DNA from: Panopea generosa
Lineage: Eukaryota > Mollusca > Bivalvia > Adapedonta > Hiatellidae
Assembly (NCBI GenBank): GCA_029582155.1
Contig: CM055898.1
Coordinates: forward strand, 28,268,745-28,332,744
Reading direction: 5' to 3'
DNA length: 64,000 nucleotides
The notes beneath the pieces are model-generated. The model saw only the letters and a list, made by a program, of their open reading frames with translations, ran no database searches and was not told the origin of the DNA. Positions 1-64,000 of this stretch are shown piece by piece. Position numbers and translations under genes: made by a program. Every line of letters starts with the position of its first letter. Positions within the stretch are counted from its first letter, which is position 1.

Positions 1-619
1 TAGCCAAATTTGATTTTCAATTTTCTATTTTTTTATTCAAAAAAATGAACCAGTATTGAGCAACAACTTGTCATAAAATGCCACTTTTGCATATTTCCTT
101 TGCTGGTTGCCTAAGACAGGATTAAATGTGTGATCTACAAGTACTGCTTCACAACTGAAGATATGACGTGTATGCGTTCAGTATATGTTCTATTGTTAAG
201 GATCAGCCTTACTGATGACCACGGTTGATAAACCTTGGACATTTCATCGCAGACATACCTTTGATAATTTAGTTAGTTTGTTATGTTGTTTGTTCATTAG
301 TTCATTAGTTCATTTAGTTTTGCACCGTAATAATGTAGTTGTTAAGTTGTACTGCAGCCTCCTGTTGTTCTGGTTGAAAGGACCTCAGACGACATAACGT
401 ACAAAATGCCGCTATGTCATTTATTTATATGAAGTTCCTAGACAACAGACGACATAAGAATTCTCATGTGCCGCCCTTTTGAGGTCAGAGAAGCGTTATG
501 TCATTTGAAATTGACTTTTCTCTCCCCACCCCGCCAAAAGACTACTTGGTGCAACTTGGACATCATAACCTACTTTTACCTTAAAAAGCGCAACAAAACC
601 TAGTTTTTAGTTCGAACTC
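1..619. other. Gene-free AT-rich stretch
   Basis: No gene is supported. The only open frame (215-397) has no recognisable domain. The motif CAGACGACATAA occurs twice (386-397 and 446-457), with ATGTCATTT-type sequences near each, so this may be a degenerate dispersed repeat. Confidence 0.5.
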
Positions 620-776
620 AGTTCTCCCGGTTGGGTTCATTAAATAGCAATGTTAGGAAAGTCCAATTTGAGCACATTGATAGGTCAATTGATTCAACTG
701 AAATTGTGTATGAGGCCACAGTTTAATAAGCGTGCAATTGCTATGAATTGTGGGACAGGCATAGAATTCCCTGTTT
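620..776 (+). repeat. Dispersed repeat R1, copy a
   Basis: This segment matches three others in the window: 8151-8302 (+), 18057-18213 (+) and 38140-38297 (-). Shared landmarks, in order, are a TAGCAATKTTRGGAAAG block, TTTGAGCACRTTGAT, a GATTGGTCA or GATAGGTCA block (inverted CCAAT in the better copies), a CACAGTTTARTAAGCG block and CAATTGCTATGAATT. This copy is the most diverged. It is a dispersed repeat of unknown class, with no coding potential and no visible terminal repeats. Confidence 0.75.
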
Positions 777-1465
777 TTTTAATTAGGGGTTTATATACCT
801 GATTCGAAAAGTATTAGGTTCTGGAAATTATTAGCACATATAATGTTACAGCTATAATGTCATCGTTAGACCCGACCCGACTGTGCGTCAATTCAAATTG
901 TCAACTTGGTTATTACCACATCAAGGTCGGGATCACGAATAAACTCGTATAAGTTCATATGATTCTAATTGGTTGAAAAACTGATACAATATCTATAAAT
1001 TTCAAGAAGTAATATGAATGTCAGTGACATTGTTATATATTTTATTCACGTTCCAGTCGCCTTATATACATTGATGAATTACTATATTTATTTGCGGAAA
1101 CAGACAGTTTTAATGATTAGTTTATCTACAGTGCAGTGCAGGCATGATCCTGGTTTGTTTCCTCAGGCAACTTCTTTTATTTTGGTGCGTGGGTAAGGTG
1201 GGGGTGTGGGGGTGGGTCATTTCACTAGCAATACTTTTTTTATTCTACAGTACTCCATGAACTACTATCCTGCCAAAAATAGATTAAATTTCAACAAAAC
1301 AAAACAAAACAAAAACGATTTGTCGATACATCATACATTTATATCTTTACACATATCTGGACGTTCTTTGTTATCTTAGATATTTATGTGATTCATCTGG
1401 GAGACTGAACTTTTTAAAAACAATATATAATATAACTAACTGACAGGAAAATGAACTAACTGTCA
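777..1465. other. Gene-free stretch with a G-quadruplex motif and (AAAAC)n
   Basis: A short G-rich block at 1191-1216 has four runs of three or more G (loops of 6, 3 and 1 nt). A short (AAAAC)n run lies near 1297-1316. The 60-codon frame at 1014-1196 has no recognisable domain and is not called as a gene. Confidence 0.55.
1191..1216 (+). other. Putative G-quadruplex motif
   Basis: Four G-runs (GGG, GGGGG, GGGGG, GGG) with loops of 6, 3 and 1 nt fit the usual G3+N1-7 pattern. It stands out in an otherwise AT-rich region. Folding and function are not shown by sequence alone. Confidence 0.55.
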
Positions 1466-1469
1466 AAAT

Positions 1470-2315
1470 TGGTGACAGGACAACACACTTGGTGGCACGA
1501 CAAGGCACTGACTGACACGTTGGTGACAGGACAACAGCCTGATGGCAGGATAAGGCACTAACTGACGCGTTGGTGACAGGACAACACACTTGGTGGCAGG
1601 AAAAAGCACTTACTGACGCGTTGGTGACAGGAATACACACTTGATGGCAAAACAAGGCACTAACTAGCGCGTTAGTGACAGGAAAACACACTTGATGGCA
1701 AAACAAGGCACTAACTGACCCGTTGGCGACAGGACAACACACTTGATGACAGGACAATGTACTAACTGACATGTTTGTGACAGGACAACACACTTTATTG
1801 CAGGGCAAGGCATTAACTGACACGTTGGTGACAGGACAACACACTTGATGGCAGGACAAGGCACTAACTGACACGTTGGCGACAGGAAAACACACTTGAT
1901 GGCAGGACAAAACACTAACTGACACATTGGCGACAGGACAACACACATGATGGCATGACAAAGCACTAACTGACAGGTTGGCGACAGGAAAACACACTTG
2001 ATGGAAGGACAAGGCACTAACTGACACGTTGGCTACAGGACAGGACAACACACTTGATTGCAGGACAAGGCACTGACACATTGGCGACAGGACAACACAC
2101 ATGATGATAGGACAAGGCACTAACTGACACGTTGGCTACAGGAAAACACAAATGATGGCAGGACAAAGCACTAACTGACACGTTGGCGACAGGACAACAC
2201 ACTTGATGACAGGACAAGGTACTAACTGACACGTTTGTGACAGAACAACACACTTTATTGCAGGGCAAGGCACTAACTGACAGATTGGCGACAGCACGAC
2301 ATACATGATTGCAGG
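1470..2315. repeat. 51-bp minisatellite, about 16-17 copies
   Basis: Consecutive copies of a 51-bp unit contain ACAGGACAACACACTTGAT followed by GGCAGGACAAGGCACTAACT and GACACGTTGGC. Point differences are spread through the array and one copy near 2035-2090 has small indels. Because 51 is divisible by 3, the reverse strand stays open in two frames (249 codons at 1371-2120, 117 codons at 1664-2017), giving a 17-residue repeated peptide. Two open frames at once, no conserved frame preference and a continuation into non-repeat sequence argue that these are by-products of a stop-free unit and not a gene. Confidence 0.9.
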
Positions 2316-3154
2316 AATATCAATATATACACACTTTCGTGTTTACGCCCCTCTTAGGCATATCCAAATCCTTTTTCGAAAAGCGCAATAAAATAACCTC
2401 CTATTTGTCATCAAGCATTGTGGAATTCTCTTAAAACTAGAATATATAAGATGACGTATTTTATTATTTCAACTCACTCTCACTAGTAAAATGTTGATGG
2501 TGGATTTAGTTATTAATCATAATATCTCAAACATTCGAGCTCAAAAAATAAAGTTAAAAAGAAACACGCTGTCGATTTGTCAGTGGGAATGTGTTGGAAT
2601 GAATTCGATTTTACTGCCATTTTACTCAGAAACAGTTGCTTTGAATTTTCCATTACTGTTTAATGCCAAAAGAAGTGTTTAATTTTCTAAAACAGCATCA
2701 ACAAAGCGAATTCAGAGAATAATTAAAAAAATAAAAGCACGATATAACAAGAGCCCCAAGAGGACATTAGGATACTCTACTGGATCATAGTGGCCATAGT
2801 ACTTTTTTAAAATTTCACAATATGAACCCTCTTTTGGGGTCGTCTTAACCATTTATGGGTCAATACCCCCAACACACCCTTACTGAACAAAACGTTAATT
2901 GTGTAACCCGATTCGCCCTAGGTAGCGCAAGGATAAATCTGGCAACACATATCCTTGTAGTTTGCTTTCATACGTTTTACGTAATATGAATACAATACCA
3001 TGGAGAATAGAACACAAAATATTGTTTTCTCTATTACAGTTTATTTCACATATATCAAAACAAGTACACTTGTACAGAAGTAAAATATAAAGATGAAAAA
3101 TGAGTTGAAATTCAAGATTTTAAAAAGTTGAATGATCAGTTAAATGAGATATAT
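2316..3154. other. Gene-free stretch, possible old repeat relic
   Basis: No gene is seen. The part at about 2745-2900 (AGAGCCCCAAGAGGACAT, then a CTTTTGGGGTCGTC block) reads like a decayed dispersed repeat, but no second copy is evident in this window. The 63-codon frame at 2491-2682 is unsupported. Confidence 0.4.
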
Positions 3155-3605
3155 GTCTCACTACACAGTTACGGACCTTTTTTCAAACGGTAACATGATT
3201 CTTAGGCTTAAAAACAAAGTCAATGTAGTTTGGTTTTTAAAATAGTTTCAAATTGCTCATAGTAGTTGTGATTTCTTGCTGCAGATGAGTATAGCAAAAG
3301 TTTGTATAGCATATACTGCAATAAGACATCACTGGTGTTAGAAAAAGTGACTTTTATTGGATTTGAACATATGCATGTATTTATGAGCATTTTTAAAACA
3401 ATCTCAGGGTGTAACTGCACCCTCTTTTAGAAAATCCAACGTGATCAACCTACCAGTTATTGTGCATTTTTATGTGGGTATACATTCCTGCTATGAAAAT
3501 AAATTCTATATGGAAATCTTTTTTTTACCGAGGAAATCCTAGACCTTATTTTAAATAGAACTAAGAACAAAATTCAACTGTGTAGTGATACCTATATCCA
3601 AAGCA
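3155..3605 (+). repeat. Dispersed repeat R2, copy 1
   Basis: Matches 27505-27880 in the same orientation. Shared blocks include CTTAAAAACAAAG, GCTGCAGATGAGTA, GCATATACTGCAATAAGACA, TCACTGGTGTTA, CATATGCATGTATTTAT, GTAACTGCACC and TTCAACTGTGTA. A 50-bp segment with TCATAGTAGTTGTG is present here and absent from the other copy. No coding domain is visible. The class is unknown. Confidence 0.8.
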
Positions 3606-4019
3606 GTCATCAGATAAGAGACATTTTCTTTGCTTTCCCTTTTCCAAGAAAAACACATGCTTTATTTAGTATTTGACTTTACGGCAAATGTCTACCGTAT
3701 ATACGGCAAACCGGCATAAAACTACCCAGACCACACAGCAAAAGGTTGTAACATTGCATAACAACTGCTGTACCTTTCCAACTGCCTTATCAGTTTTCAA
3801 ATATTTCCTTACTGCCAGCAGAGTAATGAATCAGTAAATAAAAAAGGAAGGCTCATATATTTAAGAAAATTGATACGTAATAGGAAACGTGTATCAATTA
3901 AACAAATAAAACAACATACAAATATTTGACCAAAAATCAAATTAAAAAAATTGCAACAATTGCTATGAAAAGGAAATAAATTTAATTCACAAACCATTCA
4001 TCTGTAAAAAAAAGTTATA
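3606..4019. other. Gene-free stretch
   Basis: AT-rich sequence with no supported gene or RNA. A short CGTATATACG palindrome occurs near 3693-3702. The 62-codon reverse frame at 3809-3997 has no recognisable domain. Confidence 0.45.
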
Positions 4020-4960
4020 GTCCGCGTACATGACTCTTATACATCCCAGCCCCTTGATTTGTCAAAGTTTCAATCACTTATTCATATGGATTTGATATGA
4101 GCAGAAATGCTTTATATTTTAAATGAGAGGTGTTGTTTTTGTACACATGTATACAAAAAAATCAGTTTTCCCCAAAACAAACCTATGCGAAAGTGATCGT
4201 CACCTTACAGGGTCCCTATATATCACAACCCCTTGATTTTCGGAATAGTCAATCCCTTGCTGATGTAGGGATAATTTATATCATCTATGAACAAGATTAT
4301 TGAGAGGAATATTTATGAAAGTTCACAACTTTAACCATATTGCCGCACCCCTGGCCCCTTTTGGAAATTCAATACTCTTATTGAACAAAATCAAATTTAC
4401 TGTTACTAGACAATGTTTTAGATCTCAAACTGAACAACGTATTTACTCAAATAAACGAAAAAATGAGAAATTTCCATTTTCCAATAGTTTTCAAGAGTAA
4501 ACCTTAAAGTAACCTTACAGTGCCTCTATACATCCCAGTGTCCCTTGATTTGTACAAATTTAGAACTCTTAATCGTAAGATTAATACATATCAAATATGA
4601 ACACATTTTACTGACCGGTTGTTGAGAATAAGATTTTTAATAATTTTCAATTTTAACCCTTTTGTGACCCCGCCTGGCCCCTTACAGAATTTCAATCCTG
4701 CTTATTGAACTAAATTATATTTGCTATGACCAGTATATGATTCTGATTTCAAACTAGATAACAGTTCTGCACAAATGTAAAGTCTCCTATGCAATAAAAA
4801 CATCCATGTGAAGTTTGAGTTTAATTGGCCTATTTGTTGCAGAGAAGTGCTTCTAAAAGGACGACAGACGACAGACAACGGACGGCAGACGATAGACGAC
4901 AGACAACACGCCATCGCATATGCCCTTTTGGTCTTTGGCTAGCAGAGCTAATAAAATCTT
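4020..4960. repeat. Internally repeated dispersed element, units of about 320 bp
   Basis: Two long related units and one truncated unit follow each other. CCCCTTGATTTGTCAAAG (near 4051), CCCCTTGATTTTCGGAAT (near 4228) and CCCTTGATTTGTACAAA (near 4544) start equivalent blocks. A CTGGCCCCTTTTGGAAATTC block near 4350 matches CTGGCCCCTTACAGAATTTC near 4670. The last unit ends in a GACGACAGACGACAGACAAC-type low-complexity tract (4858-4912) and then a CCCTTTTGGTC/TAGCAGAGCTAATAAA end. By memory, this ending resembles common bivalve interspersed repeats; that is not checked. Confidence 0.65.
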
Positions 4961-5104
4961 ATACGGGTAGTTCTTTGTGATTTATTCATTTTATTAATGG
5001 ATATTTAACTGAGAGTATGAAGATCTATATAATAATAGCAATAAATAAACATATGTTTAAATTCTATTTTTGTATTATTCATTATATGTGTTATATGCGC
5101 GATT

Positions 5105-5215
5105 CTTTTTTAGCGATGTTGCGGCGGTGCAGTCGGCAGACACGTCGTCATTAATGTGCTGGCGCTGACGCCAAACTGACCGTGGGTTCGAATCCCAAAA
5201 AACACATATATATGT
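5105..5215 (+). mobile_element. tRNA-like SINE head, relic
   Basis: A segment with GCGGTGCAGTCGGCAGAC (D-arm-like) and GTGGGTTCGAATCCCA (B-box/T-arm-like, near 5183-5198) resembles an RNA polymerase III promoter of a tRNA-derived SINE or a tRNA pseudogene. Acceptor pairing and an anticodon stem are not convincing, so it is not called a tRNA gene. Confidence 0.5.
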
Positions 5216-6316
5216 GAATTTGTTTCTATTGTACTTTTGCTACTAAATATTTCATAACAAACAGATTTTGTTTAATTGTTTGTTATTTTATAATAGCTCA
5301 TAAAAAATATATTTATCGTTGAAAACAAAATTTGTATTTCATGACCTATATTTCGTTTAAAACAATACCGCATATATACATAGTTTAATGGGTGTTTTAT
5401 TTCAGTAACCTAAATATGTTTTATTGATTATGAATTGATGTCATATTAGCTTTTATGTTACTTTGGATTTAATAAATGATGAATAATGAATGTATTGTAA
5501 AGATGAGTGTATGGTAAAGATGTAATAACAAAACACGATTAAAAATGCCGGGAATTATCTTTTTTTTATTTCCTGAAGAGATACATTAATTGCCAATACA
5601 CATACACATCAAAACGTATATGAGCATACAAAACCACCGGATACAAAGTAATGAGCATAAAAACAAAAAAAAATAGGTAGTATGTTCTAATCTAACTAAA
5701 ATATATATAAACGAAGTGTAGAATAAAAATTACTAGGAACCCATGAGGAATAATGGTGGTAATTGTCGGTAAAATTAAAAATGGTGACTCGAATAAATGC
5801 AACGTCAAGTATCCTTGAGTATCTGGTCAGAACTGAGAAACTGACTGGTTACCGCGTTCTGTTATTATTTGGGTCGGGCACCAAACGGGAACCAAAATAT
5901 TAAAGGTGACGCCGAATAATGTTTTGGTAAACTATACCAGCCAGATAAGAACACAAATCCACATACATAAAATACTTTATCTTACATATAAACTACATTT
6001 GACATTGCCATTATGGTGTATTCATTTACTCATTCATATTATCTTAAGTCTTTGTTAACTGATAAGCATGTAAGACTACCTCAAGGAAATCCCTGTGTTA
6101 TATAAATTATGTCGCTGTGTTTGAAAAAGTAATTTCAAATAAAACATTTTTAACGTTTTATTGTTCAAGGATTGTGCATTTACTTGTTTAATGGATGAAT
6201 ACATTTATCAAATTTTATATTGTGTTAAAGAAACGGAGATAAAAAAAATTAAAGAAGAAACTAGCAGTCTCACCGACGAGTCTATGTATACGCGACAGTA
6301 TATTTGCAATTTTAAG

Positions 6317-6319
<3 letters not shown>
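5216..6319. other. Gene-free stretch
   Basis: No gene, RNA or clear repeat is visible. Sequence is AT-rich with short A and T runs. A retroelement body adjacent to the following (GATT)n tract is possible but nothing in it is recognisable. Confidence 0.4.
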
Positions 6320-6380
<61 letters not shown>

Positions 6381-6396
6381 AATTTATTGATTGATT
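6320..6396. repeat. (GATT)n microsatellite
   Basis: A nearly pure GATT tetranucleotide run. The same tetramer forms the 3' tails of the SINE-A copies at 19.3 and 62.5-62.7 kb, but no SINE body adjoins this tract. Confidence 0.9.
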
Positions 6397-7119
6397 CTTT
6401 ATTTCTTCCATAGTAAAAATAAACAGGAAAGTATAGACATATTAACAGCAACATGGGAATATAATACATATACAAATACATAATACACCTATAGACAATT
6501 AAATGCCAATCAAATATATACAACACAATCAAACACTTAACTACGCTAGTTCAATATAAATTTACATAAATGCAAAATAAATAAATAAATGATATGTTCA
6601 TTCAAATTTTGAAATATAGGACACATTTAGTAGAATATTGCCACATGTAGACCAATGGCCGATATGACTTGACGAAACGAAACACAAGAGCAAACACTAT
6701 ATGGGTACTGAAAATGGTACTAGTTCGAGACATTATCTTTCTAAAACAAAAATGTACCTTAAAAGTCAAATGAAAGGATTGCATTATTTGAAGAAAGTAT
6801 GTTATCTTAGCATAACTCAACCACGACTCTCTTGAGCTCTGCAGTTCTATAGGTTTTAATGTTATTTTACTTGAAAATGCAGCTTTTGCATATTTTGTGT
6901 AACTGAATGGTTTCTTTCATGCTGTTCACTCATTTACAAATGAATAATGATTTTTTCTTTTTGTGGAACCATTTTGTGTTTTAACTCCATTAAATCTCAA
7001 CCGATTAAGACTTTTTTAATTTAATATAGCCTGCAGTTATGGGAAAATAATTTTTAATGCGTGTGTGCCATTGGAAATATTTCAGTAGTAATATAGCTTA
7101 ATTATCAATCCATCTCTAT
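6397..7119. other. Left flank of the 10-kb duplication, no gene
   Basis: Sequence without a second copy that I can see in the window, ending at the left breakpoint of the tandem segmental duplication. Reverse frames at 6215-6532 and 6602-6820 have no recognisable domain; the first reads through the GATT microsatellite. Confidence 0.5.
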
Positions 7120-7375
7120 ATGCGTTGTATCTGGCGTTGTCTTTAAAAAGGGTGCGTTACAAAAATACAATAATATCAAAAACATTGGAATAAATTAGAT
7201 TTATGTGTCATTCAAGTGTTAAACATGATACTTAATAAGGAATAAATACAAAAGGTGCCAGTCTGCGGCTAAGTGCGTCAGTCTGTCTTTTATGCAGTTG
7301 ATAGTATTGTTTTGTGTGTTTGTTGTTTATTTAGGGACGGGGGTTAAATAATATTCAATTTGGTTAAAATCTATA

Positions 7376-7565
7376 ATAATGATGAAGGGTCGAATATTTT
7401 ATCTCACATTTTTAACAGTTATACGCTAATGGCTTGGTTTTTAAACACACTCATTATATGTAAACCTTTCACCAGGTTTCATATGAAGAGTGTGTTTAAA
7501 AATCAAGCCATAAGCGTATAACTGTTAAAAAAGGTGAGATAAAATATTCGACCCTTCATCATTAT
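7376..7565. mobile_element. 190-bp foldback (MITE-like), copy 1
   Basis: Arms of about 77 bp (7376-7452 and 7488-7564) are inverted complements with only a few mismatches; the left arm starts ATAATGATGAAGGGTCGAAT. The 35-nt centre itself contains TAAACCTTTCACCAGGTTT, which also pairs, so almost the whole element folds into one hairpin. No target-site duplication is certain. It resembles a palindromic MITE; a structured RNA or small-RNA precursor is an alternative. Confidence 0.85.
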
Positions 7566-8150
7566 CATACTCTTTAATTGATCATGCTAGTTACAATTGT
7601 TTAAGAGGCACTGCGCCGTAAAATTAATCTAGAGCTGTGTTATGCAAAAGCAAATATAAAACCATAGGTTTGTTTAAACCATACCAAATACACGAAAATA
7701 AAGTACACGCACTTTCACATCTCAGGGAAAACACACTATGACAATATCATTACGTTTACACTATGAAAGGTTGGTCGTGATACTACAAGAGGTTACAGAC
7801 AATGCATTATGATGTTAAAAATAATGTTTGAGCAAATAAGTAGCAGTGTGTTCGTAATAATTGATTACATTTTTCCAACAAACCACAAACTTTAATGTCC
7901 AAACATGGTTTGTCGTTCATATTGTAACCAAATTAAGAAACCAAAAGAGATGACGAAATCTGTGTTAACGAAGTGATAAGAGGAATTACAAAACAGGGTA
8001 CTCACCACGTGTTGATATTGCAAATCACATTTATACTGTGTGTACAAAATACAAAACAAACTATGCTTAACTCGGCTTTTCTCTGCTTGTATTGTTCTTT
8101 GACAAAGCCAATGCAGCAAGTTAATTATAAGTTAGACTGTAGTACGGAGC
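7566..8150. other. Gene-free part of duplicon copy 1
   Basis: Corresponds to about 17420-18056 in copy 2. Copy 2 has a small extra segment near 17528-17551 and another near 17872-17898. Overlapping small frames on both strands (7892-8119 reverse, 7973-8179 forward) differ in reading frame integrity between the copies, so no gene is called. Confidence 0.6.
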
Positions 8151-8302
8151 CAGCTCTCCCAATTGTGTCCGTTAAGTAGCAATTTTGGGAAAGCCACATT
8201 TGAGCATGTTGATTGGTCAGTTGCTTCATCTGAAAGTTTCAATGGCGTCACAGTTAAGTTAGCGTTCAATTGCTATGAATTATGGGAATGGCATTTTGAT
8301 TG
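8151..8302 (+). repeat. Dispersed repeat R1, copy b
   Basis: Contains TTTGAGCATGTTGATTGGTC (inverted CCAAT box) and GGCGTCACAGTT, with the shared TAGCAATTTTGGGAAAG and CAATTGCTATGAATT blocks. Its duplicate lies at 18057-18213, and a better-preserved reverse copy at 38140-38297. Confidence 0.82.
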
Positions 8303-8518
8303 GAGGTTAATAGAACAGTTTCGGGAGACATCAGGCTCTGGGATAGACTAGCATTCAGTTAAGCGCTTGAAAGGCAGTGACAGTCGCCAAACTTAAAGAA
8401 AATAGTTGGAATTGTTTAAATCTTTTTATTTTTAAGCTGTTGGTTTTTGTTCTTTTTTAAAAAAATGTTTGTTGATGCTTTATGGGATTTATACCATTTT
8501 CAACTCGTTACATGTTAT

Positions 8519-8703
8519 ATGGTAAATACAGTTTTATTGGCGGCAGATCTCGTAAAGAATTTGAGTAGAACCACCATTCTCCATTAAGAAACTGGCAATC
8601 TTTCTCACATAAAGAATTTTGACCGAGATCGGTCAGAACCTACAATCTCAGTGGTGATAAATGTGTTGTGTTTAGACGACAGCCTATTAAACCACACGGC
8701 AAA
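8519..8703 (-). mobile_element. SINE-B relic, duplicon 1
   Basis: Read on the reverse strand it begins with a tRNA-like head (CCGTGTGGTTTAATAGGCTG, then GATTGTAGGTTCTGACC near the B-box position). It continues with CTTTATGTGAGAAAGATTGC and GGTGGTTCTACTC and ends near CGCCAATAAAAC. The same core is at 18412-18598, 18955-19135 and 63678-63840. No target-site duplication was found; the head is degenerate. Confidence 0.65.
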
Positions 8704-9354
8704 TGAGTACATGTACCTTAATGTATGTTGTGAAAGTTGAATAACATACAATGTCTTCCTTGGTAGAACCAGTAATGAGCGGATATAATTTCTCTATATA
8801 GAACACAACATAGTGACGTGCGTGGTTAAGTACGTATGCTATTTTATTTGATTATTTAAATAATCCCCAACATTCTTCACTATTTGATTACAATTACATA
8901 TTTTTTATTTATTATCCTCAAAATTGCAAAATTTTAGACAATTTTCGTGCAAATCACAAATAAGAGAGAACATTTCGATAAGACAATTTTCCTACATAAA
9001 AATAAAAGTATTTCTATCTAATTGTTTTCAAATATCATTTTCGGAAGACATGCATTGCAAGATGGATTACTCTTAGAAAATATAAATTGAAATTGTCATA
9101 TGTTCAAGAATAGTTTTAAAACTCACGGAATACAGTCCTCGCAATATGAAAGCATGCTACTCGCCGTCTGTTCAAGTATGTGTACTGTTACAAAATAGTA
9201 TTATTCAATATTAAGCAAGTGTGGACATTCATACAGGACGGATGTTAATTCATATTTTACCATACTCTAGATGCCTGTTGTAATTATAGTCCTACAAAAC
9301 AAGTTGTTATTTTGAGTTATCATAGCTATATAGAAATGTACATTGTTTATATAA
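8704..9354. other. Gene-free part of duplicon copy 1 spanning the indel site
   Basis: The bases around 8818-8824 (ACGTGCGTGGTTAAG) mark where copy 2 carries 1.63 kb more. The rest matches 20353-20907, with a small replacement near 9121-9142 (copy 2 has a longer ATCTACGACCGGATCGATTG segment). No gene is seen. Confidence 0.6.
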
Positions 9355-11602
9355 TTAGTAAATCAGTTAGTTTAGTTAGTCAGTTAGTTCAGTTAGCAAG
9401 TTAATCAGTAAGTTTAGTAAGTCAGTTAATTTAGTTAGTCAGTTAGCCAGTTAGTTTAGTAAGTCAGTTAGTTTAGTTAGTCAGTTAGTCAGTTAGTTTA
9501 GTAGGTCAGTTAGTCAGTTAGTTCAGTAAGTCAGTTAGTTTTGTTAGTCATTTAGTTAAGTAGGTCAGTTAGTTTACTAGGTCAGTTAGTCTAGTTAGTC
9601 AGTTAGTCTAGTTGGTCAGTTAGTTTAGCAGGTCTGTCAGATTAGTTAGTCAGTTAGTTAAGTTAGTCATTAATTTTAGTAAGTCAGTTAGTTTAGTATC
9701 TCAGTTAGTTTAGTAGTCAGTTATTCTAGCTAGTCAGTTAGTCAAGTTGGTCAGTTAGTTTAGCGGATCTGTCAGATTAGTTAGTCAGTTAATCAGTTAG
9801 TTTAGTAAGTCAGTTCGTTTAGTTAGTCAGTTAGTTTAGTAGTCAGTTAGTCAGTACATCTAGTTAGTCAGTTAGTCTAGTTGGTCAGTTAGTTTAGAAC
9901 GTCAGTCAGATTAGTTAGTCAGTTAATCAGTTAGTTAAGTAAGTCAGTTAGTTTAGTTAATCAGTTAGTTTAGTTAGTCATTTAGTTTAGTAGGTCAGTT
10001 AGTTTAGAAGGTCAGTTAGTTTACCAGTTTAGTAAGTCAGTTAATCAGTTAGTTTAGTAAGTCAGTTAGTTTAGTTAGTTAGTAAGTTTAGTTAGTCATT
10101 TAGTTTAGTAGGTATGTTAGTTTACTAGGTCAGTTAGTCTAGTTAATCAGTTAGTCTAGTTAGTCAGTTTGTTTAGAAGGTATGTCAGTTTAGTTAGTCA
10201 GTTAGTCTAGTTGGTCAGTTAGTTTAGGAGGTCTGTCAGATTAGTTAGTCAGTTAGTTAAGTTAGTCATTAATTTTAGTAAGTCTGTTAGTTTAGTAGGT
10301 CAGTTAGTTTAGTAGTCAGTTTGTCTAGTTAGTCAGTTAGTCTAGTTGGTCAGTTAGTTTAGCGGGTCTGTCAGATTAGTTAGTCAGTTAATCAGTTAGT
10401 TTAGTAAGTCAGTTCGTTTACTTAGTCAATTAGTTTAGTAGTCAGTTAGTCAGCACATCTAGTTAGTCAGTTAGTCTAGTTGGTCAGTTAGTTTAGTACG
10501 TCTGTCAGATTAGTTAGTCAGTTAATCAGTTAGTTTAGTAAGTCAGTTAGTTTAACTAATCAGTTAGTTTTGTTAGTCATTTAGTTTTGTAGGTCAGTTA
10601 GTTTAGAAGGTCAGTTAGTTTAGCAGTCAGTTAGTCTAGTTAGTCAGTTTGTCTTGTTGGTCAGTTAGTTTAGTAGTTCTGTCAGTTTAGTAAGTCAGTT
10701 ATTTTAGTTAGTTAGTTAGTTTAGTTAGTCATTTAGTTTAGTAGGTATGTTAGTTTACTAGGTCAGTTAGTCTAGTTAATCAGTAAGTCTAGTTAGTTAG
10801 TTTGTTTAGAAGGTATGTCAGTTTAGTTAGTCAGTTAATCAGTTAGTTAAGTAACTCAGTTAGTTTAGTTAGTCAATTGATCAGTTAGTTTATAGTAAGT
10901 CAGTAAATTTAGTTAGTCAGTTAGTCAGTTTGTTTAGTTGGTCAATTAGTTAAGTTAGTCAGTTAGTTTAGTAGATCAGTTAGTTTAGCTTATCAGTCAG
11001 TTTAGTTAGTCAGTTAGTTTAGTTAGTCAGTTAGTTAGTTAGTTTAGTAGGTCAGTTAGTTTAATCGGTCAGTTAGTTTAGTAATCAGTTAGTCTAGTTA
11101 GTCAGTTTGTTTAGTAGGTATGTCAGTTTAGTTAGTCAGTTAATCAGTTAGTTATGTAAGTCAGTTAGTTTAGTTAGTCAGTTTGTTTAGTTGGTCAGTT
11201 AGTTTAGTTAGTCAGTAAGTTTAGTTAGTCAGTTAGTTTAGTTAGTCAGTCATTTCAGAAGGTCAGTTAGTTTAGTTAGTCAGTTAGTTTAGCTAGGCAG
11301 TAAGTTTAGTTAGTCAGTTAGTTAAGTAGGTCAGTTAGTTTAGTTAGTCAGTTAGATTAGTAGGTCAGTTAGTTTAGTTAGTCAGTTAGTTAAGTAGGAC
11401 AGTAATTTTAGTTGGTCAGTTAGTTTGGTTAGTCAGTTAGTTTAGTAGTAGGTTAGTGAGTTTTGTTAGTCAGTTAGTTTAGTAGGTCAGTTAGTCAGTT
11501 AGTTTATTAGGTCAGTTAGTTTAGTTAGTCAGTTAGTTATGTAGGTCAGTAAGTTTAGTAGGTCAGTTAGTTTAGATAGTCAGTTAGTTTAGTTAGTCAG
11601 TT
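9355..11602. repeat. TTAG/TCAG satellite, duplicon 1 (about 2.25 kb)
   Basis: Made almost entirely of TCAG, TTAG and TTTAG words, for example TCAGTTAGTTTAGTTAG (17 bp), with variants TCTAG, TTGGTCAG and TAGTAGGTCAG. The periodicity is irregular, in steps of four and five bases, and longer phrases (such as GGTCTGTCAGATTAG) recur at about 230-290 bp. This suggests block amplification on top of a tetranucleotide seed. Every forward frame is full of TAG stops. It is unlike TTAGGG or TTAGG telomere repeats because runs of G are absent. Confidence 0.92.
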
Positions 11603-12536
11603 CGCTTGTCTAATAATTATAGCCTATAATCTCGTGTTTGTAAAAAAACTAGATTAAATAAAACTGTATTGTAATCAATCCTTCAAAAATGTTTTTCAGA
11701 GAAAATATTGATGCAATTTAAATTGTAAACCATTTTAAACGGTACTAAAGATTCCTCTAACTTAGCAGTTGGATATTCATTGGCGTTCAGGATAATGATA
11801 AGTGGTATTCAATGACGTTTAGGAAAATGATACATGTATGTGGTATTCAATGGCTGCTATAAACTTATTTATATATAGGTCATGTATTTATTTTACGTAG
11901 TATATTTTGAATAAAGATTAATAACTATAAATAAACTTTCGTAGTCAATTTATGAAGACCCATGCATCATGTAAATGTATTACACCAAACCTTTAATCTT
12001 GTGAAATTATTTAAGGAATTTTATACTAAAACGACATGATATGTTTGTTGCAAAATAGATACAATAAAACAGAGAAACAACAAGTGCCAATAAAATTCCT
12101 GACCAATAAACAAATATAACCATCACTGGCCGCCAGGATCATGAGATTGTAATACTATCCAAACTTACTCTCGCAACTAATTAAATATCTGATAAATGGA
12201 AGCCATCATGAGCACAGAACGCAACAAAGAAAAGCAACAAAGAAAAGACAACTCCAATCATGAGGGGTAATGGTAGAAGCAACACACCTTACGCCCTCTG
12301 TCATCGGATTAAGAGATGCTTTTCTATTTTTAGGTTCACATCACCCGTTTAACAGGAAAACATTATACTTTTTTCTACTGAAATGCACCCACTGTATCGA
12401 CCTTTACCATATGAGACTTAGTCAGCAAGTGAACCAATGTTTTATCTGTTTGGAAGAAACTGAATTAAAATTCAGTTGAGAGATTTTTTCAAAAATAACT
12501 AATAATCAAGTCTATAGTGGTTTCACCAAATAATAT
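11603..12536. other. Gene-free part of duplicon copy 1
   Basis: Matches about 22383-23417. It contains a short direct repeat GTGGTATTCAATGACGTT / GTGGTATTCAATGGCTG (near 11801-11855). It holds one copy of the 29-bp AACTCCRATCATGAGGGGTA motif that is amplified in copy 2. The 69-codon frame at 12270-12479 is broken in copy 2 by indels, which argues against a gene. Confidence 0.6.
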
Positions 12537-13060
12537 GTTCGACGCGTTGTTTTGTAGGTAATTTAATGAATGCAAAGTTTTCTCCAAAAACATAATGTTT
12601 TAACTACTGGCGGATATGTTACAAGTGCTCTCCACAAAGGTGATTTTGTTATTTGAATACACAAAGCAATGAGACATTTAGCATTTACTCCCGCTATTTC
12701 CCGTTTATTGCATCCAATATAAGGAGAGATGACATGTTAGAACTAGGAAAACCGCTAATAATTGAAAATCATGAAGAAAACAAAACATTTGCCTTCAATC
12801 AATTCTACTGAGCAATGTTTTAATTAAAAAAATAAAAGGAATTCCCAATACAATTCTAGTTTAATCTAATTTAACTGAATTTTTAAAATGTAATTTAAAG
12901 CAATGGGTTTGGCTGTCAAATATAAAGCCCTAGTGTTCTAAGTCATTTACAGAGAAATGTAATAGAATTCAATGACTACGATTGCCTTATTTGAATTCAA
13001 GTCGACGGGATATTTTTGTGTTTTACAATTTAAATCAAGAATGGCAACAGTAAAGTTAGC
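12537..13060 (+). repeat. Dispersed module R7, copy in duplicon 1
   Basis: Matches 23418-23935 (duplicon 2) closely and 54871-55420 as a diverged copy in the same orientation. Shared blocks: GTTACAAGTGCTCTCCA / GTTACAAATGCTTTCCA, TTTATTGCATCCAATAT / GTTTGTATCCAATAT, CTAATAATTGAAAATCAT, GTAATTTAAAGCA, CTGTCAAATRTAA, TAGTGTTCT and ATTTGAATTCAAGTCGACGGG / ATTTGAAATCAAGCGGACGGG. No coding domain. Confidence 0.8.
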
Positions 13061-13579
13061 ATAGTAGTAAATATTTTCGTCCATATGAATAATGCATTTC
13101 GTATTCAGCGACCAAAATTATTCCTTGAAGTGATTCCCAAATGATTGTTATATAAACTGTTGACGTTTGCAATGAGAATATAACAAGACATATTTATGGA
13201 AGTTGAATAGAAAATCGAATTCAAAATATCAACCGTTTATAACAAAAATCGTGAAAATGACAAATGATTAAGACTAAACAAATCACACTGTGTATTTCCT
13301 CAGTTTTCATCTACAGAAGAAGAGTCTTATCAACTTCATGTTTATCAAGTAGCAACAATTTTACATAAAACTGAGACAAGATGAGCTTTGGTGTGCTTAA
13401 ACGTTTACTGGCAGGCATAATCGTATACAGTACAAACAATTTGTTCTGTCTTTCTAAGTAAAATAAAGTATATTTTCCAGTTCGGGTGCATTTTCAAATT
13501 ATTTTAAGCGTAAAATAGATTGGATGTTCATAATGTTCTTAAGATAAATAGATTAAAGAAATAAAAACTACATATCAAA
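13061..13579. other. Gene-free part of duplicon copy 1
   Basis: Matches copy 2 at about 23936-24445. No gene, RNA or repeat is recognised beyond the duplication. Confidence 0.5.
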
Positions 13580-13800
13580 TCCTACATGTAACCAAATCTG
13601 ACACCAAAGTCATATTAACCTCGACAAAATCTCCATCATTGGAATAAGAATGAATAATACAAATAACAATTATTTTGATGTAGTGATATTCGGACATGAG
13701 ATATAAGCGTACTTCTGAATTGTAACATATTGCTCATAATTCATTGTTGACATAAACATGTGGTGGACATGAAAATGGAAACCCAATGGTAAATGCCATT
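13580..13800 (+). repeat. Dispersed module R8, copy in duplicon 1
   Basis: Matches 24446-24660 closely and 60415-60660 as a diverged copy. Shared landmarks are AAATCTGACACCAAAGTCAT / AAATCAGACACGTCAGTCAT, GATATTCG, TCATTGTTGACATAAACATG / TCGTTATTCACATAAACATG, and a following GTGG...ACATGAAAAT / ATGGCACAACGAAAAA block. Confidence 0.6.
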
Positions 13801-13998
13801 ATTTCAAAGTGGGAATAGACAACAAATATAGGGCGATGTTAATAGTTTGTTCATGCATTGGTGTAAATATAAAATAAATATCTAAAACATGGTGAGATCT
13901 TTAAGCTTCTCCTACATGTCCATAGATACTCCCTAAAAACATGATTGACTTGACGCGAGAAGGACTATCACTCCGCCCACTGGCCACGTGGTAGTGTT

Positions 13999-14051
13999 TG
14001 TCCAAGTAAATACAATGTAATTTTTACTTAGACATTGTTTGTTTGTCTAAG
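13999..14051. other. Three-armed inverted motif, duplicon 1
   Basis: TGTCCAAGTAAAT (13999-14011) is the inverted complement, with one mismatch, of ATTTTTACTTAGACA (to 14034). CTTAGACA (14027-14034) is in turn a perfect inverted complement of TGTCTAAG (14044-14051). Alternative hairpins could form. It is conserved in duplicon 2 near 24866-24918. A CCACGTGG E-box and a CTCCGCCCAC GC-box lie just upstream (13972-13992), but no transcript can be tied to them. Confidence 0.55.
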
Positions 14052-14329
14052 GAAAATGGCGACATAGCAACAAGTATCGATCACTGATTAGATAATCGAC
14101 TTGTTTGAGTGACAGCCAGCGAAAGGTTAATTAGTATTTATCTTATTAAAATATCAAATTGTATTCCTTGCTCGACATGTTATGAAGAGTTTATTTTCTT
14201 GAACTACATTTATAGGACGATTCAAATCTGGAGTTTTATTTAGATATCCAATGTACATTGACATCATTACGCCAAATTATGCTTCAAATTTCGTGTTTAC
14301 TATAGCAAACTGTAAATTATATTTTTATC

Positions 14330-14510
14330 CAAGCACGGTTATCTCAGTGGAGAGGCGTTTGATTATCAATCCAGGGGTCGTGAGTTTAAATCGTGATGAT
14401 ATACGATATTGCTTCTCATTAACATTCGTCTCTCACCGCTGATTCAAATGGGAACCAGTAGTGGGTATCAGTATTTTGCGGGCATGGATGTGCTGCTCTC
14501 TGTGGTAAGT
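14330..14510 (+). mobile_element. SINE-A relic, duplicon 1
   Basis: Contains the SINE-A head remnant GGTTATCTCAGTGGAGAGGCG, the TATCAATCCAGGGGTCGTGAG block and body landmarks TCATTAACATTCGTCTCTCA and GCTGATTCAAATGGGAACC. The B-box is mutated (GAGTTTAAATCGTG), the CCGCCCGGC acceptor end is missing and the AATC tail is lost, so it is an old inactive copy. Duplicate at 25200-25390. Confidence 0.8.
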
Positions 14511-14864
14511 CAATTTAACAGATCTCTACACAAACAGTCATATACACACTTTTTGTCTCTTCTCTACTTCCAACCTTGAACATGAATTCAAAATGTAAAA
14601 AGAAGCACCAACTACATTAGTTGTTTTTTTTTAAAACGATTTAACAATAACATATATAAATTACCCAAATACTTACGAATAAAATTGTTATAAGATTCTA
14701 TCTTCCGTTCTTATCCATATGTATACTTAATCTGACGTGTATGTATGTTAACTTTAAAATAAAATATGTTTGAATCATATACTAATACTATCAGATATAT
14801 TGAAAATAACACTGATCGCACACGTCTAAGAACACACTGTAGCAGTCTCATTCAACATCTGCAT

Positions 14865-14932
14865 TGCGTGCGTGCGTGCATGCGTGCGTGCGTGCGTGCG
14901 TGCGTGCGTGTGTGCGTGCGTGCGTGCATGTG
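14865..14932. repeat. (CGTG)n microsatellite, duplicon 1
   Basis: A CGTG/CGTGCATG run following GCATTG. Small reverse and forward frames over it give Arg/Thr/His- or Arg/Ala/Cys-rich peptides that are artefacts of the repeat. Confidence 0.9.
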
Positions 14933-15768
14933 TAAGTGCCTACCTGTAATAAAGAGCATATGGGTTGTGCTGGATTGTTCGTAAAAATATGTACTGTGAA
15001 TGTTTAAAAGTATTAATCGTTTAAAGTCTTTTTTTCCTTCAGAATAATAATGCAATTCATATAAACATACATTAAAACGAGTAAAAAAATAAAAGGTGTT
15101 GACGTCTATGTGAATCTAATGACAGTACCAACTGAGGTGTCAATTAAGCATTAATTACACGGCTCAGCCAACCTTGTATAAGGAGGAATATGAAGCACGT
15201 GAAATAAATAGATGGATGTCAGCGTGACAAATGCTTCGGAAAGATTTGTCAATAGTTTTGAGTATATAATAATATAGGAATAATATTGAATAAACCTTAC
15301 TGGTAGACATCGAGAACATGATCATTCAGAATAATTCCCTTTGAATATTTGAAACGAGTTGAAACATTAATTGATGTAAAATGATGAATTAATTTACTTT
15401 AATCTCAATTTTTTATTAACTGTTCAAATTGCATGTCTGTATCTTGAATTATTGCTGTAGAGAAAGACAATAATCTGATGATCAATTGGTATTAAAGTAA
15501 GAAGACTATTTACAGGTATGTCACTTGTTTGTATAGAGCTACAGAGCCATTATTTAACATGTATACTAGATACCTTTTTCGTAACTATTGTTGTAAATAA
15601 CATTCTTAACGATCAAACACGTTGCTCTTCTTATAAAGTCGGTTACATTTTTCAGTATAGAACATTCCATTTTACATAGAATGTCACGACCGCCAGTAAA
15701 TGTTTACCTACTTCACCAGCCAATAAACAGCTCAAGGATGAGAAAGTAGATCAACGTCTAAGTCGACT
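14933..15768. other. Gene-free part of duplicon copy 1 before the 32-bp array
   Basis: Closely matches 25799-26630. No gene, RNA or additional repeat is recognised. Confidence 0.5.
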
Positions 15769-16972
15769 AGGAGTTATATGGAATGTTGTACTTGCGATAT
15801 AGAAGTTATATGGAATGTTGTACTTGCGATATAGAAGTTATATGGAATGTTGTACTTGCGATATAGAAGTTATATGGAATGATGTACTTGCGATATAGAA
15901 GTTGTATGGAATGTTGTACTTGCGATATAGAAGTTGTATGGGATGTTGTACTTGCGATATAGGAGTTATATGGAATGTTGTACTTGCGATATAGGAGTTA
16001 TATGGAATGTTGTACTTGCGATATATAAGTTATATGGAATGTTGTACTTGCGATATAGGAGTTATATGGAATGTTGTACTTGCGATATAGGAGTTATATG
16101 GAATGTTGTACTTGCGATATTAGCGATATAGAAGTTATATGGAATGTTGTACTTGCGATATAGAAGTTATATGGAATGTTGTACTTGCGATATAGGAGTT
16201 ATATGGAATGTTGTACTTGCGATATAGAAGTTACATGGAATGTTGTACTTGCGATATAGGAGTTATATGGAATGTTGTACTTGCGATATAGGAGTTATAT
16301 GGAATGTTGTACTTGCGATATAGAAGTTATATGGAATGTTGTACTTGCGATATAGAAGTTGTATGGAATGTTGTACTTGCGATATAGAAGTTGTATGGGA
16401 TGTTGTACTTGCGATATAGGAGTTATATGGAATGTTGTACTTGCGATATAGAAGTTATATGGAATGTTGTACTTGCGATATAGGAGTTATATGGAATGTT
16501 GTTCTTGCGATATAGGAGTTATATGGAATGTTGTACTTGCGATATAGGAGTTATATGGAATGTTGTACTTGCGATATTAGCGATATAGAAGTTATATGGA
16601 ATGTTGTACTTGCGATATAGAAGTTATATGGAATGTTTTACTTGCGATATAGAAGTAATATGGAATGTTGTACTTGCGATATAGGAGTTATATGGAATGT
16701 TGTACTTGCGATATAGGAGTTATATGGAATGTTGTACTTGCGATATAGAAGTTACATGGAATGTTGTACTTGCGATATAGAAGTTACATGGAATGTTGTA
16801 CTTGCGATATAGAAGTTACATGGAATGTTGTACTTGCGATATAGGAGTTACATGGAATGTTGTACTTGCGATATAGAAGCTACATGGAATGTTGTACTTG
16901 CGATATAGGAGTTATATGGAATGTTGTACTTGCGATATAGAAGTTATATGGAATGTTGTACTTGCGATATAA
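15769..16972. repeat. 32-bp satellite, duplicon 1 (about 37 copies)
   Basis: The unit is 32 bp: GAAGTTATATGGAATG then TTGTACTTGCGATATA. Variants GAG/GAA, TATATGG/TACATGG/TGTATGG and GGGATG recur in a fixed order. A 10-bp extra piece (TTAGCGATAT) appears at 16121 and again at 16578, and the GGGATG variant at 15934 and again at 16391; both spacings are 457 bp. A block of about 457 bp was therefore copied as a unit. The open frame at 15934-16131 is a by-product. Confidence 0.95.
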
Positions 16973-17228
16973 ATGCGTTGTATCTGGCGTTGTATTTAAA
17001 AAAAGGTGCGTTACAAAAATACAATAATATCAAAATCATTGGAATAAATTAGATTTATGTGTCATTCAATTGTTAAACATGATACTTAATAAGGAATAAA
17101 TACAAAAGGTGCCAGTTTGCGGCTAAGTGCGTCAGTCTATCTTGTATGCAGTTGATAGTATTGTTTTGTGTGTTTGTTGTTTATTTAAGGGAGAGGGTTA
17201 AATAATATTCAATTTGGTTAAAATCTAT

Positions 17229-17419
17229 GATAATGATGAAGGGTCGAATAATTTATCTCACATTTTTAACAATTATACGCTAATGGCTTGGTTTTTTAAC
17301 ACACTCATTATATGTAAACCTTTCACCAGGTTTCATATGAAGAGTGTGTTTAAAAACCAAGCCATTAGCGTATAACTTTTATAAAAGGTGAGATAAAATA
17401 TTCGACCCTTCATCATTAT
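17229..17419. mobile_element. 190-bp foldback (MITE-like), copy 2
   Basis: Counterpart of 7376-7565 in the second duplicon. Arms again pair from ATAATGATGAAGGGTCGAAT to its complement before 17419. There are independent base changes (for example TTAACAATTATACG in the left arm against ATAACTTTTATAAA in the right), so neither copy keeps perfect pairing. Confidence 0.83.
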
Positions 17420-18056
17420 CATACTCTTTAATTGATCATGCTAGTTCCAATTGTTTTAGAGGCACCGCGCCGTAAAATTAAATCTAGAGCTGCGTTATGC
17501 AAAAGCAAATATAAAACCATAGGTTTGTTTTTATTTCATTCTAGACTGCTATGAAACCATACCAAATACACGAAAATAAAGTACACGTACATTCACAACT
17601 CAGGGAAAACACACTATGACAATATCATTACGTTTACACTATGAAAGGTTGGTCGTGATACTACAAGAAGTTACAGACAATGCAGTATGATGTTAAAAAT
17701 AATGTTTGAGCGAATAAGTAGCGGTGTGTTCGCAATAATTGATTACATTTTTCAAACAAACCACAAACTTTAATGTCCAGACATGGTTTGTCGTTCATAT
17801 TGTAACCAAATTAAGAAACCACAAGAAATGACGAAATCTGTGTTAACGAAGTGATTAGAGGGTTTACAAAACGAAATGACTTATGTATGCACCCTATACA
17901 CAGGGTACTAACCACGTGTTGATATTGCAAATCACATTTATACTGTGTGTACAAAATACAAAACAAACTATGCTTAACTCGGCTTTTCTCTGCTTGTATT
18001 ATTTTTTGACAAAACCAATGCAGCAAGTTAATTATTAGTTAGACTGTAGTACGGAG

Positions 18057-18213
18057 CCAGCTCTCCCAATTGTGTCCGTTAAGTAGCAATTTTGGGAAAG
18101 CCACATTTGAGCACGTTGATTGGTCAGTTGCTTCAACTGAAAGTTTCAATGGCGTCACAGTTTAGTAAGCGTTCACTTGCTATGAATTATGGGAACGGCA
18201 TTTTGATTGGAGG
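18057..18213 (+). repeat. Dispersed repeat R1, copy c
   Basis: Duplicon-2 counterpart of R1 copy b, with TTTGAGCACGTTGATTGGTC and GGCGTCACAGTTTAGTAAG. It keeps the form TTTAGTAAGCG where copy b has changed to TTAAGTTAGCG. Confidence 0.82.
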
Positions 18214-18411
18214 TTAATAGAGCAGACATCAGGCTCTGGGATAGACTATCATTCAGTTAAGCGCTTGAGAGGCAGTGACAGTCGCCAAACTTAAAGAAAA
18301 TAATTGGAATTGTTTAATCTTTTTATTTTATAGCTGTTGGTTTTTGTCCTTTTTTAAAAAAATGTTTGTTGATGCTTTATGGGATTTATACCATTTTCAA
18401 CTCGTTACATG

Positions 18412-18598
18412 TTATATGGTAAATAAAGTTTTATTGGCGGCAGATCTCGTAAAGAATTGCAGTAGAACCACCATTCTTCAGTAAGAAACTGGCAATCTTT
18501 CTCACATAAAGAATTTTGACCGAGCTCGGTGTGAACCTACAATCTCAGTGGTGATAAATGTGTTGTGTTTAGACGACAGCCTATTAAACTACACGGCA
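18412..18598 (-). mobile_element. SINE-B relic, duplicon 2
   Basis: Counterpart of 8519-8703, inherited through the segmental duplication and so not an independent insertion. Same reverse orientation and landmarks. Confidence 0.65.
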
Positions 18599-18954
18599 AA
18601 GGAGTACATGTACCCTAATGTATGTTGTGAAAATTGAATAACATACAATGTCTCCCTCGGTAGAACCAGTAATGAGCGGATATAATTTCTCTCTATAGAA
18701 CACAACATAGTGACGTACGTGATGGACGAGTGTAATAGAGTCAATCACCATTCATGAAGTATTTTCCACAGGCAATCCCCTAATATTGATTAATTGAATA
18801 TTAAGCTTCATTTTCATGCGATCGAGGGCTTATAGACGACCCCACCCCTTATATGCATTAGAAACCTGGTTTGATAAATGTCATGAATTGCGAATGGAAG
18901 TCATATAATTAAGGAAATGTTTTACGTAATTTCTGATAAAAAATATCAATGGAG

Positions 18955-19135
18955 TTTTTTCAACATACTTCAGGTTAAATACGGCATATCCAGTTTTACT
19001 GGTGGAGGACTGATTCAGACAGAGTAGAACAACCGTCTTTCCGCAAGTAACTGGAAATTTTCTCACATAAAGTTTCTGGCGCAAGCTGGACTCTATTAAG
19101 ACGGCGCATTAGACAACTCGGCCACAGAGGATCCT
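18955..19135 (-). mobile_element. SINE-B copy
   Basis: Reverse-strand reading starts with a tRNA-like CTCTGTGGCCGAGTTGTCTA head (Leu/Ser-type D-arm appearance), then CTTTATGTGAGAAAATTTCC, AGTTACTTGCGGAAAGACGG and TTGTTCTACTC, and ends near CTGGATATGCCGTATTTAAC. It has the clearest head of the SINE-B copies in the window. No terminal duplication was identified. Confidence 0.7.
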
Positions 19136-19292
19136 TAATTTCTGATAAAGGTGATTGTTTACCGAGCATCACTCCTGGAAATAATGGTTGAATTTCAGCC
19201 TGTTCGTACCATGGATCAGTATGTATATAGTTATCTCTATAAGGACTAAACATCCGCAGAAAAGCAAATTCTAAGGGAAATTGAAAGTCAGT

Positions 19293-19294
<2 letters not shown>

Positions 19295-19338
<44 letters not shown>

Positions 19339-19608
19339 AAATTATTGAATATTAAGCGTCATTTTTATGTCATCGAGAGCTAACAGTCTATCAGTTAACA
19401 TAACCACTCTTTCATGGTAGTCGATACACCTCATCTTCGCAACCAACAAATAACTTCCCCCACTTGAATCAGCAGTGAGAAACGAATGATATTGAGACAC
19501 AATGTCGTATACCAATCATCACGGAGACTGTTGCCGGGCGGGGATTCGAACTCACGATCCCTGGATTGATAGTCAGACGCGTAACCGACTGAGCTAATCG
19601 GGCCCAGC
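19295..19608 (-). mobile_element. Complete SINE-A with target-site duplication
   Basis: Reverse-strand order: tRNA-like head (GGGCCCGATTAGCTCAGTCG, then GAGTTCGAATCCCCGCCCGG as T-arm and acceptor), body (ACAGTCTCCGTGATGATTGG, TTCGTTTCTCACTGCTGATT) and an AATC tetranucleotide tail at its left end. The flanks carry a 13-bp direct repeat with one mismatch: TGAAAGTCAGTTT (19282-19294) and TGAAAGTCAATTT (19609-19621), the mark of LINE-mediated insertion. It lies inside the duplicon-2-only segment. Confidence 0.88.
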
Positions 19609-19798
19609 TGAAAGTCAATTTAAACAAATAAAACGAAAACAATATAGGGACAAGACTATATAAAAATATCTTCAAATTATAATGACGAAAGCCAATGTCA
19701 TGTAATAATGGATACCAATGTCTTAACATCGTAATAGTATGATATAAATGAGTTATTTGAATGTATTTATTTATTTTCACACCATCTGCATATAACGA

Positions 19799-19995
19799 AA
19801 AGCATGATCGGAGGGTCGTAGGTTCGATCCTCTGCCACGGCTATGTGTGGTGTCCTTAAGCAAGACACTTTTTCCTTATATGCTTAGTACTGGTTCTACC
19901 AAGGACGACTTTGAACGTGATTTAAACAAAGAAAAACGGCCACCATTAGGTAAAGCGGGTAATAACCGTTTCGAATATTCGTGATTGAGTACATA
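19799..19995 (+). mobile_element. SINE-C fragment (5' truncated tRNA-like head)
   Basis: Begins within a T-arm/B-box (GTAGGTTCGATCCTCTGCC, B-box at 19821-19830), followed by GTGTCCTTAAGCAAGACACT and TGGTTCTACCAAGGACGAC. It is distinct in body from SINE-A, SINE-B and SINE-D. The head before the B-box is absent. Confidence 0.65.
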
Positions 19996-20907
19996 TATAC
20001 CATTATCATCTGTATTGATAATACAAGTTCGATGATATGTTTACAACTTTCACAAATAATAAACAAAATACAGACTGAAGATGGCTTGAATTTGGTATAC
20101 GGTATGTTAAAACTAATGTTGAGATGGGATGATCACGGATTGGGACATTAGTGACAAACAGAAAGTAATGTATACTTACAAATATTCTCGTCTTTACAGA
20201 GCATCGTTGCATGACGTTTTGTGATAAAAAGAAAATAGCCAGGATTTGTGTGATACGATATTAAATAAAAAAACATTTTATGATAAAATATTTTGAATTT
20301 ACGCCATTTGACAATCAGTGTTGAAAAGCCAGAATTCAAAATTTATATTAGTGGTTAAGTACGTATGTTATTTATTTAATTATTTAAATTATTCCGTAAC
20401 ATTCTTCAGTATTTGATTACAATTACATAATTTTTTATTTATTATCCTCAAAATCGCAAAATTTTAGACAATTTTCGTGCAAATCACAAATAAGAGAGAA
20501 CATTTTGATAAGACAATTTCCCTACATAAACATAAAAGTATTTCTATCTAATTGTTTTCAAATATCATTTTCGGAAGACATGCATTGCAAGATGGATTAC
20601 TCTTAGAAAATACAAAATGAAATTGCCATATGTTCAAGAATAGTTTTAAAACTCAAGAAATAGATCTACGACCGGATCGATTGTACAGTTCTGGCTATAT
20701 GAAAGCATGCTATTCGCCGTCTGTACAAGTATGTGTACTGTTACAAAATAGTATTATTCAATATTAAAAAAGTGTGGACATTCATACAGGACGGATGTTA
20801 ATTCATATTTTACCATACTCTAAATGCCTTTTTTAATTATAGTCCTACAAAACAAGTTGTTATTTTGAGTTATCATAGCTATATAGAAATGTACATTGTT
20901 TATATAA

Positions 20908-22382
20908 TTAGTAAGTCAGTTAGCCAGTTAGTTTAGTAAGTCAGTTAGTTTAGTTAGTCAGTTAGTCAGTTAGTTTAGTAGGTCAGTAAGTCAGTTAGTT
21001 CAGTAAGTCAGTTAGTTTTGTTAGTCATTTAGTTAAGTAGGTCAGTTAGTTTAGTAGGTCAGTTAGTTTAGTCGTCAGTTAGTGTAGTTAGTCAGTTAGT
21101 CTAGTTGGTCAGTTAGTTTAGTAGGTCTGTCAGATTAGTTAGTCAGTTAGTTAAGTTAGTCATTAATTTTAGTAAGTCAGTTAGTTTAGTAGTCATTTAG
21201 TCTAGTTAGTCAGTTAGTCTAGTTGGTCAGTTAGTTTAGTAGGTCTGTCAGATTAGTTAGTCTGTTAGTTAAGTTAGTCATTAATTTTAGTAAGTCAGTT
21301 AGTTTAGTAGTCATTTAGTCTAGTTGGTCAGTTAGTTTAGCAGTTCTGTCAGATTAGTTAGTCAGTTAATCAGTTAGTTTAGAAAGTCAGTTCGTTTAGC
21401 TAGTCAATTAGTTTAGTAGTCAGTTAGTCAGTAAATCTAGTAAGTCAATTAGTCTAGTTGGTCAGTTAGTTTAGTACGTCTGTCAGATTAGTTAGTCAGT
21501 TAATCAGTTAGTTTAGTAAGTCAGTTAGTTTAATTAGTCAGTTAGTTTAGTAAGTTATTTTTTTAGTTTTGTAGGTCAGTTAGTTTAGAAGGTCAGTTAG
21601 TTTAGCAATCAGTTAGTCCGTTAGTCAGTTAGTCTAGTTGGTCAGTTAGTTTAGTAGTTCTGTCAGTTTAGTAAGTCAGTTAATCAGTTAGTTTAGTAAG
21701 TCAGTTAGTTTAGCTAGTCATTAGTTTAGTAGGTCAGTTAGTTTACTAGGTCAGTTAGTCAGTAAGTCTAGTTAGTCAGTTTATTTAGAAGGTATTTCAG
21801 TTTAGATAGTCAGTTAATCAGTTAGTTTAGTAAGTCAGTTAGTTTAGTTAGTCAATTGATCAGTTAGTTTATAGTAAGTCAGTAAATTTAGTTAGTCAGT
21901 TAGTTTAGTAGATCAGTTAGTTTAGTAGATCAGTTAGTTTAGCTAATCAGTCAGTTTAGTTAGTCAGTTAGTTTTTGTTAGTCAGTTAGTCAGTTAGTTT
22001 AGTAGGTCAGTTAGTTTAGTCGGTCAGTTAGTTAAGTAATCAGTTAGTCTATTTAGTCAGTTAGTCTAGTTAGTCAGTTTGTTTAGTACGTATGTCAGTT
22101 TAGTTAGTCAGTTAATCAGTTAGTTAAGTAAGTCAGTTAGTTTAGTAAGTCAGTTAGTTTAGTTAGTCATTTAATCAGTTAGTTTAGTAAGTCAGTTAAT
22201 TTAGTTAGTCAGTTAGTCAGTTTGTTTAGTTGGTCAGTTAATTTAGTTAGTCAGTTAGTTTAGTAGGTCAGTTAGTCAGTTAGTTTTTTAGGTCAGTTAG
22301 TTTAGTTAGTCAGATAGTTAAGTAGGTCAGTAAGTTTAGTAGGTCAGTTAGTTTAGATAGTCAGTTAGTTTATTTAGTCAGT
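20908..22382. repeat. TTAG/TCAG satellite, duplicon 2 (about 1.5 kb)
   Basis: Same array as 9355-11602 with the same flanks (TACATTGTTTATATAATTAG before, CAGTTCGCTTGTCTAAT after) but about 770 bp shorter, showing array length change after duplication. Confidence 0.92.
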
Positions 22383-23012
22383 TCGCTTGTCTAATTTATA
22401 GCCTATAAACTCGTGTTTGTAAAAAACTAGATTAAATAAAACTGTATTGTAATCAATCCTTCAAAAACATTTTTCAGAGAAAATATCGATGCAATTTAAA
22501 TTGTAAACCATTTTAAACGGTACTAAAGATTCCTCTAACTTAGCAGTTGGATATTCATTGGCGTTCAGGATAATGATAAGTGGTATTCAATGACGTTCAG
22601 GATAATGATACATGTAAGTGATATTCAATGGCTGCTATAAACGTATTTATATATAAATCATGTATTTATTTTACGTAGTATATTTTGAATAAAGATTAAT
22701 AACTATAAATAAACTTTCGTAGTCAATTTATGAAGACCAATGCATCATGTAAATGTATTACACCAAACCTGTAATCTTGTAAAATTATTTAAGGAATTTT
22801 ATACTAAAACGACATGATATGTTTGTTGCAAAATAGAAACAATAAAACAGAGAAACATGAAGTGTCAATAAAATTCTTGACCAATAAAAAAAATATAACC
22901 ATCACTGGCCGCCAGGATCATGAGATTGTAATACTATCTAAACTTACTCTCGCAACTTATTAAATATCTGATAAATGTAAGCCATCGTGAGCACAGAACG
23001 CAACAAAGAAAA

Positions 23013-23164
23013 GACAACTCCGATCATGAGGGGTAATGGTAGACAACTCCGATCATGAGGGGTAATGGTAGACAACTCCGATCTCCGATCATGAGGGGTA
23101 ATGGTAGACAACTCCGATCATGAGGGGTAATGGTAGACAACTCCGATCATGAGGGGTAATGGTA
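23013..23164. repeat. 29-bp minisatellite, present only in duplicon 2
   Basis: About five copies of a unit starting GACAACTCCGATCATGAGG and continuing GGTAATGGTA; the third copy has an extra CGATCTC. Copy 1 has a single unit near 12247-12272, so the expansion followed the duplication. Confidence 0.9.
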
Positions 23165-23417
23165 GAAGCAACACACATCACGCCCTCCATCATTAAGAGA
23201 TGCTTTTCTATTTTTAGGCACACATCACCCGTTTAACAGGAAAACATTATACTTTTTCTACTTAAATGCACTCACTGTATCGACCTTTACCATGAGACTT
23301 AGTCAGCAAGTGAGCCAATGTTTTTATTTGTTTGTAAGAATCTGAATTACAATTCTGTTGAGAGATTTTTTCAAAAATGACTAATATTCAAGTCTATAGT
23401 GGTGTCACCAAATAATA

Positions 23418-23935
23418 TGTTCGACGCTTTGTTTTGTAGGTAATTTAATGAATGCAAAGTTTTCTCCAAAAACATGATGTTTTATCTACTGGCGGATATG
23501 TTACAAGTGCTCTCCACAAAGGTGATTTTGTTATTTGAATACACAAAGCAATGAGACATTCAGCATTTACTCCCGCTATTTCCCGTTTATTGCATCCAAT
23601 ATAAGGAGAGATGACATGTTAGAACTAGGAAAACCGCTAATAATTGAAAATCATGAAGAAAACAAAACATTTGCCTTCAATCAATTCTACTGAGCAATGT
23701 TTTAATTAAAAAATAAAAGGAATCCCCAATACAATTCTAGTTTAATCTAATTTAACTGAATTTTTAAAATGTAATTTAAAGCAATGGGTTTGGCTGTCAA
23801 ATATAAAGCCCTAGTGTTCTAAGTCATTTACAGAGAAATGTAATAGAATTCAATGACTACGATTGCCTTATTTGAATTCAAGTCGACGGGATATTTTTGT
23901 GTTTTACAATTTAAATCAAGAATGGCAACAGTAAA
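23418..23935 (+). repeat. Dispersed module R7, copy in duplicon 2
   Basis: Near-identical counterpart of 12537-13060. Confidence 0.85.
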
Positions 23936-25199
23936 GTTAGCATAGTAGTAAATATTTTCGTCCATATGAATAATGCATTTCGTATTCAGCGACCAAAATT
24001 ATTCCTTGAAGTGATTCCCAAATGATTGTAATATAAACTGTTGACGTTTGCAATGAGAATATAACAAGACATATTTATGAAAGATGAATAGAAAATCGAA
24101 TTCAAAATATCAACCGTTTATAACAAAAATCGTGAAAATGACAAATGATTAAGTCTTAATAAACCACACTGTGTATTTCCTCAGTTTTCATCTACAGAAG
24201 AACAGTCTTATCAACTTCATGTTTATCAAGTTACAACAATTTTACATAAAACTGAGACAAGATGAGCTTTAATGTGCTTAAACGTTTACTGATAGGCATA
24301 AGTGTATACGGTACATACAATTGGTTCTGTCTTTCTTAATAAAATAAAGTAAATTGAGTTCGGGTGCATTTTCAAAATATTTTAAACGTAAAATAGATTG
24401 GATGTTCATAATGTTCTTAAGATAAATAGATTAAAGAAATAAATACTACATGTAACCAAATCTGACACCAAAGTCATATTAACCTCGACAAAATCTCCAT
24501 CATTGGAATCAGAATGAAAAATACAAATAACAATTATTTTGATGTAGTGATATTCGAAAACGAGATATATGCGTACTTCTGAATCGTAACATATTGCTCA
24601 TAATTCATTGTTGACATAAACATGTGGTGGACATGAAAATGGAAAACCAATGGTAAATGCCATTATTTCATAGTGGGAATAGACAATAAATATAGGGCGA
24701 TGTTAATAGTTTGTTCATGTCTTGGTGTAAATATCAAATAAATATCTAAAACATGGTGAGATCTTAAAGCTTCTCCTACATGTCCATAGATACTCCCTAT
24801 AAAAACATGATTGACTTGACGTGAAAAGGACTATCGCTCCGCCCACTGGTCACGTGGCAGTGATTGTCCAAGTAAATACAATGTAAATTTTACTTAGACA
24901 TAGTTTGTTTGTCTAAGGAAAATGGCGACATAGCAACAAGCATCGATCACTGATTGGATAATCGACTTCTTTGAGTGACAGCCAGCGAAAGGTTAATTAG
25001 TATTTATCTTATTAAAATATCAAATTGTATTCCTTGCTCGACCTGTTATGAAGAGTTTATTTTCTTGAACTACATATATAGGACGATGTCTATTCAAATC
25101 TGGAGTTTTATTTAGATATCCAATGTACATTGACATCATTACGCCCAATTATGCTTCAAATTTCGTGTTTACTATAGCAAACTGTAAATTATATGTTTA

Positions 25200-25390
25200 T
25201 CCAAGCCCGGTTATCTCAGTGGAGGCGCGTCTGATTATCAATCCAGGGGTCGTGAGTTTAAATCGTGATGATATACAATATTGCTTCTCATTAACATTCG
25301 TCTCTCACCGCTGATTCAAATGGGAACCAGTAGTGGGAATCAGTATTTTGCGGGCATGGATGTGCTCGCTCTCTGTGGTAAGTCATTTTA
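25200..25390 (+). mobile_element. SINE-A relic, duplicon 2
   Basis: Counterpart of 14330-14510, sharing the same B-box mutations. It keeps GGTTATCTCAGTGGAGGCGCG. Confidence 0.8.
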
Positions 25391-25735
25391 ACAGATCTCT
25401 ACACAAACAGTCATATACAAATTTTTTGTCTCTTCTCTACTTCCAACCTTGAGCATGAATTCAAAATGTAAAAAGAAGCACCAACTGCATCAGTTGTTTT
25501 TTTTTAAAACGATTTAACAATAACATATATAAAATACCCAAATATTTACGAATAAAATTGTTATAAGATTCTATCTTCCGTTCTTATCCATATGTATACT
25601 TAATCTGACGTGTATGTATGTTAACTTTAAAATAAAATATGTTTGAATCATATACTAATACTATCAGATATATTGAAAATAACACTGATCGCACACGTCT
25701 AAGAACACACTGTAGCAGTCTCATTCAACACCTGC

Positions 25736-25737
<2 letters not shown>

Positions 25738-25785
<48 letters not shown>

Positions 25786-25798
25786 TAAGTGCGTAAGT
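25738..25798. repeat. (CGTG)n microsatellite, duplicon 2
   Basis: Purer CGTG run than its duplicon-1 counterpart, ending in GTAAGTGCGTAAGTGCC. Confidence 0.9.
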
Positions 25799-26630
25799 GC
25801 CTAAATGTAATAAAGAGCATATGGGTTGTGCTGGATTGTTCGTAAAAATATGTACTGTGAATGAATAAAAGTGTGAAGTGTTTAAAGCCTTTTTTACTTT
25901 CAGAATAATAATGCAAATCACATAAACATACATTAAAACGAGTAAATAAATAAAAGGTTTTGACGTCTATGTGAATCTAATGACAGTACCAACTGAGGTG
26001 TCAATTAAGCATTAATGACACGGCTCAGCCAACCTTGTATAAGGAGGAATATGAAGCGCGTGAAATAAATAGATGGATGTCAGAGTGACAAATGTTTCGG
26101 AAAGATTTGTCAATAGTTTTGAGAATATAATAATATATGAATAATATTGAATAAATCTTACTGGTAGACATCGAGAACGTGATCATTCAGAATAATTCCC
26201 TTTGAATATTTGAAATGAGTTGAAATATTAATTGATGTAAAATGATGAATTAATTTACTTTAATCTCAATTTTCTATTAACTGTACAAATTGCATGTCTG
26301 TATCTTGAATTATTGCTGTAGAGAAAGATGATAATCTGATGATCAATTGATATTAAAGTAAGAAGACTATTTACAGGTATGTCACTTGTTTGTATAGAGC
26401 TACAGATCCATTATTTAATATGTATACTAGATACCTATTTCGTAACTATTGTACTAAATAACATTCTTAACGATCAAACACGTTGCTCTTCTTATAAAGT
26501 CGCTTACATTTTTCAGTATAGAACATTCCATTTTACATAGAATGCCACGACCGCCAGTAAATGTTTACCTACTTCATCAGCCAATAAATAGCTCAAGGAA
26601 TGAGAAAGAAGACCAACGTCTAAGTAGATT

Positions 26631-27015
26631 AGAAGTTATATGGAATGTTGTACTTGCGATATAGAAGTTATATGGAATGTTCTACTTGCGATATAGAAGT
26701 TATATGGAATGTTGTACTTGCGATATAGAAGTTATATGGAATGTTGTACTTGCGATATAGGAGTTATATGGAATGTTCTACTTGCGATATAGGAGTTATA
26801 TGGAATGTTGTACTTGCGATATAGAAGTTATATGGAATGTTGTACTTGCGATATAGAAGTTATATGAAATGTTGTACTTGCGATATAGGAGTTATATGGA
26901 ATGTTGTACTTGCGATATAGGAGTTATATGGAATGTTCTACTTGCGATATAGGAGTTATATGGAATGTTGTACTTGCGATATAGAAGTTATATGGAATGT
27001 TCTACTTGCGATATA
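26631..27015. repeat. 32-bp satellite, duplicon 2 (about 12 copies)
   Basis: Same unit as 15769-16972 but only about 385 bp. It has its own variant TTCTACTTGC in several units and lacks the TTAGCGATAT insertion. Confidence 0.95.
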
Positions 27016-27017
27016 AA

Positions 27018-27504
27018 TGCCATATAAACTCTATCCTAGGCGTAAAAGAGTAGTTTGAATTGATGAAATTTATGAAATTGGATTCTCGCCAGTTTAACTA
27101 AATATAATCTACTTAAACCTGTAATGCTGACTTAAAGTATATCATGTCTGGTTGAGTAAGTATTAAAAGTTATATAATATTAAAATGTGTCCTTTATTCG
27201 TTAATGTTTTATATAAGATTTCGATTGCGTGTATTTTCTTTCATTGACAGATAACTGCTGGTGGTCGCACGACCTTAATAGTAATTGTTAACGATTTTCA
27301 TTACATGGACATAGGCGCTTGTTTTCAGGAATGGACTTTCAATCATTAAGCAATAAATACCCCCATAAACTTATAGACAATTTGCAATTTTTTCAAAAAA
27401 CAAAAATGTTATAAACACATATTACCGTATGCCATAATTTGTAGTAATTCAAGACTAATTTTATAAACAAATTTTAATGAAAGTTGCCGTATAACGTCTA
27501 CCTA
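27018..27504. other. Right flank of the 10-kb duplication, no gene
   Basis: No gene, RNA or repeat is recognised here. It begins right after the duplication breakpoint. Confidence 0.5.
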
Positions 27505-27880
27505 CACAGTAACGCCCCATTTTCCCTACGGTAATATGATCCTTACGCTTAAAAACAAGGCCTATGTAATTTGGTTTTGAATTATATTTTTTGCTGCAGA
27601 TGAGTAGAGCAAAAGTTGGTATAGCATATACTGCAATAAGACATCACTGGTGTTAAAAAAAGTGACTTTTATAATTTCAACATATGCATGTATTTATTTA
27701 AGGATTTTTTTTTAAAAAAATATCTATGGGTGTCACTGCACCTTCTGTTAAAAGAACCAACGTGGCATTTTTATATGGGTTTAAAAATAATTGATGTGGA
27801 ATTCTTTTTTTACCATGGAAATCTTAGATCTTATTTTATATTTAACAAAGAACAAAAATTCAACTGTGTAATGAGACATA
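27505..27880 (+). repeat. Dispersed repeat R2, copy 2
   Basis: Matches 3155-3605, from the shared ACACAGTAACG region through GTTGGTATAGCATATACTGC to ATTCAACTGTGTAATGA. It lies at the far side of the duplication, so R2 copies flank the 7-27 kb block at a distance in the same orientation. The 89-codon frame 27688-27957 lies in it and is not conserved in the other copy. Confidence 0.78.
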
Positions 27881-27984
27881 TAACACAATCATTAAACAAT
27901 AAATACCCTACCGATAAAGATAACATTAGTTGTTTAACATATTTAACATCTTTGTGACAATTCACATTTTGTCTGTCCTCCAAG

Positions 27985-28275
27985 ATAAATGAAGAGTCCT
28001 GACAACACTTCATAAATTTAACAAAAAAGATACCGCTTACGTTAAAAGCTTTCCGAAATTAATGCGTTAACATCATTTTGATATACCCTCACATTTCTAA
28101 TGCTTTAATACCTTAGATAACCTCGTACGATCGATAAAACCTAGATATAAAGCTGATACTGACTGGAAACGATGTCGTGACAAAACGCACTTTATTACGG
28201 AGATACTTAATTTCATGTGTGGTAAAACCGTCGTTCTCAGTGTAACTCTGAGAAATTGTAAACTGAAGTGTTGGA
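27985..28275 (+). repeat. Dispersed repeat R6, copy 1
   Basis: Diverged match to 59955-60250. Shared: AAGAGTCCTGAC / AAGAGCCTGTC, CTGCTTACGTT / CCGCTTACGTT, GATCGATAAAACCTA / AATCGATAGAACCTA, GAAACGATGTCGTGACAAAA / GAAACGATACCGTGACAAAA, and CTGAGAAATT / CTAAGAAACT. Class unknown; the reverse frames at 28097-28316 are not preserved in the other copy. Confidence 0.65.
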
Positions 28276-28559
28276 CAGGAAGGCTCACTCGCGTGCAGTT
28301 CAGTACAAACAATCATATAGTTTTTGAGCTCTTAATGTTCTTTAACTGATAAATTATCTACAATTTGATTTTGTATTAGTCCATTTAAAAGAGGTTGACA
28401 ATATGTTTTCTAACATTTTCTTACTACCATAGTAGCTTCTTTCTAATTGTAAAATACTACAGTCAGTTTTCATCCATTTTCAACTTCAGTTTGTGATATA
28501 AGGCAATTAAAATGTTGCTAGCATAAATACCTATACTTTGCGAGTGAGCCAAAGTATTA

Positions 28560-29400
28560 CCCACTTAGCTCGCTCACTAGAGCACGGTGGCGAACCAACG
28601 TGACTTAATGCTATGGAGTGGTGCACAAAATCGGAGAAAAAGTGCCCGCTTCAGGTACATTTTTGCAGATAACTTTCTTAATAGTTCATGAAAATTTACA
28701 GAAAAAAGATGAACTCCGTCTCCGTATAGAGTCAAACCACCGATAGTAACAAGTGGGCATTAAAATTCCTCGTATTTTTTACAAGAAAAAAATCTATCAA
28801 TCCAGGGGTCTTGAGTTCAAATTCCCGCTCAGCCATAGTCTCAGTAATGGATGATATACGAAATTGCGTCTCATTATCTTTCATCTATCAATGCTGATTC
28901 AAGTGGAAAGTTTTCAGTTACTTGCGATGTTGGACTGTGTTCGAGTAATGGTTAAACTTCCAGGATCCCAGGAAACAGTGGCTAGGTTAACTGATCGTTT
29001 GTTAGTCCTTAATGGCATAAACATGACGCTAAATATGCAATCAATCAAGTATTTGCAAGAGTGCAACGGCTTGTTTTTTGTTTGTTTTTTTTTTTTTGGA
29101 AATTGCACCACTCTATACCATAACCATCTCAACAGAGCACAAACCACCGTTGCACTTTTTGAAAATAATAAGTGGATTTTCATGCCCACTTGATATCACC
29201 GGTGGTTTTGCATGGTCATTTTACATAACCGATGGTTCGTCTCTATACAGAAATCGGTTGTCTTAAGTTGCGAATTTTCATGAAATATTAAGGAAGTTAT
29301 CTGCAAACATGTTACCTGAAGCGGGTATTTTTACTCCGACATTTTTACCACTCCATAGCATTAAGTTCCTCGGGTTCGCCATCTTGGAGATTAAGTGGAG
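28560..29400. mobile_element. Foldback element with a SINE relic inside
   Basis: The left arm (about 28560-28778) and right arm (about 29175-29400) are diverged inverted complements. Shared segments are ACTTAATGCTATGGAGTGGT, CCCGCTTCAGGTA, TTTGCAGATAACTT, TTCATGAAAATT, GTATAGAG, AACCACCG and CAAGTGGGCAT. Between them lies a SINE-A relic and a T-rich stretch. No clear target-site duplication. It is probably an old MITE or non-autonomous DNA transposon. Confidence 0.8.
28797..29047 (+). mobile_element. SINE-A copy, 5' truncated
   Basis: Starts in the anticodon-loop region (TATCAATCCAGGGGTCTTGAG), keeps a mutated B-box (GAGTTCAAATTCC), the body (AGTCTCAGTAATGGATGATA, ATGCTGATTCAAGTGG, CCAGGAAACAGTGGCTAGG, CTTAATGGCATAAACATGAC) and a short AATCAATC tail. 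It sits in the loop of the surrounding foldback. The frames at 28864-29193 and 28914-29189 are by-products. Confidence 0.82.
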
Positions 29401-29934
29401 TTAATTGATATACCTGTAATACAAATCAGACAAATCGGGTACACGCGAAGATAACTTTTGCCATGTTGAGTGTCGGTATGCATACGATCATATAAATGTT
29501 TAATCTTCAAAGTTCATATAAGAAGTCACGAAAGAGTAACGAGAACATCGACTTATCTCTCTCTCATAAATCTGTAGAAGTCATTGGAACAAAAAAATAA
29601 CATTCGGAAATATGCAATAAAAAAGTACATAACTACCGGACAAAATGAAATAAATGTTACTGTACCTAAAATAATAACATAGTATGGAAACAATACGAGA
29701 TTCTAATAATATGCCCTGACATTAAGATGACATAAATTGATATATCGCCGTTCTCTGTTAGTTTTAGCTGGCCAATTTACTTTTCGGATTTTGCGACAGG
29801 CACTTGTTTGCTCTATTCAATAAAACGATAGTTGATTGGAAATAACTTCTTCCAATAATATCGGACATAGGTCAGATACAAGTAAAGGATGTGGACAAAA
29901 GTATACTCCCAGGCAAACGTTAACTGCTTAACTA
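29401..29934. other. Gene-free stretch
   Basis: No gene, RNA or repeat is recognised between the foldback and the 83-bp tandem repeat. Confidence 0.45.
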
Positions 29935-30400
29935 TATAACCATAACACAAATTACCTTAGCAGTTTTGAAAACAAAAAGGAACTACTTGTGAAAACATAG
30001 TCAATCAACAAAAGCCATTTAATCATTAAACAAATTACCTTAGCGGTTTTGAAAACAAATGATAACATCTTGTTAAAACATAGTCCATCTACCAAAGCCA
30101 TATAACCATTACACAAATTACTTTAGCGGTTTTGAAAACAAATGATAACTTCTTGTGAAAACATAGTCCATCTACCAAAGCCATATATTCATTACACAAA
30201 TTATCTTAGCAGTTTTGAAAACAAATGATAACTTCTTGTGAAAACATATTCCGTCAACCAAAGCCATATAACCATAACACAAATTACCTTAGCGGTTTTG
30301 AAAACAAATGATAACTTCCTGTGAAAACATATTCCATCAACTAAAGTCATAACACCATTACATAACTTACATTAACAGTTTTGAAAACTTCTGGCTATTC
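29935..30400. repeat. 83-bp tandem repeat, about 5.5 copies
   Basis: The landmark TTAGCRGTTTTGAAAAC starts at 29957, 30040, 30123, 30206 and 30289, and a diverged TTAACAGTTTTGAAAAC at 30372, an exact 83-bp spacing throughout. The unit also contains AACTTCTTGTGAAAACATA and CAAAGCCATATAACCAT. Outer copies are more diverged than the middle ones. Confidence 0.93.
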
Positions 30401-30559
30401 ATAAATAGTATGAAAAAAGCATCTACCGCCTAAAACAATACTGGCGTTTGGCACGTAATTGTGTCAAATCAGTATTTATATTGTATCGTCCATTTTTTAT
30501 TTCTTTTTTATATATTCCGTTGTATCGTCGTGCATAAACCAATCCCCTTTGGTGTGTAG

Positions 30560-32345
30560 AGACTTGATCCAACACTACTTCATTGATTCCGATAAAACCA
30601 ATTTACAATAACAAAGGTCCATCGTTAGACCCGGGTAATTATAGATCCATTACTATCTTACATGTAAAATGCTTAGGGAAAACTTTTACAGCAATTTTAA
30701 ATGCCAGAATTTATGATTTTAAAAATGAAAAAATAATTGAAAAAGGTTAAAATCAGGCAGGTTTTGGAGCTAACTATTCAACATGTGATCATATGTTTAC
30801 ATTGATTTATTTAATCGAAAAGCTAAAATCAGGAAAATATTTCGCCTTTTTTTTTTTACTTTTCGAAAGCTTTCGGTTCAGTATAGTACGCTGGACACTG
30901 GAGCAAAAATTGTAAAGCCAGTGTACGAGGAAAGGTTTTCAATGTTATTTAATATATGTACTCTGATATCAAATCATGTTTTTTCTCCAGCCTTATTCTC
31001 AAGTTACTGTGGTATCCGTCAAGTTGAACATTTATCATCGATATCATTTTCTATTTATCTGAATAATCTAGTGTGGACTATCTCTAAATTAAACAATGAA
31101 ATCCAAATAAACATAATTATACAAATAATGACGCTGTTCATTTCTTAAAAATACTTGTACTCCTCTATGCGGACGATACCGTCATATTGAATACTCATTC
31201 CAGGAATGTCTTGACAAGTTCTATTCTTATTACAAAACAGGGAATCTGACAAACTTAAAGACAAAAGTAATTGTTTTTGGGTAAAAAAAAGTATACGTGC
31301 ACTTTCAATTAAATGGAACAATCATAGAAACAGTAAAATAATACACAAGTTCAATTTAATTCACTTTCATATTAATAATATTGAGTGAATTAAATTGAAC
31401 TTGTGTAATTAATATTGAGTGAATTAAATTGAACTTGTGTAATACGGTTACTTCCCTGAGGAAGATTTTTGAATGAAAGTAAAATAATGCATTTATAAAT
31501 ATTTAGGAATTTTTCTTTCCTCTTCATGTAGTTTCCTCTCATGTAGAAAGCACATAGTTACACAGACAAACAAAGCAGTGTATCAACTATTGGTGGGAAT
31601 AATTATTTTAAATCTCACTATCGACTTACGAATAAAACTGCTCGACCATACGGTCCTCCCAATTTTAACTTACAAGATACATGCCGAACTTGGTCGATAC
31701 CCTCTTGATATTGTTATTATATCTTGTATGATTAGATTTTGGTGTAAATTGATCTAATCAAAAGAAACCAAAAACTGCCTTATCTCTCATACCAGCGCAT
31801 GTTTCAATCCATTGATACATGTTGGATACATAATGTCAAGAATATTCTTGAGTCTACGGGTAAAACTTATCTATGGCTCAATCAAATAAACATTAACATT
31901 AACGATATTGATAAAATGGTTAAACAAGCCTTAATTGATCATTTCTTTCAAAACTGAGCATCAAATGTTGAACAATCTTCAAAGTGTAAAATGTACAGCA
32001 CGTTCAAAAAAAGCACCAGACTTGAGAATTATTAAGCTCTTTTGCCACAACATTTGCGAAATGCCATGTTTCACTTTCGAACAGGTAATCATAGATTTCC
32101 AATTAAAACTGGTCTTTGGAACCAATCGTACGTCCCACTTTGGTGATCGAATGCAATTATTAATAATATACCCAAATTTTAAAGCGAAACGTGAAAAATA
32201 CATACTTCCAAATACTTCAAACGACAAAACATTATTAAATAAAAGGAACTGCTTAAAACCCGAATCTTACCACTTCCACTAAACTAGGCATTTTCTTGTA
32301 ACATGTTATAAATTAATTCGTAAGATATATAACGCACTAAAAAGC
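30560..32345 (+). pseudogene. LINE (non-LTR retrotransposon) ORF2 relic, reverse transcriptase to C-terminus
   Basis: Translating the forward strand in shifting frames gives segments typical of a non-LTR reverse transcriptase: PGNYRSITIL, then QAGFGANYSTCDH, then EKLKSGKYFAFF, then a SYCGIRQVEHLS-like stretch matching the usual RGVRQG region. The catalytic YADD is at 31166-31177 followed by TVIL. After it come a YLGIFLSSSGSFLS thumb-like segment and a downstream TRFRTGNHRFPI-like region around 32070-32110 with a CPNFK-like zinc-knuckle remnant near 32170. The RT core is spread over at least two frames with internal stops (for example one ends at 31148, just before the YADD frame), so it cannot encode a working enzyme. 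No endonuclease domain is visible upstream, consistent with 5' truncation. In life such a protein nicks target DNA and copies its RNA there; relatives could also mobilise SINEs. Clade (Jockey- or I-like) is a guess. Confidence 0.82.
31341..31442. repeat. Inverted plus tandem repeat inside the LINE relic
   Basis: CACAAGTTCAATTTAATTCA (from 31346) is the inverted complement of TGAATTAAATTGAACTTGTG, which appears twice downstream in tandem about 38 bp apart. This looks like a local inverted duplication followed by a tandem duplication that further broke the LINE. Confidence 0.85.
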
Positions 32346-33739
32346 AATAAATCAGTTTAAATGTAGATTATTATCAACAACTTAACGCATGAGTAATTTA
32401 TTAATGTATTTTAAATAATTTTTAAAATATCACAATACACTCGAACGGCTACACCTTCGAGAAGCCACGTAACTCTATTGTTTTTATTACAGACAGTCTA
32501 GAGTTTATCTTACAAAAACAATTAATACGTACAATGAAGTTAAAGCTTTTCCTACCGTCAAACTCTTTCTATCCGTCTGTAATCCAATTAAGTATGATTT
32601 TTACAATTTTAATCCATCATGAATATTTTTCGTTTTTGTACACATCATCACTACTGAATGGAGTTTAATAAATGGGTGATACCGACACACCTCAATAGTA
32701 TTTCATTCTTCACGCATGTAGTGCACGTGAAAATGATGCCACAATGCCAGTGTCATTATTTAAGTACTGGCCACAGTGTGTGACAAAAAGTATGGCACAT
32801 TTTTTATTATTTTGAAACTGTTTGTTGTGTTCGCTTTTATGTTTATACTGACGCTGTATATGTAGCACCCACTTATGTTTTCTTTATTATCTTGAGGAAT
32901 ATTTGTGTTGTGTTTTGTGGGGGTTTTGTGTGTGTGATTTTTTTGTTTGTCCTAGAATATCTTAGGTAAACTTTATATTTTTTTGATAAAACTATGATTT
33001 TTCAATAGTCGAAAAGCCAATGGAACTCAAATAATAATTTTACGAAAAGAATTGTTTATTTCTGAACTAATAGATCAAACGAAAAAAATATATAATCTAT
33101 AACTACTTTAAAAAATATATTTATGTCATGTTATATGTTACGTTGTTAGGTGAATAGAGGGATGGCCCATCCGACACTTGTACACCTATCACGGGTTGAC
33201 TAAATTGAACACCATTCAACAAAAAGGTGTAATTAAGCTGTGTGTATTTGAAGGTAGAAATAACGCTCTAAATGTCTGAAAATATAAAACGAAATGAATA
33301 CAAAGCATCGTATTATCATGAATAAATATAATCCGAGAATGATTTGGTATTTTAAACCCACCAAAACGTAATAACAACGACAGCTTAATCAGAGAGGTAA
33401 ACTTAAAACGAAATTCCCATCCTTAAGAAACAGAACTTAATACTGTTTGACGACCTTCACATTGTCATTTTGAGTCTAAGATGAAATAAATTCTACAATA
33501 CATAAACCAATACGACGAGTAATATCAAAATCAATATGAACTCACGTGACTTATTTAAAAACGTCACAAAATATGTAAGGAAATCCGTATTTGGCTTTTA
33601 GATCATATATACCCTTATGGCAATACGGGGTCATTGAGTATATACAGGTATGAACTATTTTGGGCAATGGTTTTACCAAAATTCAAATTTTGAAAAATCC
33701 TGATATACTTACTTTAAAAATTAATAACTAAATACACGA
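32346..33739. other. Gene-free stretch, possibly LINE 3' end at its start
   Basis: No supported gene. A few residual coding-like segments near 32480-32620 may be the last remains of the LINE ORF2. From about 32650 on nothing is recognised. Confidence 0.45.
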
Positions 33740-33830
33740 ATGAATTAGTGAATGAATGAATGAATGCACGAATGAACGAACGAACGAACGAAAGAACGAA
33801 CGAATTAATTAATTAATTAATTAATTAATA
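33740..33830. repeat. Compound tetranucleotide microsatellite
   Basis: Successive runs of GAAT, GAAC and AATT tetramers, a step-wise changing microsatellite. Confidence 0.9.
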
Positions 33831-33849
33831 GTGTGATAATGGGGGTTGA

Positions 33850-34165
33850 TAATAATGCATGTTTAAACCTTTAAATAAAACATAAAATAAAACTTGGTAT
33901 AATCGTAAACGTGTCTCCCACACATTTCTCTACTTTACTGAACGTAATTACATTCTCTTACAAACTCCATAAACCTAACAAAAAGCACTCAGTATGTAAT
34001 AAGCAATTTTACCCCCAATCTATTTATAAGCATATCTGATACTCCATATCAAAATGTAGACATAGATATGTACTGCAGGGAGTAGACTAAATTGTGTCTG
34101 GCACTATTGTAATCTGCTTATGGTTAAATCACCACCAAGCGGCGTTGTTAAATGATTCAAGAGAC
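33850..34165 (+). repeat. Dispersed repeat R4, copy 1
   Basis: Diverged match to 63290-63590 in the same orientation. Shared: ACGTGTCTC, CTGAACGTAATT / TTGAACGTAATT, TTCTCTTACA, CATAAACCTA, TGTAGACATAGATATGT / CGTAGACATGGATATGT, TCTGGCACTAT and ATCACCACCAAGCGGCG / ATCACCACGGGGCGGTT. No coding domain. Confidence 0.75.
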
Positions 34166-34646
34166 AATATACAAAATGTTATTTATAGTCGGTTGTATAT
34201 AAATTTCAGACAACATTAGCTTTGTATATCTACTATACCAATGTATAGGTGCTATTGACAAAGCAATATTACAAGTTATACAAATACAGAGTAAATTATT
34301 GAAGGGAGAAAGCGAAAAAATTGTATTTTATAAACACTATAATTGGATATAGTATCTTGGTTTAATTGGCAAGGGAAGGTTTCTGAATTAGTGCATAAAC
34401 ATTGATAATCTGCACATGTTGTGCTTTCTTCTCAGTTGAATGTTTCTTTGTGCTCTCAACAAAATAAGGTGTGGCTCTTCCGCTTTTTTTTCACGTAGGA
34501 AGGTATAGGCCAATAACAATATGTACAATAACTGATTTGTTATATAGTTTATGTGTGCTGTTATGGTTGTCTAGTTTTTAAATGTTATTCGCCTTGTGAA
34601 GCCGGAAAGGTATCGTATAGTCCCTAATCACACCTATATAACCAGC
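34166..34646. other. Gene-free stretch
   Basis: Nothing recognised. It runs up to the target-site duplication of the adjoining SINE. Confidence 0.4.
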
Positions 34647-34658
34647 TCGAACAACAAA
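34647..34658 (+). repeat. Target-site duplication, left (SINE-D)
   Basis: TCGAACAACAAA, identical to 34976-34987. Confidence 0.9.
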
Positions 34659-34975
34659 GACCGCGGCGTGGTCTAGTGGTAGAGCATCCGCCTCGCATGC
34701 GGAAGGTCGCGGGTTCAATCCCCGGCCGGGTCATATCAAAGACTTTAAAAATGGTACTAAAAGCTTCCTCGCTTGACGCTCAGCATTTAGAGGAGAGTTT
34801 TAGGTCTGGTCGGCCCGGTGTTAGTATAATGTGACTGGGTGGAGTATCATACCATGTGTCTGCGGCATGATACTCCAGTTTAACAGCGCTTAGAATACTG
34901 TTTCAAGTAGACACCGTCGCAATATGACTGGAAAAAATAATGAAAGCGACGCTAAACACCATACAACAACAACAA
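34659..34975 (+). mobile_element. Complete SINE-D, tRNA-derived, 317 bp
   Basis: The tRNA-like head (34659-34733) has an A-box TGGTCTAGTGG (34669-34679), an anticodon-type stem-loop TCCGC-CTCGCAT-GCGGA (anticodon CGC, Ala-like) and a B-box GGTTCAATCCC (34712-34722). The acceptor stem has two mismatches, so it is not a functional tRNA gene. The body includes GTATAATGTGACTGGGTGG and GGCATGATACTCCAGT inside an inverted stretch (GGAGTATCATACC / GGCATGATACTCC), then AGTAGACACCGTCGC, AATATGACTGGAAAAA and GCGACGCTAAACACC, ending in an ACAACAACAACA tail. Exact 12-bp duplications flank it, so it is a true, rather young retrotransposition. The conserved middle resembles the shared central domains described for mollusc SINEs; the family name is not asserted. 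Confidence 0.95.
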
Positions 34976-34987
34976 TCGAACAACAAA
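34976..34987 (+). repeat. Target-site duplication, right (SINE-D)
   Basis: TCGAACAACAAA, identical to 34647-34658, directly after the ACA-rich tail. Confidence 0.9.
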
Positions 34988-35502
34988 TAGTAACACTTGT
35001 TTAAAATTTACAACACATAAAAGTAAACCTACCTTAGAACTAGTTTTACCTGGACAGTCTAAGTTTACTGTATCTTTAATCGAAATATTTATATTAAATG
35101 GTGTCATTTCATGTAGCTTATGTTTTTCAAGTGTTACGATATTTCTTTCTTGAAATCCTTAGAAATATGTTGTTTCTTTGCAAAGAAGAAAAGAGAAACG
35201 TTTATGTTTCAACTGTTTTTGTTATTAGAGTCATTTTTTAATTGATGGAGATTATGAGCATTATCTTTTTTTTACCGTGGACATATATTTTCTCACTTTA
35301 TTTACAGTACTTAGATGTCTCCGTAAAGAACACGTGGCACTTTCTTACTACGTAGTAGGCTCTAATCAGATATCCTAGACTCTTTATTTTTCAACAATTT
35401 GAAGGAGAGACGCAAAACAAAATATTGATATTATCTAATTAAGCCATGAGAAATATAGTTCTGAATATGCCAAACAGTCCAGACATGTAATAACACAATG
35501 TT
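34988..35502. other. Gene-free stretch
   Basis: AT-rich with no supported gene or repeat. Confidence 0.4.
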
Positions 35503-35635
35503 ATTAATCAAGTGAATGCATGTTGGCTTTTATAATTGGTCGACGACTGTCGTATTGGCACGGGCCGTCGTGCGATGGCCAATATGACAGACATGAACCC
35601 AATATCAAGTCAATACGAATTCACTTAATCTATGG
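35503..35635. repeat. Imperfect hairpin or small foldback
   Basis: Core TGTCGTATTGGCACG (from 35548) pairs with CGTGCGATGGCCAATATGACA (to 35589). Further out, TTAATCAAGTGAATGC (about 35502-35521) is complementary to GAATTCACTTAATCT (about 35618-35632). It may be a small MITE; no duplication of the target is certain. Confidence 0.55.
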
Positions 35636-36593
35636 TATCTTTATTTTTTATTAACTATAGCCCTCCTTTTCAAAGTCTGCTTGAACCGTTCTATGTAAGA
35701 AATGTGCATTCGTGTCAGTTACTCGAGCACAAAACATCAAGAGTAACTATATATTTATATCATTTAAATAATGGTGAGATTTAGCGTGATATATAAAGTC
35801 GCATGATGTTTGCAAGATGGCGTCGTGATAAAACATAACAATGACTCCCATATTTGCAGAATATTGTAACCAATCACAACACTTGGTTTCATATTGGCCG
35901 AGCATCTCTTCCAATCAAAACACTCAGTTATCGCATTTGCATTGTTTGGTCGTATTGACCGAGTTCAGCTTCATATTTGCGTGTTCCTTACAATGTGAAC
36001 GCTGCCATTTTCACTTTTATGTCATACATCAAATATTTAATAGTTTATTAATATGGATTTATATTGAATATTGTTTCTGTTAAGTTCACGAACTTAATAA
36101 TGGCTTGACAAAAATTTTTTGGAAGAACAGAAAGCAACCAAAGCAATATATTAAAATATACTCTTGTCATTTTTATTTTCATCACTTCTGGATGAACTCA
36201 GTAGTTCAAAGGAACGATAAATAATAACAACGTTGGGCTAAAATGAGGGGCAGTGTTTTACTATCGCGCCGCACCGCACACAAGACTTCTGTTGTCGACG
36301 TTATGTTAAAGGGTCACTCATGTAAATTGTTACCAAACAATATGAAAACTGTAGGCAATTGCAACCTTATAGTAACGAAGATGATTGTTTTGCGATAACC
36401 AGGTTATGGATTCATCGATAATTTGAGTCTGAGAATTAGACTCAGACTCAAAACTTACATTTTTGTAAAAGTCTGTAAACATACAATTGTGAGAAATAAA
36501 TACGATATTGTTATATTCTCTGTTGAATAATCATTCAAACTGCTTTCTTTCTGCAAAATAATATAGTATTTTGCTTTTTTATTTTAATCTTAA
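35636..36593. other. Gene-free stretch
   Basis: No gene is supported; the 80-codon frame at 35841-36083 has no recognisable domain. A small inverted motif GAGTCTGAGAATTAGACTC lies near 36426. Confidence 0.45.

Positions 36594-36631
<38 letters not shown>
36594..36631. repeat. (TA)n microsatellite
   Basis: Uninterrupted TA dinucleotides, about 18 units. A similar shorter TA run lies at 37076-37104, and the sequence by each run shares a CCGTTGTTGTGATTTCAA / CCGTTATTGTTATTTCAA segment, so the two may be parts of related repeats. Confidence 0.9.
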
Positions 36632-36633
<2 letters not shown>

Positions 36634-38139
36634 GGAAATGAAAATCCGTTGTTGTGATTTCAATATAACTCTTCATGAAATAAATACATATGAATTCTTT
36701 GTATCTTTATAATCCAACGTGTTTCTAAATCTGTCCTTTTTATAGCATGTGAGTAGTCATGTATCCTTAACTGTATCCAACTCATATAAAACAAACAGTT
36801 TATGCTTGTAAATTTTCCGTCCAGTCCAGATGTGTTGCATGTAAAACCATAGTATATCAGTCATGGTTGACACAAAATCTATTGGTTTGGTAGATGCCAT
36901 GCGTTTGTGTCTATGGTTTGCATTGTAACTAGGTGCGCTCACCGTTATGTCTTGTCTATACATTTATGTATGTAGTTAATAAATAATTACCTATATATGC
37001 ATATATATTGTGATTTGCATCTGAAAAGATCCAAAATCGGAAATTCCGTTATTGTTATTTCAATTATCTCCCTTTATATATATATATATATATACATATA
37101 TATATTCTTTCCAATTCCATAAATTGTTCTGTTTTCATCAAATATATCTGTGTTGATATCCGGTATTGATATGTGTGTCAGCTAGCTTCATTTCTTTTCA
37201 ACACATAGCATATACTTTCGTTTTGACAAAGTACTAGACGAAACGCAAAACTTTATTTTAATCAATCCTTCATATTTGATTTCAGAGGCCATCTCATTGT
37301 AAGTTAAATTTTGAAGAATTTAAAACGAAACCAAAATCATGTGACAAGTATAACTCTAAAATTTCAGGTTCATTATAAAAGCAGTTAATATCTGCGTGGT
37401 TACATAAAATATAAAACACTCTCATAAATCGAAATTGTTAAATTTTAATATAAACATCATTGGTCCGGTTTTCGTACAATGCAAGACTTTTTAATCTTAC
37501 TGGCACAATTATTATAATAATTGATAAAAAGATTCATTGGAAGCAAGTAACGACATCAAAAAAAAGTTTTGAATATCTCATGACGGAAAATAAGCTAAGC
37601 TACACCTATCAATCACATAGCGCGACTTAAATATCTCCTAAACTTTCTGCCAAAGTGGAGGGTAATGTAAGGTGTGGTTAATGTACAAACAGCTGTATCC
37701 ATTCAATACCTGTCAGTTACGGTACAGTGTGCTTAGAAAGACCTTATAAAGCATCTGCTTCAAGTCTGCAGAGAGTGTATAAACACAGATTCATGTGTAT
37801 GTGTTTACAACTTAGAGCTCACAAGCTCCTCCCTAGGATTTCATGGAAATAATTTGGCGGCAGTTGGAGCTAAACTTTTTGTTCAAACTGCATACAGCAA
37901 CAATTTTGGAAAATATTATTTGTCAATAAAATGTATTAACAATAATCTGGTAGTGTGCAAAATTATAACAAAAACAATGCAGTGGTGACTAAGAAATCTT
38001 GAAAAAAGGTTCTCTGATTTTAATCAAGTATATAATTATAGAAGACCTGTCCTCCCATCGCCATCTTGAGGCTTGTTTATGGCAGTTGGGGATAGTACTC
38101 TATTCTCTAACATCAATACCTGAGGTTTATTAACCCCAA
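36632..38139. other. Gene-free stretch with second (TA)n tract
   Basis: No gene or RNA is supported. The reverse frame 36757-36963 (68 codons) has no recognisable domain. Confidence 0.45.
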
Positions 38140-38297
38140 TGAACAAGCAGGGAATTCTATTCCTGTCACGCAATTTATAAAAGTTGAACGCTTACTGAAC
38201 TGTGACGTCAGTTGAAGAAACTTACCAATCAACGTGCTCAAATGTGGCTTTCCCAACATTGCTTTTTGACGGACATAATCGGAAGACCGAATGAATG
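38140..38297 (-). repeat. Dispersed repeat R1, copy d, with intact CRE and CCAAT sites
   Basis: Reverse-strand copy of R1 with the best-preserved promoter-like sites: a palindromic TGACGTCA (cAMP-response-element type) and, about 30 bp from it, GATTGG (inverted CCAAT). The ends read CCGATTATGTCCGTC and GACAGGAATAGAATTCCCTG. The sites could derive from the promoter of a mobile element; no coding part is attached. Confidence 0.78.
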
Positions 38298-38858
38298 AAC
38301 TATATGATTCGAAGGAACCAGAACAAATAAAACAGAGTCAAATACGGGAAGACTGCCGTTTCGAATGTCTTTTCATGCTATATATTGAACATACAGAACA
38401 CAGACAAGAAAACAAGAAAAGAAAATAGCAGAGTTTGGTTTTATTGTCTCTGTTCATGTGAGGAAATTAAATACGTAATAACTTTCACGCTCATTAGCAA
38501 CGACTTTAGCGATAGTGTGTTTTGGAGCAACACTTCACTCTTTTCTCCGGGAACTATATTACACTACCTGAATACGTGCATCATTACATAATATCTTATT
38601 TTTTGACTGTTGTTACAGCAAAGAAATCTATTTTTCAGATTATTGGTACCGTATGCAATTTCAACAATAGAACAAAGGAGCAACTACAAGTTTATCAAAA
38701 TACAAATCGGCAGCACATGTATTAATTTCTTTGTGCATTTTATCGTTTTAATCAAGAACGACAAACAATTTAGCGTCCTTCGTAGACAAATTATATTCCT
38801 AGTTATTTTGTTTGGCGTATAACAAATCAAATTTATATTTCCAATATGAAGAATGTGA
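38298..38858. other. Left flank of the giant foldback, no gene
   Basis: Three overlapping small frames (38385-38591, 38522-38725, 38610-38822) have no recognised domain. The sequence is not shared with the right flank after 54533, so inverted homology stops at the element boundary. Confidence 0.5.
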
Positions 38859-38867
38859 AAAAAAACG
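38859..38867 (+). repeat. 9-bp target-site duplication, left (giant foldback)
   Basis: AAAAAAACG, identical to 54525-54533. The left side has one further A before it. The A-run makes chance matching easier than for a complex 9-mer, but its exact placement against both element ends is notable. Confidence 0.8.
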
Positions 38868-38902
38868 AGTTGCGTGAAGTTGGCTATGAGATCGGCAATC
38901 GG
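38868..38902 (+). repeat. Left terminal cap of the foldback (non-satellite)
   Basis: About 35 bp, starting AGTTGCGTGAAGTTGGC and continuing TATGAGATCGGCAATCGG, lie outside the satellite monomers. They occur only here and, inverted, at about 54490-54524. They are the best candidate transposase-recognition ends. Confidence 0.85.
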
Positions 38903-41900
38903 AGATCAACATTCAATACAGATCCAGGTCTGAGATCGTAGATCAACATTCAAAAAAAAAGTCAAAATTTGAATAACGACCCAGGTCTGCAATCGTAGAT
39001 CGACATTCAAAATAAAATTAAAAATACGGACAAAATTTGAATGCAGATCCAGGTCTGACATCGTAGATCAACATTCAAAATAAAAGTTAAAAGACGGACA
39101 AAACTTGAATACAGACCCAGGTCTGCAATCGTAGATCGACATTCAAAATAAAAGTTAAAAGACGGAGTTAACTTGAATGCAGATCCAGGTCTGAGATCGT
39201 AGATCAACATTCAAAATAAAAGTCGAAATTTGAATAACGACCCAGGTCTGCAATCGTAGATCGACATTCAAAATAAAATTAAAAATACGGACAAAATTTG
39301 AATGCAGATCCAGGTCTGAGATCGTAGATCGACATTCAAAATAAAATCTAAAATACGGACAAAACTTGAATACAGACCCAGGTCTGAGATCGTAGATCAA
39401 CATTCAAAATAAAAGTCGGAATTTGAATACCGACCCAGATCTGCAATCGTAGATCAACATTCAAAATAAAATTAAAAATACGGACAAAATTGGAATGCAG
39501 ATCCAGGTCTGAGATCGTAGATCAACATTCAAAAAAAAAGTCAAAATTTGAATAACGACCCAGGTCTGCAATCGTAGATCGACATTCAAAATAAAAGTTA
39601 AAAGACGGAGTTAACTTGAATGCAGATCCAGGTCTGAGATCGTAGATCAACATTCAAAATAAAAGTCGGAATTTGAATACCGACCCAGGTCTGCAATCGT
39701 AGATCGACATTCAAAATAAAATTAAAAATACGGACAAAATTTGAATGCAGATCCAGGTCTGACATCGTAGATCAACATTCAAAATAAAAGTTAAAAGACG
39801 GACAGAACTTGAATACAGACCCAGGTCTGAGATCGTAGATCAACATTCAAAATAAAAGTCGGAATTTGAATACCGACCCAGGTCTGCAATCGTAGATCGA
39901 CATTCAAAATAAAATCTAAAATAATGACAAAACTTGAATACAGACCCAGGTCTGCAATCGTAGATCGACATTCAAAATAAAAGAGAAAAGACGGAGTTAA
40001 CTTGAATGCAGATCCAGGTCTGACATCGTAGATCAACATTCAAAATAAAAGTCGGAATTTGAATACCGACCCAGGTCTGCAATCGTAGATCGACATTCAA
40101 AATAAAATTAAAAATACGGACAAAATTTGAATGCAGACCCAGGTCTGAGATCGTAGATCAACATTCAAAATAAAAGTCGAAATTTGAATACCGACCCAGG
40201 TCTGCAATCGTAGATCGACATTCAAAATAAAATTAAAAATACGGACAAAATTTGAATGCAGATCCAGGTCTGACATCGTAGATCAACATTCAAAATAAAA
40301 GTTAAAAGACGGACAAAACTTGAATACAGACCCAGGTCTGCAATCGTAGATCGACATTCAAAATAAAAGTTAAAAGACGGAGTTAACTTGAATGCAGATC
40401 CAGGTCTGAGATCGTAGATCAACATTCAAAATAAAAGTCGAAATTTGAATACCGACCCAGGTCTGCAATCGTAGATCGACATTCAAAATAAAATTAAAAA
40501 TACGGACAAAATTTGAATGCAGATCCAGGTCTGAGATCGTAGATCGACATTCAAAATAAAATCTAAAATACGGACAAAACTTGAATACAGACCCAGGTCT
40601 GAGATCGTAGATCAACATTCAAAATAAAAGTCGGAATTTGAATACCGACCCAGATCTGCAATCGTAGATCAACATTCAAAATAAAATTAAAAATACGGAC
40701 AAAATTTGAATGCAGATCCAGGTCTGACATCGTAGATCAACATTCAAAATAAAAGTTAAAAGACGGACAAAACTTGAATACAGACCCAGGTCTGCAATCG
40801 TAGATCGACATTCAAAATAAAAGTTAAAAGACGGAGTTAACTTGAATGCAGATCCAGGTCTGAGATCGTAGATCAACATTCAAAATAAAAGTCGAAATTT
40901 GAATACCGACCCAGGTCTGCAATCGTAGATCAACATTCAAAATAAAATTAAAAATACGGACAAAATTTGAATGCAGATCCAGGTCTGACATCGTAGATCA
41001 ACATTCAAAATAAAAGTTTAAAGACGGACAGAACTTGAATACAGACCCAGGTCTGAGATCGTAGATCAACATTCAAAATAAAAGTCGGAATTTGAATACC
41101 GACCCAGGTCTGCAATCGTAGATCGACATTCAAAATAAAATCTAAAATAATGACAAAACTTGAATACAGACCCAGGTCTGCAATCGTAGATCGACATTCA
41201 AAATAAAAGAGAAAAGACGGAGTTAACTTGAATGCAGATCCAGGTCTGACATCGTAGATCAACATTCAAAATAAAAGTCGGAATTTGAATACCGACCCAG
41301 GTCTGCAATCGTAGATCGACATTCAAAATAAAATTAAAAATACGGACAAAATTTGAATGCAGACCCAGGTCTGAGATCGTAGATCAACATTCAAAATAAA
41401 AGTCGAAATTTGAATACCGACCCAGGTCTGCAATCGTAGATCGACATTCAAAATAAAATTAAAAATACGGACAAAATTTGAATGCAGATCCAGGTCTGAC
41501 ATCGTAGATCAACATTCAAAATAAAAGTTAAAAGACGGACAAAACTTGAATACAGACCCAGGTCTGCAATCGTAGATCGACATTCAAAATAAAAGTTAAA
41601 AGACGGAGTTAACTTGAATGCAGATCCAGGTCTGAGATCGTAGATCAACATTCAAAATAAAAGTCGAAATTTGAATACCGACCCAGGTCTGCAATCGTAG
41701 ATCGACATTCAAAATAAAATTAAAAATACGGACAAAATTTGAATGCAGATCCAGGTCTGAGATCGTAGATCGACATTCAAAATAAAATCTAAAATACGGA
41801 CAAAACTTGAATACAGACCCAGGTCTGAGATCGTAGATCAACATTCAAAATAAAAGTCGGAATTTGAATACCGACCCAGATCTGCAATCGTAGATCAACA

Positions 41901-44900
41901 TTCAAATAAAATTAAAAATACGGACAAAATTTGAATGCAGATCCAGGTCTGACATCGTAGATCAACATTCAAAATAAAAGTCGGAATTTGAATACCGACC
42001 CAGGTCTGCAATCGTAGATCGACATTCAAAATAAAATCTAAAATACTGACAAAACTTGAATACAGACCCAGGTCTGCAATCGTAGATCGACATTCAAAAT
42101 AAAAGAGAAAAGACGGAGTTAACTTGAATGCAGATCCAGGTCTGACATCGTAGATCAACATTCAAAATAAAAGTCGGAATTTGAATACCGACCCAGGTCT
42201 GCAATCGTAGATCGACATTCAAAATAAAATTAAAAATACGGACAAAATTTGAATGCAGATCCAGGTCTGACATTGTAGATCAACATTCAAAATAAAAGTT
42301 AAAAGACGGACAGAACTTGAATACAGACCCAGGTCTGAGATCGTAGATCAACATTCAAAATAAAAGTCGGAATTTGAATACCGACCCAGATCTGCAATCG
42401 TAGATCAACATTCAAAATAAAATTAAAAATACGGACAAAATTTGAATGCAGATCCAGGTCTGAGATCGTAGATCAACATTCAAAAAAAAAGTCAAAATTT
42501 GAATAACGACCCAGGTCTGCAATCGTAGATCGACATTCAAAATAAAAGTTAAAAGACGGAGTTAACTTGAATGCAGATCCAGGTCTGAGATCGTAGATCA
42601 ACATTCAAAATAAAAGTTAAAAGACGGACAGAACTTGAATACAGACCCAGGTCTGAGATCGTAGATCAACATTCAAAATAAAATTAAAAATACGGACAAA
42701 ATTTGAATGCAGATCCAGGTCTGACATTGTAGATCAACATTCAAAATAAAAGTTAAAAGACGGACAGAACTTGAATACAGACCCAGGTCTGAGATCGTAG
42801 ATCAACATTCAAAATAAAAGTCGGAATTTGAATACCGACCCAGGTCTGCAATCGTAGATCGACATTCAAAATAAAATCTAAAATAATGACAAAACTTGAA
42901 TACAGACCCAGGTCTGCAATCGTAGATCGACATTCAAAATAAAAGAGAAAAGACGGAGTTAACTTGAATGCAGATCCAGGTCTGACATCGTAGATCAACA
43001 TTCAAAATAAAAGTCGGAATTTGAATACCGACCCAGGTCTGCAATCGTAGATCGACATTCAAAATAAAATTAAAAATACGGACAAAATTTGAATGCAGAC
43101 CCAGGTCTGAGATCGTAGATCAACATTCAAAATAAAAGTCGAAATTTGAATACCGACCCAGGTCTGCAATCGTAGATCGACATTCAAAATAAAATTAAAA
43201 ATACGGACAAAATTTGAATGCAGATCCAGGTCTGACATCGTAGATCAACATTCAAAATAAAAGTTAAAAGACGGACAAAACTTGAATACAGACCCAGGTC
43301 TGCAATCGTAGATCGACATTCAAAATAAAAGTTAAAAGACGGAGTTAACTTGAATGCAGATCCAGGTCTGAGATCGTAGATCAACATTCAAAATAAAAGT
43401 CGAAATTTGAATACCGACCCAGGTCTGCAATCGTAGATCGACATTCAAAATAAAATTAAAAATACGGACAAAATTTGAATGCAGAGTCCAGGTCTGAGAT
43501 CGTAGATCGACATTCAAAATAAAATCTAAAATACGGACAAAACTTGAATACAGACCCAGGTCTGAGATCGTAGATCAACATTCAAAATAAAAGTCGGAAT
43601 TTGAATACCGACCCAGATCTGCAATCGTAGATCAACATTCAAAATAAAATTAAAAATACGGACAAAATTTGAATGCAGATCCAGGTCTGACATCGTAGAT
43701 CAACATTCAAAATAAAAGTTAAAAGACGGACAAAACTTGAATACAGACCCAGGTCTGCAATCGTAGATCGACATTCTAAATAAAAGTTAAAAGACGGAGT
43801 TAACTTGAATGCAGATCCAGGTCTGAGATCGTAGATCAACATTCAAAATAAAAGTCGAAATTTGAATACCGACCCAGGTCTGCAATCATAGATCGACATT
43901 CAAAATAAAATTAAAAATACGGACAAAATTTGAATGCAGATCCAGGTCTGAGATCGTAGATCGACATTCAAAATAAAATCTAAAATACGGACAAAACTTG
44001 AATACAGACCCAGGTCTGAGATCGTAGATCAACATTCAAAATAAAAGTCGGAATTTGAATACCGACCCAGATCTGCAATCGTAGATCAACATTCAAAATA
44101 AAATTAAAAATACGGACAAAATTTGAATGCAGATCCAGGTCTGAGATCGTAGATCAACATTAAAAAAAAAAGTCAAAATTTGAATAACGACCCAGGTCTG
44201 CAATCGTAGATCGACATTCAAAATAAAATCTAAAATACGGACAGAAATTGAATACAGACCCAGGTCTGAGATCGTAGATCAACATTCAAAATAAAAGTCG
44301 GAATTTGAATACAGACCCAGGTCTGAGATCGTAGATCAACATTCAAAATAAAAGTTAAAAGGCGGACAGAACTTGAATACAGACCCAGGTCTGAGATCGT
44401 AGATCAACATTCAAAATAAAAGTTAAAAGACGGACAAAACTTGAATACAGACCCAGGTCTGCAATCGTAGATCGACATTCAAAATAAAAGTTAAAAGACG
44501 GAGTTAACTTGAATGCAGATCCAGGTCTGAGATCGTAGATCAACATTCAAAATAAAAGTCGGAATTTGAATACCGACCCAGGTCTGCAATCGTAGATCGA
44601 CATTCAAAATAAAATCTAAAATACTGACAAAACTTGAATACAGACCCAGGTCTGCAATCGTAGATCGACATTCAAAATAAAAGAGAAAAGACGGAGTTAA
44701 CTTGAATGCAGATCCAGGTCTGACATCGTAGATCAACATTCAAAATAAAAGTCGGAATTTGAATACCGACCCAGGTCTGCAATCGTAGATCGACATTCAA
44801 AATAAAATTAAAAATACGGACAAAATTTGAATGCAGACCCAGGTCTGAGATCGTAGATCAACATTCAAAATAAAAGTCGAAATTTGAATACCGACCCAGG

Positions 44901-46370
44901 TCTGCAATCGTAGATCGACATTCAAAATAAAATTAAAAATACGGACAAAATTTGAATGCAGATCCAGGTCTGACATCGTAGATCAACATTCAAAATAAAA
45001 GTTAAAAGACGGACAGAACTTGAATACAGACCCAGGTCTGAGATCGTAGATCAACATTCAAAATAAAAGTCGGAATTTGAATACCGACCCAGGTCTGCAA
45101 TCGTAGATCGACATTCAAAATAAAATTAAAAATACGGACAAAATTTGAATGCAGATCCAGGTCTGAGATCGTAGATCGACATTCAAAATAAAATCTAAAA
45201 TACGGACAAAACTTGATTACAGACCCAGGTCTGAGATCGTAGATCAACATTCAAAATAAAAGTCGGAATTTGAATAACGACCCAGATCTGCAATCTTAGA
45301 TCAACATTCAATGCAGATCCAGGTCTGAGATCGGAGATCAACATTCAAAATAAAAGTCGAAATTTGAATACCGACCCAGGTCTGCAATCATAGATCGACA
45401 TTCAAAATAAAATTAAAAATACGGACAAAATTTGAATGCAGACCCAGGTCTGAGATCGTAGATCAACATTCAAAATAAAAGTCGGAAATTGAATAACGAC
45501 CCAGATCTGCAATCGTAGATCAACATTCAAAATAAAATTAAAAATACGGACAAAATTTGAATGCAGATCCAGGTCTGACATCGTAGATCAACATTCAAAA
45601 TAAAAGTTAAAAGACGGACAAAACTTGAATACAGACCCAGGTCTGAGATCGTAGATCAACATTCAAAATAAAAGTCGGAATTTGAATACAGACTCAGGTC
45701 TGAGATCGTAGATCAACATTCAAAATAAAAGTTAAAAGACGGATAGAAATTGAATACAGACTCAGGTCTGACATCGTAGATCAACATTCAAAAGAAAGGT
45801 CAGAATTTGAATACCGACCCAGGTCTGCAATCGTAGATCGACATTCAAAATAAAATTAAAAAATACGGACAAAATTTGAATGCAGACCCAGGTCTGAGAT
45901 CGTAGATCAACATTCAAAATGAAAGTTAAAAGACGGACAAAATTTGAATAGAGACCCAGGTCTGAGATCGTAGATCAACATTCAAAATGAAAGAGAAAAG
46001 ACGGACAAAATTTGAATGCAGATCCAGGTCTGACATCGTAGATCGACATTCAAAATAAAAGTTAAAAGACGGATTTAACTTGAATGCAGACCCAGGTCTG
46101 AGATCGTAGATCAACATTCAAAATTTAAGAGAAAAGACGTACAAAACTTGAATGCAGAGTCAGGTCTGAGATCATAGATCAACATTCAAAATAAAAGTCG
46201 GAATTTGAATACAGACCCAGGTCTGAGATCGTAGACCTACATTCAAAATTAATGTTAAAAGACATACAGAAGTTGAATACAGACCCAGGTCTGAGATCGT
46301 AGATTAACATTCAAAATAAAATTGGAATTTGAATAACGACCCAGGACTGAGATCGTAGATTGACATTAAT
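38903..46370. repeat. Left arm satellite, 57- and 68-bp monomers
   Basis: Monomer core: CAGAYCCAGGTCTGNRATCG then TAGATCRACATTCAAAATAA. Linkers come in a few types: TTAAAAATACGGACAAAATTT, GTTAAAAGACGGAGTTAACTT, GAGAAAAGACGG, TCTAAAATACGG, and a short GTCGGAATTTG or GTCGAAATTTG. The short linker gives 57 bp and the long ones 68 bp. The core CAGACCCAGGTCTG is a near-palindrome, and GATC recurs. By length there are roughly 115 monomers. Larger blocks repeat almost unchanged, for example 40222 onward recurs at 41448 (offset 1226 bp) and at 43184 (offset 2962 bp). Reverse-strand frames of up to 88 codons are by-products. Confidence 0.95.
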
Positions 46371-46440
46371 CCCCCCCCCCCCACACACACACACACACCC
46401 ATCACCACCACACACACACACACACACACATACACACACA
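46371..46440. repeat. (C)n(AC)n tract at the inner edge of the left arm
   Basis: A poly-C run of about 12 followed by AC dinucleotides, interrupted by CATCACCACC. It separates clean monomers from decayed ones. Confidence 0.9.
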
Positions 46441-46905
46441 AGTCGTAATTAGAAAAACAAGCCAGGTTTGAGATCGTAAATCAACATTTACCTTTAATCA
46501 ATATTAAAATGTTAATGTAGTAGTTCGACATGTGATATTGTATACATAGTTCTACAATAGTACATCAGCATTCACAGTAATTGTTAGAAGTTGGATTTGA
46601 ATACAGTTCCATGTCTGCGATTCGTAAAAGCGTCATTTATAATGGTCAGAACGGAGAACAAATTTAAAATGTCGTGGTCGGAGCTGAATTTTCAACGATC
46701 AGTTCGAATATTGACTTTCAGATATAGAAGTTTCGATCGAAGATCCATATTTAAAAAAATTTCAGATCGAATAATAACATCAAAAAATAAGTTCAAATCT
46801 GACATCAACGTCGCAAAACGTTCATATCGATATGAAACAATTGGAGATCAACATTCGAGAAAAATTTCAGATTTGAGATTATCGTTTGAAGATTTTGGAA
46901 TTACA
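46441..46905. repeat. Decayed satellite monomers, inner edge of left arm
   Basis: Recognisable but strongly mutated monomers: AAGCCAGGTTTGAGATCGTA with AATCAACATT (46460s), TTGAATACAGTTCCATGTCT (46590s), and GGAGATCAACATTCGAG (46842). The 133-codon open frame at 46591-46992 lies in this decayed satellite and has no domain, so it is not called a gene. Confidence 0.8.
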
Positions 46906-47965
46906 ACTATAACAGAAAACAGTGTATTTTCGTGTTTCTTTTTTTTTTTGCTACCTTACTCCTCCCCTAAGAACTTTAAATTGGTGATTTAAAGATTATA
47001 CTTGTATATCATGAACAAAATATTAATAGAAGAACGTTGTTTAACGTTATAATAAAATGAAAACCGCGTAATAATAGAATAAAGTAAAATGGCAGACTCA
47101 AGTTAGTTAAGATATTCTTCTTTCGGTAACTGAGCATAATCCTAATCTTGATTACCCTCAGTGTTGAAGAGTTATTTTACTTGAATACTAGAAGACAGAA
47201 CGCGAGTAACAAACTGCTCAAATAGATATAAGTGGTACATTTCAAACAAATAGAAAAATCTCTACATAACTATAAGACTTTTAATGCACGTTCAATATTC
47301 ACTCTAAGAATGTTTCGTTGTTACATAAGATATAAGACCTGTGCAAGCATGACGTACATATTTTCAAGGAACGTTAGTTAAAATCATTGAAAGGAAATAA
47401 TTTCTGCTGATTTAAAAGCTAGTAAAATTCGATAAATATGTTTAAATCACGGTGAATGGCCGGTAAATAATTCCTCTACTTTTTCAGAACATTTGACGCC
47501 AATACGACACATGCCCAAAAAAAACATTCACTTACACTCAATCGCCGTTGTGATCTCTCTGTCAACTACACCGTACAAAATAAAAGGGACATTTTTGCTA
47601 ACAAATTTTAAATTATATTATTATAGTTCTCTTTAAACGATAGTACTGTTATGACAACCCACAAGTATTAGGATATTACGAAAGTATATCAGTATTTAAA
47701 GTTGAATAAAGTTCAAAAAGGAAGTTATAACCTCAAATACAATAATAAAAGTTATTTTTTTAATAAAATTAATTAGCCCGTAGACTGTGATCGTGTGCCA
47801 ATATTATACTCATTTGTTGAATAACTTGAATAATATAAATCCACTTATTGATTATGTTTGCATTTTAATAGTGACTCTTTCTCACCTAGCGTGAGATAAG
47901 TCATATCAAATGATAGGTACTTTAACAGTTAAAATGGCATATACAAGACAGTCAATTTTTTTATT
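46906..47965. other. Central spacer (loop) of the giant foldback
   Basis: About 1.06 kb, AT-rich, with no monomers and no open frame worth calling, including no transposase motif. It makes the element non-autonomous as seen here. It shows no inverted homology between its two sides. Confidence 0.7.
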
Positions 47966-50900
47966 TTGAATGTCGATCTACGATTGCAGACCTGGGTCTG
48001 TATTCAAGTTTTGTCCGTCTTTTAACTTTTATTTTGAATGTTGATCTATGATCTCAGACCTGGGTCTGTATTCAAGTTATGTCCGTCTTTTAACTTTTAT
48101 TTTGAATGTTGATCTACGATGTCAGACCTGGATCTGCATTCAAATTTTGTCCGTATTTTTAATTTTATTTTCAATGTCGATCTACGATTGCAGACCTGGG
48201 TCGGTATTCAAATTCCGACTTTTATTTTGAATGTTGATCTACGATCTCAGACCTGGATCTGCATTCAAGTTAACTCCGTCTTTTAACTTTTATTTTGAAT
48301 GTCGATCTACGATTGCAGACCTGGGTCTGTATTCAAGTTAACTCCGTCTTTTAACTTTTATTTTGAATGTTGATCTACGATGTCAGACCTGGATCTGCAT
48401 TCAAATTTTGTCCGTATTTTTAATTTTATTTTGAATGTTGATCTACGATTGCAGATCTGGGTCGTTATTCAAATTCCGAATTTTATTTTGAATGTTGATC
48501 TACGATCTCAGACCTGGTCTGTAATCAAGTTTTGTCCGTGTTTTAGATTTTATTTTGAATGTCGATCTACGATCTCAGACCTGGATCTGCATTCAAATTT
48601 TGTCCGTATTTTTAATTTTATTTTGAATGTCGATCTACGATTGGAGACCTGGGTCGGTATTCAAATTCCGACTTTTATTTCGAATGTTGATCTACGATCT
48701 CAGGACTGGGTCTGTATATAAGTTCTGTCCGTCTTTTAACTTTTATTTTGAATGTTGATCTACGATGTCAGACCTGGATCTGCATACAAGTTAACTCCGT
48801 CTTTTCTCTTTTATTTTGAATGTCGATCTACGATTGCAGACCTGGGTCTGTATTCAAGTTTTGTCATTATTTTAGATTTTATTTTGAATGTCGATCTACG
48901 ATCTCAGATCTGGATCTGCATTCAAATTTTGTTCGTATTTTTGATTTTATTTTGAATGTCGATCTACGATTGCAGACCTGGGTCGGTATTCAAATTCCGA
49001 CTTTTATTTTGAATGTTGATCTACGATCTCAGACCTGGGTCTGTATTCAAGTTCTGTCCGTCTTTTAACTTTTATTTTGAATGTTGATCTACGATGTCAG
49101 ACCTGGATCTGCATTCAAGTTCACTCCGTCTTTTCTCTTTTATTTTGAATGTCGATCTACGATTGCAGACCTGGGTCTGTATTCAAGTTTTGTCCGTATT
49201 TTAGATTTTATTTTGAATGTCGATCTACGATCTCAGACCTGGATCTGCATTCAAATTTTGTCCGTATTTTTAATTTTATTTTGAATGTCGATCTGGGTCG
49301 GTATTCAAATTCCGACTTTTATTTTGAATGTAGATCTACGATCTCAGACCTGGGTCTGTATTCAAGTTCTGTCCGTCTTTTAACTTTTATTTTGAATGTT
49401 GATCTACGATGTCAGACCTGGATCTGCATTCAAGTTAACTCCGTCTTTTTATTTTTTTATTTTGAATGTCGATCTACGATTGCAGACCTGGGCCTGTATT
49501 CAAGTTTTGTCCGTATTTTAGATTTTATTTTGAATGTCGATCTACGATTGCAGACCTGGATCTGCATTCAAATTTTGTGCGTATTTTTAATTTTATTTTG
49601 AATGTCGATCTACGATTGCAGACCTGGGTCGGTATTCAAATTCCGACTTTTATTTTTAATGTTGATCTACGATCTCAGACCTGGGTCTGTATTCAAGTTC
49701 TGTCCGTCTTTTAACTTTTATTTTGAATGTTGATCTACGATGTCAGACCTGGATCTGCATTCAAATTTTGTCCGTATTTTTAATTTTATTTTTGAATGTC
49801 GATCTACGATTGCAGACCTGGGTCGGTATTCAAATTCCGACTTTTATTTTGAATGTTGATCTACGATCTCAGACTTGGATCTGCATTCAAGTTAACTCCC
49901 TCTTTTAACTTTTATTTTGAATGTCGATCTACGATTGCAGACCTGGATCTGTATTCAAGTTTTGTCCGTCTTTTAACTTTTATTTTGAATGTTGATCTAC
50001 GATGTCAGACCTGGATCTGCATTCAAATTTTGTCCGTATTTTTAATTTTATTTTGAATGTCGTTCTACGATTGCAGACCTGGGTCGGTATTCAAACTCCG
50101 ACTTTTATTTTGAATGTTGATCTACGATCTCAGACCTGGGTCTGTATTCAAGTTCTGTCCGTCTTTTAACTTTTATTTTGAATGTTGATCTACGATGTCA
50201 GACCTGGATCTGCATTCAAGTTAACTCCGTCTTTTTATTTTTTTATTTTGAATGTCGATCTACGATTGCAGACGTGGGTCTGTATTCAAGTTTTGTCCGT
50301 ATTTTAGATTTTATTTTGAATGTTGATCTACGATTGCAGATCTGGGTCGTTATTCAAATTCCGACTTTTATTTTGAATGTTGATCTACGATCTCAGACCT
50401 GGGTCTGTATTCAAATTTTGTCCGTATTTTAGATTTTATTTTGAATGTCGATCTACGATCTCAGACCTGGATCTGCATTCAAATTTTGTGCGTATTTTTA
50501 ATTTTATTTTGAATGTCGATCTACGATTGCAGACCTGGGTCGGTATTCAAATTCCGACTTTTATTTTTAATGTTGATCTACGATCTCAGACCTGGGTCTG
50601 TATTCAAGTTCTGTCCGTCTTTTAACTTTATTTTGAATGTTGATCTACGATGTCAGACCTGGATCTGCATTCAAATTTTGTCCGTATTTTTAATTTTATT
50701 TTTGAATGTCGATCTACGATTGCAGTCCTCGGTCGGTATTCAAATTCCGACTTTTATTTTGAATGTTGATCTACGATCTCAGACCTGGATCTGCATTCAA
50801 GTTAACTCCGTCTTTTAACTTTTATTTTGAATGTCGATCTACGATTGCAGACCTGGGTCTGTATTCAAGTTTTGTCCGTCTTTTAACTTTTATTTTGAAT

Positions 50901-53900
50901 GTTGATCTACGATGTCAGACCTGGATCTGCATTCAAATTTTGTCCGTATTTTTAATTTTATTTTGAATGTCGTTCTACGATTGCAGACCTGGGTCGGTAT
51001 TCAAACTCCGACTTTTATTTTGAATGTTGATCTACGATCTCAGACCTGGGTCTGTATTCAAGTTCTGTCCGTCTTTTAACTTTTATTTTGAATGTTGATC
51101 TACGATGTCAGACCTGGATCTGCATTCAAGTTAACTCCGTCTTTTATTTTTTTATTTTGAATGTCGATCTACGATTGCAGACCTGCGTCTGTATTCAAGT
51201 TTTGTCCGTATTTTAGATTTTATTTTGAATGTCGATCTACGATCTCAGACCTGGATCTGCATTCAAATTTTGTCCGTATTTTTAATTTTATTTTGAATGT
51301 CGATCTACGATTGCAGACCTGGGTCGGTATTCAAATTCCGACTTTTATTTTTAATGTTGATCTACGATCTCAGACCTGGGTCTGTATTCAAGTTCTGTCC
51401 GTCTTTTAACTTTTATTTTGAATGTTGATCTACGATGTCAGACCTGGATCTGCATTCAAATTTTGTCCGTATTTTTAATTTTATTTTGAATGTCGATCTA
51501 CGATTGCAGACCTGAGTCTGTATTCAAGTTTTGTCCGTCTTTTAACTTTTATTTTGAATGTTGTTCTACGATGTCAGACCTGGATCTGCATTCAAATTTT
51601 GTCCGTATTTTTAATTTTATTTTGAATGTTGATCTACGATTGCAGATCTGGGTCGGTATTCAAATTCCGACTTTTATTTTGAATGTTGATCTACGATCTC
51701 AGACCTGGGTCTGTATTCAACTTCTGTCCGTCTTTTAACTTTTATTTTGAATGTTGATCTACGATGTCAGACCTGGATCTGCATTCAAGTTAACTCCTTC
51801 TTTTCTCTTTTATTTTGAATGTCGATCTACGATTGCAGACCTGGGTCTGTATTCAAGTTTTGTCCGTATTTTAGATTTTATTTTGAATGTCGATCTACGA
51901 TCTCAGACCTGGATCTGCATTCAAATTTTGTGCGTATTTTTAATTTTATTTTGAATGTCGATCTACGATTGCAGACCTGGGTCGGTATTCAAATTCCGAC
52001 TTTTATTTTTAATGTTGATCTACGATCTCAGACCTGGGTCTGTATTCAAGTTCTGTCCGTCTTTTAACTTTTATTTTGAATGTTGATCTACGATGTCAGA
52101 CCTGGATCTGCATTCAAATTTTGTCCGTATTTTTAAGTTTATTTTTGAATGTCGATCTACGATTGCAGACCTGGGTCGGTATTCAAATTCCGACTTTTAT
52201 TTTGAATGTTGATCTACGATGTCAGACCTAGATCTGCATTCAAATTTTGTCCGTATTTTTAATTTTATTTTGAATGTCGATCTACGATTGCAGATCTGGG
52301 TCGGTATTCAAATTTCGACTTTTATTTTGAATGTTGATCTACGATCTCAGACCTGGATCTGCATTCAAGTTAACTCCGTCTTTTAACTTTTATTTTGAAT
52401 GTCGATCTACGATTGCAGACCTGGGTCTGTATTCAAGTTTTGTCCGTCTTTTAACTTTTATTTTGAATGTCGATCTACGATGTCAGACCTGGATCTGCAT
52501 TCAAATTTTGTCCGTATTTTTAATTTTATTTTGAATGTTGATCTACGATTGCAGACCTGGGTCGTTATTCAAATTCCGACATTTATTTTGAATGTTGATC
52601 TACGATCTCAGACCTGGGTCTGTATTCAAATTTTGTCCGTATTTTAGATTTTATTTTGAATGTCGATCTACGATTTCAGACCTGGATCTGCATTCAAATT
52701 TTGTGCGTATTTTTAATTTTATTTTGAATGTCGATCTACGATTGCAGACCTGGGTCGGTATTCAAATTCCGACTTTTATTTTTAATGTTGATCTACGATC
52801 TCAGACCTGGGTCTGTATTCAAGTTCTGTCCGTCTTTTAACTTCTATTTTGAATGTTGATCTACGATGTCAGACCTGGATCTGCATTCAAATTTTGTCCG
52901 TATTTTTAATTTTATTTTTGAATGTCGATCTACGATTGCAGACCTGGGTCGGTATTCAAATTCCGACTTTTATTTTGAATGTTGATCTACGATCTCAGAC
53001 TTGGATCTGCATTCAAGTTAACTCCCTCTTTTAACTTTTATTTTGAATGTCGATCTACGATTGCAGACCTGGATCTGTATTCAAGTTTTGTCCGTCTTTT
53101 AACTTTTATTTTGAATGTTGATCTACGATGTCAGACCTGGATCTGCATTCAAATTTTGTGCGTATTTTTAATTTTATTTTGAATGTCGATCTACGATTGC
53201 AGACCTGGGTCGGTATTCAAATTCCGACTTTTATTTTTAATGTTGATCTACGATCTCAGACCTGGGTCTGTATTCAAGTTCTGTCCGTCTTTTAACTTTT
53301 ATTTTGAATGTTGATCTACGATGTCAGTCCTGGATCTGCATTCAAGTTAACTCCGTCTTTTCTCTTTTATTTTGAATGTCGATCTACGATTGCAGACCTG
53401 AGTCTGTATTCAAGTTTTGTCCGTATTTTAGATTTTATTTTGAATGTCGATCTACGATCTCAGACCTGGATCTGCATTCAAATTTTGTCCGTATTTTTAA
53501 TTTATTTTGAATGTTGATCTACGATTGCAGATCTGGGTCGTTATTCAAATTCTGACTTTTATTTTGAATGTTGATCTACGATGTCAGACCTGCATCTGCA
53601 TTCAAATTTTGTCCGTATTTTTAATTTTATTTTGAATGTTGATCTACGATTGCAGATCTGGGTCTGTATTCAAATTCCGACTTTTATTTTGAATGTTGAT
53701 CTACGATCTCAGACCTGGGTCTGCATTCAAATTTTGTCCGTATTTTTAATTTTATTTTGAATGTCGATCTACGATTGCAGACCTGGGTCGGTATTCAAAT
53801 TCCGACTTTTATTTTGAATGTTGATCTACGATGTCAGACCTGCATCTGCATTCAAATTGTGTCCGTATTTTTAATTTTATTTTGAATGTTGATCTACGAT

Positions 53901-54489
53901 TGCAGATCTGGGTCTGTATTCAAATTCCGACTTTTATTTTGAATGTTGATCTACGATCTCAGACCTGGGTCAGTATTCAAATTCCGACTTTTATTTTGAA
54001 TGTTGATCTACGGTCTCAGACCTGGGTCTGTATTCAAGTTCTGTCCGCCTTTTAACTTTTATTTTGAATGTTGATCTACGATGTCAGACCTGGATCTGCA
54101 TTCAAATTTTGTCCGTATTTTAAATTTTATTTTGAATGTCGATCTACGATTGCAGACCTGGGTCGGTATTCAAATTCCGACTTTTATTTTGAATGTTGAT
54201 CTACGATCTCAGACCTGGGTCTGTATTCAAGTTCTGTCCGTCTTTTAACTTTTATTTTGAATGTTGATCTACGATCTCAGACCTGGGTCTGTATTCAAAT
54301 TCCGACTTTTATTTTGAATGTTGATCTACGATCTCAGACCTGGGTCTGTATTCAATTTCTGTCCGTATTTTAGATTTTATTTTGAATGTCGATCTACGAT
54401 TGCAGACCTGGGTCGTTATTCAAATTTTGACTTTTTTTTTGAATGTTGATCTACGATCTCAGACCTGGATCTGTATTGAATGTTGATCT
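47966..54489. repeat. Right arm satellite, inverted orientation
   Basis: Reverse complement of the left arm monomers: TTATTTTGAATGTYGATCTA then CGATYNCAGACCTGGRTCTG. By length roughly 100 monomers. It begins abruptly at its inner edge with well-preserved monomers, unlike the graded decay on the left. Block duplications are present, for example 49723-49908 recurs at 52849-53034 (offset 3126 bp). Forward frames of up to 150 codons are by-products. Confidence 0.95.
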
Positions 54490-54524
54490 CCGATTGCCGA
54501 TCTCATAGCCAACTTCACGCAACT
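54490..54524 (-). repeat. Right terminal cap of the foldback
   Basis: Exact inverted complement of 38868-38902, ending GCCAACTTCACGCAACT at 54524. Confidence 0.85.
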
Positions 54525-54533
54525 AAAAAAACG
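54525..54533 (+). repeat. 9-bp target-site duplication, right (giant foldback)
   Basis: AAAAAAACG, identical to 38859-38867, immediately after the right terminal cap. Confidence 0.8.
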
Positions 54534-54870
54534 TTTAAGTTTGTTATTAAAAGGATTGGAAATATGTGTAACAAAGTCATATATGTACATAGACGTAATT
54601 AAGTCAGAGATTATACAAATTGCTTAATTTTAATAATAAACTTGGTGAAGCGTATAACAGTTACCTCCCCTAGGTGACGGTTTAGTTATTCTTGCTCCAG
54701 AAAATATTGGAATGTGTTAAGCTATTTATCGTTAATCATTGTATATAATTTTGAATATAGGTTTTTTTGTAGGCGCTTTGAGATGCGTGTTGTAATAGAA
54801 CGGCCATTCAAATTTGTCTTGAATAAAAGGGTGACGACATAACAAACAACTGAATCTTACAAAAAGCAGT
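54534..54870. other. Right flank of the giant foldback, no gene
   Basis: No inverted homology with the left flank, and no gene or repeat recognised. Confidence 0.45.
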
Positions 54871-55420
54871 CAGTTCGAGGGGTTGTTTTTAACTAAACGA
54901 TTGTTTTATTAATACACGACGTTCTTATTAAATTATAAAATTTAGTTACTGCACGTTACAAATGCTTTCCAGAAAGGTAGTTTCTTTATACATTGAACAC
55001 TTGCAATATTAAAAAGTAAGATGTTCAACATTTACATCAACTAACATCCTTCTCTTATCTTCCGTTGTTTGTATCCAATATTTATAGCTTAGGAGACGCG
55101 AGACGCTCATGTTCATTCTTTTTTGCAAAACTAGCTAAGCTCTAATAATTGAAAATCATAAAGCGGAGTAGACAAAAACAATTGACTTCTCTCAATTATA
55201 CGGAGCATAGTTTTAATGAAGAGAATAAGGTGAATTCCTAATGTCATTTTGTTAATATAATTTTCAAAAGTAATTTAAAGCATGAGTTAAACTGTCAAAT
55301 GTAATGTTTTAGTGTTCTCAATCATATAAAGACAACTCTGACATAATTCAGTGTTTCAACCTTATTTGAAATCAAGCGGACGGGATTCTTTTTTAATTGA
55401 AACGCTTTAGGCCCATGAAT
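54871..55420 (+). repeat. Dispersed module R7, diverged third copy
   Basis: Collinear over about 540 bp with 12537-13060 and 23418-23935 but clearly more diverged, so it is an older relative and not part of the recent tandem duplication. Homology stops near 55420. Confidence 0.75.
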
Positions 55421-55590
55421 CATGTTGATCATAAAACCACTCAGAACGGAAGGTAAATACAAATATCCAAACACAAGCGAAAATATAGCACCATGTGCCT
55501 CAACTGTCGTATGTAATTAACACAATTAAGTCCACCATTGGTTTTTAAACTTCATTCTAATGTAAAAAAAAAGTCTACATGCTTGCCATT

Positions 55591-55990
55591 CATAGAGAGA
55601 CCCAAATGAAAGAAATGAAACTTACATTCATTGTTTATCAACCTCAGGCTGCACTACCATAATATGATGTGACAAGTAGGGGTCACGTGGCATCCAAGAG
55701 ATGTGTTTGTACGCTGTTGACAAAGTGAAACTTTTCCGAAATCATATATTCATACCCCAATTTCCAAGCATCATTTTTTTCAAAATTCCGATTCAAGCAT
55801 GACAATGCTTATGCTTTCCTAATATTCAATATACATCATTAATGGCATTCAAATAAGAATGAACATTAAAATAAGGAAAATGCATTTTTAAAGACGAAAA
55901 ACTAGCCTTAGGATATTTATAACCGCCATTATACGACTTCCCCATGGAAGTAATTCCTGTTTCCAATGATGGTACTATGCCTATAGGTTT
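55591..55990 (+). repeat. Dispersed module R5/M2, first copy
   Basis: The first part (55591-55770: CATAGAGAGACCCAAATGAA, ACCATAATATGATG, TGTTGACAAAGTGAA) matches 56580-56750. The second part (55775-55990: ATTCCGATTCAAGCATGACA, AATGGCATTCAAAT, GAAAATGCATTTTTAAA, TCCAATGATGGTACTATGCC) matches the right half of the palindromic element at 61815-62165. Two repeat families may abut here. Confidence 0.7.
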
Positions 55991-56304
55991 TAGTAAATAC
56001 TATCCATTTGCAGTAATACTGCAAAGTTTCAGGCATTAATTACTGAAACTTTTGTCAGAATACCATTTTCTGCATGGTCATATGTATATAGGCGCGCGAT
56101 GTCGGCCAACATGCAATTTTGATGTGTTTTACTAAAAAGTTTTTAACCTAAATCCAACCAAAATTTAACACCGAAACAGTCTCAAAAGACATTATCTTAC
56201 CAAAATGCGTTATTCAATACTGTGTAAATGCTAAAATTTGCACATTTCAATCATTTAAAATATAAAATCGTCAAATTTCAGTGATTTTGTTCATGAAATG
56301 TTTT
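55991..56304. other. Gene-free stretch
   Basis: Nothing recognised apart from AT-rich sequence and a small CAGTAATACTGCA inverted motif near 56010. Confidence 0.4.
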
Positions 56305-56305
56305 T

Positions 56306-56415
56306 GTAAATACGGCATATAGATGCTTTATTTGAGGCATAACGTGCCAAAATATTTATTGTAAATACGGCATATAGACGCTTTATTTGAGGCATAACAA
56401 ACCAAAATGTTTTTT
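56306..56415. repeat. 55-bp tandem duplication
   Basis: GTAAATACGGCATATAGAYG and CTTTATTTGAGGCATAACR appear twice, 55 bp apart (starting 56306 and 56361), followed by CCAAAATRTTT in each. Confidence 0.9.
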
Positions 56416-56579
56416 GATTAAGGAAATGTGACAATTTGACATTTATGACCACGTGAGTGTAAACCTACAATTAACATTTTGGAAAATCAGCCCCGTCTCA
56501 CTGAAGTCTCTCTTATAGGTGTAAACCCACCAATGATTTTTATTCTTTATTCTATAGTAAATAATAACATTTTTGTGCT

Positions 56580-56800
56580 TATAGAGAGACCCAAGTGAAA
56601 TAATGAAAGTCACATTGTATTGTTTGTCAACCTCTGCGCTACCAAAATATGATGAGAAAAGTAGGAACCATGTGTCATCAAAAAGATTAAAAGAGTTTTT
56701 CTGTTCAGTGAGTGTGACCACTGTTAACAAAGTGAAGTAGACTTCCAAAATACCCAATTTCTAAACATTCATTTTCTTAAACCACAGTTCAAACATGTTT
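56580..56800 (+). repeat. Dispersed module M2, second copy
   Basis: Direct diverged copy of 55591-55800: ATAGAGAGACCCAAGTGAAA, GTTTGTCAACCTC, ATGATGAGAAAAGTAGG, TGTTAACAAAGTGAA, CCAATTTCTAAACATTCAT. The reverse frame 56443-56757 is interrupted in the other copy and is not a gene. Confidence 0.72.
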
Positions 56801-57949
56801 CCAATGGTGGTACTACGCTATAAACCTACGTAGTACAGGAAACTAGTTCATATCTATACAATCAATTTAGCTGGAGAAAATATATCCTTACATAGAAAAG
56901 AATAAACATGTTTCTTCGGTGATTTATTTCATATAGTATAAGGCATATCAATCTTATATACACATGTATTATATTCTCTTATTTACCAACGACATAATTG
57001 ATAGTATATACTCTGAAAATGATAATTTATTAAAGACGATTGCTATAACTTTTATCACATTTTTCCTATTGACAGAATGTTATGAAACTACCCAGTATTT
57101 AAGTTTAATGTATGTTCATGCAATATCAGAAATAAAAAACACACGTTACGTAGATATTTTGGTATTACCTCTTCAAAAACGTACCCATCCTTTAAAGTTG
57201 GCAAAATAATGTAAATTTAAAAAGCAATACGAAAAGAAAATTAAAATTGTTTGCATCTAGTGTTTAATAAAAACTTTACATACATGCATGCATATAATAA
57301 TTATTTCATGAAAATGGTAATTAATAGCTTGAATCCAACTGTTTAGGGTTTTTAAAAAGAAAATTATTTCGGCAGAGTGTCAATTGTTTTTTAATAATGT
57401 TAAACTATAACGTTTGTTTTACTATTTTGATATAGTCTATGGATACATTTTGCTTAAAACCTCACAAAATACTCTCTGATACCCATTCTAGTGATAATCA
57501 AAATAAAAAAAAATACACTTTACCGCGTAATTTGATGAAAAATAACTCTTAAAGTATGTCATCATTAAATAAACTGCAGTTGCAATATTAATGTTTTATA
57601 CTATTTGAGCATATTTGTATACATATTAAGATTGCTAATTTATTTCATATTCAGGTTAAATTGCTATAAACATTTAGTTTATGCGAGTATGCATATTTCT
57701 TATATTGAACACAATATAAGAGACCAATTGTTGGCGAATCCGTGGATGAGTGTGCCATCTGAAACAGGGTCAGTTGTGTTATAGCGGTATGTAGTTACTC
57801 TGGCAGGTCTCGACAAAATTGCTTCCCTTTGTGCGCGGAGTTGATGCGCATGAAAAACTATAGCAATCGTCCTTAACATTAGAAAAATCAAAACAGTCAT
57901 GATATTAGTTGCAGATCATGCGTGTTTATTTGCGTATTCCATCGAAGCA
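56801..57949. other. Gene-free stretch
   Basis: No gene is supported. The 81-codon frame at 56964-57209 and the reverse 66-codon frame at 57700-57900 have no recognised domain. Confidence 0.45.
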
Positions 57950-59215
57950 TTAGTCAATGTTAAATGATGTACAACAATATGGGAAAGCATTGAGGCTTGA
58001 AATTGATATTAATAAAACAAAAATAATTATATCTCCAATAGGTAGACATATTATGGCTATCTTTTATATCAACAACACTTTATTAGAAACGGTCAAATCA
58101 TTCATATATATTTAGGCGAGCACTTCTTCAAAAATGGCACTTGGAATAGAACACAGAAAAGTATAGAAAAACTTTCTACGCTTGCAATGCATAATTTATT
58201 TTCAGTTTTTTTTATCTAATCGACTTGCCTATTAAGGATAATGCAAATTATTTGGTAATTTTGTTGGTTCTACACTAAATTATTGTTCAGAAATACATGG
58301 GGATATTGAATTGAAATGAATTGAATTGAATAGAGGTAAAGAAATTGAACAACTTCGTACTAAATTTTGTAGAAAAATATTGTGTACCAAATAACAACAA
58401 ATATCGAAGCTTTATATGGTGAGCTAGTGCGAACACCCATGCAGAGGAAAATAGATATAATTAAATATTGGATTAAAATGGTACAGTCAGACGAGCATAC
58501 AATAACCTTCAAGGTATATCAATCGAATGTTAAACTAAAACAAGACGTAGATAATCGAAAGAAAACTATAACGGTTTAAATTGGGCCTTCCAAATTAAAA
58601 ATAATGTTAGACGGAATTAGAATGTGTAACATTTGGATCAACCAAGAGTTTTATACACAACAAAATATGTTAATTATTATTAACAAAATTATCGATATGT
58701 ATAAACTTAGCATTCAACCATCACAAATTCACCACGACTACAATCCAACAACACATATTAACACGAATTACTCTTAAAACAAGAGTTTTCATACCAAAAT
58801 AGAAAATAAATATTAAACAGCCTATGTCCAAAATATAGACATTTTTAATTGTTGTAGATGGCCAACCCTGAGGAAATTTACTCTAAATTATGACACAACC
58901 TTATTAATTAGGCGAAGTACATTTATTATGTCCTAGCGATGAGAATCACAATTCAGAAATAATTATTAATAAGGCAACATATGTTTTGTAATACAGACAA
59001 CTGAATAGTAGTAAGTACAAAACAATACAAGTATAAAAATGTGTCATTTGTTTTATGTTTAAGTTGTTTCTCTGAAAAGTAATATCATTTTACGACTGTA
59101 AATATTACTTTATGATTGTCACTATTATGGAACATTACATTGTAAATAAGTTATTTAGTTGTTTCTCTTAGTGTCTGTATGGTACTTTATGCAATAAAAT
59201 GTATTGAATATAATA
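57950..59215 (+). pseudogene. Second LINE ORF2 relic, C-terminal half and 3' end
   Basis: Forward-strand translations in shifting frames give pieces of a non-LTR reverse transcriptase after its catalytic centre: RLEINKTKI-like (LEININKTKIIISP), HFFKNGTWNRTQKSIEKLST, a VGSTLNYCSEIHGD segment, EQLRTKFCRKILC, then GELVRTPMQRKIDIIKYWIK (within 58382-58579) and NWAFQIKNMLDGIRMCNIWI. Stops and frameshifts interrupt it, including stops after SFIYI and after HGD. The finger and palm with YADD are absent, so it is 5' truncated. An AATAAA signal near 59193 in TGCAATAAAATGTATTG probably marks the 3' end. It belongs to a different subfamily from the relic at 30.6-32.3 kb, judging from the dissimilar C-terminal segments. 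Confidence 0.82.
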
Positions 59216-59779
59216 TTGAAAGTCATAACAACCATACTGCGTAAACATTCATCATATATTTGACTCAGTTATTTAATTTTTCTTAGAACCATGGAGGTCA
59301 TTAATTGCTTTCTTTGAAAGGGGTTATGGTTAGAAAACCGTTTATGCCGGTGCTAGGGGCGCCAGGGCTGTAGGTGTTTATTCAATTCCACTGTATAAAC
59401 ATAATAAAACCAAGTCTGCTAATTTTCAATTTAGCTTCTCCATGTGCTACTAGGATTTTATTTACTGAGATATGATATACTACACAGTCTGGCCTTGCTG
59501 TTTTGAGCCATATACAAAACCATTGACTCTATCGTCCTATCTCTGCTCAGCTGCATTCACTAATATAAAATGTATCTCTTTGAGTTGTGCATATAATTTT
59601 TAATGTTTGTATGTTCTTTTCGCATTTTCAACAGTATTGTAACAGTATTTCAGTTGTTAACGGTAATCAGTGTACCAAAACATCGCTCCTGGGATCCAAT
59701 AGGCGGTAAACCAGAGAAAAGATAAATAACACATTCGTTATATCAACCCCATCTCATATTCCATTAACGTGTCCTATTG
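59216..59779. other. Gene-free stretch
   Basis: No gene is seen. GGGATCCAATAGGCGGTAAA (59692) and a weak relative GGGTCCATCAGGTGATTAA (59867), each followed by an ACACATTMG-TATATCA segment, suggest an old local duplication spanning the next microsatellite. Confidence 0.4.
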
Positions 59780-59793
59780 TTCTCTCTTTCTCT

Positions 59794-59831
<38 letters not shown>
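59780..59831. repeat. (TC)n(TG)n microsatellite
   Basis: Short TC-rich run followed by about 17 uninterrupted TG dinucleotides. Confidence 0.92.
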
Positions 59832-59834
<3 letters not shown>

Positions 59835-59954
59835 GCATTTGTTCAACATTATTTCATTGGTCTTTGGGTCCATCAGGTGATTAATCAGGGTTCAGAACAC
59901 ATTAGCTATATCACATATTTGCATTTCAGGAAAGTGTCATGATGTTCTCATTGT

Positions 59955-60250
59955 TTAAGAAGAGCCTGTCTTAATACCTTTGTTCATATAAAGTTTATGA
60001 AAACATACTGCTTACGTTTAAAATCCTTGGGTTCCATTTTAAAAAAAACTCTCATACTTTCTATGATTTATTATCTATATAAATTCATGGAATCGATAGA
60101 ACCTATATATCTATAAGATTTAGATAGAAACGATACCGTGACAAAACCCACTATTTTACTGAGTGTTTTTTTCTGTGTGTTATATAACATTTGTCAAGTA
60201 CCAAACGCATTTCTAAGAAACTCTTAACTAAAATGTTTGACAAAAATGCT
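59955..60250 (+). repeat. Dispersed repeat R6, copy 2
   Basis: Diverged match to 27985-28275, as listed there. Includes GAAACGATACCGTGACAAAA and TCTAAGAAACTCTTAAC. Confidence 0.62.
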
Positions 60251-60414
60251 CATATGTCTTTTTTTGTATTTACAGAAAAGAGTTTGATGCATTCAATTAT
60301 ATCGTTTTAATTCTCCTTGGAATCTTCACAAATTTAAAGTTTCCAATAATTAAAATGTGTATCAGCGTGTGAAAAAGCACGTTATACGGAAATGTGTTGG
60401 CTACCTCGTACCAA

Positions 60415-60660
60415 AATAAATCCTGTAGACCTTGTTACGAAATAAAATCAGACACGTCAGTCATAATTATAAAAGTAATCGAAAGTAAAACTCTTTTAAT
60501 GCAATCAGTATGAACAATGTTAAGAACTAAATTTTGAAGTAATCACATTTGAACATGTGCACTTTGGAATCTTAACCTAGTACTCGATATTCGTTATTCA
60601 CATAAACATGGAATGGCACAACGAAAAACACAATGACAAAGGACATACTACAATACACAA
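60415..60660 (+). repeat. Dispersed module R8, diverged third copy
   Basis: Weak collinear match to 13580-13800 and 24446-24660: AAAATCAGACACGTCAGTCA, TACTCGATATTCG and TTCACATAAACATGG in order. Together with R7 at 54.9 kb this places two modules of the 10-kb duplicon, in the same order, within the last 10 kb of the window. Confidence 0.5.
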
Positions 60661-61213
60661 TGCAAGGCATAGCAAAGTTTAAACTGTTTTATTATTCTAT
60701 ATAAGTAAATACGTGAAACAAAATAGAATGAAGTGGTACTAAAAGCAAGTAAGTAAATATTCAAAGTAAAGTATATACGTTTAGCTCTACCTGAACTCCT
60801 TTCCGAAATTAAAAGGTATCTACAAGTAAATTATGTTTCAATCTTGTAAAAAAGCATTTGATACATGAATGTTTATTTAATTTCTTTTGGACTGCCAAAA
60901 TCAATATGCAGTTATCGAAAATCTTGCTAGGAGTAGTTTTATAGCTGTTTGCATTTGTTTTGAATATTAGCCTGATAGTTAATCACATGTTAAAACAATT
61001 ATCCCCTATTCTAGTTTTAGGCGATAGTGTGTCAAATAAATTTAGATGCATCTTGTTAATGGATAGTTGTAATTCTAAAAGTACTTCACATCTACTTCAG
61101 TATGTGTATATGCAGGCATAGGTTAATATAACCAAATGATTTCATTTATATTGAAGTTTCTTGAACATAGAAAGAACATTAGACATTCTTTACATTATAT
61201 CAATAGTAAAAAC
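60661..61213. other. Gene-free stretch
   Basis: Nothing recognised in either strand. Confidence 0.4.
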
Positions 61214-61253
61214 AAACGGTCCCAATTGGCTTCGCCAATTTTCCTGACCGTTT
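61214..61253. other. Compact nested hairpin
   Basis: AAACGGTC (61214-61221) pairs perfectly with GACCGTTT (61246-61253). Inside it AATTGGC (61224-61230) pairs perfectly with GCCAATT (61234-61240) around a TTC loop. The G+C-rich inverted repeat stands out in AT-rich sequence; function unknown. Confidence 0.8.
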
Positions 61254-61814
61254 CGCTCTCAATGAAATATATTCTACATACGTTATATTATCAGACACGT
61301 TTTTCCATCTGAATTTTTTCATAAACAAAAAGTTATCTTTTTTATTCTAAAATAAAAACACTTTTTGTATGGAACTGAGTTAAATCGTCCCAACCCCACC
61401 TGTACCGTCATTGTCCTTACCCAGCCCACCCTCCCCACTAGATCTGCCAGTGAAAAATGTTTACTATATAAGATATGGTGACGTTTGAAAAAGTGGGAAA
61501 TTAACTTATTCAAATATGCTAGACGGATATATAGCAAAGTTCGCGATGACAGTTTCAAGACGTGTTATGTAAATGCTTGATTATATCAGATCAGATACAC
61601 TCCAGATAGTGTTTGTGCAAAGACTGTCTGATAGTAGTATCATGTATTTATTAGAAATGTCGTTATCCTGCTAGACAGTTAAACGTGGTAGGTCCCATGG
61701 TGATTTATTCCAGTACAGTTATACGACATTAGTAACACTTTACATTTAATATATTGCATCCAGTTTATTGGTGGAGAAGATGCAAATAAGTATACATCGG
61801 ATTAAGTCCCTTAT
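61254..61814. other. Gene-free stretch
   Basis: No supported gene. The reverse 79-codon frame 61319-61558 has no recognised domain. Confidence 0.4.
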
Positions 61815-62165
61815 ATAGGCATAGTACCGCTATTTGAAACATGAAACTATTCCACATAATGGCTGTTATAAAAATAAATTCATTGTTTCTTCGTCTTTAA
61901 AAATGCATTTTTCTTATTTTAATGCTCATTGTTTTATTTGAATGGCATCATTTTTTTTTCTAAATTCACAATTCAAACATGACAGTGCTTTCACAGTGTT
62001 TCAGTTACATCAGTAATGCTATTCAAATCAGAAAATAAACATTTCAGTAAAAGAAAATGCATTTTTAAATTAGATAAAACCAAGGATTATAAGCACCGCC
62101 TTTCTCCGACTACTCAACAGAAGCATTTCCTGCTTTCACTGGTGGTGTTATGCCTTATCGTATGT
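61815..62165. mobile_element. Palindromic MITE-like element, about 350 bp
   Basis: The left half (ATAGGCATAGTACCG, then TTTAAAAATGCATTTTTCTT, ATTTGAATGGCATCA) and right half (TGCTATTCAAATCAG, AAGAAAATGCATTTTTAAA, GGTGGTGTTATGCCTTA) are imperfect inverted complements. Part of the right half is shared with 55775-55990. The MITE assignment is from structure only; the target duplication is unclear. Confidence 0.65.
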
Positions 62166-62235
62166 TTTTAACAGGTATTGAAACATAATCACGCCAAACA
62201 TTGTCTCTTTCCTATCAATATTAAAGACAGCTTTA

Positions 62236-62246
62236 CTAAAATTTAA
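62236..62246 (+). repeat. Target-site duplication, left (SINE-A)
   Basis: CTAAAATTTAA, identical to 62533-62543. Confidence 0.88.
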
Positions 62247-62532
62247 AAGCCGGGCCCGATTAGCTCAGTCGGTTACGCGTCTGACTATCAATCCAGGGGT
62301 CGTGAGTTCGAATCCCCCGCCCGGCAACAGTCTCCGTGATGATTGATATACGACATTGTGTCTCATTATCATTCGTCTCTCACCACTGATTCAAGTGGGT
62401 AAGTTATCAGTTACTTGCGGAGATGGGGTGTGCTCGAGTACTGGTTAAGCCCAGGAAACAGTGGTTAGGTTAACTGATCGTCTGTTAGCCCTCGATGGCA
62501 TAAGAATGACGCTAAATATTCAATCAATCAAT
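62247..62532 (+). mobile_element. Complete SINE-A with 11-bp target-site duplication
   Basis: The tRNA-like head runs 62249-62326: acceptor strands GCCGGGC and GCCCGGC pair perfectly, the A-box is TTAGCTCAGTCGG and the B-box is GAGTTCGAATCCC. The anticodon stem is degenerate, so it is a SINE head and not a tRNA gene; by memory the D- and T-arms look Lys-like. The body contains CAGTCTCCGTGATGATTGAT, CATTCGTCTCTCACCACTGA, TTCAAGTGGGTAAG, CCAGGAAACAGTGGTTAGG and CCTCGATGGCATAAGAATGA, ending in an AATCAATC tail. Exact direct repeats flank it. Confidence 0.93.
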
Positions 62533-62543
62533 CAATCTAAAAT
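62533..62543 (+). repeat. Target-site duplication, right (SINE-A)
   Basis: CTAAAATTTAA, directly after the AATC tail. Confidence 0.88.
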
Positions 62544-62700
62544 TTAACGTAGTTGCAGAATTCTGCTTAGGAAATGGTCGTCGTTTGACCATCTCAATAC
62601 ACACATTTAATGAATATTGTATTTTATGTAACGTCGACACATTAAAATGTGCTTTGTACGCTTAAATACATCGAAAAATGTAGCTTACCATTTACAAAGA

Positions 62701-62702
<2 letters not shown>

Positions 62703-62731
<29 letters not shown>

Positions 62732-62940
62732 ATTTAGCGTCAATTTATGTCATCGAGGGCTAACAGGCGAAAAGTTTACCTAATCACTGTGATCAGTACT
62801 CAACCACACCCCATCTCCGCAAGTAACTGATAACTCTCCCATTTGAATCAGTGGTAAGAACGAATGATAATGAGACGCAATGCCGTATATCAATCATCAC
62901 GGAGACTGTGACCGAGCGGGGATTCGAACTCACGATCCCA
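62703..62940 (-). mobile_element. SINE-A copy, 5' truncated, inverted
   Basis: Reverse-strand copy with an ATTG (AATC) tail of about seven units at its left end. It keeps the T-arm (GAGTTCGAATCCCCGC) but stops at GATCGTGAG-type sequence, lacking the A-box half of the head. With 62247-62532 it forms a tail-to-tail inverted pair separated by about 170 bp. Confidence 0.88.
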
Positions 62941-63289
62941 AACAAATAAAGAGATAGATTGTTCAGACCAGTATGCAATTCCTTTAATAATGAAATATAT
63001 TCTTTTTTATTAATATTGCAGTGGATTATGACATTTTAACCTCGGCGATAATTTACAAGTTATGAAAGTTTGACTTAAGGAATAAAACAACAAAAAACTA
63101 ATTTTATAGAGATACATGAAAGTGCACATCGTTAAAATTCATTGTGTAAGCAACCCTCGTTTCATGTTAGAGAGATTGTCTGAATTTTCGGAATAATCCA
63201 ATCTAGATATCTCCTCGGAGAATACACCGCGTCTGAAGGAACCCATCTAGAACATATAAAAGTATTCCGTGCGAATATCAATTAAATGA
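62941..63289. other. Gene-free stretch
   Basis: Nothing recognised between the SINE-A copy and R4. Confidence 0.4.
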
Positions 63290-63590
63290 AACATGACATA
63301 AAAATGACATAAATCATAAAACAAATCACGTGTCTCATACAATTTGGTCGACTCTATTGAACGTAATTCTTTTCTCTTACATATAACATAAACCTACCGA
63401 AAATACTCAATATTCATTTAACAATTTTATCTGAACTGATTTATACGCATCATGATATTCCAGGTCAAAACGTAGACATGGATATGTCCGGAAACTTAAC
63501 TGAAATTTTATCTGGCACTATAAAAAGTTGTAATTTGATTAAGATTACATCACCACGGGGCGGTTTTGTTTGAAGATCAATATTACAAGT
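63290..63590 (+). repeat. Dispersed repeat R4, copy 2
   Basis: Diverged match to 33850-34165 (landmarks listed there). Confidence 0.72.
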
Positions 63591-63677
63591 TGCGTCTTTA
63601 TAAAAACATTTCAAATATAAATGTATGATAATTCAAGAGAGCGAGGGCGTAGGTTTAATGCTTTTTTCAACACATTT

Positions 63678-63840
63678 CAGATTATATATGGCATATCCAG
63701 TGTTATTGATTGAGGTAGGCCTCAGAATGAACCTGAGTGGAACCACCGTACTTCCGTAAGTAATTGGCCACCTTTTATACAAAAAGTCATAAGGTTTTGG
63801 AGCGAACGGGATCCTACGTTCTCAGCGGTGAGAGATAAGG
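63678..63840 (-). mobile_element. SINE-B copy near the window end
   Basis: Reverse strand: CTCTCACCGCTGAGAACGTA, GGATCCCGTTCGCTCC (B-box region), ATGACTTTTTGTATAAAAGG, CAATTACTTACGGAAGTACGG, TGGTTCCACTC, ending CTGGATATGCCATATATAAT. The tRNA-like head is damaged. The remaining 63841-64000 holds nothing recognised. Confidence 0.6.
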
Positions 63841-64000
63841 CTATACTAAATGAAATGCACCTCTAGTAAAAATATAAAAAATATATCCTTCTGTCTAAAT
63901 GTCCAGCTTTGGATTTTCTCAGTTTATAAAACGTTCTTTGAATTTAAGAAATAAAATTTTTAATTTTTTATGTGAAATTTAAATACATAAATTTGCAATG

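What the first reader, a model, noticed from the sequence alone, without database searches (positions are those of the whole stretch)
38868..54524. A 15.7-kb foldback transposon whose inverted repeats are whole satellite arrays
Seen: two arrays of the same 57/68-bp monomer in opposite orientation, perfect 151-bp inverted ends with a non-satellite cap (AGTTGCGTGAAGTTGGC), an exact 9-bp direct repeat AAAAAAACG flanking both caps, and flanks with no inverted homology. Known: Drosophila Foldback elements have tandem-repeat-built inverted repeats and 9-bp duplications. Inference: this is a Foldback-like, non-autonomous DNA transposon, far larger than typical ones, and a route by which satellites spread as mobile units.
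Basis: partly seen in the sequence, partly recalled or inferred. Interest (0 to 1): 0.92.

Follow-up and report, generated by a model that had tools for sequence, protein, structure and literature searches.

The report
Foldback transposon with satellite-array arms
The window holds one copy of a young family of jumping DNA whose two ends are whole satellite-repeat arrays facing each other, and one copy elsewhere in the same genome carries a block of other DNA between two such elements, so satellites and their neighbours can apparently move as units.

Summary
The 17-bp cap occurs 230 times exactly in the host genome (1.47 Gb, bivalve-like); the pattern read backwards occurs 0 times. Among the first 100 caps listed (C1 to C8:7.97 Mb), neighbours within 60 kb are 32 convergent, 0 divergent and 2 same-strand; 36 caps are unpaired. 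Both ends of 35 cap pairs were read: 32 have exact 9-bp target duplications, all different; one has 1 mismatch; two have none. Sizes with exact duplications run from 59 bp to 30.9 kb, plus a 33.4-kb composite. Two copies on C8 with different duplications share 8.1 kb of arms and core at 99.7%: kilobase arrays moved whole.

Contig C24 has two complete elements around 15.7 kb of other DNA, with one shared outer duplication. The captured block ends exactly at the inner caps; a second copy on C4 has neither element: a natural composite resembling Ising's Drosophila TE.

Foldback elements with tandem-repeat ends, and satellites born from them, are known (Tetris, Tm1). Scale, size range, array mobility and the composite are the new parts. 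No transposase was tied to the caps; superfamily membership stays open.

The parts
38859..38867 (.). left target-site duplication AAAAAAACG
38868..38884 (+). left cap AGTTGCGTGAAGTTGGC, without match to the satellite monomer
38868..39018 (+). left half of the perfect 151-bp inverted end; element positions 22-49 match the monomer at 24 of 28 bases
38868..46370 (+). left arm: satellite array of 57/68-bp monomers, about 117 monomers
46371..47957. core (my 'type A'), 1,587 bp, first part containing decayed monomer-like pieces to about 46,900 (by eye); no coding capacity recognised; its last 991 bp occur full length or nearly so at 38 loci at 96-100%, this one included (40 of 92 candidates scored)
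47958..54524 (-). right arm: the same satellite in inverted orientation, about 102 monomers
54374..54524 (-). right half of the perfect 151-bp inverted end
54508..54524 (-). right cap
54525..54533 (.). right target-site duplication AAAAAAACG

Best explanation
The feature is one copy of a foldback-type, non-autonomous cut-and-paste DNA transposon family. A transposase supplied in trans (inferred; not found) recognises the cap and the sequence next to it and inserts the unit with a staggered 9-bp cut. SHOWN: inverted caps, a different exact 9-bp duplication at each of 32 insertion sites, and kilobase arrays shared between copies at different sites. SHOWN: the monomer carries a 28-bp stretch matching the sequence next to the cap at 24 of 28 bases. 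INFERRED: the arms arose by tandem amplification of that stretch and may give many transposase-binding sites. SHOWN: arm lengths vary between closely related copies; INFERRED: by unequal exchange. SHOWN on C24: two complete elements and the DNA between them share one outer duplication; INFERRED: the outermost ends were used together, moving the block as a composite transposon.
For: 230 exact caps, 0 for the reversed control. Neighbour orientation within 60 kb among the first 100: 32 convergent, 0 divergent, 0 ++, 2 --. Exact 9-bp duplications in 10 of 10, 2 of 2 pairs completed, 2 of 3 and 18 of 20: 32 of 35, all 32 different; 0 of 380 in the cross-pair control. Eight of 8 core loci inspected have + satellite before and - satellite after the core (the window's own copy is one of them; 8 of 40 scored). 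Copies C8:7.96 (TSD AAATTTATT) and C8:5.21 (TSD TAGTAAATA) share 8,119 bp, arm-core-arm, at 99.73%; C15:42.87 and C15:39.51 share 3,402 bp at 99.85%. Monomer/terminus match 24 of 28. A 59-bp element of two caps with TSD GTTTATTTA. A 30,867-bp element with an exact duplication, whose 6 samples of 150 bp are all satellite in the expected orientation. Composite: outer TSD ACCAATTTA on both sides; captured block begins at TCATTCACA and ends at GATATATCG exactly at the inner caps; the C4 copy (98% over 2,467 bp) has no element at either junction.
Against: No autonomous copy found: none of the 58 MULE-domain matches in the stretch covered by the cap list lies within 60 kb of a cap, and one young MULE family inspected has other ends. 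Thirty-six of the first 100 caps have no exact partner within 60 kb; for at least four of them a core lies 3-10 kb inside (C3:90.82, C5:28.13, C6:5.77, C6:12.82), so a decayed partner is likely there, but the others are unexplained. Two of 35 pairs have no duplication (C1:77.44; C4:68.27, 36 kb, perhaps not a true pair) and one has a mismatch. Only exact caps were searched, which favours intact young copies. Arms of one element are no more alike than arms of different elements (median k-mer containment 0.47 within, 0.47 between), so they do not evolve in concert, though one copy (C2:72.18) has a 518-bp perfect end.
Confidence: 0.93

Rival explanations
1. The C24 structure is not a composite transposition. 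Two elements flanked the block at its source, homologous recombination between them released a circle of block plus one element, and that circle recombined into a resident element that already had the duplication ACCAATTTA.
For: Gives the same junctions: inner 9-mers single, outer one shared. Repeated arrays are good recombination substrates; array lengths change between close copies, and the end type sits on opposite sides of the core in C5:4.55 and in the window copy.
Against: Needs two recombination events and a free circle instead of one transposition. In Drosophila such composites do transpose (Ising TE, cited in PMC6431247, passages read).
Confidence: 0.25
2. The arrays grew after insertion: only short elements move, and each copy then expands its arms in place into satellite.
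For: Arm lengths differ widely (2.1-11.3 kb in 11 elements); a 59-bp copy exists; the Tetris paper suggests that larger arrays may have disrupted transposition (PMC4079207, passages).
Against: Copies with different duplications share multi-kb arrays in the same order at 99% or more (8,119 bp at 99.73%, 4,100 bp at 99.02%, 3,402 bp at 99.85%), so the arrays existed before the copies separated. Growth and shrinkage after insertion may add to this.
Confidence: 0.06
3. An inverted duplication of a satellite array, or an assembly fold-back artefact, with a chance 9-bp match.
For: Inverted arrays exist as such, and A-rich 9-mers can match by chance.
Against: Arms are only about 84-86% alike in their best-scoring long alignments; 32 of 35 pairs repeat the pattern with different duplications; 0 of 380 control matches.
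Confidence: 0.01
4. A Helitron/Helentron carrying satellite, a known vehicle of satellite-like arrays in the Pacific oyster (PMC7492417, title and abstract start in the listing).
For: Bivalve-like host, dispersed arrays.
Against: Perfect terminal inverted repeats and exact 9-bp duplications; Helitrons have no TIR and make no target duplication (recalled).
Confidence: 0.01

Closest known systems
Tetris (Drosophila virilis; PMC4079207, passages read)
   Same: Non-autonomous foldback element, tandem repeats inside the TIRs, 8-10 bp duplications, a stretch shared by terminal domain and monomer, satellite arrays derived from it, no autonomous copy found
   Different: Monomer about 220 bp; TIRs up to 1,735 bp; three structurally complete copies; its authors suggest larger arrays may have disrupted mobility. 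Here arms are 2.1-11.3 kb in 11 measured elements and an estimated 20 kb in one sampled element, 32 cap pairs have exact duplications, and long arrays are shared between insertion sites
Tm1 (Meloidogyne; PMC3169594, passages read)
   Same: Composite TIRs built of tandem units, variable arm length, mostly 9-bp duplications without clear consensus, most copies without transposase
   Different: About 14-bp units; asymmetric end motifs outside the TIR; a copy encoding a Phantom-type Mutator transposase was identified, here none
Drosophila Foldback (FB/NOF), recalled
   Same: Inverted repeats made of short tandem repeats, 9-bp duplications, variable loop
   Different: Smaller; its transposase-coding partner is known; no sequence relation tested
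Ising's composite TE of Drosophila (cited in PMC6431247, passages read)
   Same: DNA lying between two foldback elements moves as a unit
   Different: Hundreds of kb and visible cytologically; here 33.4 kb at sequence level with an unoccupied copy of the block elsewhere
Galileo (P superfamily, foldback-like; PMC3688188, title and abstract start in the listing)
   Same: Long inverted ends resembling Foldback elements, with several transposase-binding sites
   Different: Different superfamily; 7-bp duplications (recalled)

Membership tests
Foldback-type DNA transposon (structural class) | Inverted repeats built largely of tandem repeats, variable in length | tested here: met
   11 elements measured, arms 2.1-11.3 kb
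Foldback-type DNA transposon (structural class) | Target-site duplication of about 9 bp | tested here: met
   32 of 35 exact, all different
Foldback-type DNA transposon (structural class) | Many insertions with unrelated flanks | tested here: met
   Terminal 193 bp matched on 13 contigs; 230 exact caps; the 1.5-kb flanks of the three left-end loci L001, L002 and L007 gave no alignment to each other
Mutator/Phantom (FB-NOF) superfamily | MULE-domain transposase bearing the same ends | tested here: inconclusive
   134 PF10551 matches, 150 of 329 candidates scored; 58 of them in the stretch covered by the cap list, nearest cap 65 kb; the other 76 not tested because the list stops at C8:7.97 Mb, except two copies of one family inspected, which have other ends
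Mutator/Phantom (FB-NOF) superfamily | Terminal sequence homologous to known members | not tested
   no library of transposon ends on hand
P superfamily (Galileo-like) | 7-8 bp duplication and THAP transposase (recalled) | tested here: not met
   duplications are 9 bp; transposase not searched
Helitron/Helentron | No target-site duplication, no terminal inverted repeats (recalled) | tested here: not met
   both present
Ising-type composite transposon | Two foldback elements and the DNA between them share one outer target duplication, inner junctions unpaired | tested here: met
   C24
Ising-type composite transposon | A locus carries the block without the elements | tested here: met
   C4, about 96.086-96.096 Mb, both junctions unoccupied
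Ising-type composite transposon | Repeated movement of the same composite | tested here: inconclusive
   only one other full match of the block's 2,467-bp piece seen, and it has no elements; 40 of 5,997 candidates scored

The most novel reading that the evidence does not exclude
A family of foldback transposons in a bivalve-like genome in which mobility does not depend on arm length, so one pair of caps moves anything from 59 bp to over 30 kb. Whole satellite arrays are the transposon's arms and may act as transposase-binding platforms. Pairs of elements can pick up the DNA lying between them, other satellites included, and carry it to new places. The C24 composite, which carries an unrelated 28-bp satellite array, would then show a transposon dispersing two satellites at once.
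Probability: 0.55. Interest if true: 0.8.

Novelty: new variant of a known kind. Interest (0 to 1): 0.72.

Why it matters
How satellites spread through euchromatin is an old question. For the foldback element Tetris the proposed answer is that the transposon seeds short repeats which later expand, long arrays being thought to hinder movement (PMC4079207, passages). Here multi-kb arrays with near-identical sequence sit at different insertion sites, each with its own duplication, so arrays themselves moved. The C24/C4 pair gives a sequence-level natural case that looks like composite foldback transposition, with an unoccupied source-like locus to compare. High identity between copies suggests recent activity, so empty-site polymorphism in a population would be an easy test.

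Tried and rejected
Looked for a coding core: in six cores only one 127-134 aa frame recurs, without a Pfam match in the window copy. Examined a young MULE family as possible partner: different ends. Tested whether the arms of one element homogenise each other: no. Looked for a recognisable gene in the captured C24 block: of two frames tested, one of 187 aa gave only a sub-threshold Pfam match (Peptidase_A22B, E 0.022, below the cut-off) and the other nothing; the block is mostly a 28-bp and a 24-bp tandem array. Rfam found one marginal tRNA match, outside the element. Wanted the full list of 230 caps and an empty site for the composite in the same genome: the search tool did not complete. Literature: searches listed 10, 7, 4 and 14 papers, of which I read passages of Tetris, Tm1, one review and one on giant transposons. 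Narrower searches on foldback elements in molluscs failed. I therefore make no claim that this family is undescribed.

Full report
Observation. The arms are 7,503 and 6,567 bp with about 117 and 102 monomers, and the core is 1,587 bp. After the first monomers the arms are out of register, and their best-scoring long alignments are about 84-86% identical.

Genome context. The window lies in a 1.474-Gb assembly of 39 contigs at C5:28,268,745-28,332,744. A DnaJ-like protein from elsewhere in this genome (L038) has its best named matches in Mactra antiquata (77%) and Dreissena polymorpha (75%), so the host is bivalve-like; it is not identified.

A mobile family. A search with the terminal 193 bp gave 105 matches from 40 scored of 1,078 candidates; the 40 that reach the cap are 97-100% identical. 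I fetched nine further loci. With the window copy, 10 of 10 have perfect inverted caps and exact, different 9-bp duplications, with sizes from 9.75 to 33.4 kb. Of four more loci fetched in part, two could be completed and both have exact duplications; a third was completed later (exact), and the partner of the fourth, on C13, was not reached. The exact cap occurs 230 times (111 forward, 119 reverse) and 0 times read backwards. Only the first 100 places are listed, from C1 to C8:7.97 Mb. Among these, neighbours within 60 kb are +/- in 32 cases, -/+ in 0, +/+ in 0 and -/- in 2; 36 caps are unpaired, at least four of them with a core 3-10 kb inside. All 32 convergent pairs were tested: 29 have exact 9-bp duplications, one has 1 mismatch (C4:2.13), and two have none (C1:77.44, 1,260 bp; C4:68.27, 36 kb). 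With three pairs outside the list (C24 outer, two on C15) the total is 32 exact of 35, all 32 different; cross-pairing the 20 left with the 20 right flanks gave 0 exact and 0 one-mismatch matches of 380. Among the 32 duplications A at position 2 (20) and T at position 8 (18) stand out, and the A+T content is 76%.

Size range. The smallest element with a duplication is 59 bp, two caps with a few bases between (C4:58.9, TSD GTTTATTTA). It may have moved as such, or have lost its arms after insertion. The largest simple one is 30,867 bp (C6:85.11, TSD CAATTTACT). Six 150-bp samples of it are all satellite, one plus before and five minus after the core hit at C6:85,118,162; the rest of it was not read, so 'simple' rests on these samples.

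Cores. The last 991 bp of the window's core gave 41 matches from 40 scored of 92 candidates, 38 of them full length or nearly so at 96-100%, the window's own included. Eight of these loci were inspected, the window's own among them, and 8 of 8 have inverted arrays on both sides. Among the fetched elements, four share only about the first 876 bp of this core (C15:42.87, C15:39.51, C8:7.96, C8:5.21) and two have shorter pieces of it (C5:4.55, C5:51.49); the other half of the C8:5.21 core also occurs in C24's second element (703 bp at 99.3%). C6:40.31 has a core without match to the others. None of those looked at has recognisable coding capacity. So the caps and arms are the constant part.

Whole arrays move. 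C8:7.96 and C8:5.21, with different duplications, share 8,119 bp through arm, core and arm at 99.73%; C15:39.51 shares 4,100 bp with C8:5.21 at 99.02%; C15:42.87 and C15:39.51 share 3,402 bp at 99.85%. Array lengths differ between these copies, so the arms also grow or shrink. Arms of one element are no more alike than arms of different elements (median 36-mer containment 0.47 within; 0.47, 0.49 and 0.47 between for L-L, R-R and L-R), apart from C2:72.18 with a 518-bp perfect end. The end type lies on opposite sides of the core in C5:4.55 and in the window copy, which suggests recombination between arms (inference).

Origin of the monomer. Positions 22-49 of the element match the monomer at 24 of 28 bases, while the cap itself does not match. 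The monomer thus carries a version of the sequence beside the cap. That it is a transposase-binding site is inference, by analogy with Galileo and with the shared 37-bp stretch of Tetris.

The composite. On C24 the outer caps share ACCAATTTA, but inside lie two complete elements (7.9 and 9.7 kb) in the order + - + - with 15,741 bp between them. The block begins TCATTCACA at the inner cap of the first element and ends GATATATCG at the inner cap of the second. A 2,467-bp piece of it has one other full match in the genome, C4:96,087,316-96,089,778, at 98% (40 of 5,997 candidates scored, the other 38 matches listed covering only about the first 480 bp, an abundant repeat). At C4 the block runs on without a cap at both junctions...GATGC|TCATTCACA... 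on one side and ...GATATATCG|TCCATATT... on the other. The C4 stretches fetched hold no cap with up to 3 mismatches except one 3-mismatch look-alike several kb outside the block; about 220 bp of the C4 block were not seen. Identity near the two edges is 98.2% over 110 bp and 96.4% over 669 bp, so the assembled C4 copy is a relative or allele of the source, not necessarily the source itself. The 28-bp array inside is about 10.4 kb in C24 and 4.5 kb in C4. The plain reading: on a chromosome not in the assembly two elements inserted at those two 9-mers, and the block with both elements then moved to C24. A circle-and-recombination route would leave the same junctions and is kept as a rival.

What is known. 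Foldback elements with tandem-repeat inverted ends and 9-bp duplications are an established kind, and Tetris already showed a satellite born inside one (PMC4079207, passages). Tm1 ties such ends to a Phantom-type transposase (PMC3169594, passages). Ising's TE ties foldback elements to the movement of the DNA between them (PMC6431247, passages). This family therefore works like them. Membership in Mutator/Phantom is not shown: 134 MULE-domain matches exist (150 of 329 candidates scored), but of the 58 in the stretch covered by the cap list the nearest to a cap is 65 kb away; the rest could not be tested.

Verdict. Observation confirmed; interpretation supported; a new variant of a known kind, whose scale, array mobility and composite are the surprising parts.

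Noticed in passing
window 7117-16976 and 16970-27015: Adjacent direct duplication of roughly 10 kb (main pieces 83-95% identical), including a 32-bp tandem array, TGCG repeats and GTTAGT-type arrays.
   Followed up: no
window 19320-19609, 28794-29048, 62248-62537, 62701-62939: Related dispersed repeats (78-86% identical), two of them beside ATTG runs, one reading like a tRNA-derived SINE (SINE nature recalled, not tested).
   Followed up: no
L037:1722-4908 and L038:1537-4712: A different young MULE-domain family (two copies about 99% identical; eight matches of the same score in the genome) with its own short terminal tandem repeats but other ends.
   Followed up: partly
host genome C4:68.27-69.45 Mb: Cluster of eight exact caps, several on the same strand; the one convergent pair within 60 kb there (36 kb) has no duplication, so this may be a rearranged region.
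   Followed up: no
L051 (C1:77442977-77444236): 1,260-bp element whose inverted arrays meet directly, without core and without a duplication.
   Followed up: no
32 target duplications in the host genome: Weak palindromic preference: A at position 2 in 20 of 32 and T at position 8 in 18 of 32.
   Followed up: no
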